From NCBI GenBank assembly GCA_024639405.1, contig JAHEIL010000005.1:1-48565 (forward strand): 48,565 nucleotides of DNA. Reading direction: 5' to 3'. How positions within the stretch are numbered: position 1 is the stretch's first letter; the number at the start of each line of letters is the position of its first letter. Position numbers and translations under genes: made by a program. Under the pieces are notes generated by a model. The model searched no databases. It was not told the origin of the DNA and saw nothing but the letters and a program-made list of their open reading frames with translations. The DNA is from Crocinitomicaceae bacterium. GTDB taxonomy: Bacteria; Bacteroidota; Bacteroidia; Flavobacteriales_D; Crocinitomicaceae. Below are positions 1 through 48,565 of this stretch, one piece after another.

Positions 1-66
1 AGCTCAGTTGGTTAGAGCATCTGACTGTTAATCAGAGGGTCCTTGGTTCGAGCCCAAGAGGAAGAG
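1..66 (+). tRNA. tRNA-Asn (GTT), 5' end cut by window edge
   Basis: The anticodon arm has stem TCTGA/TCAGA around loop CTGTTAA, which gives anticodon GTT (Asn). The T arm is CTTGG-TTCGAGC-CCAAG at 42-58, followed by the 3' acceptor strand AGGAAGA (59-65) and discriminator G66. CCA is not encoded. The window starts at about tRNA position 9, so the 5' acceptor strand (expected TCTTCCT) and base 8 lie outside. Confidence 0.93.
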
Positions 67-73
67 CAAAATT

Positions 74-101
74 AAGCCTTACAGAAATGTGAGGCTTTTT
101 T
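74..101 (+). terminator. Rho-independent terminator after tRNA-Asn
   Basis: A 9-bp stem (AAGCCTTAC at 74-82 with GTGAGGCTT at 89-97, one G-T pair) encloses a 6-base loop and runs into a T tract. It lies 8 bases after the tRNA, as expected for the end of that transcript. Confidence 0.8.
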
Positions 102-305
102 GTTTTTGAACCATTCTCAATCATCAATGCATCTTGTTTACTATCTAAATTCTGAAAAATTCTCTATTAACATTTTACTTGAAACAAGTGATGTTTCAAA
201 CTTCTTTACAATATTGCAATGATGTAAATTTTAAACAACTACCTATTTAAAAGAAATTAGCAAAAAATAATACATAATTTTCTTAGGTATATAAAATAAA
301 AAGTA

Positions 306-313
306 TACATTTG
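306..313 (+). promoter_or_regulatory. Bacteroidota -7 element of the PadR gene
   Basis: TACATTTG matches TAnnTTTG exactly. It ends 4 bases before the ATG at 318, so the mRNA would be leaderless or nearly so. No convincing -33 TTG is visible at the usual distance. This is inferred from the consensus only. Confidence 0.5.
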
Positions 314-317
314 CGTT

Positions 318-656
318 ATGTATTCATCAGAACTAATAAAAGGAACTTTAAAAACGATTATTTTAAAGTTATTGTCGGACAACGACAAAATGTATGGGTA
401 TGAGATTACTCATAAAGTAAAAGAACTTACGGGTGGAAAAATTCAATTGACAGAAGGCGCGTTGTATCCTACATTACACGCATTAGAAGCACAAGGAATT
501 TTATCCACAGATGTGGTGAATGTAGGAAACCGCATTCGTAAGTATTATTCGGTAACGCCAAGCGGGAAAAAAGTTGCAACAGAAAAAGTCAATGAATTTT
601 CTGAATTTTTGGACACGATGATTTTCTTGTTGGACTTGCAACCTAAAGTTGGATAA
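318..656 (+). CDS. PadR family transcriptional regulator
   Basis: This 112-residue protein has the usual size and form of a short PadR winged-helix repressor. It opens with SSELIKGTLKTIILKLL, has the MYGYEI motif near residue 26, and the recognition-helix/wing region LTEGALYPTLHALEAQGIL followed by RKYYSVTPSGKK. PadR proteins usually repress their own operon and a neighbouring membrane protein gene. Its end overlaps the next reading frame by 8 bases, so the two are probably translated together and form one regulatory pair. The effector cannot be read from the sequence. A TAnnTTTG box lies just upstream of the chosen ATG. Confidence 0.9.
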   Translation: MYSSELIKGTLKTIILKLLSDNDKMYGYEITHKVKELTGGKIQLTEGALYPTLHALEAQGILSTDVVNVGNRIRKYYSVTPSGKKVATEKVNEFSEFLDTMIFLLDLQPKVG

Positions 657-1785
657 GGTGTACGTTTTAACGGACGAACAAATCGCATTCATTCTTAATG
701 ACATTAGACGAAATGGAATTGAGTTGGAAGAGCTGCAGCTCGACCTATTGGATCACATTTGTTGTGTTATTGAAACGGAATTAACACCCGAAAAGAACTT
801 CGAAGAAGTTTACCGAAGCATTTTATCTCGTTTTTACAAGCGATCGCTTCGGGAAATTGAAGAAGAAACACAGTTATTATTAACCTTTAAAAATTATTAC
901 ACCATGAAAAAAATAATGATCATCAGTGGAACATTTTCAGCTTTTACAGTGTTAATTGGTTCCTTGTTTAAAGTAATGCATTGGCCAGGCGCTGCGCTGC
1001 TTTTTGTAATGGCAATTGCCCTGTTTAGTTTTATTTTTCTTCCAATTCTTTCTGTTATTCGGATAAAAGAACAAACAAAAACGAACGATAAAATTGTTAT
1101 TATCGCTGCTGCTATTTTTGGAAGTGCTATCAGTTTGGCAATATTATTCAAAGTGATGCATTGGCCCTTTGCAACACTTCTTTGGACATCAGCGCTCGCA
1201 ATTCTGTTTTTTATTTTTCTGCCCATTTACTTTTTTGGTGGAATTCGAAATCCTGAAACAAAAACTAATACAATCGTTTCTTCCATTTTGATTTTAACAG
1301 CTGGTGGCTTATTGTTTTTAATAACCAACTTGCGTGGTAGTCATGCATTTGATGAAGCAATTAGCAATGCTGATGAACAACTTATTGAAAATTATCAGCT
1401 GTTGAGTCAATACAAACCAAATGATACGCTTGCCAATCAACTAATAAATGAAAATGCAACGGAACTTTGCGCGAATATTGAAGCCTTAAAAGACCAACTT
1501 ATCAAATCTGTTAATGAGGATGTTAATGAGTTAAAAGAATCAGATGTGGTACTTTTGAAAGGGCATATAATTGAACCAATTCAAACGCAATTATTTGATA
1601 AAACTGGTATAGCTACAACTGGATTGAAAACAATTCAATTGAAAGTGAAAGCGTTTGAAGAATTAGCAAACACAAAAATCAATTGGAACGCTCAACAATT
1701 AAAGGACCTTCCTTTGGGCTATGTACTGCGCAATTTAAACTTGTTGTTGTTGCGTATCAGAATTGTACAACACACCAATCACTAA
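649..1785 (+). CDS. Membrane protein with HAAS-like N-terminus and two FKVMHWP hairpins
   Basis: No ATG supports the full protein. The frame opens at TTG 649 (inside the PadR 3' end) or GTG 658; the first ATG, at 904, would remove a conserved-looking soluble domain. Residues 1-85 (LTDEQIAFIL, LQLDLLDHICCVIE) resemble the HAAS-like domains found beside PadR regulators. Two copies of a transmembrane hairpin follow, each with FKVMHWP (near residues 107 and 166), a motif like the one in the membrane part of GldL. The C-terminal 150 residues are charged and helical, probably an extracytoplasmic or cytoplasmic sensor part. Function is unknown. Resemblance to GldL does not make it a gliding protein, because it stands alone beside a PadR gene. 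Confidence 0.75.
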   Translation: MDKVYVLTDEQIAFILNDIRRNGIELEELQLDLLDHICCVIETELTPEKNFEEVYRSILSRFYKRSLREIEEETQLLLTFKNYYTMKKIMIISGTFSAFTVLIGSLFKVMHWPGAALLFVMAIALFSFIFLPILSVIRIKEQTKTNDKIVIIAAAIFGSAISLAILFKVMHWPFATLLWTSALAILFFIFLPIYFFGGIRNPETKTNTIVSSILILTAGGLLFLITNLRGSHAFDEAISNADEQLIENYQLLSQYKPNDTLANQLINENATELCANIEALKDQLIKSVNEDVNELKESDVVLLKGHIIEPIQTQLFDKTGIATTGLKTIQLKVKAFEELANTKINWNAQQLKDLPLGYVLRNLNLLLLRIRIVQHTNH

Positions 1786-1804
1786 ATCTTTTAGAAATTA
1801 ATTG

Positions 1805-1840
1805 AAACAGGTAGAAATATATTTTACCTGTTTTTCTTTT
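1805..1840 (+). terminator. Rho-independent terminator of the PadR operon
   Basis: AAACAGGTA (1805-1813) pairs with TACCTGTTT (1825-1833) in a 9-bp stem, followed by a T-rich tract. It separates the PadR pair from the arsenic operon. Confidence 0.8.
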
Positions 1841-1857
1841 TGCATACTTATTAATCG

Positions 1858-1871
1858 TAATATTGCAATAT
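1858..1871 (+). promoter_or_regulatory. Candidate ArsR operator overlapping a -7-like box
   Basis: ATATTGCAATAT at 1860-1871 is a perfect 12-base palindrome, 13 bases before the arsR ATG. TAATATTG (1858-1865) matches TAnnTTTG at all but one position, so a dimer bound to the palindrome would cover the promoter. This fits autorepression by ArsR relieved by arsenite, which is inferred from the family. Confidence 0.45.
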
Positions 1872-1884
1872 ATAAATAAACGAA

Positions 1885-2217
1885 ATGGGAATTACAAAAA
1901 CATCCTTGTTTACTTCTGAAGAAAACGAATTAGCCATTAAATTGAAAGCATTGGGTCATCCAGCGCGCATTGCTATCATGAATTATTTGGCCAAAATGAA
2001 TGCATGTATTTGTGGCGATTTGGTCAATGAATTGCCATTGGCACAACCGACCATCTCTCAACATTTAAAAGAATTAAAAAATGCTGGTTTAATTCAAGGA
2101 ACGATTGAAGGTACATCGATTTGTTATTGCATCAATCCTGACGGTTTCGAAAAGGTAAAAGCATTTATTGACCTACTTACAATTTCGATCCAAACAAAAC
2201 AAAAATCGTGTTGCTAA
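1885..2217 (+). CDS. arsR: ArsR family metalloregulator
   Basis: A 110-residue winged-helix protein of the ArsR/SmtB family. It has the N-terminal motif KALGHPARIAIM, a Cys-x-Cys pair at residues 41 and 43 at the start of the helix before the DNA-reading helix (ACICGDL, comparable to the arsenite-binding CVCDL of classic ArsR), and the recognition helix PTISQHLKELKNAGLI. It ends in SCC, which may add thiol ligands. It is the first gene of the arsenic operon, 13 bases before the next, and a palindrome upstream suggests self-repression. Confidence 0.93.
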   Translation: MGITKTSLFTSEENELAIKLKALGHPARIAIMNYLAKMNACICGDLVNELPLAQPTISQHLKELKNAGLIQGTIEGTSICYCINPDGFEKVKAFIDLLTISIQTKQKSCC

Positions 2218-2230
2218 AAAATAAAAAATT

Positions 2231-2701
2231 ATGAAATTATCGCAAATTAAAGCACTCTTGAAAACAGTTGATCGTGTATCGTTTAAATTACCAAATGGGG
2301 AATTAGTTCCTGCACATTTCCATGTAACAGAAGTTGGAAAAATTACAAAAAACTTCATTGATTGTGGCGGAACAATTCGTAATGAAGGATTGGTTGGTTT
2401 TCAATTGTGGACAGCAAATGACACAGAACATAGTCTTAAACCGCAAAAATTAATTGATATAATCGAATTGTCTGAAGAAAAGCTTCAAATTGAAGACCAT
2501 GAAGTAGAAGTAGAATACCAAGGAACGACCATTGGAAAATATGGAATTGGATTTGATGGTACGCATTTTTTATTACTCAACAAACAAACCGATTGCTTGG
2601 CAAAAGACAACTGTGGAATTCCAATTGAGAAGCAAAAAGTGCAATTAGTTGATTTATCGAGTAGCGGAAATACATGTACACCAGGAGGTGGTTGTTGTTA
2701 A
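2231..2701 (+). CDS. DUF6428-like protein of arsenic operons
   Basis: This 156-residue soluble protein resembles the DUF6428 proteins of Bacteroidota arsenic operons (recognised from memory). It begins LSQIKALLKTVDRVSFKLPNGELVPAHFHVTEVG. The centre has an acidic strand-rich region (EVEVEYQGTTIGKYGIGF). The tail is rich in cysteine and glycine (TCTPGGGCC), and two more cysteines lie at TDCLAKDNCGIP. The thiols and the position between arsR and the arsenate reductase suggest a role in binding or passing on arsenite. That is inference; no catalytic motif is visible. Confidence 0.75.
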   Translation: MKLSQIKALLKTVDRVSFKLPNGELVPAHFHVTEVGKITKNFIDCGGTIRNEGLVGFQLWTANDTEHSLKPQKLIDIIELSEEKLQIEDHEVEVEYQGTTIGKYGIGFDGTHFLLLNKQTDCLAKDNCGIPIEKQKVQLVDLSSSGNTCTPGGGCC

Positions 2702-2716
2702 TGAATTCTAGAAAAA

Positions 2717-3337
2717 ATGTATCCAATCATCACACAATATTGCAACAAATTGGTTCAACAATTTGATACTATTTCTTCCGAACGAAAAGAAATTTTAGCT
2801 AAAATAGCAACGTACATTCAATCCAAAATAGCGCAAAAAGAATCCGTACAATTAATGTATGTTTGCACCCACAATTCTCGTAGAAGTCATTTTGGACAAA
2901 TTTGGGCAGCAGTTGCAGCCAACTATTATTCCATTCCAAACCTAAGCACATTTTCTGGTGGAACAGAAGCAACAGCATTCCATCCAAATGCAATACAAAC
3001 CCTTCAAACATGTGGATTTGATATTTCAACAGCCGAAGAAAGTACCAATCCAAATTATTCCGTGCGATTTGGAGTTGAAGACGAATCCCAAACTACTTGT
3101 TTCTCTAAAGTGTATGATGATGCTGTCAATCCATCTACCAACTTTGCAGCTATTATGACTTGTTCTGATGCAGAATCCAACTGTCCCTTTATTCCTGGTG
3201 TAGAATTGCAGATTGCAACGACCTATGACGATCCAAAAGCATTTGATCTTACACCAGAACAAGCTGTTAAATATTTAGAACGCTCTAATCAAATTGCGGT
3301 AGAATGTTTGTATGTTTTTTCACTTATTCAACTTTAA
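2717..3337 (+). CDS. Arsenate reductase of the LMW protein-tyrosine-phosphatase type
   Basis: A 206-residue protein. The P-loop CTHNSRRS places Cys50 and Arg56 in the CX5R signature of low-molecular-weight phosphatases. Cys149 and Cys156 are six residues apart, the spacing of the redox pair (Cys82/Cys89) in thioredoxin-coupled ArsC. YDDPKAF near residue 171 resembles the catalytic Asp-Pro loop. About 45 extra N-terminal residues precede the fold. The likely reaction is reduction of arsenate to arsenite by a thiol cascade, with export by the pump encoded 3 bases downstream. A pure phosphatase role is unlikely in this operon. Confidence 0.88.
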   Translation: MYPIITQYCNKLVQQFDTISSERKEILAKIATYIQSKIAQKESVQLMYVCTHNSRRSHFGQIWAAVAANYYSIPNLSTFSGGTEATAFHPNAIQTLQTCGFDISTAEESTNPNYSVRFGVEDESQTTCFSKVYDDAVNPSTNFAAIMTCSDAESNCPFIPGVELQIATTYDDPKAFDLTPEQAVKYLERSNQIAVECLYVFSLIQL

Positions 3338-3340
3338 ATT

Positions 3341-4375
3341 ATGCCATCTAAAAAACGCTTATCTTTTCTTGACCGATATTTAACACTATGGATTTTTTCT
3401 GCTATGCTTTTAGGTGTTGCAATTGGTTATTTTATTCCATCCAGTAGTCAATTCATTAATTCCTTTTCTTCAGGATCAACCAATATTCCAATTGCGATAG
3501 GATTAATTTTAATGCTATATCCTCCGTTGACAAAAATCGAATTTAATAAAATTGGTTTGGTGTTTAAAAACGTAAAATTAATCAGTGCATCTTTTATCAT
3601 CACTTGGATTTTTGGGCCATTCTTAATGTTTTCTTTAGCTGTGTTGTTTTTAAAAGACTATCCCGAATACATGACTGGTTTAATTATTATTGGTTTGGCG
3701 CCGTGCATTGCCATGGTTATTGTTTGGAATGAATTAGCGGAAGGAAACAGAGAATTAACAGCTGGCTTGATTGGCATCAACAGTTTACTTCAAGTGCTTT
3801 TTTTTAGCTCTTACGCCTATTTTTATTTAGAAATAATGTTGCCGCTTTTTGGAATACAAAAATTAAGCATCAACATTACTATTGTTGAAATAGCACAAAC
3901 TGTGGGTATTTATTTAGGAATCCCTTTTGTTTTGGCCATTACAAGTCGTTTTGTTTTATTAAAAACCAAGGGTAAAACTTGGTTCAATCATAAATTTATC
4001 CCCTTTGTATCGCCAATAACATTACTAGCATTGTTGTTTACGATTGTCGTGATGTTCAGTTTAAAAGGCGAAATGATTGTTGATTTACCAATGGATGTAT
4101 TGAGAATTGCAATTCCATTAGTTGTCTTTTTTGCTTGTATGTTTTTTATCATGTTTATCGTTGCAAAAAAATTAGGCGCCAATTATAAAGATACAGTTGC
4201 CTTATCTTTTACAGCATCAGGTAATAATTTTGAACTAGCCATTGCCGTTTCTATCGGAGTTTTTGGAATCAACAGTGGTCAAGCCTTTGCGGGCGTTATT
4301 GGACCATTAGTAGAAGTTCCAGCATTGATTATTTTAGTCAATGTTGCCTTTTGGTTGCGAAAAAAATGGTTTTAA
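3341..4375 (+). CDS. acr3: Acr3 family arsenite efflux transporter
   Basis: This 344-residue hydrophobic protein has about ten membrane helices, the size and pattern of Acr3 (BART superfamily) carriers. It shows the family start LSFLDRYLTLWIF, the conserved transport cysteine Cys122 in GLAPCIAMVIVWNELAEGN, and the conserved acidic residue Glu298 in TASGNNFELAIAV. It exports arsenite using the proton gradient. It is the last gene of the operon and follows the reductase by 3 bases. Its stop overlaps the 3' end of the convergent dehydrogenase gene by 4 bases, so no separate terminator fits between them. Confidence 0.93.
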   Translation: MPSKKRLSFLDRYLTLWIFSAMLLGVAIGYFIPSSSQFINSFSSGSTNIPIAIGLILMLYPPLTKIEFNKIGLVFKNVKLISASFIITWIFGPFLMFSLAVLFLKDYPEYMTGLIIIGLAPCIAMVIVWNELAEGNRELTAGLIGINSLLQVLFFSSYAYFYLEIMLPLFGIQKLSINITIVEIAQTVGIYLGIPFVLAITSRFVLLKTKGKTWFNHKFIPFVSPITLLALLFTIVVMFSLKGEMIVDLPMDVLRIAIPLVVFFACMFFIMFIVAKKLGANYKDTVALSFTASGNNFELAIAVSIGVFGINSGQAFAGVIGPLVEVPALIILVNVAFWLRKKWF

Positions 4376-5409
4376 TTTTTAGGATAAAATTTCAACAAAT
4401 TTAAATCAATTAATGATTGTGCACATGCAATAACAGCATCTTCAGCAGAAATTGGATGAATCCCTAAGTCTTCTTCAATTTTTTTAGTTGAAAAATGAGC
4501 GCAAAAGCCTAATTCAGGAACAATCATTCGAGTTGACGTTTCAAAAATAGAATAGATCTTAATAAACCAATTTGGCAATTCACGTGCTTTTACATACTTT
4601 TTATAACCTGGATAAGCTTTCAAAATGATTGCTGCAATATCTTTAAACCAAATAGAAGAAGACGTAGCTGCGTAGCGTTGACCAATTGCTTTTTCAGAAG
4701 TAAGTGCCGCAAAATGAATGGCAACCACATCACGGACATCAACTGTTGGAAAGCCTAATTTTGGAACACCTGGATAATCGCCATTCATCATTTTTTGAAC
4801 AATGTAAGGACTTGTTCCAACATCAGAACCTAGAACAGGGCCTAGAACAAAACCTGGGTTAACACAGGTAACTTGTAACGTTGGATTATCTTTCACATAT
4901 TGCCAAACATCCATTTCAGCTAATGTTTTGCTTTTAATATAGGGTGAAATCATTGGGCCATTTAAATTGGTCCAATCTGTTTCATCAAATTTAATGCGCC
5001 CTGCTTCGTGTCCATACATCATCGCAACAGAAGAGGAAGTTTGAACGATGCGCGTAATTCCGTTTGCTAAAGCTGCTTCAAAAACATGTTTTACTCCCAA
5101 TCTTGCAGGATTGATTATATCCATTTCATCTTTAGGTAATTCTCTTAAAAATGGAGACGCTACGTGCAAAATCGCATCACATCCTTTCATTGCTTCTACC
5201 CAATTTTCAGGTTTTAAAAGATCACACTGTTGAATGCTTAACTTTTCTAACACTTCAGAAGAAACATATTTTTTTAATGTGTTGATCACTTCATCTTCTT
5301 TTTCTTGAGAACGAACGGTTCCAACTACTTCATATCCTTTTTTCAAACCTTCCAAAGCCATGTGTAAGCCTATAAAACCTGAAATACCCGTTATAAATAT
5401 CTTTTGCAT
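4372..5409 (-). CDS. Extended SDR, dihydroflavonol-4-reductase-like NAD(P)-dependent epimerase/reductase
   Basis: A 345-residue protein. A Rossmann GxxGxxG motif (GISGFIG, residues 8-14) at the N-terminus binds NAD(P). Ser126-Ser127 and Y157xxxK161 (YIKSK) supply the catalytic triad of extended short-chain dehydrogenases. Local motifs (LHVASPF, CVNPGFVLGP) resemble dihydroflavonol 4-reductase and aldehyde or ketone reductases of that branch. The substrate cannot be told. It stands alone, convergent to acr3 with a 4-base overlap, and has no visible link to arsenic. Confidence 0.85.
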   Translation of the reverse strand: MQKIFITGISGFIGLHMALEGLKKGYEVVGTVRSQEKEDEVINTLKKYVSSEVLEKLSIQQCDLLKPENWVEAMKGCDAILHVASPFLRELPKDEMDIINPARLGVKHVFEAALANGITRIVQTSSSVAMMYGHEAGRIKFDETDWTNLNGPMISPYIKSKTLAEMDVWQYVKDNPTLQVTCVNPGFVLGPVLGSDVGTSPYIVQKMMNGDYPGVPKLGFPTVDVRDVVAIHFAALTSEKAIGQRYAATSSSIWFKDIAAIILKAYPGYKKYVKARELPNWFIKIYSIFETSTRMIVPELGFCAHFSTKKIEEDLGIHPISAEDAVIACAQSLIDLNLLKFYPKN

Positions 5410-5517
5410 ATCGATGAATTTAATGTGTAAAAATAAGTAAATAATTTTGAGGTTTAATTTTTATTAAAAGTCATGATTTTTTTATACATTCGTTTAACAA
5501 ACTTATTACTATTACTT

Positions 5518-7242
5518 ATGAAAAAACATTTACTTTTTATTTTTATTTTAAGTGGTTTCAAATTGTTCGCCCAATTACCTTCGAATGTTTCTCCTGTTGG
5601 ACTAGTTGCATGGTATGGTTTAAATGGCAATGTCAATGATGCTTCGGTTAATGGAAATCATTGTACCAATTATGGCGCGACTTTAACTACCGATCGCAAT
5701 GGAAATGCAAATTCAGCCTATGCTTTTGATGGTGTAAGCAATTATTTAGAGCGCACAACCCCTTCCTATACCTTCTCCCAAACAGGCAATTTTTCGTTTT
5801 CAATTTGGGTAAAAAAAGCTTCTGCAAACGCTGGAATAATGATGATGAGTGGAACAGGAACATCAGGCGTCTTTATATGGTTATTGCAAGGTAACGCAAC
5901 AGGTACGTCATATTTTGGAACCAACATGCAACAATCAGCTTGGATTTGGTCAACTTGTCCCTATTCACTTTCTCAATGGGAACATTATGTAGGCGTTTAT
6001 ACTGGTTCAAATGGGCTTATGAAATTGTATAAAAACGGGGTTTTTCAATCTTCTGCAACCTACACTTATACTTCAGCAACTGCTTCAGCAATTCCACTTT
6101 TCATTGGAAAAGGTATTTCAAGTAACAATTTCCATGGTGATTTAGATGATATCGGTATCTGGAACCGTGCCTTAACACAATGTGAAATTACAGATTTGTA
6201 TGCTGGCACAACAACTGTTTTACCAGTTAATGCGGGTATAGACCAAACTATTTGTGCCGGGCAATCGGTTACATTGACAGCAACAGGCGCTACAACATAT
6301 ACGTGGAATAATTGGGTAGTTAATACTGTCGCGTTTACACCAAACATTACAAAAACGTATACGGTAAATGGAACAGATGCGAATGGTTGTAAAGGAACTG
6401 ATCAAGTTGTTGTAACCGTCAATCAGCCGTTAATCAATGCGGGTGCAGATCAAACCATTTGTACGGGCCAACAAGCTACATTAACAGCAACAGGCGCTAC
6501 TTCATACACATGGACGTCAGGTATTACCAACTCAACTCCATTTACCCCAACTGCAACACAAACGTATACAGTTTCAGGTACAGATGTCAATGGTTGTTCG
6601 GGTAGCGATGCTGTGACCGTTTCCTTGGTTGCACAGCCAACTGTTAATGCTGGTCAAAATATTTCTGTTTGCGCAGGTGATTCCGTTCAATTGAATGCAA
6701 CAGGCGCTTCAACCTATGTGTGGAGTTCTGGCACACAAAATGGTGGTTACTTCACTCCCGCTGCATCACAAACCTTGCAAGTAATTGGTTCTGCAGGTGG
6801 GGCATGTACAGATACAGATGATTTACAAATTACAGTGAATCAAGGTAGTGCTAGTACACAAACTATTACAGGATTGAATTCACTGACTTTAAACGGGCAA
6901 ACGTTTACCACTTCAGGAACCTACACCCAAGTAATTCCAAACCAAGCAGGATGTGATAGTACAATTACCTTGAATTTAACCATGAATTATACAGGTATTG
7001 AAGAAGGAAATACTGCATCGGTCTCAGTTTATCCGAATCCTATTGCTTCAAGTATACATGTTCAACTACCAACAGAATTAGTTGGGAATAAGTTTGTGAT
7101 TTATTCTGCTGATGGTGTGTTGATCTTGAATGGTTTATTTACAAAAATTGAAAATGAAATTGATGTAGCTAAATTTGCTAGTGGTTCATATTACATTCAA
7201 ATTGAACACCTTAAAACACCATTTAAACTGATAAAATTATAA
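5518..7242 (+). CDS. Secreted LamG-domain protein with Ig-like repeats and T9SS sorting domain
   Basis: An upstream ATG (5473) exists, but ATG 5518 starts a clean signal peptide (MKKHLLFIFILSGFKLFAQ), giving 574 residues. Residues about 30-215 form a LamG/concanavalin-like jelly roll (LVAWYGLNGNVNDAS, AYAFDGVSNYLERT, GDLDDIGIWNRALT), often a carbohydrate-binding fold. Three repeats follow, each starting like VNAGxDQTICxGQ and containing LTATGATTYTW, of the Ig/PKD-like type common in Bacteroidota surface proteins. The C-terminal 65 residues (VSVYPNP to KLIKL) are a type A T9SS sorting domain. The protein is probably exported to the surface or medium as an adhesin or sugar binder; no catalytic domain is seen. 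Confidence 0.88.
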   Translation: MKKHLLFIFILSGFKLFAQLPSNVSPVGLVAWYGLNGNVNDASVNGNHCTNYGATLTTDRNGNANSAYAFDGVSNYLERTTPSYTFSQTGNFSFSIWVKKASANAGIMMMSGTGTSGVFIWLLQGNATGTSYFGTNMQQSAWIWSTCPYSLSQWEHYVGVYTGSNGLMKLYKNGVFQSSATYTYTSATASAIPLFIGKGISSNNFHGDLDDIGIWNRALTQCEITDLYAGTTTVLPVNAGIDQTICAGQSVTLTATGATTYTWNNWVVNTVAFTPNITKTYTVNGTDANGCKGTDQVVVTVNQPLINAGADQTICTGQQATLTATGATSYTWTSGITNSTPFTPTATQTYTVSGTDVNGCSGSDAVTVSLVAQPTVNAGQNISVCAGDSVQLNATGASTYVWSSGTQNGGYFTPAASQTLQVIGSAGGACTDTDDLQITVNQGSASTQTITGLNSLTLNGQTFTTSGTYTQVIPNQAGCDSTITLNLTMNYTGIEEGNTASVSVYPNPIASSIHVQLPTELVGNKFVIYSADGVLILNGLFTKIENEIDVAKFASGSYYIQIEHLKTPFKLIKL

Positions 7243-7261
7243 CACTTAAACTTAAGTCCTT

Positions 7262-7287
7262 AAAAGCATCTTCGGATGCTTTTTTTA
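7262..7287 (+). terminator. Rho-independent terminator with TTCG loop
   Basis: AAAAGCATC (7262-7270), tetraloop TTCG and GATGCTTTT (7275-7283) form a 9-bp stem followed by T residues. It ends the LamG protein transcript. Confidence 0.9.
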
Positions 7288-7306
7288 TGCTTAAATTATT
7301 TTTAAG

Positions 7307-7337
7307 TTGATTTATTGCTAAGAATAAACAACCTTTG
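7307..7337 (+). promoter_or_regulatory. Bacteroidota promoter of the DUF3109 gene
   Basis: TTG at 7307-7309 and AACCTTTG at 7330-7337 are 20 bases apart, fitting TTG-N19/20-TAnnTTTG except for the first base of the -7 box. The box ends 9 bases before ATG 7347. It also contains the TTG codon that would otherwise look like an earlier start, so that start is rejected. Confidence 0.55.
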
Positions 7338-7346
7338 CAGAAAAAA

Positions 7347-7925
7347 ATGTTAGTCGAAGTAAAAGACAAAGTCGTTTCAACGCAAATTTTTGAAAAGAAG
7401 TTTGTGTGTGATTTAACAGCGTGTAAAGGAGCATGCTGTATTGAAGGAGATGCAGGCGCGCCTTTGACGTTCGAGGAAATCGATTTATTGGAAGATCAAT
7501 TAGAGGAAATCAAACCTTACATGCAACAAAAAGGAATTGAGGCCGTTGAAGCAAAAGGTGTTTTTTACATGGACGATGAAAACGAGCCGGTAACAACCTT
7601 GATTGATGGTGCAGCGTGTGCCTTTGTGTTTTTTGATGAAAAGGGAATTACCAAATGTGCCATTGAAAAAGCACATTCCGAAGGAGCAGTTTCGTTTAAC
7701 AAACCAATATCGTGTCATTTGTACCCCATTCGCGTAAAGCAGTTCAACGATTTTAAAGCCTTAACATACGATACGTGGGACATCTGCAAACCTGCTTGTG
7801 CTTGTGGAGAATCTTTAGATGTACCTGTTTATCGTTTCTTAAAAGAACCCCTTACCCGTGCTTTTGGAACTGAATTTTACGCTGCTTTGATCGAAACAGA
7901 TGAAGCATTGAAAACGAGGAAATAA
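7347..7925 (+). CDS. DUF3109 family cysteine-rich protein
   Basis: This protein has 192 residues from ATG 7347; the in-frame TTG at 7335 lies inside the promoter box. The N-terminus has the CxxxCxxxCC cluster (CDLTACKGACC). Further cysteines lie at GAACAF, TKCAI, PISCHLYPIRV and CKPACACGE. This pattern is shared with YkgJ-type zinc/iron-chelating proteins and is the hallmark of DUF3109. It probably binds a metal or iron-sulfur cluster in the cytoplasm; the biological role is unknown. It is a single-gene transcript with its own promoter and a terminator shared with the convergent array. Confidence 0.85.
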   Translation: MLVEVKDKVVSTQIFEKKFVCDLTACKGACCIEGDAGAPLTFEEIDLLEDQLEEIKPYMQQKGIEAVEAKGVFYMDDENEPVTTLIDGAACAFVFFDEKGITKCAIEKAHSEGAVSFNKPISCHLYPIRVKQFNDFKALTYDTWDICKPACACGESLDVPVYRFLKEPLTRAFGTEFYAALIETDEALKTRK

Positions 7926-7953
7926 AAAAAGGCTACGTAATTGTAGCCTTTTT
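7926..7953. terminator. Bidirectional terminator between convergent genes
   Basis: AAAAAGGCTAC (7926-7936) and GTAGCCTTTTT (7943-7953) form an 11-bp stem with a 6-base loop. The A/T flanks give a T tract on both strands, so it can stop both the DUF3109 transcript and the long minus-strand array. Confidence 0.88.
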
Positions 7954-7960
7954 GTTTGGG

Positions 7961-9589
7961 TTAAAACCCAACTAATTTCCCTGTAAAGCTCGTTTTCTCA
8001 CCTTTAATGGTATAAACTAAAAATTGCTCAGATAAGATTGGTTTCCAAGTAATTTCAATGTTCTCATTGCTCGGTTGTATGGTTTGCGTATGAACTATTT
8101 TACCCTCCAATGTTGCAATACTCAACGTAACAGCTTCTTTCAATTGCTCAAATTTAAAATTAACTTGCTCCGAGTAAGGGTTTGGATAAACACTAATAGA
8201 AGCTCCTTCGGCATCTAATTCTTCTGTTGCTAAAAAATCTGACGCATCTAATTCTACCATCCAGAAATCGTAACTTCCTTTTGAATAAATTGTTTTATTA
8301 CCTGAAAATGTGGATTGTGAATTAGCTTCAAGAACTAATTTAGAAGGATTATTATTAATGGTTTTAACAATGCCATCTTCATCTTTAAACCCGCCAAAAG
8401 CTTTTTGAATAACTATAGAACCATTATTTTCATTTAATATCAAAACCCAAATATCCGTTACACCATAATTTGTTTGTGTTTTATTACCGCTAAAATTAGA
8501 GTTACTATTACCAGAAATGATCAGCTTATTCCACTCACTAAATTCAATATGTTGTGGAATTTCATTTTTATTTCCACCATATGTTTGATCCCAGATAATA
8601 TTCAAATTTTCATCTGTTTTTATTACCCAATAATCATTACAAAAAGCACTATTTTGACAACCTCTATTTATTGCAGTTTTGTTCCCGCCAACTTCAACGC
8701 CAGATTCAACAATGAAATAAAATGCATTGTTTGCCATTGCTAAACCACCAAAATTACCAGATTCTCCGCCGCTTCCAAAACATTTATCAGTTAGTTTTGT
8801 GTAATTTTGATCGAGGGTAACGACCCACATATTTTTGGCTCCAAAACCTGCATCCGTTTTATCTCCACTTTGACCATAGTTTGAACCACCTTTAATTATT
8901 ATTTTGTTTGTGGATGTTAAATAGACATTGTTAAAGCGTTCGTCATTAACAGAACCAATTGATTTTTGATGTATTATTGCGCCATTTAGTGGATTAATTT
9001 CAACCAACCAAAAGTCAAAACCACCAACCTTATGACTTGTCTTATTTCCGATTTGAGTCGAAGAATCTGATTTACTTAAACCAGCTAATAACAAATTGCC
9101 ATTCGGTAGGGCTAGAATTTTAGACAAATAATCATCTTGATTTCCACCGTATTGTTTTTGCCATAAAATGTTTCCATTTGTATCAAGAGCAACTAACCAA
9201 CCATCATATCCACCAAAACTACTCATTGTTTTTTCGCCAGAAACACTCGATTTTGATGAGCCCAAACAATAGAGAATAGTATCTTTAACGAATAAGTCGG
9301 AGCCTAGATCATCAAGTGAACCACCAATTGTTTTGTCCCATAAAAAGTTGTTTGTAGCATCTGTTTTTACGATCCAAAAATCGTTTCCTCCTCTTGGGTC
9401 TTCGCCCTTATCAAATGAAGCATTAGAATTGGAATAGCCAAACAAATAATTTACATTCAAATTTGTATCTATAAATCTTTTTAAATAATCATTCCCTGTA
9501 CCTCCAAAACCTTTTTGCCCTAAATCAACGAATTGACCGAATACCAAGCTTGCTGTTAATGCAAAATAAAGTGCTGTTAGTTTTTTCAT
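7961..9589 (-). CDS. T9SS cargo protein, predicted seven-bladed beta-propeller (array copy 1)
   Basis: A 542-residue protein. The signal peptide is MKKLTALYFALTASLVFGQ. The body contains seven tryptophan strands (FWIV, GWLV, FWLV, MWVV, YWVI, IWVL, FWMV) about 60 residues apart, alternating with GGxxDD turns and SGxKT loops, which fits a seven-bladed propeller. The C-terminal 75 residues, from ISVYPNP to GKLVGF, are a type A T9SS sorting domain. It is probably exported and cell-surface attached or released. The ligand is unknown and no enzyme motif is seen. It is the last of four paralogues, 18 bases after the previous one, and lies just before the shared terminator. Confidence 0.85.
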   Translation of the reverse strand: MKKLTALYFALTASLVFGQFVDLGQKGFGGTGNDYLKRFIDTNLNVNYLFGYSNSNASFDKGEDPRGGNDFWIVKTDATNNFLWDKTIGGSLDDLGSDLFVKDTILYCLGSSKSSVSGEKTMSSFGGYDGWLVALDTNGNILWQKQYGGNQDDYLSKILALPNGNLLLAGLSKSDSSTQIGNKTSHKVGGFDFWLVEINPLNGAIIHQKSIGSVNDERFNNVYLTSTNKIIIKGGSNYGQSGDKTDAGFGAKNMWVVTLDQNYTKLTDKCFGSGGESGNFGGLAMANNAFYFIVESGVEVGGNKTAINRGCQNSAFCNDYWVIKTDENLNIIWDQTYGGNKNEIPQHIEFSEWNKLIISGNSNSNFSGNKTQTNYGVTDIWVLILNENNGSIVIQKAFGGFKDEDGIVKTINNNPSKLVLEANSQSTFSGNKTIYSKGSYDFWMVELDASDFLATEELDAEGASISVYPNPYSEQVNFKFEQLKEAVTLSIATLEGKIVHTQTIQPSNENIEITWKPILSEQFLVYTIKGEKTSFTGKLVGF

Positions 9590-9607
9590 AGAAATAAATT
9601 ATTTACA

Positions 9608-11251
9608 TTAAATTCCTACTACTTTACCTGTGAAATTGATTTTCTCGCCTTTGATAGAATAAATCAAGAACTGTTCGTGTGGTGTTTTCCAGTTGATTTC
9701 AATGGAATCTAAAACTGGTTGAATGGTTTGTGTGTGCAACACTTTGCCATCTAAGCTTGTGATGCTTAAAGTTACCATTTCCTTTACTTGCTCCAATTTA
9801 AAGTTCAATTGATCTGAAAAAGGATTCGGATAAACGCTAATTGTGGCACCAGCTGCATCTAATTCTTCTGTAGCTAAATAATTTGAAGCATCGAGTTCCA
9901 CCATCCAAAAATCGTTACCGCCTTTTGAATAAACAGTTTTATTGCCGGAAATGGTGGATTCAGATGAGCCTTCAATAATTAATTTTGATGAATCATTTTT
10001 ATTTACTTTTACTGTACCAGATTCATCAGATGTTCCTCCGTACGTTTTCTGTGTTACAATTGTTCCATCTATTTCGTTAATAATTAAAAACCAATTATCA
10101 AATCCACCATATTGTTGAGTTGTTTTGTTGCCACTTTCTTCACTATTACTAATTCCCGAAAGAATTAGCTTGTCCGAAGTGAAAAAAGAAATATTTGCAG
10201 GATAATCATTGTTATTTCCACCAAAAGACTGGTCCCAAATGATGTTCAAGTTGGTATCTGTTTTTACGACCCAATAATCCGAACAATTATTTGAGTTTAT
10301 GCATCCTCTATTGGGTGCTGTTTTGTTTCCGCCAATGCCAGTACGTGAGTCTACTGCAAAATAAAAAGCACTGTCTGTTAATAACATACTACCTGAACCC
10401 CCTTCGCCTCCACTACCAAAACATTTATCGTTTAATTTATTCAGATTCTGATCCAATGTGATAACCCACATGTTTGTTGAAATTCCTCCTGAATTTGGTG
10501 AAGTGTAACCGAAGTCTGTTTTATCCCCAGATAAACCACACCATGCTCCTCCTTTGATAATTATTTTAGTTGACGCCGTAATCTTAACATCATTTATTAT
10601 ATCGTCAGCAAAAGTTCCAATCGTTTTCTGCTGTACTATAGCACCGTCAGTTGGGTTAATTTCAACCAACCAAAAATCTTGATTCCCTATATTAGGGCTA
10701 GTTTTATTACCAATCGTAGAAGATGGTGTGGATTCACTTGTACCAATTAATAAAATGTTGCCATTATTTAGAATTACATATTTTCTTAAATAGTCATTAT
10801 GATTTCCACCGTATTGTTTTTGCCAAAGAAGCGTGCCATTTGTGTCTAACACAACTAACCACCAATCAAAACCAGCAAAACTATTCATTGTTTTTTCTCC
10901 TGAAATAGAGGATCTTGAATTACCTAAAATGTAAATTTTACTATCGAGAAAAAAGCATTCTGAAGTATAGTCACTCAGATCTCCGCCAATTGTTTTATCC
11001 CATATTTTTTGATCGTTTTCATCCAATTTTATAATCCAAATGTCATTTTCACCCCTTGAGTTTTCACTTTTATCAAACGAAACGTTGGAATATGAATGAC
11101 CAACTAAATAGGAAGAATTATTCAAGGTGTCTTCATATCGAATTAAATAGTCATCTCCCGAACCCCCAATAACTTTTTGCCCTAAATCAACAAATTGTCC
11201 GAACACCAAGCTGGCAGTCAGTAAAAAATAAAGTGTAGTTAGCTTTTTCAT
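9608..11251 (-). CDS. T9SS cargo protein, predicted seven-bladed beta-propeller (array copy 2)
   Basis: A 547-residue paralogue with signal peptide MKKLTTLYFLLTASLVFGQ. Its seven W strands are IWII, WWLV, FWLV, MWVI, YWVV, NWFL and FWMV, and it ends in a sorting domain (ISVYPNP to GKVVGI). The loops between strands differ from the neighbours while the W strands and GGN/GGS turns are kept, as expected if the scaffold is fixed and the surface varies. The first 41 bases of the gene belong to a 392-base block repeated exactly one gene upstream. The 66-base gap before it holds a hairpin. Confidence 0.85.
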   Translation of the reverse strand: MKKLTTLYFLLTASLVFGQFVDLGQKVIGGSGDDYLIRYEDTLNNSSYLVGHSYSNVSFDKSENSRGENDIWIIKLDENDQKIWDKTIGGDLSDYTSECFFLDSKIYILGNSRSSISGEKTMNSFAGFDWWLVVLDTNGTLLWQKQYGGNHNDYLRKYVILNNGNILLIGTSESTPSSTIGNKTSPNIGNQDFWLVEINPTDGAIVQQKTIGTFADDIINDVKITASTKIIIKGGAWCGLSGDKTDFGYTSPNSGGISTNMWVITLDQNLNKLNDKCFGSGGEGGSGSMLLTDSAFYFAVDSRTGIGGNKTAPNRGCINSNNCSDYWVVKTDTNLNIIWDQSFGGNNNDYPANISFFTSDKLILSGISNSEESGNKTTQQYGGFDNWFLIINEIDGTIVTQKTYGGTSDESGTVKVNKNDSSKLIIEGSSESTISGNKTVYSKGGNDFWMVELDASNYLATEELDAAGATISVYPNPFSDQLNFKLEQVKEMVTLSITSLDGKVLHTQTIQPVLDSIEINWKTPHEQFLIYSIKGEKINFTGKVVGI

Positions 11252-11602
11252 GTTTGTTTTGTATTAAGCCACACCTTGAAAAATGTGTGGCTGGTTGATA
11301 AATTATTTTAGAATTGTTTACATGCCAACCAACTTACCTGTATAATTGATTTTCTCTCCTTTAATAGAATATATGAAAAACTGTTCGTTAGGTGCTTGCC
11401 AATTTATTTCTATTGAATTACTTGTAGGTTGAAGCGTTTGTGCGTGTATCACTTTACCATCTAATGTTGTGATGCTCAACGTAACTGCTTCTTTTAATTG
11501 TTCAAATTTAAACGTTAATTGATCTTTAAACGGATTTGGATAAACGCTAATAGCTGTGCCCTCAGCATCTAATGCTTCTGTAGCTAAAAAATCTGATGCA
11601 TC
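11211..11602. repeat. 392-base direct repeat, copy A
   Basis: Read by eye, this block is identical to 12903-13294 (offset 1692). It covers the first 41 bases of array copy 2, the 66-base intergenic region with its hairpin, and the last 285 bases (94 codons plus stop) of array copy 3. Identity stops at 11210/12902 (G versus A) and at 11603/13295 (C versus T). Confidence 0.9.
11267..11292 (-). other. Intergenic hairpin upstream of array copy 2
   Basis: AGCCACAC (11267-11274) pairs with GTGTGGCT (11285-11292) around a 10-base loop. There is no T tract on the downstream side, so it is not a standard terminator. It could be an RNA stabiliser or processing site in a polycistronic message. Confidence 0.6.
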
Positions 11603-12943
11603 CAGCTCAACCATCCAGAAATCATCCCCTCCGTGGTTTACGGTGGTTTTGTTGCCTGAAACGCCTGATTTTGAATTACCTTCTAATCTTAATTTTGTTG
11701 GATCGTTTTTGTTGATGTATAGAGACCCGTCTTCACTTCCTGAACCTCCGAATGATTGTTGAGTTACTATTGAACCATTTGTTTCATCTATAATTAACAT
11801 CCAAAGATCTTGAAAACCTAAACTTGCAGTTGTTTTATTACCCCCTATTCCAGTTCTACTGGAACCAGAGATTATTAATTTATTCCATTCTCCAAATTCA
11901 ATTTTTGATGGAATATCTTCTCGATTACCACCATACGATTGATCCCAAATGATGTTTAAATTAGTATCTGTTTTAACCACCCAATAATCTTGACAACTTC
12001 CTAAACTTAAACATCCTCTAAGTGGTGCGGTTTTGTTTCCTCCTGCATTAGACTGTGATGAAACAACAAAATAATAAGCATCATTTTTAACGATTAAATC
12101 ACCAGATGTACCTTCTCCACCACTACCAAAACATTTATCAATTAATTTATTTAAATTCAAATCTAAGATCACAACCCACATATTTGAATTTCCAAATCCA
12201 GGGTCAGTTAAATCACCATTTAAATTTCTATCACTAGCATATGCTTTGACAATGATTTTTCCAGATTGTGTAATGATTAACGTAGTAAAAATTTCAATAC
12301 CAGAAGAACCAATTGAAACCTGTTTAATAATTGAACCGTTATTAGGATTTATTTCCAACATCCAAATATCCAAGCCTCCTTTATTTGTACTTGTTTTGTT
12401 ACCAACGGTTAATGATGATGGGGAATCACTTGAACCGCCTAATAAAAGATTTCCATTGGGCAAAATATTTATCGTATTTAAGTAATCATCAAGAACGCCA
12501 CCATATTGCTGTTGCCACAATAAGTTTCCATTTGTATCAATAACTACTAGCCACCCATCATTTAAGCCAAATCCATCCACTGTTTTTTCTCCTGAAATTG
12601 GAGAGGTGGATTTTCCAAGTATGTAGATTTTATTATTCATTATTCTACAATCTATTCCACCATCTTCTCCAGATCCCCCAATTGTTTTATCCCACAAAAA
12701 GTTGTTTACTGAATCTGTTTTCACGATCCAAATGTCGTTCCCACCTCTCGAATCTTCACCCTTGTCAAAAGATGCGTTTGAATTGGAAGAACCGATGTAA
12801 TAAAATGCGTGGTTAACAGTATCCTCATATCGTGTCAAAAAATCATCACCTGTTCCACCAAAACCTTTTTGGCCTAAATCAACAAATTGTCCGAACACCA
12901 AACTGGCAGTCAGTAAAAAATAAAGTGTAGTTAGCTTTTTCAT
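11318..12943 (-). CDS. T9SS cargo protein, predicted seven-bladed beta-propeller (array copy 3)
   Basis: A 541-residue paralogue. Its signal peptide is identical to that of copy 2. It has seven W strands (IWIV, GWLV, IWML, MWVV, YWVV, LWML, FWMV) and a sorting domain ending GKLVGM. The last 94 residues are identical to those of the gene upstream (13010-14617), at the nucleotide level too, although the propellers differ widely. This points to recent gene conversion or unequal crossover at the sorting domain. A cysteine pair (RGCLSLGSCQDYW) in blade five is shared with copies 1 and 2 but missing from copy 4. Confidence 0.85.
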   Translation of the reverse strand: MKKLTTLYFLLTASLVFGQFVDLGQKGFGGTGDDFLTRYEDTVNHAFYYIGSSNSNASFDKGEDSRGGNDIWIVKTDSVNNFLWDKTIGGSGEDGGIDCRIMNNKIYILGKSTSPISGEKTVDGFGLNDGWLVVIDTNGNLLWQQQYGGVLDDYLNTINILPNGNLLLGGSSDSPSSLTVGNKTSTNKGGLDIWMLEINPNNGSIIKQVSIGSSGIEIFTTLIITQSGKIIVKAYASDRNLNGDLTDPGFGNSNMWVVILDLNLNKLIDKCFGSGGEGTSGDLIVKNDAYYFVVSSQSNAGGNKTAPLRGCLSLGSCQDYWVVKTDTNLNIIWDQSYGGNREDIPSKIEFGEWNKLIISGSSRTGIGGNKTTASLGFQDLWMLIIDETNGSIVTQQSFGGSGSEDGSLYINKNDPTKLRLEGNSKSGVSGNKTTVNHGGDDFWMVELDASDFLATEALDAEGTAISVYPNPFKDQLTFKFEQLKEAVTLSITTLDGKVIHAQTLQPTSNSIEINWQAPNEQFFIYSIKGEKINYTGKLVGM

Positions 12944-13294
12944 GTTTGTTTTGTATTAAGCCACACCTTGAAAAATGTGTGGCTGGTTGATAAATTATTT
13001 TAGAATTGTTTACATGCCAACCAACTTACCTGTATAATTGATTTTCTCTCCTTTAATAGAATATATGAAAAACTGTTCGTTAGGTGCTTGCCAATTTATT
13101 TCTATTGAATTACTTGTAGGTTGAAGCGTTTGTGCGTGTATCACTTTACCATCTAATGTTGTGATGCTCAACGTAACTGCTTCTTTTAATTGTTCAAATT
13201 TAAACGTTAATTGATCTTTAAACGGATTTGGATAAACGCTAATAGCTGTGCCCTCAGCATCTAATGCTTCTGTAGCTAAAAAATCTGATGCATC
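12903..13294. repeat. 392-base direct repeat, copy B
   Basis: Second copy of the block at 11211-11602. It covers the start of array copy 3, the intergenic hairpin and the sorting-domain end of array copy 4. Confidence 0.9.
12959..12984 (-). other. Intergenic hairpin upstream of array copy 3
   Basis: Same sequence and position relative to the genes as 11267-11292, within the identical 392-base repeat. Confidence 0.6.
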
Positions 13295-14617
13295 TAAATC
13301 TACCATCCAGAAATCGTAACCGCCATGGTTTACGGTGGTTTTATTCCAAGAATTGTTTGATTGACTGCTTGATTCTAGGAATAATCTTGTTTCATTTTTA
13401 GCCGATTTCTTGACAATACCTAAATCAATAGAATTGCCCCCAAAAGTTTCTTGATAAATGATAGAACCATTATTTTCGTTTAGTACTAATACCCAAATGT
13501 CATTTAAACCATGATTAGGTGTTGTTTTATTGCCGCTGATACTTGATTGACTATTACCTGAAACAACCAGTTTATTCCATTCAGCGTGAAATAAATGGTA
13601 GCTATAATCAGAAAGACTACCACCATACGATTGATCCCAAATAATATTTAAATTGGCGTCTGTTTTTATTACCCAATAATCATAAGACCCTCTATTGGGA
13701 GCAGTTTTATTCCCCAAAACACCACTAGATGTCGTCACTGAGAAATAAAAAGCGTCATTTGTAAACGTTACTCCGCCAGTAAAACCTACCTCGTTACCTC
13801 CGCCAAAACATTTATCTTGCAAAATGTTTAATTGTTGATCGAGGACAACTACCCACATATTTTGAGCTCCAAAACCTGGATCTGTTTTGTCACCACTTGT
13901 TCCTGCTAATGCTCCACCTTTTATTATAATTTTATTATTTGCAGTTAAGCATATTTCATTGAATGTTTCGTCATTTTCTGATCCAATTGTCTTTTGTTGA
14001 ACGATTTCTCCATTCAATGGATTAATTTCAACTAACCAAAAATCATCACCCCCTATATTTGGACTAGTTTTGTTCCCAATCGTTGAGGAAGGCAATGACT
14101 TACTCAATCCACCTAATAATAGATTACCATTAGATAAATAAATCATTGAATTTAAAAAATCATTCAATGCGCCACCATATTGTTTTTGCCATAAGATGTT
14201 GCCATCTAAATTCAATACTATCAGCCATACGTCATATTCGCCAAAGGAATCCATTGATTTTTCACCTGAAATTGATGATGTAGAATTTCCAAGTATATAG
14301 ATTTTATCGTTTATTATCATACAATTTCTTCCGTTATCTTCTCCAGATCCCCCAATTGTTTTATCCCATAAAAAATTATTGGCTGAATCTGTTTTCACAA
14401 TCCAAATGTCATTTCCGCCTCTCGAATCCTCTCCCTTATCAAAAGATGCGTTTGAATTGGAAGAACCAACATAATAATTAGTGTTGTGAACAGTGTCTTC
14501 GTACCGTTTCAAAAAATCATCACCTGTTCCACCAAAGCCTTTTTGCCCTAAATCAACAAATTGTCCGAATACCAAGCTTGCTGCAATAATAAAATATAAT
14601 GTAGTTAGTTTTTTCAT
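13010..14617 (-). CDS. T9SS cargo protein, predicted seven-bladed beta-propeller (array copy 4)
   Basis: A 535-residue paralogue with signal peptide MKKLTTLYFIIAASLVFGQ. The W strands are IWIV, VWLI, FWLV, MWVV, YWVI, IWVL and FWMV. The sorting domain is identical to that of copy 3. It lacks the RGC...C insertion of blade five seen in the other three copies (here NRGSYDYWVIK). It is the first of the four paralogues in the direction of transcription and follows the poly-C gene by 51 bases, with a long hairpin in that gap. Confidence 0.85.
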   Translation of the reverse strand: MKKLTTLYFIIAASLVFGQFVDLGQKGFGGTGDDFLKRYEDTVHNTNYYVGSSNSNASFDKGEDSRGGNDIWIVKTDSANNFLWDKTIGGSGEDNGRNCMIINDKIYILGNSTSSISGEKSMDSFGEYDVWLIVLNLDGNILWQKQYGGALNDFLNSMIYLSNGNLLLGGLSKSLPSSTIGNKTSPNIGGDDFWLVEINPLNGEIVQQKTIGSENDETFNEICLTANNKIIIKGGALAGTSGDKTDPGFGAQNMWVVVLDQQLNILQDKCFGGGNEVGFTGGVTFTNDAFYFSVTTSSGVLGNKTAPNRGSYDYWVIKTDANLNIIWDQSYGGSLSDYSYHLFHAEWNKLVVSGNSQSSISGNKTTPNHGLNDIWVLVLNENNGSIIYQETFGGNSIDLGIVKKSAKNETRLFLESSSQSNNSWNKTTVNHGGYDFWMVDLDASDFLATEALDAEGTAISVYPNPFKDQLTFKFEQLKEAVTLSITTLDGKVIHAQTLQPTSNSIEINWQAPNEQFFIYSIKGEKINYTGKLVGM

Positions 14618-14632
14618 GGTTGTTTTGTATTA

Positions 14633-14658
14633 AGCCACACATTTTTCAATGTGTGGCT
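14633..14658 (-). other. Intergenic hairpin upstream of array copy 4
   Basis: AGCCACACATT (14633-14643) pairs with AATGTGTGGCT (14648-14658), an 11-bp stem with a 4-base loop. The outer 8 pairs equal those of the two downstream hairpins, but the loop has changed so that the stem is longer. It has no T tract. Confidence 0.65.
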
Positions 14659-14668
14659 GGTTGATAGT

Positions 14669-16325
14669 TTATTTTAGAATTGTTTGTTGAATGTTAGAAC
14701 CATCTGAGAATAGTAAATTCAAACGTAATTGATTATATGCTACATTTGCAGTTGAAACAGCAATTTTCTTATTCAAATTTTCTCCTTTCTTCATATCAAT
14801 TTGCTCCGAATGAATCAATGCTCCAGCTAAATCTATGATTTCTAACTTAAATCGTACATTGTCTAATGCATTCAAATCCAAATTAATGAGATTGTTTTCA
14901 ATTTTATTGGGTGAAATTTTAACTTCAACTTTTTCATTATTTGAAACAATTTTATCAGGGAAATTTAGTTCGGTTACAATTGGAATTATTGTCCCATCAC
15001 TAAAAATAAACGCTACATTGTATAAGCCATTTTTTAATCCTTGAGATCTGTAATGATAGATTGCTCCTTTTTCATCAATTACTAATTGAAAATTTGCCGC
15101 ATCTTCATCAAGTGAACTAATTGGACTCACATCAATAGCAGTTATTCTTGGTTTTGTTTCAATTGGTTTGTCTGTAATTGGTTTTATTAAATCATCAACA
15201 GTGTATGGTTTATCAGTTATTACATAAGGGGATACTCCAAAAACCTCGAAACAATGTAACCATCCTTCAGAATTCCATACATTATTAAATATACAATCTG
15301 AAAAAGTGTTAAAATTTAAATAATCTATGCTTCCTAATTCAACATGTGGTAAATTAGGAACAAATGCTTTACACTCTAAATCGGTTGTATTCGTTACATT
15401 ATACCCCATAAATGAAGCTATAGAAGCTGGTGAAAAGTCATTTGGACCTGTATATGAATTATAAAAACCAAGCCATGCGTACATAGGAGAAGTACAATAA
15501 TTCAAGTTTGGGGATGCGTTCGCATCTATTCCCTCCATATGTGAGTATTTATTTGTCTTCTTTTCTACTAACATGCCTGTATTAACATACATATCATTCT
15601 TATCCTTTCTCATAAGACCATTCCCTTGATAACCTAAAGGTAATGGTATTTTTTTATACTTTGGAACTCCTGTTGAAGGATTGAATTCTTTATAAGGGTG
15701 ACTTGCAGGTAATGCATTCCAGTCTCCAATTTTAATAGCTTCGTAATATGGGATAACATAAACTACAACACCTGTTGGATTTGTTATTTGATAAGTACTA
15801 TCATTAGTACTTTCCATTGTCATATAATTTTGATTATCAATTGGATTCGTATAAATTGACAATTGATAAGCATAATCGGGTCCATTGCATTTCTTAAAAC
15901 AAATCAAATCTGCACTAACTCCATTTGCTCCTTCATCATCTCCAGAGCCAATGCTGCCACTTTTATACTTACTGTCTACAGGAGTTTTCTCACCTGTTAG
16001 CAATGTATTTCCATTTAGTTGGTTAAGGGCAATTAATTCATAGTACATATTTTTACCTGCTAATACCTCGTTTGGTAACTTCAAATAGTTTTTATTGGAG
16101 TTAAACGATGTTGAAAAAATAAAAGTACTGCCCATTTTCTTGAAAATGTTTACTTTATAAACTGCATTTGGCACTTCCTTCCAATATAAATAGCCTTGAG
16201 AAGTTGTTGGCTGAATTGCCGAAACAAACGTTGTGGCTTCTAAACTTGGGGGGGGGGGGGGGGGATTGCGTAAATCCACTTAAAGCAAGGCACAATGCCG
16301 TTGCTGATAAGAATAGTGGTTTCAT
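14669..16325 (-). CDS. Secreted T9SS-type protein whose signal peptide is out of frame at a poly-C tract
   Basis: The long open frame (14669-16279) could start only at an internal ATG (MDLRN) directly before a proline run, with no signal peptide. In another frame, ATG 16325 gives a clean signal peptide, MKPLFLSATALCLALSGFTQ, which runs into the same tract of 17 C. As read, the signal-peptide frame continues as SPPPPPKFRSHN and stops about 30 codons later. With 16 or 19 C it would continue in frame as SPPPPPSLEATTF. The body has no recognised domain, and a sorting-domain-like region ends the protein (VKISPNK to QQTILK). The gene is either phase variable and shown in the off state, or the tract was miscounted. 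It is the first gene of the cargo array. Confidence 0.7.
16248..16264 (-). repeat. Homopolymer tract of 17 C (G on the plus strand)
   Basis: Seventeen consecutive G on the plus strand lie at the junction of the signal peptide and the mature protein of the 14669-16325 gene. In such AT-rich DNA this length is not expected by chance. Such tracts slip during replication and could switch the reading frame. Confidence 0.9.
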
Positions 16326-16488
16326 AAAACTTGAATTTAATAAAAATTAATAAAAAATTTAACGTAGCTACTCCACTAAATTAATATAATTTTTTTAATA
16401 TCCAAATTTTTTTAGTGAAAAACAAAACACTTCTAAAAGATGCTTATTAATTTGATCTTCAACGCTTTTTAAACAGAATATATTGGAA

Positions 16489-16522
16489 ACAACAGTGGCT
16501 ATATGAATTTAGCCACTGTTGT
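16489..16522 (-). terminator. Probable terminator of nrdBA
   Basis: A 13-bp perfect stem (16489-16501 with 16510-16522, core CAACAGTGGCTA) has an 8-base loop. On the minus strand it is followed by TTCC and then A/T-rich DNA, a weak T tract. It lies about 95 bases after the nrdA stop. The rest of 16326-16616 holds no gene except the nrdA tail relic. Confidence 0.5.
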
Positions 16523-16555
16523 ATGTTGTTGTTTGTCTATATTTTTTGCGTGCTT

Positions 16556-16588
16556 CTAGCCGGAACACATTTGACTTGCGTCGGATTT
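16556..16588 (-). pseudogene. Relic copy of the nrdA C-terminus
   Basis: On the minus strand this stretch reads KSDASQMCSG plus stop, matching the true nrdA end ([10 protein letters not shown] plus stop) 61 bases upstream. The plus-strand 18-mer at 16553-16570 (CTTCTAGCCGGAACACAT) recurs exactly at 16614-16631. The relic is not in frame with nrdA, and the first cysteine of the C-terminal pair has become serine. Confidence 0.6.
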
Positions 16589-16616
16589 AGTACCGCCTAT
16601 AACCACTAGCGTTCTT

Positions 16617-18983
16617 CTAGCCGGAACACATCTCACATGAGTCTGGATTTTCTAAAGAGCAGGCGATTGCGGCAGCGTCGTCTTCTAACGATTTAGCGCT
16701 CACTGCAGGCTCTTCTACAACCGTTTTGTCAACAGTGAATTTAATCGCATCTGTCGCTGCTTTTGTACGTAAATAGTACATTCCTGTTTTCAATCCTTTT
16801 TCCCAGCCGTAGAAATGCATCGATGTTAATTTACCAAAATTGGCATTCTCCATGAAAATATTCAACGATTGAGATTGACAAATGTATGCTCCACGATCAG
16901 CAGCTTGGTCGATAATTGCTTTTTGAGAAATTTCCCACGCTGTTTTGTATAAATCTTTTAAGCGTTGTGGAATTTCACTGATGTTTTGAATCGAACCATT
17001 CGCTGTCATGATTTTTTGACGCACATCTTTGTTCCATAAACCTTCACGCACTAAGTCTTTCAATAAGTGTTTGTTTACGATAATGAACTCACCTGATAAT
17101 ACACGTCGCGAATAAATATTCGAAGTATATGGTTCAAAACATTCGTTGTTTCCTAATATCTGAGCCGTTGAAGCAGTTGGCATTGGTGCTAACAATAATG
17201 AATTACGAACACCATGTTTAATTACTTCTTCACGTAATACGTTCCATTCCCAACGATCTGTTGGCGTTACGTTCCACATATCAAATTGGAAAATTCCTTT
17301 TGAAACTGGAGAACCAGCATATGTTTCGTAAGGACCTAATTCTTTTGATAAGTCTTTAGATGCAGACATCGAAGCATAGTAAATTGTTTCGAAAATCTCT
17401 CTGTTTAACGCACGAGCTTCTTCAGACTCAAACGGTAAACCCATTAAAATAAAAGCATCTGCTAAACCTTGCACACCTAATCCAATTGGACGGTGGCGCA
17501 TGTTTGAATTTTTCGCTTCTTCAACAGGGTAATAATTCTCATCGATGATTCTGTTCAAGTTCAACGTTGCTTGGTACGTTACTTCGAATAATTTATCGTG
17601 ATCAAATGTTCCGTTTTCAGTTACATATTTAGGTAAAGCCAAAGAAGCCAAGTTACAAACAGCCACCTCATCTGGGGCAGTGTACTCAATAATTTCTGTA
17701 CACAAGTTTGACGACTTGATGGTTCCTAAATTTTGTTGGTTAGATTTTGCATTTGCTGCATCTTTGTACAACATGTATGGCGTTCCTGTTTCAATTTGAG
17801 ATTCTAAGATTTTGAACCACAATTCTTGCGCTTTGATTGTTTTACGACCTTTACCAGCTTTTTCGTAGTCTGTATATAATTTCTCAAATTCAGCACTGTG
17901 CGTATCCGATAAACCTGGACATTCGTGCGGACACATTAAGGTCCAATCTCCATTTTCTTTTACACGTTTCATGAATAAATCTGGAATCCATAAAGCAAAG
18001 AACAAATCACGCGCACGTGCTTCTTCTTTTCCGTGATTCTTTTTCAAATCTAAGAAATCAAACACATCTGCATGCCAAGGTTCGATGTACATCGCAAAAG
18101 AACCTTTACGTTTTCCGCCACCTTGGTCAACGTAACGCGCCGTATCGTTGAAGACACGCAACATTGGAACAATACCATTTGAAGTACCATTTGTTCCTTT
18201 GATGTAGGATCCTGTCGCACGAACGTTGTGAATGGCTAAACCAATTCCACCAGCTGATTGAGAAATTTGGGCACATGATTTTAAGGTGTCATAAATTCCG
18301 CTAATGCTATCGTCTTTCATAGTTAACAAGAAACACGAAGACATTTGTGGTTTAGGCGTACCAGAATTGAACAATGTTGGGGTTGCATGTGTAAACCAAC
18401 CTTCCGACATTAAATTGTATGTTTTGATAGCAGACTGAACATCTGCTTTATGGATTCCAACAGCAACACGCATTAACATTTGTTGAGGGCGTTCAACAAT
18501 GATTCCATTTAATTTCATTAAATAAGAACGTGTTAACGTTTTAAATCCAAAATAATCGTAACGGAAATCACGGTCGTAAATGATACTTGAATCTAGCAAA
18601 TCACGATTTTCAACAATGATATTGTACACATCATCTGCAACCAAAGATGCATTTTGACCTGTTTTAGGATCAATGTAGTGGTGCATATCGTCAATTACTT
18701 CCGAAAACGTTTTCTTTGTTTCTTTGTGTAAGTTTGATACTGCAATACGAGAAGCTAAAAGGGCATAATCAGGATGATCAATTGTTTTTGCTGCGGCAAC
18801 TTCTGCTGCTAGATTATCTAAAACAGTTGTTGTTACACCATCATAAATCCCTTCGATAACCTTCATTGCAACGGCTTCAGGAGAAACCAACGGATCCAAT
18901 CCGTAACACATTTTTACAATTCGAGCTGTGATTTTATCGAATTTTACGGCCTCTTTTCTACCGTCTCGTTTTACTACATACAT
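16617..18983 (-). CDS. nrdA: Ribonucleoside-diphosphate reductase, alpha subunit (class Ia)
   Basis: This 788-residue protein is the catalytic subunit that reduces ribonucleoside diphosphates for DNA synthesis. An ATP-cone occupies about residues 1-90 ([18 protein letters not shown]), the dATP/ATP activity switch. Cys217 (MSSCFLL) and Cys443 ([10 protein letters not shown]) form the reducible pair, and N426-x-C428-x-E430 (NLCTE) is the radical and acid-base site. The C-terminal CEMCSG is the swinging thiol pair reloaded by thioredoxin. It follows nrdB by 49 bases in one operon. A degenerate second copy of the last codons lies just downstream. Confidence 0.97.
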
Positions 18984-19032
18984 GTCGCCCTTGTTATTTT
19001 ATTATACCTAAATATTATTACCTAATTTTATT

Positions 19033-20010
19033 TTAAAAGTCTTCGCTTAAGCTAAAAGAATGGTTATCTTTTCCGCCTCCCATTACGCCTGCTTTTTGAT
19101 ATTCAGCTACGCGTTTTTCGAAGAAATTTGTTTTTCCTTGAATGGAAATCATTTCCATGAAATCAAATGGATTGGTAGCGTTGTACACTTTTTCGTTTCC
19201 TAATTCTTGTAACAGACGATCTGCAACGAACTCGATGTATTGTGCCATTAAATCACTGTTCATTCCAATCAATTTCACGGGTAATGCATCTGTAACAAAC
19301 TCTTTTTCAATTTCTACCGCATCCATAATGATTGCTTTCACTTGGTCTTTTGATAATTTATTTACCAAGTGATTGTTGTACAACAAACAAGCAAAATCAC
19401 AATGCAAACCTTCATCTCTTGAAATTAATTCATTTGAGAAGGAAAGTCCTGGCATCAAACCACGTTTTTTCAACCAGAAAATAGAACAAAACGAACCAGA
19501 GAAGAAAATTCCTTCAACAGCAGCAAATGCTACTAAACGTTCTGCAAACGAACCATTATCGATCCAACGCAAGGCCCATTCAGCTTTTTTACGCACACAA
19601 TCAATTGTATCGATCGCATTAAATAAGTTATTTTTATCTGCCGTATCTTTGATGTAAGTATCAATTAACAACGAATAAGTTTCAGAATGTATATTTTCAA
19701 TCGCAACTTGGAAACCATAGAAAAATTTAGCTTCCGTGTATTGTACTTCTGATAAAAAATGCTCTGCTAAGTTTTCATTTACGATTCCATCAGAAGCCGC
19801 AAAAAATGCTAAAATGTGTTTAATAAAATGACGTTCGTTGTCGTTTAATTTTGTGTCCCAATCAATCAAATCTGGAGCCAAATCAATTTCTTCAGCTGTC
19901 CAAAAACTCGCTTCCGCCTTTTTATAAAAAGACCAAATATCGTCGTGTTGAATTGGAAACAAAACAAATCGGTTGTTGTTGGATTCTAAAATTGGTTCAT
20001 TTTGTGTCAT
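19033..20010 (-). CDS. nrdB: Ribonucleoside-diphosphate reductase, beta subunit (class Ia)
   Basis: This 325-residue ferritin-like subunit makes the tyrosyl radical for NrdA. The motif [13 protein letters not shown] (Asp74), E105 and H108 in AIENIHSE, and Tyr112 in [11 protein letters not shown] keep the spacing of the first metal ligands and the radical tyrosine of eukaryote-like class Ia R2 proteins (31, 3 and 4 residues). Presence of the tyrosine argues against the tyrosine-less class Ic. nrdB is the first gene of the operon and its upstream region is 435 bases long. Confidence 0.96.
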
Positions 20011-20445
20011 TTTGTTCTTTTTTATTAAAGTATATAATACATGGTAAGAAATGATTGGTTTCTTACTTTTCTAACTACATTAAAAGTTTTTGCTTCCTCT
20101 TTTTTGTGTAAAACTAGTTGTAAAACATCTGACTAATTTCTATTGTTTAGAGGCATACAAATTTTGTTAAAATTCTTTCCATTCGCAACTAAAGAAATCC
20201 ACAATAAACCAATGTTATTAACAAAGCAAATCGCAAACCCTTTGTCTACAAACGATAACAAGTTTATCAACACAAAAATTAAAGATATTCACAAACTAAA
20301 AACTACTAATTGTCAATAAAGTAGAAGACTTAATCAATGTATTGAAATCAAAGGACTTGTTAACTTTTGTCTAAAATTAAACTAGAAAAAAGTGAGAAAC
20401 AAGAATATTTTTTTGTTATTTTAAACAACAAAATGTTTATAGAAT
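20011..20445. promoter_or_regulatory. Divergent nrdB/comF intergenic region
   Basis: This is 435 bases of AT-rich DNA without a credible gene. Three nine-base sequences resemble the DnaA box TTATCCACA in the same orientation: AAATCCACA (20195-20203, two differences), TTATCAACA (20264-20272, one difference) and ATATTCACA (20285-20293, two differences). No exact TAnnTTTG box was found on either strand near the starts. The region must hold the promoters of nrdBA and of the comF operon. Confidence 0.35.
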
Positions 20446-21186
20446 ATGGAAGCTAATACCATGGCTGAAAAGCGTTTTTTTGGACTAAAAAATTGGTTGA
20501 ATTTTATTCAATCTTTCAACCATTTACTATTCCCCGAAACGTGTTTAATTTGTCAAGATGAATTAAGTGTTTCTTCAACTTCCGTTTGTTCGATTTGTTC
20601 TGGCGAACTGCTTTTTACACATTTTGAAAAATACACTGAACCAACCGATTTAGATAAACTCTTTTGGGGAAGAGTACAATTGACATCTACATTTGCAATG
20701 TTGTTTTTTGAAAAAGGAAAATCTACCCAAAAAATCTTACATGCCTTAAAATACCAGTCTCGGCCAGCTGTAGGCATAGAATTCGGAAAAATGATTGGTG
20801 AAAAAATAAAGGATAATGAGCTGTTTTCATCCGTTGACTTGATTGTTCCTGTACCAATTCACCCGAAAAAAAAGTTTGTTCGTGGCTACAACCAAAGTGA
20901 GCAGTTAGCAATTGGCATATCAAAAGCATTGTTGGTTCCTACAACCAATCATTTTATCGAAAAAATCAATCACACGGAAAGTCAAACAAAAAAAGGGCGT
21001 TTTGCCCGTTGGGACAATGTAGCGCGGAACTTTACAATACAGCAAATCAATTCGAAGATCAAACACATTCTTATAGTAGATGATGTAATTACAACAGGTG
21101 CAACATTGGAAGCACTTGTTCGTTCAATTCAAGAAAAAAAACCCGAACTTCGCATCAGTATTGTAAGTTTGGCAATCACAAAATAA
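20446..21186 (+). CDS. comF: ComF family phosphoribosyltransferase-like protein
   Basis: A 246-residue protein. The N-terminal zinc-finger cysteines are Cys33, Cys36, Cys48 and Cys51 (CLICQ and CSIC). A type I phosphoribosyltransferase fold follows, with VPVPIHPKKKFVRGYNQSEQLA and the PRPP-binding loop ILIVDDVITTGAT near residues 205-220. ComF proteins take part in uptake of transforming DNA in several bacteria, and this genome may use it so. The start could also be Met6. It overlaps the next gene by one base. Confidence 0.92.
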   Translation: MEANTMAEKRFFGLKNWLNFIQSFNHLLFPETCLICQDELSVSSTSVCSICSGELLFTHFEKYTEPTDLDKLFWGRVQLTSTFAMLFFEKGKSTQKILHALKYQSRPAVGIEFGKMIGEKIKDNELFSSVDLIVPVPIHPKKKFVRGYNQSEQLAIGISKALLVPTTNHFIEKINHTESQTKKGRFARWDNVARNFTIQQINSKIKHILIVDDVITTGATLEALVRSIQEKKPELRISIVSLAITK

Positions 21187-22241
21187 TGGAAAAACAACAA
21201 CATTTTTTAATTGTAGGTGCAGGAGTTGCAGGATTGTGTATTGGGAAACAGTTACTCGATTTAAATCAACGTGTTACGATCATCGATAACGATCAAAATG
21301 TGAGTACCAATATTGCTGCTGGAATGATCAATCCAATTGTTTTCCGTCGCATGACAAAATCTTGGCGGGTGGATGAATTTCTTCCTTTTGCCAAGAATTT
21401 TTATAGCAACTTTGGAGCTGAATGGGGAGGGAAAATATTTCATGAAATCACCATTCGTCGGATGTTTTCTTCGCAACAAGAAGCAGATTTCTGGCTTGAA
21501 AAACAAAGTAAACCAGAGTTTTCAGCTTACTTAACTCCTTTATCTGAAGAAGATTTGAACTTCGATAAAGCTATCAATGATTTTGGCTCAGGTCGTGTGA
21601 AAAATTCAGCTTACATCGCAGCAATACCATTTGTTGAAGGCGCTAAAAACTGGTTTGAAACGAGAAATTCGTTGATTAAAGAATCCTTCGATTATTCTGC
21701 TTTAAATCCATCAACTGGAGAATATAACAACATCCGTTACGATGGAATAATTTTTTGTGAAGGCGTTGCCATTCAAAACAATCCTTGGTTTTCAAGTTTA
21801 CCAATAAATCCAACAAAAGGAGAAATATTAACTATAAAAGCAAGTGGAATTCCTGAAAATGAGTCTCTTAATAGAAAATGTTTTGTTTTGCCAATGGGTG
21901 AATCAAGTTTTCGAATCGGCTCAACGTATCAATGGAATACCTATAATACAGTGCCGACGAAAGAAGGTGCCGATGAAATCACTGCTAATTTTCGTTTTTT
22001 ATCGAAAGAACCAATAGCAATAATTGATCATCATGCTGGTATTCGACCAACAATTTTAGATAGAAGACCGGTGATGGGTGCACATGAAAAATATTCTAAC
22101 TTATTTGTTTTTAATGGTTTAGGCGCAAAAGGCTATCTATTAGCTCCCTTTTTAGCGGGTGAATTTGTTGCCCATTTACTGAATGGGGTTCCGATTGACA
22201 AAGAAATGAGTGTGCAACGTTTTACAAAACCAAACGCTTGA
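21186..22241 (+). CDS. FAD-dependent oxidoreductase (DAO family)
   Basis: A 351-residue protein. The dinucleotide-binding motif GAGVAGLCIG lies at about residues 9-18, and the DAO-type C-terminal signature HHAGIRPTILDRRPVMG lies near residue 285, where D-amino-acid-oxidase-like enzymes contact FAD. The substrate cannot be told; DAO enzymes oxidise amines or amino acids. Translation is coupled to comF through a one-base overlap (TAATG), which suggests co-expression rather than a shared pathway. Confidence 0.85.
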   Translation: MEKQQHFLIVGAGVAGLCIGKQLLDLNQRVTIIDNDQNVSTNIAAGMINPIVFRRMTKSWRVDEFLPFAKNFYSNFGAEWGGKIFHEITIRRMFSSQQEADFWLEKQSKPEFSAYLTPLSEEDLNFDKAINDFGSGRVKNSAYIAAIPFVEGAKNWFETRNSLIKESFDYSALNPSTGEYNNIRYDGIIFCEGVAIQNNPWFSSLPINPTKGEILTIKASGIPENESLNRKCFVLPMGESSFRIGSTYQWNTYNTVPTKEGADEITANFRFLSKEPIAIIDHHAGIRPTILDRRPVMGAHEKYSNLFVFNGLGAKGYLLAPFLAGEFVAHLLNGVPIDKEMSVQRFTKPNA

Positions 22242-22298
22242 AAAATAGTTGAAAACCATAAAAAACCATAAAATAAAAAAATTGGTAATTGAAATTTG

Positions 22299-22306
22299 TA
22301 TTTTTG
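22299..22306 (+). promoter_or_regulatory. Bacteroidota -7 element of the bacilliredoxin gene
   Basis: TATTTTTG matches TAnnTTTG exactly and ends 27 bases before ATG 22334. A TTG at 22282-22284 is closer than the usual -33 spacing, so the upstream half is weak. Confidence 0.5.
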
Positions 22307-22333
22307 TTTCGTAAACATTCAAATTAAAGAAAT

Positions 22334-22747
22334 ATGTATCCAGCAGAATTAGTTCAACCAATGAAAGACGATCTTACCAACGTTGGTTTTAAGCAAATGA
22401 CAAGTGCAGCGGAGGTTGATCAAACAGTTCCAAATGCTAAAGGCACTATGTTAGTAGTTGTCAACTCTGTATGTGGTTGTGCAGCAGGAAATATGCGTCC
22501 AGGAGTTAAACTATCGTTAAAAGGAGACAAAGTTCCATCACATTTAACTACTGTATTTGCAGGTGTTGATGCTGAAGCAACTGCTCAAGCACGTAACTAT
22601 TTTTTACCGTACCCTCCTTCATCACCATCGATTGCATTATTTAAAGATGGAAAGTTGGTTCACTTTTTAGAGCGTCACCATATTGAAGGTGGAACAGCTC
22701 AAATGATTGCAGAAAATTTAATGGAAGCTTATAACGAGTTTTGTTAA
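22334..22747 (+). CDS. Bacilliredoxin, BrxA/BrxB family
   Basis: This 137-residue thioredoxin-fold protein begins MYPAELVQPMKDDL as in the YphP/YqiW family. The active site is Cys-Gly-Cys (SVCGCAAGNMRPG, near residue 49), the CxC form of bacilliredoxins, followed by the cis-proline region PPSSPSIALFKDG. Family members reduce mixed disulfides made by bacillithiol on stressed proteins, so the host may make bacillithiol. It is a single-gene unit with a promoter-like box and its own terminator. Confidence 0.92.
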   Translation: MYPAELVQPMKDDLTNVGFKQMTSAAEVDQTVPNAKGTMLVVVNSVCGCAAGNMRPGVKLSLKGDKVPSHLTTVFAGVDAEATAQARNYFLPYPPSSPSIALFKDGKLVHFLERHHIEGGTAQMIAENLMEAYNEFC

Positions 22748-22766
22748 TTAGAAAAGCAAATGAATG

Positions 22767-22795
22767 AAAGGGACATTAACGTGTCCCTTTTTTTA
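22767..22795 (+). terminator. Terminator of the bacilliredoxin gene
   Basis: AAAGGGACA (22767-22775) pairs with TGTCCCTTT (22782-22790), followed by T residues. The right arm lies inside the last codons (KKGTR) of the convergent pigment gene ending at 22776, so one sequence serves both. Confidence 0.85.
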
Positions 22796-23828
22796 TAAGT
22801 ATAAATCCGTGTCGAATACCATCAAAATGATTGTAAATCAAAATATTGTTACAATTTGTTGGGAAATCAGTGTTAAATGCAGGATGTGCTCCATTAATTT
22901 TTCCAGTAAGAATTTGTACGCCTAAATAGGTTGCAAATCCTGAAATGGTACGGTAATCACCGGTTAATTGCTTAAAATTAATAGCAGGTGTTTCAGGGAA
23001 TATTTGTTGAAAATCGTCGTACCAATAGTCTAATCTATTGTCGCCATTTTTTCCTAATAGCAACAAATCAATTGCATCCATTGAGAGTTGATTTTTTTCA
23101 AAAAAAACATTCATTAAAGTTGTTAAATCAGCTGTTGATGGATGGATAATTTGTGTCGTGTCTACAATTTCAGCAATGGCATGTTCAGGGCTATTCGAAA
23201 GCAGGAAAAAACTTGCTCCTTCGCCACAAACACTGCCTTCAGTATTTGACTGAATTAATTGGTCGTTACTTATAATTTCTTTTTTATAGCGCCCTGCTAG
23301 TAAATCAATGTGATAGTTATAAGAAGAAATTTCTTCAACAGAACCTACTAATAACGATGTTATATTGGTTGAAGCTTCAAAGAATAATTTTGCATCAATG
23401 AGTGCATTTTCAAAAGACAAAGATCCGTTTACATGTGTTGAATTATACCCTGTGTTTTTTGTCATTAAAGCTAACTGCCCTGCCAATGCGTTGGGTGTAC
23501 TTTGTACAAAATTTGTAGGAGTTAAAACTCCTTCATCGTACGCTACAATTTGATTTAAAAAATCAATGCAATTTTCTAATCCACCATTTGCAGTGCCAAC
23601 AATGATACCATCTAATTGTTGGTTTCTATTAATGATTGGAAGCGCTGCAGCAATACCCATTTTAACAGCTTTACCCATTCTTCTTAATAAATTAAGCGGG
23701 ATAAACTCAGAATAGGTTGGTTCAACAATTGGAAAAGTAGAAGTTAAGTATGTTGAATATTCGCCTTTTTCAAAAGATAAATCATGTGTTTTTTGAGCTG
23801 AAATTGCCTGTTGATCAATTACATACAT
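22776..23828 (-). CDS. Chain-length-factor-like ketosynthase partner (third gene of distal module)
   Basis: This protein has 350 residues from ATG 23828, which overlaps the ketosynthase stop by 10 bases; a longer frame to 23852 is less likely. The fold is ketosynthase-like with the family motif TPTNFVQSTPNALAGQLAL. The nucleophile position reads STHVNGSLSFENAL, so the active cysteine is missing, as in chain-length factors of type II polyketide and aryl polyene systems. It should pair with the ketosynthase directly upstream and help set chain length. It is the last gene of the pigment cluster, and its end is shared with the bacilliredoxin terminator. Confidence 0.8.
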   Translation of the reverse strand: MYVIDQQAISAQKTHDLSFEKGEYSTYLTSTFPIVEPTYSEFIPLNLLRRMGKAVKMGIAAALPIINRNQQLDGIIVGTANGGLENCIDFLNQIVAYDEGVLTPTNFVQSTPNALAGQLALMTKNTGYNSTHVNGSLSFENALIDAKLFFEASTNITSLLVGSVEEISSYNYHIDLLAGRYKKEIISNDQLIQSNTEGSVCGEGASFFLLSNSPEHAIAEIVDTTQIIHPSTADLTTLMNVFFEKNQLSMDAIDLLLLGKNGDNRLDYWYDDFQQIFPETPAINFKQLTGDYRTISGFATYLGVQILTGKINGAHPAFNTDFPTNCNNILIYNHFDGIRHGFILIKKGTR

Positions 23829-25018
23829 TTTGAAAAAATTAAAGAGGTACAATTTCCGCCAAATCCAAAAGAATTAGACATTATGTATTGTATTGGCTGC
23901 TGCTTACAATAGGATTGAATCGGTTGAAATGGAAAAGTATGTATCGGAGCCTGACAATTTAAACTTGGATACAATTCATTATTTTCCATGCTTAATATTG
24001 AAAAGACTGCCTCCAATGCTCCAGAAGCCGCTAATGTGTGACCCGTATACGATTTTGTAGAATTATAGGGAGGTGGGTTGTTCTCAAAAACAGTAGCAAA
24101 TGCAGTTGATTCAGTTTCGTCATTATTGATTGTGCCCGTTCCATGCGCGTTGATATAATTGATAGCATTGGCAGAGATGCCTGCAACTTGAAGGGCTTTT
24201 TGCATGGCCAAAACCGGTCCTACAGCATCCTGTGATGTTGCTGAAGGATGAAAAGCATCATTTGAGTTACCAAACCCAATAACTTCAGCATATTTTTTTT
24301 TCTTATTAGCACTTGCTTCATTTTCAAGTACCAAATAAGCGCCTGCTTCACCAAGATTCAACCCTTTTCTATCTGTTGAAAAAGGAGCACAAGCTTCATC
24401 ACTTAAAATCATTAATGCATTAAATCCATTCACCGTATATTTTGCAAGACTGTCCGCGCCGCCAACAATTACACGATCTAATCGACCACTTTGAATCAAT
24501 CTTGCTCCTAATAATATTGCATTTGCCGAAGAAGAACATGCAGTATTTATTGTATCCGTGTAACCCTTAATGTTGTAACGACTAGCAATTTGAAAGGTGT
24601 GATCAGATGCTTCATAAGATCGAACAAATTCAGAAGCTTCACCATGTAAATTTGCATCTTTATATAATTCATCCGTGTAGCACATTCCGCCAACAGTTGA
24701 AGCAGAAATAAATCCTGTTGTAAAAGAAGAAAGTACTTCCTCTGATAAATTGGCTGAAGTAATAGCTTGTTGAAATGCTGCCAAAGCAATTAAAGAAGTG
24801 CGGGTTAAGCCACTATTTTTGGGAGAATTCGTCAAATTAATAAATTCCTCATCATTAAGAGGGATTTCACCAAAAAGTAAAGAATTAACATAATTAGATT
24901 TGAAAAAACGCGCTTTTTTGATACCAGATGTACCATTTATCAATGATGATCTAGCTTCTAAAGTTGAATTTCCGATGGCAGATATTGCTCCAAATCCTGT
25001 AACAAATACCTTTGACAT
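23819..25018 (-). CDS. Beta-ketoacyl-ACP synthase (KAS II type), distal module
   Basis: This 399-residue protein should perform decarboxylative Claisen condensation in chain extension. All catalytic residues are visible: Cys161 (NTACSSS), His292 (NAHGTGT), Lys322 (STKSYTG) and His327 (GHTLAASG), with the C-terminal NSFGFGGN loop. It lies 2 bases after the ACP and overlaps the cysteine-less partner, an ACP-KS-CLF order that recurs at 34309-36654. The two ketosynthases share long motifs such as ARLIQSGxLDRVIVGG. It may make the acyl chains for the resorcinol half or extend the polyene; the sequence does not decide. Confidence 0.88.
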   Translation of the reverse strand: MSKVFVTGFGAISAIGNSTLEARSSLINGTSGIKKARFFKSNYVNSLLFGEIPLNDEEFINLTNSPKNSGLTRTSLIALAAFQQAITSANLSEEVLSSFTTGFISASTVGGMCYTDELYKDANLHGEASEFVRSYEASDHTFQIASRYNIKGYTDTINTACSSSANAILLGARLIQSGRLDRVIVGGADSLAKYTVNGFNALMILSDEACAPFSTDRKGLNLGEAGAYLVLENEASANKKKKYAEVIGFGNSNDAFHPSATSQDAVGPVLAMQKALQVAGISANAINYINAHGTGTINNDETESTAFATVFENNPPPYNSTKSYTGHTLAASGALEAVFSILSMENNELYPSLNCQAPIHTFPFQPIQSYCKQQPIQYIMSNSFGFGGNCTSLIFSKCM

Positions 25019-25020
25019 CC

Positions 25021-25284
25021 TTATTTTGTTCGATTTTCCTCGATGTATGCAACAATTGTATTTACGTCAACTAAAATTTGTCTTCCATCAGCTGGATTTT
25101 TAATTTTAATGCCGTATTCTCTGTCTAATAAAACAATTAATTCAACAGAATCAATAGAATCTAAGCCTAAATCGCCCCCAAATAATGGTTCGTCATCTTT
25201 AATGTCATCAATCGAAATATCTAACAAATTCAGGTAAGTGATTAAATGATTTTTAAATTCTAATGTTAATTCATTTGTTGTCAT
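25021..25284 (-). CDS. Acyl carrier protein, distal module
   Basis: An 87-residue four-helix ACP. The phosphopantetheine attachment site is Ser43 in DLGLDSIDSVELIVLLD. An acidic helix follows and the family tail YGIKIKNPADGRQIL is present. It carries growing chains for the neighbouring ketosynthase. A TAATTTTG box (25298-25305) upstream could give this module its own promoter within the longer unit. It is similar to the ACP at 36400 (shared IELIVLLD-like helix and YGIKIxNPAxGR). Confidence 0.9.
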   Translation of the reverse strand: MTTNELTLEFKNHLITYLNLLDISIDDIKDDEPLFGGDLGLDSIDSVELIVLLDREYGIKIKNPADGRQILVDVNTIVAYIEENRTK

Positions 25285-25297
25285 ATGCTTTTTTTTT

Positions 25298-25305
25298 CAA
25301 AATTA
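25298..25305 (-). promoter_or_regulatory. Possible internal -7 element before the distal ACP
   Basis: On the minus strand this reads TAATTTTG, an exact TAnnTTTG match 13 bases before the ACP start, in the 41-base gap after the ABC permease. The upstream TTG is too close (11 bases), so the call is weak. Confidence 0.3.
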
Positions 25306-25325
25306 GAGATTATTACCAATTCACA

Positions 25326-26600
25326 TTAAATATAGTGTTGTTTTTTTAATTTAAGCAACATTAAAAGTTGACAAATGCTCGAGAAAGTAAGCAAATAACT
25401 AATTGGAGCGATTAAATCTTTCCAGCCACCATTTTTCAAAAACAAGATATAATAGCCATCTAAACACCAATGAAGCGGTGAAATTAAGGCGATTGATTGC
25501 ATGTAATCTGGCATCACAAACGTAGGCACCCAAATTCCACCTATCGCTGCAAAAATAATAATAGATACGGCCCCAAAACCATTGGATTGTTCTTGTGTTT
25601 TAGCATATGTTCCAACACACATCGCATAACTTATAGCTGAAAAAGCAGCTAAAACTGAAAACAATACTAAGGCTAAGATCGAACTATTAATGGTCAAAAC
25701 AGGTAGTCCAATAATTGGAAAAAGAAAACGCCCCATTGCAAAAAGTAAAAGAATTTGGAGTAAGGCTACAATGAAAAAAACAAAGATTTTACTGTAAACA
25801 GCAGCAATAAATGCAGATGGAATGGTTTGCATACGAATAAAACTTCCTGCATTTCTTTCTTTCACAATGTTACCTCCAAGCGATATGACCATAAAAAACA
25901 TAGCGAAAATCGTCCAAGCAGGTACGTTATGCTGTGTTGAATTAGGCAATACAGCTGTTTTATTTTCTTGAGCAATCGATTCTTTAATCCAACTTTGATG
26001 AGAAATTTGTTTTCTTATTTCAGCTGGTATTTCTCGAAAATCCATCTCTTTAAATAAGCTTTCAAGGACAATTTTATTTTCCAATCCTTTTAAAATAGTA
26101 GCCAAACTTGAAGAAAAAGTAAACCTAATGTTTTCTTGTAAAATAGGATCGTAAACAACTTCGAGGGGTTGATTTCTTTGGACAGTTTTGATTGGTTCTT
26201 CTTCAATTGCACCAAATGCAGACAACATCGTTTGTGAAAGTAGCGCTGCAGAACCAGTCAAATTAGCAGAAAAATTAACTGGAATATAAATGCCAAATAG
26301 CTGTTTGTTGGCTAATGTTTCCTTTGAAAAATCAAACTTTTTAGTGTTGTTTTTAATTGTTAACTCAAAATTACCTGATTTTTCAAGCAATGATATCAGT
26401 GAATCACCATAATCTCCTGCGTCTTTATTGACAATTAATAAAGAAAACTTATTTTCGTTGACAACTTTGAACGCGCTATCTTGAACAATTGTAATGATTA
26501 AAACCAACAACACTGGCATTATAAACAACAAGGCCAAGCCTACCTTATCATTTAATAAAATAAAAAACTCTTTCTTGATGGATGCCAATAGCTGTTTCAT
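25326..26600 (-). CDS. ABC-2 type transporter permease
   Basis: This 424-residue protein has one membrane helix near residues 20-40, a large extracytoplasmic domain (about 45-230), and five or more helices in the second half (TIFAMFFMVISLGGNIV, ILLLFAMGRFLFPIIGLPVL), the layout of ABC2_membrane_3 exporters. The start codon overlaps the ATP-binding subunit stop by one base. Together they form an exporter, possibly for the pigment or its precursors. No substrate signature is visible. Confidence 0.88.
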   Translation of the reverse strand: MKQLLASIKKEFFILLNDKVGLALLFIMPVLLVLIITIVQDSAFKVVNENKFSLLIVNKDAGDYGDSLISLLEKSGNFELTIKNNTKKFDFSKETLANKQLFGIYIPVNFSANLTGSAALLSQTMLSAFGAIEEEPIKTVQRNQPLEVVYDPILQENIRFTFSSSLATILKGLENKIVLESLFKEMDFREIPAEIRKQISHQSWIKESIAQENKTAVLPNSTQHNVPAWTIFAMFFMVISLGGNIVKERNAGSFIRMQTIPSAFIAAVYSKIFVFFIVALLQILLLFAMGRFLFPIIGLPVLTINSSILALVLFSVLAAFSAISYAMCVGTYAKTQEQSNGFGAVSIIIFAAIGGIWVPTFVMPDYMQSIALISPLHWCLDGYYILFLKNGGWKDLIAPISYLLTFSSICQLLMLLKLKKQHYI

Positions 26601-27358
26601 TAGTCGCGCAGTTGATTACCAGTTAATGTTAATAATAATTGCTCCAAATCCGGCACGTTATTTTCGATTAATAAGTTTTCAAGCTTGTCACAAGCGATAA
26701 TACTTCCTGCATCAATCAAGGCAATACGATTACAAAAATCTTCTGCTTCTTTTAGGTGATGGGACGTATAAACGATTGTTGTACCCTCAGCATTTAATTC
26801 ATTCAATAAAGAAAAAATTGCTGTTTTACTTTGTATGTCTACACCAACTGTTGGTTCATCTAAAAACAAGATTTCCGGTTCGTTTAATAAGCCGATTGCT
26901 AAATTAATTCTGCGTTTCATACCACCTGAGAAGGTTGTTAACTTTGCATTTTTCACATGACTCAATCCTAATTTTGAAAGCAATGTGTTAATTTTTTCTT
27001 TCAGAATGTCAGATGGTATTTCGTACAAAGCACCAAAATAGGAGAGGTTTTGGTATGCCGTCAATTCTTCGTAAAAAGCAAATTCCTGCGGCACAAAACC
27101 AATGTGTTTTCTAAATGCTTTTGGACTAAAATGTTGGTTGTTTAATGTGAACTTAATTGTACCATTCGATGGTTCAAAAAGGGCACAAAGCAAGGAAATA
27201 AAAGTTGTTTTCCCAGCTCCATTTGGACCAAAAAACCCTACTTTTTCTCCTTTAAAAACGCAAAAATTAATGTTATTTAGCGAATTTACTTTAGATTTGG
27301 GGTATTTTTTATACAAATTAGTAATTTCAATTATTACTGATTTGTTTGGACCTTCCAT
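26600..27358 (-). CDS. ABC transporter ATP-binding protein
   Basis: The protein has 252 residues from ATG 27358, which overlaps the stop of the BtrH-type gene (TGATG); a GTG one codon earlier is possible. Walker A is GPNGAGKTT (near residue 44), the signature loop is FSGGMKRR, Walker B is ILFLDEPTVGVD, and the switch histidine lies in YTSHHLKEAE. It is the energy subunit for the permease that follows, overlapping by one base. Confidence 0.93.
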   Translation of the reverse strand: MEGPNKSVIIEITNLYKKYPKSKVNSLNNINFCVFKGEKVGFFGPNGAGKTTFISLLCALFEPSNGTIKFTLNNQHFSPKAFRKHIGFVPQEFAFYEELTAYQNLSYFGALYEIPSDILKEKINTLLSKLGLSHVKNAKLTTFSGGMKRRINLAIGLLNEPEILFLDEPTVGVDIQSKTAIFSLLNELNAEGTTIVYTSHHLKEAEDFCNRIALIDAGSIIACDKLENLLIENNVPDLEQLLLTLTGNQLRD

Positions 27359-28374
27359 CACTTAAATTTTATTTTTGACAATTGCTTAAAAGCAGCTTTT
27401 TCAACCGCGCTAATTTGATCCAATAAATCAGCACATCGTTCAAAATCTTGTTGAGTTTTTAGCCTTCCTTTAAAAATTCCAGCCATTAAAACAGCACTGT
27501 CTCTCCACAAATCTCCTGCATTGGTCAATTGTTCAGAAACTTCTAATAATTCTTTTTCGTCAAGAATGGCTGCTGCTTCCTCTAAAAAGGCAGCGTATAG
27601 AAAGCGAAAACCACCGCCACCAGTGCCAATTTCTTCTTGCATTCGAATAATTTGTCCTAAATACAATGCGGCTTGTTTCTCTCCCAGTTGCGAACGCCAT
27701 TTTCGAATTTTCTTAGCGGTATGTTGAATTCCAGCAACACCAGCAAAGCTTCCAGGGATATTCAGCATGTCTCTACAATTCCTTTTAATTCCTTTAATGA
27801 TTGCTTTTTTAAGCGTTTCATGAGAAATTTGTCCAACATGAATGGGATAATAAACATGGCCTTTTGGAGCAAGTGCACCTTTTGCAAAACGCACTTTAGA
27901 CAATTCTTCTGCAGTTAAAGAAGTTGTAGTTTCCATCACTGGATCGCTGATTAAATAGGAGTTTTCATTTTTCCCATACACAATTAAATTATGTGCATTA
28001 AAATGAAAGCGGTATTCTTTTGGGAAATAATTAAGGTGAAAAACACCAACTTGACAACCTACAGGAATGTTGTTGGCAACTTTTTCTTCCAAATAAAGTG
28101 CTGCTTTTTCGGGTGAATTAAATTTCTTCTTTTCAACCTTTATTCCCAAAGCTTTACATGTTCTTTTAAAAATAGCACCTGGCATTGTTCTGAATGAAAT
28201 TGCAGGGCCATTGTTGACTTTCATAAATGGAATCTGAATGTAAAACAAACCTGAACCAATTCCAAAAGCTAGAGGTTCGGTAATTTTATCAAATCCATGA
28301 TGTTTCAATAAGCTAACTGTTACACCATTTTCACAATGTGCAGTTTGATGGTGGTTAAATTGCTTCGCTTCCAT
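27358..28374 (-). CDS. BtrH N-terminal domain protein (acyltransferase-like)
   Basis: A 338-residue protein. The N-terminus QTAHCENGVTVSLL has Cys14 in the context of the papain-like BtrH_N fold, and a His follows in FHFNAHNLIVYG near residue 128. The second half fits the DUF4872 type that usually follows it. BtrH moves an acyl group from an acyl carrier protein onto an aminoglycoside. Here a similar ACP-dependent transfer, for example ester formation between polyene and resorcinol or loading onto another carrier, is a reasonable but unproved guess. It overlaps the preceding small gene by 20 bases. Confidence 0.8.
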   Translation of the reverse strand: MEAKQFNHHQTAHCENGVTVSLLKHHGFDKITEPLAFGIGSGLFYIQIPFMKVNNGPAISFRTMPGAIFKRTCKALGIKVEKKKFNSPEKAALYLEEKVANNIPVGCQVGVFHLNYFPKEYRFHFNAHNLIVYGKNENSYLISDPVMETTTSLTAEELSKVRFAKGALAPKGHVYYPIHVGQISHETLKKAIIKGIKRNCRDMLNIPGSFAGVAGIQHTAKKIRKWRSQLGEKQAALYLGQIIRMQEEIGTGGGGFRFLYAAFLEEAAAILDEKELLEVSEQLTNAGDLWRDSAVLMAGIFKGRLKTQQDFERCADLLDQISAVEKAAFKQLSKIKFK

Positions 28375-28765
28375 TGTAATTCTTCAATTCCGACACAGAT
28401 AATTCAAATGCTGTAGCGTATTTTTCTAATTTTTTTGTTGATAATTTTTGGAATACAGCTGGTTTTAAATGGCGTTTAATTTGCCATTTCCAAAATCCTG
28501 TATAGCCACTTAGTACAGTAAAATCCATTAATTTTTCTTCCATAAAAAATGCAATTGGACTGCTTATTCCTGAACGAACATTTTGTTGTGCTTCTTTGAT
28601 ACGATCGTTAATATCGTCCCAAGCATTGTCCAAAGCAACTTTTTTTGCTTCCCATCCTGTACTTAAGTCAGTTTCGTAGTTTCCGGCTTCATTTTTGACA
28701 TAACAAACCTCTCTTGTGAAATTATCAAGGGCACTTTTATCTTGTGGTAAATCTTGTTTTTTCAT
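28355..28765 (-). CDS. Conserved small protein of the pigment cluster, function unknown
   Basis: The protein has 136 residues from ATG 28765; an upstream start inside the darB end (28783) is possible but less natural. It is soluble and rich in charged residues, with WEAKKVALDNAWDDINDRI and FFMEEKLMDFTVLSGYTGFWKWQIKRHLKP as the most striking parts. The last stretch could be a helix-turn for partner binding. No family motif is recognised. Its tight packing between darB and the BtrH-type gene implies a pathway role, perhaps structural. Confidence 0.65.
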   Translation of the reverse strand: MKKQDLPQDKSALDNFTREVCYVKNEAGNYETDLSTGWEAKKVALDNAWDDINDRIKEAQQNVRSGISSPIAFFMEEKLMDFTVLSGYTGFWKWQIKRHLKPAVFQKLSTKKLEKYATAFELSVSELKNYNGSEAI

Positions 28766-28776
28766 CAAAGTAGGTA

Positions 28777-29925
28777 TTAGCAAACTGTTAATAAACTAAA
28801 TACATATGAAAAACGTGAGCTTTCAGGAACGGCTAATAAAATTTTATCCCCAAGTTGAAGTTTCCCGCTATTCATAAGCCCATCTACCATCATGTAAATT
28901 GATGCCGCGCCTACATTTCCTTGGTAAGATAAATTTGTAAACCACTTTTCTTTCGGTATTTCAATGTCATATTCTTTAAGCGCATCATAGATTTTATCTT
29001 CAAAAAAGTGACTTGACATGTGTGGTAAAAAATAGGCTACATCATTAACATCAACACCTTTTTTAACAATGGTTTCCTTCAGTTTTTTAAATCCTAATTT
29101 AACGATGTTTTCGCCTAACAATTTTACATCTTGTTTGATGCTTAATATTGATTTTTCATAGACTTCAGTAGGTGTATAATCCATGTAACTTTTCAACGTT
29201 CCATCCGAATTTTTATCTGCAGCCATATACATACAGGCTTCAGCTTCATTAGCAAAAGAGAATCCTTCAATCCAATCAACTCGAAGAGAAACACCTGTCT
29301 CACTTTTCTTATTTTCTAATAAAAAAGTAGATGCGCCATCAGATAGCATCCATCTTAAAAAATCTTTTTCAAAAGCTAAAAATGGATTTTCTTCCAATTC
29401 AACTAAGCGTTTTACTTCTAATTCAAACTGATCAGCTCTTAAAATACGTGATAGACGTTCGGAGCCACTTGAAATTGCTTTGTTCTTTTCGCCTAATTTA
29501 ATCGCCATATACGCATATTTGAAGGCATGCATTCCTGAACAACAAACCCCTGCTGGAGAAACAACTTCAATCGTATTAGAATCTGGAAGCCATCCATGCA
29601 CCATCACTGCGTGAGATGGCATCATTTGATCTGGGCTTGATGTTCCACATGATAATAAATCAACTTCTTTTAGTTCTTCAGGGCGATTTTCAAATAACTT
29701 TCTTACTGCTAAAGCAACCATTTCTGAATTGGTATGTGTAGGAGTTCCATCCGGTTGAATGGCGTAAAATCGATTGAGTATTTTGTTGTTTCTTAATACA
29801 ATTCGTCTTGATTTTGATGTTTGATCATTGATGACTCCTAAAAATGTTTCCATTTCGTCATTTGAAACGGGTTCATTTGGGAAAAAAGAAGCTGTTCTTG
29901 TGATGTATACTTCGTTCAAATTCAT
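28777..29925 (-). CDS. darB: DarB-type ketosynthase (KAS III family), dialkylresorcinol synthesis
   Basis: A 382-residue thiolase-fold enzyme of the FabH/KAS III branch. The nucleophile is Cys129 in SPAGVCCSGMHAF. The later catalytic His and Asn lie in YFLPHMSSHFF and NLSYQGNVGAASIY. DarB joins two beta-ketoacyl units to give the cyclohexanedione precursor of dialkylresorcinols. The call rests on the fold and on the 4-base overlap with darA, which is the diagnostic pair. A double cysteine (CC) at the active site is unusual for FabH. Confidence 0.88.
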   Translation of the reverse strand: MNLNEVYITRTASFFPNEPVSNDEMETFLGVINDQTSKSRRIVLRNNKILNRFYAIQPDGTPTHTNSEMVALAVRKLFENRPEELKEVDLLSCGTSSPDQMMPSHAVMVHGWLPDSNTIEVVSPAGVCCSGMHAFKYAYMAIKLGEKNKAISSGSERLSRILRADQFELEVKRLVELEENPFLAFEKDFLRWMLSDGASTFLLENKKSETGVSLRVDWIEGFSFANEAEACMYMAADKNSDGTLKSYMDYTPTEVYEKSILSIKQDVKLLGENIVKLGFKKLKETIVKKGVDVNDVAYFLPHMSSHFFEDKIYDALKEYDIEIPKEKWFTNLSYQGNVGAASIYMMVDGLMNSGKLQLGDKILLAVPESSRFSYVFSLLTVC

Positions 29926-30824
29926 GATTTTTTTAATTCTGTATGATAAAAATAAGACTTTTTTCTTTTAATGACATTCCTTGTCAATGGGGCAATTATT
30001 AATGTGTTAATTATTAATAATATAGGCGCAACACAAAATAACGCAAACAGCAAATAAAAACGAAAAGCAATTAGCCAATTCGTTGGGTTGCTTTTCTTAA
30101 CAATTCCTTTGGCCCAGATTTTAAATATTTTTTTCGCACGTTCTTCAATAAAAAGGATCGAATCACTGATGACAATGCCTTTTTGTTCGATTAATTTATC
30201 TTGGAAAGTTGACAATTGTTCTGTTGAAAAATGTCTATACAATAAATCACCCCAAATAGTGCTATTTTTTATATCTTGATCGCTAATGCCTGGAAAAGGG
30301 AAAACCCCCCATTTTTTAGTTTTTTTACCCGTTGACATCCAATGTAAAATTGTTATTGCACTTATTAAATTAGGGTTTTTATCTATTAATGGAACATTAC
30401 CAATCAACTTTCCGCCTGCATCTTGAATCCTTTTTTTAACACTTTCTTGCGCATTTAACCACATGTTTCTTGCACCGATTACAGTTACTACAGGTGTGTG
30501 ATTTATCAATTTTAGAAACGATTCATGTTTTAAAAGTGATGTTGTAGGAATGGATGGCGATAAAAACCAAGGTTGATATCCCAATACTATTAAATCATAG
30601 GAATCGTATTTGAATTGAATCGGTTCTAAAGCGGTTTCAATCTCTAATACTGATGAAGGCATTTCTTTGTAAAAGGAAGCAGAAGTCCAAGGAAACGTAT
30701 AAGCTCTTGAAGGCTTAATCTCAACAAAATCAACATCATCCGTTTGAAAAGAACGCGTAAAATTATGAAGAATTTCAGTTAATTGTCCAGATTGAGAGTA
30801 ATGTATAACCAATATTTTTTTCAT
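29922..30824 (-). CDS. darA: DarA, dialkylresorcinol condensing/aromatising enzyme
   Basis: A 300-residue protein. The N-terminal third looks flavodoxin-like: KKILVIHYSQSGQLTEIL resembles an FMN phosphate loop, and YDLIVLGYQPWFLSPSIP a second flavin-side strand. A hydrophobic segment near residues 255-280 suggests membrane attachment. DarA-type proteins work with DarB, aromatising the condensed product to the resorcinol. The pair darA-darB is the marker of the dialkylresorcinol half of flexirubins. Confidence 0.85.
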   Translation of the reverse strand: MKKILVIHYSQSGQLTEILHNFTRSFQTDDVDFVEIKPSRAYTFPWTSASFYKEMPSSVLEIETALEPIQFKYDSYDLIVLGYQPWFLSPSIPTTSLLKHESFLKLINHTPVVTVIGARNMWLNAQESVKKRIQDAGGKLIGNVPLIDKNPNLISAITILHWMSTGKKTKKWGVFPFPGISDQDIKNSTIWGDLLYRHFSTEQLSTFQDKLIEQKGIVISDSILFIEERAKKIFKIWAKGIVKKSNPTNWLIAFRFYLLFALFCVAPILLIINTLIIAPLTRNVIKRKKSYFYHTELKKS

Positions 30825-30831
30825 AATAAAC

Positions 30832-31275
30832 TTACAATTTTAAATTATTGGATGTCTTGCTGTATGCAATTACAGCATTTTTGATTTCTGATGAAAGTGA
30901 TAAATAATGTTCTTTCACAAAAATTCCGTCTTCTTTCAAATTATGTTGGTACTTTAATATTTTTGGCGCATTTTCTTGAATCATTATGCGGAGAAAACGG
31001 TATTCTGCATTTTTAGGATGGGTTGCAATTGCGGATTCTAGCATGGTTTTTCCTTCTTTAAAAAGTCCTAATTTTTCTTTTGGCGTTTTTTGGGTTTCCG
31101 CTTGTTTCATTTTAAGCGCTCCAGCATAGGCTTCTTTTTCGGTGCCTGATAAACCTTTATCGATTTTTGTTTGCATTGATGACATGGCAGCTGCTTCAGA
31201 ACCTGCAATTATTTTAAAATATTCTGCTTTAGAAAAAGTAGCGACAAACAACAAAAAACCAAACAACAACTGCAT
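30832..31275 (-). CDS. Small exported protein of unknown function, first gene of darAB unit
   Basis: The start is set to ATG 31275 (147 residues), which begins a signal peptide (MQLLFGFLLFVATFSKA). The longer frame would begin at a TTG inside the promoter box at 31300. The mature part is helical and may contain a TPR-like segment (MLESAIATHPKNAEYRFLRIMIQENAP). No family is recognised with certainty. It lies 7 bases before darA and is probably periplasmic, so it may help hold or pass on the pigment. Confidence 0.7.
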   Translation of the reverse strand: MQLLFGFLLFVATFSKAEYFKIIAGSEAAAMSSMQTKIDKGLSGTEKEAYAGALKMKQAETQKTPKEKLGLFKEGKTMLESAIATHPKNAEYRFLRIMIQENAPKILKYQHNLKEDGIFVKEHYLSLSSEIKNAVIAYSKTSNNLKL

Positions 31276-31299
31276 GTAATAAGCGAAATAAATGAACAA

Positions 31300-31307
31300 C
31301 AAAAATA
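31300..31307 (-). promoter_or_regulatory. -7 element of the darAB unit
   Basis: On the minus strand this reads TATTTTTG, an exact TAnnTTTG match 24 bases before ATG 31275. It lies back to back with a similar box at 31371-31378 on the other strand. Confidence 0.55.
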
Positions 31308-31370
31308 CATTAATACTTGCTAATTTAGGTCAAATTTGGTGAAGAAATTTACTTTATTGGGTAGAATCAT

Positions 31371-31378
31371 TATTTTTG
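31371..31378 (+). promoter_or_regulatory. -7 element of the GT2-DUF2062 gene
   Basis: TATTTTTG is an exact TAnnTTTG match ending 6 bases before ATG 31385. The TTG at 31376, which would give a longer frame, is part of this box. The message would be leaderless or nearly so. Confidence 0.5.
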
Positions 31379-31384
31379 TATACA

Positions 31385-32551
31385 ATGAATTCAACAGAAG
31401 CTTTTAAGCAAATCAATGCGTGCGTAATCATGCCAACTTATAACAATTCTAAAACACTTGAACGGGTGCTGACTGGGATATTAAATGAAGTAGCAGGCGA
31501 ACGCATCATAGTTGTAAACGATGGCTCAACAGATGCAACAGTGTCAATTTTAGAAAAATACCAGCACTCCATTGAAATACTTCATAACGAGAAAAATCAA
31601 GGCAAAGGATTTTCTCTTAGAAAAGGGTTTAAACGCGCAATTGAATTAGGATTTGACAATGCAATAACCATTGATTCAGATGGACAACATTTTCCAACTG
31701 ATTTACCCAAACTGTTGAAAATCGCAGAAGAAAACCCGACATGTGTTGTAATGGGTTCCCGAAATTTAGAACAAGAAGGAGTACCGCAAAAAAGTTCTTT
31801 TGGCAATAAATTCTCTAATTTTTGGTTTTTAGTGGAAACAGGAATCAAGTTGCCTGACACACAAACGGGCTATCGTCTGTATCCATTGAAACCATTAAAA
31901 AAAATGCGGTTATTCACATCAAAATTTGAATTAGAGATTGAAGTAATTGTTCGTTTGGCATGGAAAAACATTAAATTCATACCAGTACCAATCAATGTAT
32001 TGTACGACCCAACTGAGCGTGTTTCTCATTTTCGACCAGGCAGGGATTTTTTTAGAATAAGTGTGTTAAACACTATATTAGTCACCCTCGCATTCTTGTA
32101 TTATTTCCCAAAAAAATTTCTTTCCATTGCAACATTGAAAAAGATAAAAGCAGAAGCGCTAAAATCCGATGAATCCAATGCCAAAAAAGCAACATCTATT
32201 GCTTTTGGAATTTTTATGGGGATTTTTCCGATTTGGGGGTTTCAGTTATTAGTTGGTATTCCTTTAGCTTACTTTTTTCGATTAAATAAAGTGTTATTCA
32301 TTGCAGCGGCTAACATATCCATTCCACCAATGATTCCATTCATTCTATATCTAAGTTTGGTGTTTGGGCAATTGTTTTTAACTGGTGAAGTGAATCATAC
32401 CGCACTTTTAAAAACAGATTTTACTACTATAAAAATGAATATGGTTCAATATACAACTGGTGCGATCATTTTATCAGTAACAGCGTTTTTGTGTACTTGG
32501 ATAATCAGTTTTGTACTTTTTTCTTTGTTTAGAAAAAAACAGAGAATCTAA
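31385..32551 (+). CDS. Family 2 glycosyltransferase fused to DUF2062 membrane domain
   Basis: The protein has 388 residues from ATG 31385. The GT2 domain fills about residues 10-235: CVIMPTYNNSKTLERVL, VVNDGSTDAT, and the metal-binding DSDGQHF, as in dolichyl-phosphate mannosyl/glucosyl transferases. The C-terminal DUF2062 part (AFGIFMGIFPIWGFQLLVGI and further helices) is membrane bound. It may transfer a sugar to a lipid carrier or to the pigment. It is the only plus-strand gene in the middle of the cluster and runs head-on into the dehydratase gene, with 15 bases between the stops. Confidence 0.88.
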   Translation: MNSTEAFKQINACVIMPTYNNSKTLERVLTGILNEVAGERIIVVNDGSTDATVSILEKYQHSIEILHNEKNQGKGFSLRKGFKRAIELGFDNAITIDSDGQHFPTDLPKLLKIAEENPTCVVMGSRNLEQEGVPQKSSFGNKFSNFWFLVETGIKLPDTQTGYRLYPLKPLKKMRLFTSKFELEIEVIVRLAWKNIKFIPVPINVLYDPTERVSHFRPGRDFFRISVLNTILVTLAFLYYFPKKFLSIATLKKIKAEALKSDESNAKKATSIAFGIFMGIFPIWGFQLLVGIPLAYFFRLNKVLFIAAANISIPPMIPFILYLSLVFGQLFLTGEVNHTALLKTDFTTIKMNMVQYTTGAIILSVTAFLCTWIISFVLFSLFRKKQRI

Positions 32552-32566
32552 ACCAATTTTTTATAC

Positions 32567-32932
32567 TTATAGGTAAAAAGCAGTCATCTTCATGAATACT
32601 AGTTCTGTTGAATGAAGTTGTGCATTGACCTTTAAAAATCCATCTTCAGTTGTTGAACATTCAATTACTATTGAAATTTCTGGGTGTTCAATTGGATTCA
32701 AAATTGCCAATAATTTACATGAAGACATTTTTTTTAACTGCGCTGATCTTCCTAAAAAATCACCAACCATTTCTTTCACCATTTCCATTTCAACAACTCC
32801 TGGCGTAACTGGATTAGAAGGGAAATGTCCTTCAAAAATTGAATGATTGCTGTTTAATTTCAAGCGGCAATTTAAACCGTTTTCCGTTTTTTCTTGCGCT
32901 AAAATTGTATAAAAATTGTTTTTTAGTATCAT
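32567..32932 (-). CDS. 3-hydroxyacyl-ACP dehydratase, FabZ/hotdog type
   Basis: This 121-residue hotdog protein has the dehydratase signature IFEGHFPSNPVTPGVVEMEM, with the catalytic His36 and acidic residues near 48-50 on the helix. It should remove water from 3-hydroxyacyl-ACP to make the double bonds of the polyene. It lies 1 base from the LolA-like gene and is the last gene of the right-hand minus-strand unit, convergent with the glycosyltransferase. Confidence 0.85.
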   Translation of the reverse strand: MILKNNFYTILAQEKTENGLNCRLKLNSNHSIFEGHFPSNPVTPGVVEMEMVKEMVGDFLGRSAQLKKMSSCKLLAILNPIEHPEISIVIECSTTEDGFLKVNAQLHSTELVFMKMTAFYL

Positions 32933-32933
32933 C

Positions 32934-33557
32934 TTATAAAGTTGAGAATTTAGTGTCTAAAATCGCCTTGTTTAGTTGAATGTTTGAAAAAGTATATACC
33001 AATTTATCTGTTTCATTTTCCTTTATTGTTAATTCTTTCAAAGTGCCATCTTTTTTTGAAAATACAAGTTGAATTACGCTAATGTATTTAGCCATTCGTT
33101 TATTCTTAGGAGTTAGATTAATTTTGTAATTGGATACATTTTCATAATAACTCAACGTAAATTCTTTGGATTCAAAAAAAGCACCAGAAAACATTTTCAC
33201 CATTAAATCTTGAATTTTACGAATAACTTTTAATGCTGCAACATTTTTAATTTCTTTTCCATTGTCGAAATACTTAATGGATTGATTGTTGATTAACAAT
33301 ACAGTTTTCTTTGGTGACAGGTGTTCAAAACGAATTCTACCCGGTTGTTTAAACCACAATTCTCCCGAAGATTTTTGCGCTTCTTTCAACATAGAAGAAT
33401 ACGATGTTTCTGTAAAATCTGCAGAAATCGTACTCGTTGAAGCTTGTTTTTCTTTGATAAGCTTTTTACAATAGGCACTGTTTTCACACGATTTATACTC
33501 CTGAGCAACACTAAAGAAAGAAAATAGAATTGAAAAAAGGACAACTATCTGTTTCAT
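32934..33557 (-). CDS. LolA-like outer-membrane lipoprotein carrier family protein
   Basis: A 207-residue protein. The signal peptide is MKQIVVLFSILFSFFSVAQ. The half-barrel fold is indicated by ISADFTETSYSSMLKEAQKSSGELWFKQPGRIRFEH, typical of LolA. LolA proteins carry lipids across the periplasm. In a pigment cluster whose product sits in the outer membrane, a paralogue may carry the hydrophobic pigment or its acyl part. It overlaps the deacetylase gene by 4 bases, so they are co-translated. It is not likely to be the general LolA of the cell. Confidence 0.82.
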   Translation of the reverse strand: MKQIVVLFSILFSFFSVAQEYKSCENSAYCKKLIKEKQASTSTISADFTETSYSSMLKEAQKSSGELWFKQPGRIRFEHLSPKKTVLLINNQSIKYFDNGKEIKNVAALKVIRKIQDLMVKMFSGAFFESKEFTLSYYENVSNYKINLTPKNKRMAKYISVIQLVFSKKDGTLKELTIKENETDKLVYTFSNIQLNKAILDTKFSTL

Positions 33558-34312
33558 TGAAAAAAAGAATTAATGGTTGATTCGTTTACAAATTCTAGGT
33601 TTTTTTGGGCGCTTTTTTCCATAAATACTGGAAGTGCCTCTGCCGTAACATTTAAATTATCATGCAATAAAATTATCGACCCCGGTTTTGCTAAAAATTG
33701 TAAGCGTCTAACAAGCCGTTGAGGTGTTTTAAAAACCGTATCAAACGATCTTTTGTTCCAACTAATTGATTTCAACTTCAATTGATTAATTACATCTGCA
33801 ATTTTTGGATTAGTAATACCTACAGGAGGTCGAAAAAGATTAATTTTCTTATTACAAAGTTGTTCCAAAGTTTGTTGACCAGAAAGCACCTCATCTTTTA
33901 CTTTCTTTCTAGACATCATGGCAAAAAATGGAGAATGGTGTTGTGTATGATTTCCAATTAAATGTCCCTCTCGTTGAATTTGTTCCACTAAATCAGGAAA
34001 TTGCTGTGCTTTTGATCCAATTAAAAAAAAGAGCGCTTTGCAATTGTGTTCTTTCAAAACAGCTAAAATTTTAGGCGTATTTTCTGGATGAGGACCATCA
34101 TCAAACGTGAGTAAAATAGCTGGTTTTTGAATACGCGAAATAGACTTAACAAAATAATTCATGCGCATGAATAGCACTCCTGCAGAAAGTACAAAGAAAA
34201 AACCAAGCCCAATTAATAACAACCATTCATTTCTAATCGAAGTGTTTGGCGCAACAAAAGCACATATTAGAGCACTAATAATTACTATAAACACACTGAT
34301 TTTATGTTTCAT
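33554..34312 (-). CDS. Polysaccharide deacetylase (NodB) family protein
   Basis: A 252-residue protein. Two membrane helices occupy about residues 5-50. The NodB domain follows, with TFDDGPHPENTP (Asp71-Asp72), the metal ligands His122 and His126 in GNHTQHH, the FRPPVG strand and LLHDN near the C-terminus. The domain faces the periplasm. The family removes acetyl groups from sugars. In this cluster it might hydrolyse or transfer an acyl group on the product. It overlaps both neighbours by 4 bases. Confidence 0.85.
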   Translation of the reverse strand: MKHKISVFIVIISALICAFVAPNTSIRNEWLLLIGLGFFFVLSAGVLFMRMNYFVKSISRIQKPAILLTFDDGPHPENTPKILAVLKEHNCKALFFLIGSKAQQFPDLVEQIQREGHLIGNHTQHHSPFFAMMSRKKVKDEVLSGQQTLEQLCNKKINLFRPPVGITNPKIADVINQLKLKSISWNKRSFDTVFKTPQRLVRRLQFLAKPGSIILLHDNLNVTAEALPVFMEKSAQKNLEFVNESTINSFFQ

Positions 34313-35220
34313 TTATCCGTTTTTTTTAGCAGTATCAACCCTAATTTATTAGCTACTAAATTATTGACAATAAGTGCGTATTTTTTATCTTCCATCAATA
34401 ACCAATCATGTGCCATGTGCATGCCAAATGCAGAAGCTGTATGATAAAACCCCGTATAATTAATGTAATTTACCACATTCTCTTGAGGTGAAAAATCAGC
34501 GTTATTTGCCACAAAAACAGCATCCATTTCAGTAAATAAAACGCCATTTTGATTTAAAAATTTTGAGATAGAATCCTTATAATTCGTTGCGGAAAAGTTT
34601 AAGTCAACAGCTAGCAATTCAATAGGGCTTGACTTTTGATCAACAACTAAAAAAGTAGCACCAGAAGTAAATGCAACAGGAGCATGAATCAATGAATCAT
34701 TCAAACGATTTAAAAAATCAATAGCTTCATCAGCTGCACCAGCCAGAACATTAGATTTACCTGCATTTACACATAATAAAGCATCTTGAAGGGCAAGTTC
34801 AAACGACAAACTATTTTGTGTATGCGTCATGTTGTACGCATGGTTCTTTAATTCTAAAGATATTTGACCTGCAATTGTATTGTGTGTTGATTGTATAAAA
34901 GCTGTAGGCGATAATATACTTCCCGAAGTGGTATGAATCGTTTTTAAAAACTTTTCGGTATCCGTTAAACAACCCAATGCCGTTCCAACACTAATTGCTC
35001 CAAATGGCGAATTACACGTTGCTTGGCAATAGTTTGATGCAGCAATGGCCATTCTCAAAATTGGACTTAACCGTCTCAATGCTGCAGGAGCAATGTATTC
35101 TTTATAATCAGGATGCACCAAAGAACTCGTTTCATCTAAAATAGAAATCGTATCCCAAATGTTCTTTTTTGCAAACGTATCTTGGTGCGCTATTGAGGTG
35201 ATTGAATGAATAAATGCCAT
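34309..35220 (-). CDS. Chain-length-factor-like ketosynthase partner (third gene of central module)
   Basis: This protein has 303 residues from ATG 35220, 1 base after the ketosynthase stop; a longer frame (35286) starts deep in that gene. The family motif is SPTAFIQSTHNTIAGQISL. The nucleophile position reads MTHTQNSLSFELAL and has no cysteine, so it cannot condense alone. It should pair with the ketosynthase upstream as chain-length factor. It is similar in order and motifs to the gene at 22776-23828. Confidence 0.8.
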   Translation of the reverse strand: MAFIHSITSIAHQDTFAKKNIWDTISILDETSSLVHPDYKEYIAPAALRRLSPILRMAIAASNYCQATCNSPFGAISVGTALGCLTDTEKFLKTIHTTSGSILSPTAFIQSTHNTIAGQISLELKNHAYNMTHTQNSLSFELALQDALLCVNAGKSNVLAGAADEAIDFLNRLNDSLIHAPVAFTSGATFLVVDQKSSPIELLAVDLNFSATNYKDSISKFLNQNGVLFTEMDAVFVANNADFSPQENVVNYINYTGFYHTASAFGMHMAHDWLLMEDKKYALIVNNLVANKLGLILLKKTDK

Positions 35221-35221
35221 A

Positions 35222-36400
35222 TCAAATTTTACTAAAAATGAGCGTTGAATTATTTCCGCCAAAACCAAATGCATTGGATAACACATGTTTTACAGGTGCT
35301 TTTGTAACAGTTTGAATAGGCGTTAAATTTGTTTCAGCTATTGAAGTAGAAAAATTCAAATTTGGAAAAAGAATGCCTTCTTGAATGCTCAAAATTGAAA
35401 TAATTGCTTCTATTCCACCAGATGCAGCTAAAGTATGACCTGTATATGATTTAGTGGAACTAAAAGGAGGAACTTGTTCGCCAAAAACCCTTATTAATGC
35501 ATGAGATTCCGACAAGTCATTATTGGGAGTTGCAGTACCATGCGCATTGACATAATCAATTTGTGACGCTTGTAAACCAGCAACAGAAAGTGCTTCCGTC
35601 ATTGAAAGTACTGCGCCTGACCCATCAGGTGACGAAGCAGTTTGATGGTAAGCATCACATGCATTGCTCCATCCAGAAACAAGCGCTAAAGGTGTTTTTG
35701 CTGTTTTAGAAAGCGAATTTTCACCTTCCAATACAATAAAACCTGCCCCCTCACCTAAATTTAGTCCTTTTCGGGATTCGTCGAAAGGTCGACACCATTC
35801 TTCGTCAAAAATCATCAAAGAATTAAATCCAGCAATAGTAAACTGACTCAATCCATCGGTTCCACCAACAATAACACGATCTAATTGCCCGGATTGAATC
35901 AAACGAGCACCCATCATAATTGCGTTGGTAGCTGAAGAACAAGCTGTTGAGATTGTATTGAAATAAGCGTCAATCCCTAACGAAGCTGCAATCTGTTGCG
36001 TAGTTGTTCCACTTGGATGATTCCTGTACACTTCTTTGTTGTCTACTTCCCCATTCAAGAATTTTAAATACTCTTTTTCACTAACATCCATTCCGCCTAC
36101 CGATGTTCCAGAGATTAATCCAGTTCGAATATCTGGGTGTAACACATGATTTTCAAAGGCCTCTTTTGCTGCAACCATTCCCAAAAGCGCAGTTCTTGAT
36201 GCATCATTTTTTAAATCAAAACGTTCGATCAATTCAGCATTTGAAAAGCGAATTTCACCAACTTTATATTTTTCTGAATAGGGTTTTTCTCCTTGACGAA
36301 TGCCTGTTTTTTCAGCAAATAAGGATGCCTTTATTTCAGCAACATTATTGCCCAAAGCAGCAATTGCTCCGTATCCAGTAATATAAATTTTAGTTGACAT
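35222..36400 (-). CDS. Beta-ketoacyl-ACP synthase (KAS II type), central module
   Basis: This 392-residue condensing enzyme has a complete active site: Cys154 (STACSSATN), His287 (NAHGTAT), Lys317 (STKSYTG) and His322 (GHTLAASG), with C-terminal NAFGFGGN. It starts on the last base of the ACP stop codon and is followed by the cysteine-less partner. It probably performs polyene extension. It is closely similar to the distal module enzyme (23819-25018). Confidence 0.9.
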   Translation of the reverse strand: MSTKIYITGYGAIAALGNNVAEIKASLFAEKTGIRQGEKPYSEKYKVGEIRFSNAELIERFDLKNDASRTALLGMVAAKEAFENHVLHPDIRTGLISGTSVGGMDVSEKEYLKFLNGEVDNKEVYRNHPSGTTTQQIAASLGIDAYFNTISTACSSATNAIMMGARLIQSGQLDRVIVGGTDGLSQFTIAGFNSLMIFDEEWCRPFDESRKGLNLGEGAGFIVLEGENSLSKTAKTPLALVSGWSNACDAYHQTASSPDGSGAVLSMTEALSVAGLQASQIDYVNAHGTATPNNDLSESHALIRVFGEQVPPFSSTKSYTGHTLAASGGIEAIISILSIQEGILFPNLNFSTSIAETNLTPIQTVTKAPVKHVLSNAFGFGGNNSTLIFSKI

Positions 36401-36654
36401 TAGCTATTTTTCTCAATATAAGCTGCCATGGTATTGATAGATTCAAAAATCATTCTACCTTCTGCAGGATTTTCAATTTTAATTCCATAATGACTGTCTA
36501 ATAATACAATCAATTCTAAGGCATCAATTGAATCTAATCCTAAGCCATTTTCATTAAATAATTGTACGTCGTCATCAATATCAGCCACTTGCATGTCTTC
36601 AATGTTTAATTGTTCAATGATTTGTGCTTTCAGTTTTTCTTTTAACTCACTCAT
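36400..36654 (-). CDS. Acyl carrier protein, central module
   Basis: An 84-residue ACP with phosphopantetheine Ser42 in GLGLDSIDALELIVLLD and tail YGIKIENPAEGRMIF. It overlaps the preceding gene by 8 bases and touches the ketosynthase start. It resembles the distal ACP at 25021 more than the ACP at 40034. Confidence 0.92.
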   Translation of the reverse strand: MSELKEKLKAQIIEQLNIEDMQVADIDDDVQLFNENGLGLDSIDALELIVLLDSHYGIKIENPAEGRMIFESINTMAAYIEKNS

Positions 36655-37249
36655 TTTTATATTGTTTATAAATTTTTTCTACTTCTTCTGCTAATGAAAG
36701 ATTGGTTGAATTTTCAACTAAAAATACAAAACATTCTTTAGTTTTTAAAGGATGATCTTCCACCCAAGCACACAAACAATGGGAAGCGCCCTTTTGAAAG
36801 GCTAATTTTAATTGTTCTTCAAAAAAAGAAGCCTTAAATTTTTCTTGAATGAAAAAACAACTTTCGCCATACCATTTGTACTTTATAGCTAATTCTCCTG
36901 TTACAATATTTGGCAGCGTATAGACAAATAAAGAAGGACTTGGCATATTTAATTCAGTGTAGGAATTAATAAATTTAGCATCAAAATCACTACTTGAACC
37001 TGCGTTTGAAAAAATCAAATGTAATCCTTCATCTGCAATCTCCTGATTTGGCAAGGCGTCAGCTATTAATTCAACCGCTAATAAAGCCATTTTAGACAAG
37101 CCATCCATTTTATGGAATTTAGGATAATCTAATTTTAAATGACCATAAAGTTCTTTTGTCCAATTATCATTTTCTTGAAAAGAATAACATTCTTTTCCAT
37201 TTACGGCCGCACCTAAATGAGACAAGTAGCTATGTGTATTAATTTTCAT
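36647..37249 (-). CDS. Short ketosynthase-like protein, probable N-terminal half chain-length factor
   Basis: A 200-residue protein. The motif MPSPSLFVYTLPNIVTGELAI matches the region SPTxFxQSxxNxxAG of the two chain-length-factor-like proteins of this window. The protein ends about 100-150 residues earlier than they do and has no nucleophile-like cysteine (YGESCFFIQEKF is the nearest position and does not fit TAC). It resembles the ketoacyl-synt_2 domain. It follows the ketosynthase by a 4-base overlap, so it should be that enzyme's partner. Confidence 0.65.
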   Translation of the reverse strand: MKINTHSYLSHLGAAVNGKECYSFQENDNWTKELYGHLKLDYPKFHKMDGLSKMALLAVELIADALPNQEIADEGLHLIFSNAGSSSDFDAKFINSYTELNMPSPSLFVYTLPNIVTGELAIKYKWYGESCFFIQEKFKASFFEEQLKLAFQKGASHCLCAWVEDHPLKTKECFVFLVENSTNLSLAEEVEKIYKQYKNE

Positions 37250-38328
37250 TGCACTGATTTTAAAATTAATACTGCATTACCACCGCCAAAGCCTGAAGCA
37301 GTTTTCAAAACATATTGGCACTTTTTTTCTTGGTTTTCAGAAAGAATATTGAGCGATTCTGGCGTTCCTTGTTCATCAAATCCAAGACTTTTAAAAAGAA
37401 TAGAATGTTCCATAGAAAGCATACAAATTAAGGTTTCAATAACCCCTGCCGCTCCTAAAGTATGGCCAAAATATCCTTTCATGCTATTAAGAGGAATTCC
37501 TTGCATTCCCAAGCGGTTAAACGCAATACTTTCCATATCATCGTTGAAAATAGTACCCGTTCCATGTGCAGAAATAAAATCGATTTCTAATGCCGATATC
37601 TTAGCATCTTTTAAGGCTTTCGAAACAGCTCTAAACAATCCTTCTCCAGTTCTAGAAGGCCCGGAGATATGATTGGCATCATTGGATGTTTTTCCACTCA
37701 CGTATTCAACACAGAACGCTTTCTCTTTTCTTGAAGTTAATTGGATAATACCACAAGCTTCCCCTAAATTGATGCCTTTTCTAGTCTTATCAAAGGGTTG
37801 ACACATTTCATCACTTAAAGCAAACAAGCTTTGAAACCCATAAATAACGAAATCAGAAATTGCATCAATACCTATAACAAAGCAATCGTCGTAGCGTTCA
37901 GATTGAATGTATTGAGCTGCTAAATTAAGTGCAACAACGCCAGAAATACAGGCGTTTGAAATAATTATCGGTTCATTTGCTGATGGGAAATGTGCCTTAA
38001 GAATCGTTCTCAAAGGTTCAAATGTGTCATTTGGTAATTGAGCCAAATCAGCCTTTGTTGAACTGATAATAAAACAAGTTTTAGGACTATTTAACCGATC
38101 AGCCGTATGTTCTTTTTTTAGCGCTTCACATGCAGAATTTAACATATATTGCAGTGAATTATTTTCAGCTAAACTTATTTTTCCAAGCGGTAAATTTTCT
38201 TTATTAAATCCAATTGAATCAACCCAATTTAGTCCAGAAGTATTGGTTTTAAAAGCATTAAAATGCGCGTTTATCCCATTTCCAATCGGACTGATTAATG
38301 AGCCATATTTTAAATAAACATTACGCAT
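37246..38328 (-). CDS. Beta-ketoacyl-ACP synthase, third ketosynthase
   Basis: The protein has 360 residues from ATG 38328, which overlaps the thioesterase stop by 8 bases. The active site is intact but divergent: Cys127 (ISNACISGV), His255 (SAHGTGT), Lys284 (NSMKGYFG) and His289 (GHTLGAAG). It has aromatic-polyene type family motifs (GFQSLFALSDEMCQPFDKTRKGINLGE). With its short partner it forms the third KS/CLF-like pair of the cluster. Confidence 0.85.
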   Translation of the reverse strand: MRNVYLKYGSLISPIGNGINAHFNAFKTNTSGLNWVDSIGFNKENLPLGKISLAENNSLQYMLNSACEALKKEHTADRLNSPKTCFIISSTKADLAQLPNDTFEPLRTILKAHFPSANEPIIISNACISGVVALNLAAQYIQSERYDDCFVIGIDAISDFVIYGFQSLFALSDEMCQPFDKTRKGINLGEACGIIQLTSRKEKAFCVEYVSGKTSNDANHISGPSRTGEGLFRAVSKALKDAKISALEIDFISAHGTGTIFNDDMESIAFNRLGMQGIPLNSMKGYFGHTLGAAGVIETLICMLSMEHSILFKSLGFDEQGTPESLNILSENQEKKCQYVLKTASGFGGGNAVLILKSVQ

Positions 38329-38749
38329 TGATCCAAGGTTGTTGAGCTTCCCAATTGGCATAAAAATCGGGTTTGTTTAATTCCAACGTACGTTCTTTGG
38401 CAGATAAGAAAACTTGAATTGTTTGACCAATAGCCGCCAATTTATTCGTAGATAAATTCAATACTTCGTAACGAAAAACTATTTTAGCAGCAGAACGAAA
38501 TTCTAAAATAGCAGTAACACGTAGATTTTCACCATAGTAAATAGGAGCTTTATGATCAATTTCACTGTGAACAATTGGTGTAAAATAACCTTGATTAAAG
38601 ATGGCTAAATTATCTAAATTATATTCTTTACCAAGACATTCGCGTGCGTCTTCAAAAAATTTTAAATAATTGCCATGCCAAACAACACCCATTGCATCTG
38701 TTTCACTAAATCGAACTGCTAAATCAATTGATTTTTTTAGAATTTTCAT
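38321..38749 (-). CDS. Acyl thioesterase, 4-hydroxybenzoyl-CoA thioesterase (YbgC) family
   Basis: The protein has 142 residues from ATG 38749, which forms an ATGA overlap with the gene before; the longer frame is rejected. The hotdog fold has the family signature VRFSETDAMGVVWHGNYLKFFEDARE, with the catalytic aspartate in TDAMG. It hydrolyses acyl-CoA or acyl-ACP thioesters, here perhaps for editing or release. Aryl polyene clusters carry comparable thioesterases. Confidence 0.88.
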   Translation of the reverse strand: MKILKKSIDLAVRFSETDAMGVVWHGNYLKFFEDARECLGKEYNLDNLAIFNQGYFTPIVHSEIDHKAPIYYGENLRVTAILEFRSAAKIVFRYEVLNLSTNKLAAIGQTIQVFLSAKERTLELNKPDFYANWEAQQPWINA

Positions 38750-39165
38750 GCTAAAACAATTTTTAATTGACAAGTTAACAAATCCGTTTCATTGCATCGT
38801 GCAACCCCTTCAATTAAATGTATTGTGCCAAATGAACTTAAAACTTTGATAGAAGTTTGAATTAGATTTCCAACTTCAGCTGTTCCAAGAACCTCCAATT
38901 TTGAAATAGCACCAATGAATCCCATTCCTCCAGCTTCTTCGCCATTTTGTGTTGCAACATAGCCAAATCCAGCAGCACAAGTTTGAGCAATGTTTTCAAT
39001 TAAAGCAGATTCTGACAAACACTTGTCAGCTAAGAATAAATTATCTTGCTCAATTAAAAAAGAAGACTCAAAAGAGGTTTCATTTGCGTCAATTAAAGCG
39101 TCAATCATCACAAAAGGTGCCCTTTGAGGGATGTATTTTAAGATATTTTCTTTGTTAACTAACAT
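38746..39165 (-). CDS. Hotdog dehydratase-like protein lacking the catalytic histidine
   Basis: The protein has 139 residues from ATG 39165, which overlaps the acyltransferase stop by 11 bases. It begins YIPQRAPFVMIDALI, similar to FabZ LPHRYPFLLVDRV but with the histidine changed. The helix glutamate is kept (ESALIENIAQT), while the GHFPxxPxxPGV segment that holds the catalytic histidine of FabZ is replaced by NLFLADKCL. It may be a non-catalytic partner of the dehydratase at 32567, or use another residue. Aryl polyene clusters also contain two dehydratase-like proteins. Confidence 0.75.
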   Translation of the reverse strand: MLVNKENILKYIPQRAPFVMIDALIDANETSFESSFLIEQDNLFLADKCLSESALIENIAQTCAAGFGYVATQNGEEAGGMGFIGAISKLEVLGTAEVGNLIQTSIKVLSSFGTIHLIEGVARCNETDLLTCQLKIVLA

Positions 39166-40027
39166 AATATTTATAAAAATTAAACCATTGATTTGGCGCT
39201 TTTTTAACATTCAATTCAAGTTCTTCTACATATTTTAGCGCTAATTCTTCAGGCGAAGTAGCATTGATTAAATAATTTGTAGCGCTTAAATCATAATGTA
39301 ATCCTTTTCCTTTTAACGCAAAAACAAAAGTTAAAGGAACATTGAATTTATGCGCCATGTAAAATGGTCCTAAAGGAAATTCAGCCAATCCGTTTAAAAA
39401 AGGCAAGCGTATTTTTTTTTGATCTTCCACAACTCGATCTGCATGCAAAGCAATCATCTCATTTCGCTTTAAAGCTTGGTGTATTAAAATCAAATGTGAC
39501 ATATCATCTTTTAATGGAATTAAATTGAACTTAACTGCTTCAGTTTGTTTAGACAGAAACCCTTTAATTTTTTCCACTTCAGCGTCCAACATCAAAATAT
39601 TAATTTTAGAAGTTATTCTTTCTCCAATAAAACTTCCTGCATTTTCCCAATTACCAATGTGACCAGAAAATAAAAACCCGCCTTTTCCTAAAGTATTTAT
39701 TTCTTTTAAAACGGCTTCATTTTCAAATGTAAACGAATAGTGTTTTTTTAAAGAGGTTTTCAGTGCGATTCGATCAATCAAGACTTGACCAAAATTGAAA
39801 AATGTTCGAATCGTATAACCAAAAGACTTTAAATATGAAAATTGAAAGCCTGTTTGATAAAAATGGATCAAAGCTTTTCTGTTTTTTCCTGCAAATAAAA
39901 CGTAATAAAACGTTACTAAACGACAAAAAGCATAACTAAAACGAATGCCAAAAAAACGTATGCTATAAACAAAGAATTGGTAACCTAAAAGAGTACCCTT
40001 TGTTTTACCATTCCATTTTTTTTCCAT
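39155..40027 (-). CDS. LpxL/HtrB-like lysophospholipid acyltransferase family protein
   Basis: A 290-residue protein. The acyltransferase HX4E motif is present (SGHIGNWENAG, His then Glu five residues on, near residue 122), and LHADRVVEDQKKIRLPFLNG is a second family block. An N-terminal hydrophobic region places it at the inner membrane. LpxL enzymes transfer acyl chains from ACP onto lipid A. Here the aryl polyene on ACP is a likely donor and the resorcinol or a lipid the acceptor, so this is the best candidate for the ester-forming step. Confidence 0.85.
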   Translation of the reverse strand: MEKKWNGKTKGTLLGYQFFVYSIRFFGIRFSYAFCRLVTFYYVLFAGKNRKALIHFYQTGFQFSYLKSFGYTIRTFFNFGQVLIDRIALKTSLKKHYSFTFENEAVLKEINTLGKGGFLFSGHIGNWENAGSFIGERITSKINILMLDAEVEKIKGFLSKQTEAVKFNLIPLKDDMSHLILIHQALKRNEMIALHADRVVEDQKKIRLPFLNGLAEFPLGPFYMAHKFNVPLTFVFALKGKGLHYDLSATNYLINATSPEELALKYVEELELNVKKAPNQWFNFYKYYVS

Positions 40028-40033
40028 CAGAAA

Positions 40034-40279
40034 TTATTCCGCCATTTTAGCTTCAACCATTTGATAGAAATCTTCAAATGTTGCAACTGATTTAAAATCT
40101 TCTGCTGTAGGTTTAAATCCTAAATTTTCTTCAATTACAATCACAAGATCAACATAATCTAAACTACTTAAATCCAGCGTTTCTTGCAAATTGTTTTCAG
40201 GTTCAATCGTATTCGGATCAACTTCAAATTCTTCAGATAAAAAACGTTTTGTCGTTTCAATTATTTCTGCTCTATTCAT
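40034..40279 (-). CDS. Acyl carrier protein
   Basis: An 81-residue ACP. The carrier serine is Ser39 in LDLSSLDYVDLVIVIEENLGF, a divergent context (LSSLD instead of LDSID). It lies 8 bases after the ketosynthase at 40288 and 6 before the acyltransferase, and may hand the finished chain to that enzyme. It differs from the two module ACPs in length and motif. Confidence 0.9.
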   Translation of the reverse strand: MNRAEIIETTKRFLSEEFEVDPNTIEPENNLQETLDLSSLDYVDLVIVIEENLGFKPTAEDFKSVATFEDFYQMVEAKMAE

Positions 40280-40287
40280 GGTTTATA

Positions 40288-41511
40288 TTATAGTTTAAAT
40301 TTTTTGATAATTAACGATGAATTTGTACCTCCAAAACCAAATGAATTGGATAAAAAACAATCAATTTTTGCTTCACGAAACTCAGGTACAATATTTATTT
40401 TCGATGAATCTTCATCAGGGTTTTCAAAATTAATATTTGGTGCAATAAAATCATTGTGCATCATCAATAATGAATAAACAACTTCACTTGCACCTGCCAT
40501 CCAACATTCATGTCCTGTCATACTTTTTGTTGAACTAACAGGAATTTTTGATCCCAAAACACCTGCAATTACTTGTGCTTCTGTTGTGTCTCCAACAGGG
40601 GTTGATGTGGCATGAGCATTGATGTAATCAATATCATTTGGTGTTAATCCAGCCTGCTTCATCGACATTGTCAAGGATCGATATTGGCCGTCAAAATTAG
40701 GGTTTGAAATATGATCGCCATTGGAAGAGAAACCATATCCAACAATTTCCCCGTATATTTTGGCATTTCGTTTCAATGCCGATTCTAAGGATTCGATAAT
40801 AATTGTAGCTGAGCCACCAGAAGGAACCAAACCATCACGATCGCGATCGAATGGTCGGCTTGCTTTGTGCGGCGCGTCATGGCGAATGGAAAATGTTCCT
40901 AATCCGTCAAAACTGCCCATTGCATAAATGTTTATTTCTTGTGCGCCTCCACAAATTACTCGTTCTTGTAAGCCTTGTTTTATCAATAAGTAACCCATTC
41001 CAATAGAATGAGAACCTGAAGCACAAGCTGCAGACATTGTTAAATTGATGCCTTTCAATTTATAAATCGTAGATAAATTCATGTTTACCGTACAATTCAT
41101 ATTTTGAAAAATATCACCACTTCCAATCAGTGTTGTATCTTTTCGTTGACGTGCTTTGTCAATAGTTTCGACGACAGCTCCTGCTGTAGAATCGTTCCCA
41201 AAAATAATTCCAGTTTCATTATTCTCAAAGAAATCTGCATCCAAACCAGCCATTTCAACAGCTTCTTTTGTTGACATGTATGCAAACATTGCAGGTTGAT
41301 GCATTCCAATACGTTCTCTTCGCGATAAAAAGGGTTTTAAATCTGGATCTTTTACAAAACCAGTTAAACAGGATCTATAACCAAATTCTTTTCTCGGCTC
41401 ATCATAGATTATTCCGCTTTTACCCTCTTTTAAAGAAGTTAAAACTTCAGGAATAGATTCACCGATGCTTGAATAAATACCGATCCCTGTGATTACAACT
41501 CTGTGTTCCAT
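40288..41511 (-). CDS. Beta-ketoacyl-ACP synthase (KAS I/II type)
   Basis: This 407-residue condensing enzyme has a full active site: Cys163 (SAACASGS), His300 (NAHATSTPVGD), Lys329 (STKSMTG) and His334 (GHECWMAGASE). Its ECWMAGA segment and length set it apart from the three other KAS II types here and resemble the aryl polyene starter or main ketosynthases. It lies 2 bases after the FabG-like gene, and with the following ACP it forms the main elongation block. Confidence 0.9.
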   Translation of the reverse strand: MEHRVVITGIGIYSSIGESIPEVLTSLKEGKSGIIYDEPRKEFGYRSCLTGFVKDPDLKPFLSRRERIGMHQPAMFAYMSTKEAVEMAGLDADFFENNETGIIFGNDSTAGAVVETIDKARQRKDTTLIGSGDIFQNMNCTVNMNLSTIYKLKGINLTMSAACASGSHSIGMGYLLIKQGLQERVICGGAQEINIYAMGSFDGLGTFSIRHDAPHKASRPFDRDRDGLVPSGGSATIIIESLESALKRNAKIYGEIVGYGFSSNGDHISNPNFDGQYRSLTMSMKQAGLTPNDIDYINAHATSTPVGDTTEAQVIAGVLGSKIPVSSTKSMTGHECWMAGASEVVYSLLMMHNDFIAPNINFENPDEDSSKINIVPEFREAKIDCFLSNSFGFGGTNSSLIIKKFKL

Positions 41512-41513
41512 AA

Positions 41514-42245
41514 TTAAGCGTAAATTCCACCATTAATATTAATGACTTCACCTGTAATATATGCGGCCTTAGGTGAGGCAATAAAACTCACCAAGTCAGC
41601 GACTTCTTGAGGAGTACCAAAACGATTGGCTGGCACCATTTTCTTCAATTCATCGATGGGTAAATCGCTCGTCATATCCGAAAGAATAAACCCAGGAGCA
41701 ACAGCATTCACCGTAATATTTCGTTTTGCCACTTCTTGCGATAATGCTTTCGTAGCAGCAATCATTCCTCCTTTTGCAGCAGAATAATTTGTTTGACCTG
41801 GAACACCTTTCAATCCACTTAAAGAAGCGACATTGATAATTCTACCTGAGCGATTTCGCAACATTTTTTGAAGAACAGCTTGTGTACAATTGTACATTCC
41901 TTTCAGCGAAGTATTGATGACATCGTCCCAATCATTTTCACTTACCCATGGAAATAAATTATCACGTGTAATTCCAGCGTTGTTTACCAACACCTCTATT
42001 TTATTTTCAGGATTATTAGTGAACCATTGTTGCATTTTATCCTGCACTTCTTGATTGTTTTTAACATCAAATTGCATTAATTCTGCTGAACCACCATTTG
42101 CCTCAATTTCAGACTTTGTTGCTTCAGCTGCTGCTTGATTGGCGGTGTAATTTATGATAATATGTAAGCCATGATCTAACGACAATTGAATAGCAATTGC
42201 CTTTCCCAACCCTCTTGATGCTCCTGTAACCAATGCGCTTTTCAT
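41514..42245 (-). CDS. 3-oxoacyl-ACP reductase, FabG-like SDR
   Basis: A 243-residue protein. The NADPH-binding TGASRGLGKAIA lies at about 7-18 and NNAG at 88-91. The catalytic Ser141, Tyr154 and Lys158 (NYSAAKGG) keep the 13-residue Ser-Tyr spacing of FabG. It reduces 3-oxoacyl-ACP to 3-hydroxyacyl-ACP before dehydration in polyene synthesis. It lies 2 bases before the ketosynthase and 47 bases after the ammonia-lyase. Confidence 0.92.
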   Translation of the reverse strand: MKSALVTGASRGLGKAIAIQLSLDHGLHIIINYTANQAAAEATKSEIEANGGSAELMQFDVKNNQEVQDKMQQWFTNNPENKIEVLVNNAGITRDNLFPWVSENDWDDVINTSLKGMYNCTQAVLQKMLRNRSGRIINVASLSGLKGVPGQTNYSAAKGGMIAATKALSQEVAKRNITVNAVAPGFILSDMTSDLPIDELKKMVPANRFGTPQEVADLVSFIASPKAAYITGEVININGGIYA

Positions 42246-42292
42246 TTCTTTTAAATCAGAGATTAAAATTGTGTTAAATTCAAATGTATAAA

Positions 42293-43822
42293 TTAAAAAT
42301 TAAATGAAGAATTTTTCAATAAATCAGTTACTTTTTTTATTGCCTCAAATTGCGGAATATCTTCATTTATAGTAGCAGATACAGTGCGGATAAGTTCGTA
42401 AACATTTTTAGTGTTAGCTGACAAATCTTTGTGCGTTTCTAGTGGTAAAAGATCGATTGCTTGACAAATTGCCATCATATGAATTGCCATCACTTGAAAT
42501 CCATTTTCAACTACCTTTTTTGTAATTGAGGCACTGTTTGTTCCCATACTAACAATGTCTTGATTGTCATTGTTGTTTGAAATACTGTGAACGTACATTG
42601 GATTTGATAACATTTGACTTTCTGCAGTAGTAGAAGTTGCAGTAAACTGCATGCCTTGAACTCCAAAATTAAAACCTAATTTTTGAGTATTCAAAAACGG
42701 CGGGAAATAATCATTTAAGCGACTATTCAATAAAAAATTCAATTGTCGTTCTGCCAACATTGTCAACTTCGTAATAACAATTTTCACTTTGTCCATTTCC
42801 AACGAAACATAATCTCCATGGAAATTTCCGCCATGAAAAACATTGTGTTCATCAGCGCGAACAATTGGGTTGTCATTTGTTGAATTTATTTCATTTTCAA
42901 TCACTTGTTTTGCAACGTCCAATGTTTCTTTTATTGGCCCTAAAATCTGCGGGACGCATCGAATGGAATAATATTCTTGAACTTTCTTTTTAATTTCAGT
43001 TTGCTGTAAAACAGCATTATCAGCGAATAATTCTTCGCGTTGTTTGATTCGCTTGCTTGAAGCTAAAAAATCACGCATTCTTTCGGCAACATGTAATTGC
43101 CCTTTATGTCGCTTCACTTCGTTTAATCCAACGGAGAAAGAATCATCATACGCTTCTACTAGCTCATTAATCATCGAAGAAGAAGCGATTGCCCAATTCA
43201 TTAAACGGTATGAATAAATTAAATTCATGGCGCCTATTCCAGTCATGCATGAAGTTCCATTCATTAAACCTAAACCATCTCTTAATTCAATAGCTAGAGG
43301 CTTAATAGCTAATTCATTCAAAACATCGCTAGTTTTTCTTCGTTCATTCTTATAACGTACATAGCCTTCACCAATTAAATTCAAGGCCAAATGCGCCAAT
43401 TGAACTAAATCACCACTTGCTCCTACTCCGCCGTGTTCGTAAATTTCTGGGTAAATTTCATGGTTTAAAAACAATTGTAATTGTTCAACAACACCGTAAC
43501 TTATACCTGAATTTCCTTGTAAAAAATTGTTGACACGAGCGACCAATACCGCGCGAACAGATTCATCATCCAACACATTTCCAGTTCCAGAAGAATGACT
43601 TCTAATTAAGTTATATTGCAATTCATTTAATTCAGAATCATCAATTTTGAATTGAGCCATTGGCCCAAAACCAGTATTGATTCCATAAATGATTTTATCT
43701 TTAGAAAAATCCTTTAAAAAAGAAAACGATTGGTTGATCGTCTCTTTCATTGTGGCATTTATTTCAAATTGTTTTTTATTTAAAACAAACGCTTCAATTT
43801 CTTTTAAGGTAATGTTGTTCAT
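42293..43822 (-). CDS. Tyrosine ammonia-lyase (HAL/PAL/TAL family)
   Basis: This 509-residue enzyme removes ammonia from an aromatic amino acid using the MIO group formed by Ala135-Ser136-Gly137 (EHGGVGASGDLVQLAHLAL). Tyr46 (IIYGINTGFG) is the catalytic tyrosine loop. The selectivity segment LQYNLIRSHSSGTG matches, from memory, the tyrosine ammonia-lyase of Flavobacterium johnsoniae, so tyrosine rather than histidine is the likely substrate. The product, 4-coumarate, is the aryl starter of flexirubin. It lies 22 bases after the methyltransferase gene. Confidence 0.92.
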   Translation of the reverse strand: MNNITLKEIEAFVLNKKQFEINATMKETINQSFSFLKDFSKDKIIYGINTGFGPMAQFKIDDSELNELQYNLIRSHSSGTGNVLDDESVRAVLVARVNNFLQGNSGISYGVVEQLQLFLNHEIYPEIYEHGGVGASGDLVQLAHLALNLIGEGYVRYKNERRKTSDVLNELAIKPLAIELRDGLGLMNGTSCMTGIGAMNLIYSYRLMNWAIASSSMINELVEAYDDSFSVGLNEVKRHKGQLHVAERMRDFLASSKRIKQREELFADNAVLQQTEIKKKVQEYYSIRCVPQILGPIKETLDVAKQVIENEINSTNDNPIVRADEHNVFHGGNFHGDYVSLEMDKVKIVITKLTMLAERQLNFLLNSRLNDYFPPFLNTQKLGFNFGVQGMQFTATSTTAESQMLSNPMYVHSISNNNDNQDIVSMGTNSASITKKVVENGFQVMAIHMMAICQAIDLLPLETHKDLSANTKNVYELIRTVSATINEDIPQFEAIKKVTDLLKNSSFNF

Positions 43823-43844
43823 TTTGAGTTGAATATAGCACTAA

Positions 43845-44894
43845 TTATTTTATTTTAACCTCTAAAATTGTATGGAAACTATCTTTATGCAGGTGGTATT
43901 CGTTGACACATTCGAAGCCAGCTTTGTCTAAAATATATTTAAAAACAGATGAAGAATACATTTTACTATTACCGTTTGCAATGGCTGTAAAATACAAAGA
44001 AGTTGCTACTAAACTAAACGCAGCAGCTGGATAAGTTTGATTATCAATAAACGTTTCCATAATGTAAATCGTGGCATCTTTTTTAGCATTTTTCTTGATT
44101 TTTAATAAAATCATTTCGATTTCATTTTCACTAAAACAATCTAAAAATTGACTCATCCAATACACATCTGCGCCACCTTTTATTTCAGTTGATGGATTTA
44201 AAATATCGATTTCATTGTAATGAACACGGTCTTTTATATCCTTAATTGCATCAATGTTCTTTTTTGCAACCGCTAATTGTCCTGGCAAATCAAACATATC
44301 AACCTGCACGTCCTGATTGTATTTTGTGCTAGCAATTGCCCATTTCCCAGTATTCCCACCAATATCAAAAATGGAGGCTGGATTTGATTTAAAAATAATT
44401 TTTAAAGCATCGTCGAACGAATTATCCGAATAATAATGATCAAATTCAAACCATGCTTTTTTAACATCTTCAGGCAATTGAGACAAGCCTTCATAGACTG
44501 TTGACCAATCACCAAAAACTTTTAATCCAGCAGGTTTTCCGTCACGAATGGCTTCTTTTAAATTAAATAAGCCGTTGTAACATACATCATTTGTAAAATT
44601 AAAATTTACTCGTGTCATTTCGTCACGCGCTAAAAAATAACCAACATCTGTTAAAGAATATAAACCTTGTTCTTTTTGGGTAACAATTTCAGCTTGTTCG
44701 GCCATTTCTATTAATACGGCAATTCCATATTCAGAAACAGAAGTTTTTTGAGCTAACTCTTTTAAGCTAACTCCATCTTTGGCAGCAAACAATTCTTCAA
44801 AAACATTAAATGCATACATACAATTAACTGTTTGAAATACAAAAGGGCTAAATGCTATTTTGTGGGCTTCATATAGAGCTTGAATTGCTTTCAT
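43845..44894 (-). CDS. SAM-dependent O-methyltransferase (plant/bacterial small-molecule type)
   Basis: A 349-residue protein. An N-terminal winged-helix dimerisation domain (LKELAQKTSVSEYGIAVLIEMAEQAEIV) is followed by a Rossmann domain with the SAM motif FDIGGNTGKWAIA (near residue 192) and FDLPGQL, the pattern of multidomain small-molecule O-methyltransferases. It may methylate the aromatic ring hydroxyl or carbon of the aryl head group, as some flexirubins carry ring methyl groups. It is the first gene of the 12-kb minus-strand unit, downstream of an exact TAnnTTTG box. Confidence 0.88.
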   Translation of the reverse strand: MKAIQALYEAHKIAFSPFVFQTVNCMYAFNVFEELFAAKDGVSLKELAQKTSVSEYGIAVLIEMAEQAEIVTQKEQGLYSLTDVGYFLARDEMTRVNFNFTNDVCYNGLFNLKEAIRDGKPAGLKVFGDWSTVYEGLSQLPEDVKKAWFEFDHYYSDNSFDDALKIIFKSNPASIFDIGGNTGKWAIASTKYNQDVQVDMFDLPGQLAVAKKNIDAIKDIKDRVHYNEIDILNPSTEIKGGADVYWMSQFLDCFSENEIEMILLKIKKNAKKDATIYIMETFIDNQTYPAAAFSLVATSLYFTAIANGNSKMYSSSVFKYILDKAGFECVNEYHLHKDSFHTILEVKIK

Positions 44895-44920
44895 TGATAG
44901 TGTTTAATTTAATTTTAACA

Positions 44921-44928
44921 CAAAGTTA
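44921..44928 (-). promoter_or_regulatory. -7 element of the main pigment operon
   Basis: On the minus strand this reads TAACTTTG, an exact TAnnTTTG match 26 bases before ATG 44894. No clear -33 TTG is seen at the expected place. It is the only good promoter candidate for the unit running from the methyltransferase to 32567. Confidence 0.5.
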
Positions 44929-45037
44929 AAATAAAAAATTAATTCTATTTATTGTTCTTCTTTTAATGAAGAATCTTTTACTAAATAGTGAAAAATAGCA
45001 ACAATATTGTTTTATTTGTACTCACTAGATATTTACT

Positions 45038-46627
45038 ATGGAAAAATACGACTATGATGTCATAATTATTGGATCAGGAGTTAGTGGCCTCACATCGGCG
45101 GCGCTTTTATCAAAGCAAGGCTTAAAGGTTTGTGTGCTGGAACGTCACTATTTAATCGGAGGATATTTACAAGGATTTGAACGGAAAGGTTTCATTTTTG
45201 ACACAGCTATTCACTGGTTAAATCAATTCAATGAAACTGGAATTGTAACAAAGGTTTTTAATTATTTAGGGTCTGATTTTCCACGTCCTATTGAAATGAA
45301 AAACATTCATCGTCACATTGGTGATGAATATTCATTCTTGTTAACAAACAATCCAGATACCTTAAAAAATAAACTAATTGAAGATTTTCCGCACGAGAAA
45401 AAGGGCATTGAAAAGTTTTTTAAAGCAGCAAAGGTTGTTGCCGATGTTTCTTTAAAATTTCCAGCATTTTTTGTGTCACCAGAAACGTTTACAGGACTTG
45501 AAAAAATGCTATTCAAACTTAAACAGTTGAGTATTATCTATCCGTTAATAAAATTCGTTTTTTACGGAGGAGAAAAAGGCATTGAAAAAGGACTTCGAAA
45601 ATACTTTAAGGATGAAAAATTATTAAAAATATTTTGTTCTGAATCTGATTTATTGTCTTGTCTTTTTCCCATTGCTTGGGCCTATAACAATGATTATCAA
45701 AACCCACCAATTGGCGGAAGTTTAGTTATTCCAGCATGGTTAAATAAAATAGTTGAAGAACAAAAATCTACCGTAATTTTAAGTGCTGACGTCACAAAAA
45801 TCGATATTGAAAACAATACTTTTAAAGGTGTAACTTATAAAAAAAGACACAAAGAATATCACTTAACAGCTAAGCATTTGATTGCTGCATGTGATGTTGA
45901 ACAAGTCTATAAAAAATTATTGCCTGAAACAGCTGTTCCAGAAACAATCAAACAAAAAATTGATCAATCAGAACTTTACAGTTCGTCGTTAACACTCTCA
46001 ATTGCGTTGAATTGTACCGCTGAATCGTTAGGTTTTGGTGATGAAATGTTGCTCATCTTCAAAGACGATGTTTCAAGAAAAGAACATTCATCTGGCGATC
46101 CACACCAATCCTTCATGAGTATATTAGCACCAACCGTTCGCGACAAAACGTTAGCTCCTGAAAATCATGGTACACTGAATGTTTTTGTGCCAGCGTGGAT
46201 GGATTATAACAACAATTGGGGCGCGGTCAAAAATGAGAAAGGTGAATATGTTCGAACAGACCAATACAAGGCAATCAAAGAGGCTTATGCTCAAATAATT
46301 TTAGACCGTATTGAAGAAAAAATATGTCCCAACTTGAGAGAACATATACTTTTCTATGAAGTTGCAACGCCAGTTACATATCATCGATACACCTTAAACA
46401 AAGATGGTTCAATGATGGGGACACGCCCTGGAAAAGCAAACATGCAATCAAAAGTTGCCCATTATAAAACACCTGTAAAAAATATTACAATAGGTGGACA
46501 TTGGGCAGAATTAGGTGGTGGTGTTCCAATTGCTGTAAAAGCAGCGTACAATGCAGCTTTAATTGTGTTAAAAGATGAAAATAAAGCTGCCTATAAAAAA
46601 ATGATCGCATATATTAAAAACAATTAA
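45038..46627 (+). CDS. CrtI-like NAD(P)/FAD-dependent oxidoreductase (phytoene desaturase/retinol saturase type)
   Basis: A 529-residue protein. The N-terminal dinucleotide motif is VIIIGSGVSGLTSAALL followed by LERHYLIGGYLQGFERKGF. The C-terminal FAD signature is ITIGGHWAELGGGVPIAVKAAYNAALIVL. Such enzymes desaturate or saturate polyene chains. It could adjust the polyene or oxidise the resorcinol. It is divergent from the methyltransferase (143-base shared upstream region) and 8 bases before the MMPL transporter. A TTTATTTG box about 20 bases before the start differs from TAnnTTTG at one position. Confidence 0.87.
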   Translation: MEKYDYDVIIIGSGVSGLTSAALLSKQGLKVCVLERHYLIGGYLQGFERKGFIFDTAIHWLNQFNETGIVTKVFNYLGSDFPRPIEMKNIHRHIGDEYSFLLTNNPDTLKNKLIEDFPHEKKGIEKFFKAAKVVADVSLKFPAFFVSPETFTGLEKMLFKLKQLSIIYPLIKFVFYGGEKGIEKGLRKYFKDEKLLKIFCSESDLLSCLFPIAWAYNNDYQNPPIGGSLVIPAWLNKIVEEQKSTVILSADVTKIDIENNTFKGVTYKKRHKEYHLTAKHLIAACDVEQVYKKLLPETAVPETIKQKIDQSELYSSSLTLSIALNCTAESLGFGDEMLLIFKDDVSRKEHSSGDPHQSFMSILAPTVRDKTLAPENHGTLNVFVPAWMDYNNNWGAVKNEKGEYVRTDQYKAIKEAYAQIILDRIEEKICPNLREHILFYEVATPVTYHRYTLNKDGSMMGTRPGKANMQSKVAHYKTPVKNITIGGHWAELGGGVPIAVKAAYNAALIVLKDENKAAYKKMIAYIKNN

Positions 46628-46635
46628 TTACTGCT

Positions 46636-48565
46636 ATGTTTGGTCAATTTTCAGCACGGGTTGTTTCATTTTTTATTCGTCATTGGATCCTATTTAGCAT
46701 TTGTTTTATAGGATTAATTGGCACATTATTTAGTGGCATACAACGTTTACGTGTTGAAGAAGACATTTACGCTATTTTTCCTAAAGGGAAAGAATACAGT
46801 GTTTTTCAAAAAATAATCCAAAAAAACAAACTGAATCAACAGCTAATTTTTTCAATTGCCGTTCAACAAGATGAACTTGAAAATGAAGAAGCGCTTTCCC
46901 AAATTGAAACAGGCTTAAAGAATGGCTTTAAGGGAAGAATTGCCGCTATTAAAATTTATCAATCTGTAGATCAGAAAAAATTAATCAATTATCTACAATC
47001 AGCAGGTATTACTGGGCTTACCAGCGAAGATTATCAAAAAATCAAGGGCAAATTAAGTCCCGATTCACTTGCTATATCACTCAAAAAAACGAGTGAACAA
47101 CTTAAGTCTAGCAATGGTATATTTTTAAAATACCTTTTGGCAAAAGATCCTTTAGGGCTTATTAATCCACAATTAAAAAAATTAAACCCGATTAATGATT
47201 CTAGCGCCTATCATATCAAAGATGACTTAATTTTCACAAAAGATGAAACACGTATTTTATTTTTTGCAGACCATCAACTAATACAAAAAGACACCAAAAA
47301 ATTGGTGCAATTAAAAACGGATTTAGACCGTTTTAAAAAACGCATCAACAGCAAAAATCCAACGTTGAAATTTGACTATTTTGGCACTTTTGAAATTGCA
47401 GTCGAAAACGCTGTACAAGTTAAAAAAGACACTTTTATCACTACAATTATTGGATTAGCAGCTATATTACTGCTGTTAATGCTTTTTTTTAGAAGCTTTT
47501 TCGCACCACTTTATTTTATTCTTCCAGCAGTTTTTGGTATGATTTCAGGTGCTGGACTAATTGGGTTTTATCATCCTTCTATCAGTGCAATTTCATTAGC
47601 TACCTCATCGGTTTTACTAGGAATCGTATTAGACTATTCTTTCCATTTTTTTGCACATTACAAACACACTGGTAATTTAATAGACACCGTTAAATCAATC
47701 AGTGGCCCTTTGTTTATAGGAAGTTTTACCACAATTGCTGCACTTGCTGCTTTGTTATTTACCCATTCCGTTGTATTGCAAAATTTTGGGTTAATTGCAC
47801 TCTTTACATTGGGAGGTTCAGCAGTGTTTACTGTTTTCTTTTTACCTGTTTTATTGCACTTGTTTCGACTAAAATTACCTAAAGAATCAAAAACTTTATC
47901 AGGATTCAAATTGTCAAAAAAAGTTACACGATTGAGCTTGTTAGTTGTAATAATCATTACCAGTCTTTTTATTTTTAATGATTTAACCATCAAATTTGAC
48001 GGAGATTTAAACAACTTATCTTTTCATTCGGAAGCATTAAAAGAAAAAGAAAAATATTACACTGGAATACATCCTGCGCACATCAAAAAATTCTATGTTG
48101 TCGTTTCTGGAAATTCCAAAGAAAAGGTACTTACTGATAATTACAAGTTATTTAATGCACTCTCAACTGAAAAAAAGAAGTTGAAAATCACAGAATTACT
48201 TTCAATTGCACCCTATCTTATTTCCCAAAAAGATCGGTTCAATGCTCAAGAAAAATGGCGTGCATTTTGGATCGATCAAAAAGAAATTGCCCAACAACTT
48301 CCGCTTTTATTGGAAAAAGAAGGATTTTCAAAAAATGCATTTGATCCGTTTACTGAGTGGGTAACAAAACCAACTATAGATCCGAAAGTTGGAGAAACAT
48401 TGATTGAAGATTTAGGATTAAACAAGTTATACCATGTTAACCAGCAAGACTATACAATTATTACAAGTGTTTCTGTAGATCGCTCAACTTTAGCACAATG
48501 CAAAGATTTCATCCATAAACATCCACAAGCTACGATATTAGACATCACAGAAATTGCTGAAAAAA
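46636..48565 (+). CDS. MMPL/RND family transporter, cut by window edge
   Basis: The frame is open from ATG 46636 to the end of the window (643 codons), so the C-terminus is missing. One membrane helix lies near residues 15-35, then a periplasmic loop of about 240 residues. A bundle of helices follows (about 275-410) with the RND-type segment SATSSVLLGIVLDYSFHFF-like (residues about 323-341, reading LATSSVLLGIVLDYSFHF). A second loop follows. A complete protein would have a second bundle. MMPL proteins move lipids or polyketides across the inner membrane, and aryl polyene and flexirubin clusters regularly carry one. It is the likely exporter of the pigment. Confidence 0.9.
   Translation, partial: MFGQFSARVVSFFIRHWILFSICFIGLIGTLFSGIQRLRVEEDIYAIFPKGKEYSVFQKIIQKNKLNQQLIFSIAVQQDELENEEALSQIETGLKNGFKGRIAAIKIYQSVDQKKLINYLQSAGITGLTSEDYQKIKGKLSPDSLAISLKKTSEQLKSSNGIFLKYLLAKDPLGLINPQLKKLNPINDSSAYHIKDDLIFTKDETRILFFADHQLIQKDTKKLVQLKTDLDRFKKRINSKNPTLKFDYFGTFEIAVENAVQVKKDTFITTIIGLAAILLLLMLFFRSFFAPLYFILPAVFGMISGAGLIGFYHPSISAISLATSSVLLGIVLDYSFHFFAHYKHTGNLIDTVKSISGPLFIGSFTTIAALAALLFTHSVVLQNFGLIALFTLGGSAVFTVFFLPVLLHLFRLKLPKESKTLSGFKLSKKVTRLSLLVVIIITSLFIFNDLTIKFDGDLNNLSFHSEALKEKEKYYTGIHPAHIKKFYVVVSGNSKEKVLTDNYKLFNALSTEKKKLKITELLSIAPYLISQKDRFNAQEKWRAFWIDQKEIAQQLPLLLEKEGFSKNAFDPFTEWVTKPTIDPKVGETLIEDLGLNKLYHVNQQDYTIITSVSVDRSTLAQCKDFIHKHPQATILDITEIAEK

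Follow-up and report, generated by a model that had tools for sequence, protein, structure and literature searches.

A poly-C tract behind a predicted signal peptide as a candidate slipped-strand switch of a secreted protein family in Crocinitomicaceae

Switching at the cell surface through slippage at repeats has been described mostly in host-associated Proteobacteria and in some spirochaetes, and the Bacteroidota are known for DNA inversion. Bacteroides surface genes, for instance, have invertible promoters that are turned around by recombinases. The homopolymer of pilC in the pathogenic Neisseria sits in the signal-peptide region of the gene, and the opa repeats of Neisseria also lie in the coding region of the signal peptide. 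Slippage at pilC is said to have been shown experimentally by Jonsson in 1991. In the lic genes of Haemophilus, the tandem repeats are preceded by several start codons that lie in different frames. Ornithobacterium hominis belongs to the Flavobacteriales.

According to the excerpts available, the pilC run is a G tract of 9-20 that is classed as genic, and the opa repeat is CTTCT in 7-21 copies (PMC5953494). A poly-C run is described in the opc promoter in the available part of another source (PMC3960869). For the FSD adhesin genes of O. hominis, the accessible passage refers to a "putative phase variation mechanism" and leaves its nature unstated (PMC13183296). The searchable text of the 2019 O. 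hominis genome paper (PMC6421346) contained no mention of phase variation, and the accessible part of the O. hominis genome report places the species in the Flavobacteriaceae. Switching of type IX cargo by repeat slippage was not described in the titles or abstract openings of the papers listed from an open-licence library, a scope that mostly leaves subscription journals outside.

The window, which is the whole stretch of DNA analysed here, comprises 48,565 nucleotides of a Crocinitomicaceae genome (G000). The original prediction had placed a candidate poly-C phase switch of a type IX secretion (T9SS) cargo protein in this window. The features at the locus are as follows.

16265..16325, minus strand: start codon and signal-peptide coding sequence (MKPLFLSATALCLALSGFTQ), including the single T before the tract; predicted with a scripted hydrophobicity scan
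16248..16264, minus strand: C17 homopolymer at which slippage is proposed (plus strand: G17)
16155..16325, minus strand: short OFF-frame reading, MKPLFLSATALCLALSGFTQSPPPPPKFRS..., of 56 residues and a stop
14669..16246, minus strand: open body of 525 codons and a stop; member of the family in alignments A1 and A2; its tail is similar to type IX sorting domains

The minus strand from 16325 reads ATGAAACCACTATTC...GGATTTACGCAAT, then 17 C (16248-16264), and then AAGTTTAGAAGCC. The ATG at 16325 opens a signal peptide of 20 residues that ends in GFTQ, and one T lies between GFTQ and the C17. An N-terminal signal peptide is expected of a T9SS cargo protein, and this one was recognized by the scripted scan. 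The frames of the signal peptide and the body join when the C count leaves a remainder of 1 on division by 3. This reading confirmed the earlier frame arithmetic, in which 17 C behind the signal peptide leave it out of frame with the body and 16 or 19 C bring it into frame. The ATG frame also meets a stop about 30 codons beyond the C17, as had been predicted. If begun at a GTG inside the signal-peptide sequence, the body reading frame has 536 codons (14669-16279). The assembled window allele is OFF. In a draft assembly such as this one, the count of 17 C may be wrong by one; such an error would change the state of the window allele but not the case for a switch.

The gene pilC, which encodes a surface adhesion factor, resembles the window gene in having a homopolymer. 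It differs in that the protein is unrelated, the organism is a host-adapted Proteobacterium with no type IX pathway, and slippage has reportedly been observed by experiment. The opa repeats switch the frame of a surface protein, as the octamers of two relatives described below would, but they are pentamers in a gene for an outer-membrane barrel protein of unrelated sequence. The lic genes resemble one heptamer-bearing relative (G099_C164) in having tandem repeats behind several starts in different frames, but their repeats are tetramers in unrelated genes of the glycosyltransferase type. The O. hominis FSD adhesins belong to another protein family and a host-associated species. The invertible promoters of Bacteroides share the phylum and on/off surface expression with the candidate switch gene, but they work by recombinase inversion instead of slippage.

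The C17 tract is the sole G/C run of at least 8 bases in the 2.63-Mb genome (and the sole run of at least 9), and the next longest G/C run within the window is a C6. Runs of C13 or longer were present in 11 of the 240 genomes of the family Crocinitomicaceae. Of the 15 such runs listed, the one in the window is alone in adjoining a signal peptide, and several others lie at contig ends or N gaps. Across the genus, poly-C of at least 10 bases was found in 6 of 26 genomes.

The nearest orthologue, in G006 (also CANLIL010000005.1, a Flavobacteriales MAG), is 91% identical, in frame and without the tract. Only five C stand in succession at the tract position, and the signal-peptide counterpart is similar to the window's and in frame. 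In G025 (L061, about 10.2-10.4 kb), the switch gene is deleted; the leader and the last 21 codons are left and stand ahead of the same kind of downstream gene. Since G006 has no tract and G025 has no gene, the G000 tract is not an old feature of its genus. By themselves, the facts from G006 and G025 would speak for an artefact or for a recent accident. The original prediction had named an in-frame relative without a tract as the finding that would speak against a switch, and G006 is literally such a relative. It is not decisive, however, since tracts occupy this position in other relatives, and refutation on this ground was rejected after profile searches had revealed those tracts.

Over the first 100 codons of the body, G000 and G006 differ with a dS of 1.0-1.2 and a dN/dS of 0.09-0.15, and beyond these codons dS per 50 codons lies between 0 and 0.3. 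In this comparison (14669-16246 against L060 and L038), the two genes thus diverge strongly in the first 100 codons and are nearly identical over most of the remainder. The contrast in dS between G000 and G006 points to a recombination or gene-conversion block between two lineages. The gene pair adjoins what we take to be a lysine-tRNA-synthetase-like gene in G006 and G025, and in G000 it adjoins what we take to be ribonucleotide reductase genes. The ribonucleotide-reductase-like gene at 16617-18983 ends in ...MCSG and a stop, and 61 bases on GTGTTCCGGCTAGAAG occurs again, so that the end of this gene is duplicated on a small scale (16553-16629, minus strand). Ketoacyl synthases and an aromatic amino acid lyase were also seen in the window at 22776-25018 and 40288-43822, and they may belong to a pigment cluster of the aryl-polyene or flexirubin type.

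Profiles built from seven relatives (A1) and then from twenty (A2) were used to search genomes of the family (240), of the order (399), of a second family around G143 (114) and of the phylum (395). When the best three candidates per genome were considered, only 1 of the 395 genomes in the phylum sample matched at E 1e-8, and it was the window's own. The family searches considered the best 6 (240 genomes) or best 13 (114 genomes) candidates per genome, so the number of members is a lower bound. Readable 5' ends were found in at least 33 members from 23 genomes. The counts leave out G112, whose 5' end is cut by a contig end, fragments or broken copies in G146, G123, G036, G094 and G225, the fragment G054:C60, and weak matches that cover only the tail. 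Runs of A and T, such as the A8 at the G380 start and a T8 in G180, were not counted as tracts, and those genes are in frame. G313 and G117 share an identical body.

A G/C run of 7-17 bases lies inside or just behind the signal peptide in 10 of the 33 readable members. These runs are C17 in G000, G9 in G023, G10 in G085, G7 in G099_C87 and G8 in G034_C39; three genes of G143 have G10, G10 and G8, and two genes of G406 have G8 each. The run is behind the signal peptide in five members (G000, G023, G085, G143_C19b and G406_C80) and inside it in the other five. In three other members, an upstream ATG is separated from the signal peptide by tandem repeats, namely AAATCAAA in 3.9 copies (G099_C170), AAATCAAA in 4.0 copies (G034_C8) and AAAAATC in 4.9 copies (G099_C164). 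A slippable 5' coding repeat whose unit is not a multiple of three, which is a mark of a contingency locus, was thus present in the window gene as its C17 and in 12 of the 32 other readable relatives; 20 of the 33 members have no such repeat. Four tandem arrays were counted in 981 kb of overlapping loci (646,071 distinct 31-mers), three of them in the family, a count biased towards the family since the loci were chosen around it.

Three pairs of nearest relatives keep the run in place with another length (G10/G8, G10/G8 and G8/G7), each pair being of different species with one genome per species. The flanks differ too in all three pairs, so the length difference there is not due to slippage alone. 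The comparison of tract length that had been proposed, made here between species, gave a difference accompanied by changes in the flanks. The mono-run genes were also placed on a tree of 32 rows, which includes G112, omits two partial G054 copies and labels the ten mono-run genes only. The label needs 6 changes, with at least 5 forced by well-supported branches, and it is somewhat clustered, as 12 of 500 shuffles gave a number as low. Some of these changes may be losses.

Frame state was then compared between members with and without a repeat. The 13 repeat-bearing members comprise 10 that are out of frame, 2 that are in frame and 1 that is mixed, with starts in two frames; all 20 members without a repeat are in frame. 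Among the mono-run genes, the signal-peptide start is out of frame with the body in 8 of 10 and in frame in 2, and eight OFF genes in ten is the expectation under random phase. Both OFF phases occur, with six of the eight OFF genes in one and two in the other. The upstream ATG is out of frame in both octamer genes, and the heptamer gene, G099_C164, has ATGs both in and out of frame. Fisher's exact test of the 12 unambiguous repeat genes against the 20 others gave 1e-6, or 9e-5 after near relatives were collapsed, figures that serve as guides since relatives are not independent and the genomes are drafts. In four OFF genes (G143_C19a, G406_C356, G034_C39 and G143_C18), the body frame behind the run encodes the latter half of the signal peptide as far as its AQ end, which indicates that the two frames meet at the run.

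The 23 genomes that carry family members contain 140 G/C runs of at least 8 bases in 75.6 Mb (genome sizes rounded), from which 0.0088 such runs were expected in the first 120 bases of the 33 member genes. Nine were seen. The repeat is therefore far more common here than in the genome background, which is another mark of a contingency locus, and even 5 or 6 independent run events would still be very unlikely by chance. Outside the family there are 131 runs of at least 8 bases, and none of the 68 inspected (19 plus 49) breaks the frame of a signal-peptide start directly at the run. A general set of such switches in these genomes was rejected on the basis of these 68 runs. Three script flags were also rejected: the ATG flagged at L237 is a chance one within an open gene, and those at L242 and L261 are both in frame. 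L269 encodes a lipoprotein signal peptide with a G8, also in frame. Mid-gene frame breaks were seen in two large genes of the secreted or repeat type, at a C9 (L110 1502-1510, in G085) and at a G8 (L278 1241-1248, in G081), and these genes are possibly switchable too.

The recurrence of runs at the signal peptide in relatives makes the case for a switch much stronger than a single odd tract would, and it bears directly on the possibility that the window gene is always in frame and its homopolymer was misread by one base. A homopolymer of 17 bases is easily miscounted by one in a draft genome, and this draft consists of 52 contigs. Some of the other long C/G runs found in the family abut contig ends or N gaps, as noted above, and G006 is in frame without a tract. 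A miscount or assembly artefact leaves unexplained, however, the runs in the signal-peptide region of ten members. Several out-of-frame relatives have runs of only 8, a length that is rarely miscalled, and two have octamer arrays instead. Tails of miscalled G could not bridge the tract either, as we infer that the flanks would need C on one side and G on the other. An artefact is thus unlikely. Plain decay, by which the out-of-frame genes would be young pseudogenes and the run the mere site of the first frameshift, appears slightly less probable again. Loss does occur in the family, which includes a broken relative with internal stops in G036, other fragments, and the deleted gene in G025. By contrast, each of the ten out-of-frame members has a body that stays open over the matched length (one search match per body, without inner stops). 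G143_C19a and G406_C356 are both OFF and differ at 30% of amino-acid-changing sites with silent sites saturated, which also argues against decay, and decay does not predict three repeat kinds at one place. The dN/dS was 0.149 between G034_C39 (OFF) and G099_C87 (ON), and 0.174 between G000 and G006.

Slippage of the polymerase or the ribosome on the run during expression could also yield some full protein from a gene that is fixed out of frame. CCC runs can permit +1 shifts at a low rate, and slippage of this kind could add a leak on top of a genetic switch. As the common cause, though, programmed frameshifting is very improbable, because it needs one fixed phase and the out-of-frame relatives need shifts of both kinds, because two mono-run relatives are in frame without any shift, and because octamer arrays, which are not known shift signals, serve as well.

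The features downstream of the candidate switch gene, together with one further gene, are listed here.

14633..14658, minus strand: 11-bp hairpin (-17.5 kcal/mol, z -6.7, no T run) between the switch gene and downstream gene 1
13010..14617, minus strand: downstream gene 1, secreted repeat protein, sorting tail above cut-off
11318..12943, minus strand: downstream gene 2, paralogue, sorting tail above cut-off
9608..11251, minus strand: downstream gene 3, paralogue, sorting tail below cut-off
7961..9589, minus strand: downstream gene 4, paralogue, sorting tail below cut-off
5473-7242: gene with a type IX sorting tail above cut-off and a concanavalin-like lectin domain

The window protein itself had no match to a Pfam or NCBIfam model. 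Its relatives matched the sorting-domain models PF18962 (1 of 20) and TIGR04183 (5 of 20), and all of these matches were weak (E up to 0.1, best 0.0017). In hhalign, the tails of 11 family members aligned to those of 3 downstream paralogues with a probability of 83.8 and an E of 8e-6 over 49 columns. This resemblance suggests that type IX sorting of the family is likely, with scores below curated cut-offs, and that the window protein is probably type IX cargo, as had been predicted. A PDB search with the family profile returned only two marginal xylanase chains (E about 0.009), which were not used. The four downstream genes had also been called cargo genes, a description that the Pfam cut-off for the sorting tail upholds for two of them and not for the other two. 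The presence of type IX machinery in the window genome is implied only, through the sorting tails of downstream genes 1 and 2 and of the gene at 5473-7242.

The sequence of the hairpin at 14633-14658 is also present in L038 and L061, and inverted repeats of a similar kind can be seen by eye in the two gaps that follow. Because a hairpin lies in the first gap and similar repeats lie in the next two, the suggested polarity of the switch gene on the four downstream genes is doubtful. In G000, G006, G025, G023 and G085, between one and four related secreted repeat proteins follow the switch gene or what remains of it. These genes (7961-14617 in the window, and L060, L061, L062 and L063) represent a small conserved cassette at different chromosomal sites.

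We consider it probable (about 0.82), from the sequence evidence, that the tract is a contingency switch and that the secreted protein family undergoes slipped-strand phase variation. Slipped-strand mispairing in replication would add or remove C residues. In the ON phase, the signal peptide would be joined in frame to the body, and the protein would be exported and probably passed to the type IX system. The two OFF phases would give a short peptide and no export, and the window allele would have been sampled in an OFF phase. The original prediction is supported in part, namely for a slippable tract at the signal-peptide junction that would act as a phase switch, and this part gains from the recurrence in relatives; that tract length changes within a clone, and so within a strain, is what we infer. 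The protein would reach the surface, and the benefit would be a mixed population, either for escape from phage or grazers or for attachment.

Members of the family would have acquired slippable 5' repeats several times, as mono-C, mono-G, octamers and heptamers. The different repeats occur in separate lineages within the same approximately 100 bases around the signal peptide, and most sequenced repeat alleles are OFF. It is somewhat more plausible than otherwise that convergent evolution has kept a whole secreted surface family switchable in one order of the Bacteroidota. One uncharacterised secreted family thus shows the marks of slippage repeatedly and with several kinds of repeat. If this is true, replication slippage would be, beside DNA inversion, a regular route to surface heterogeneity in Bacteroidota. 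Natural flavobacterial populations may keep mixed surface states, which could be tested cheaply in existing reads and would have a bearing on phage resistance, grazing and attachment.
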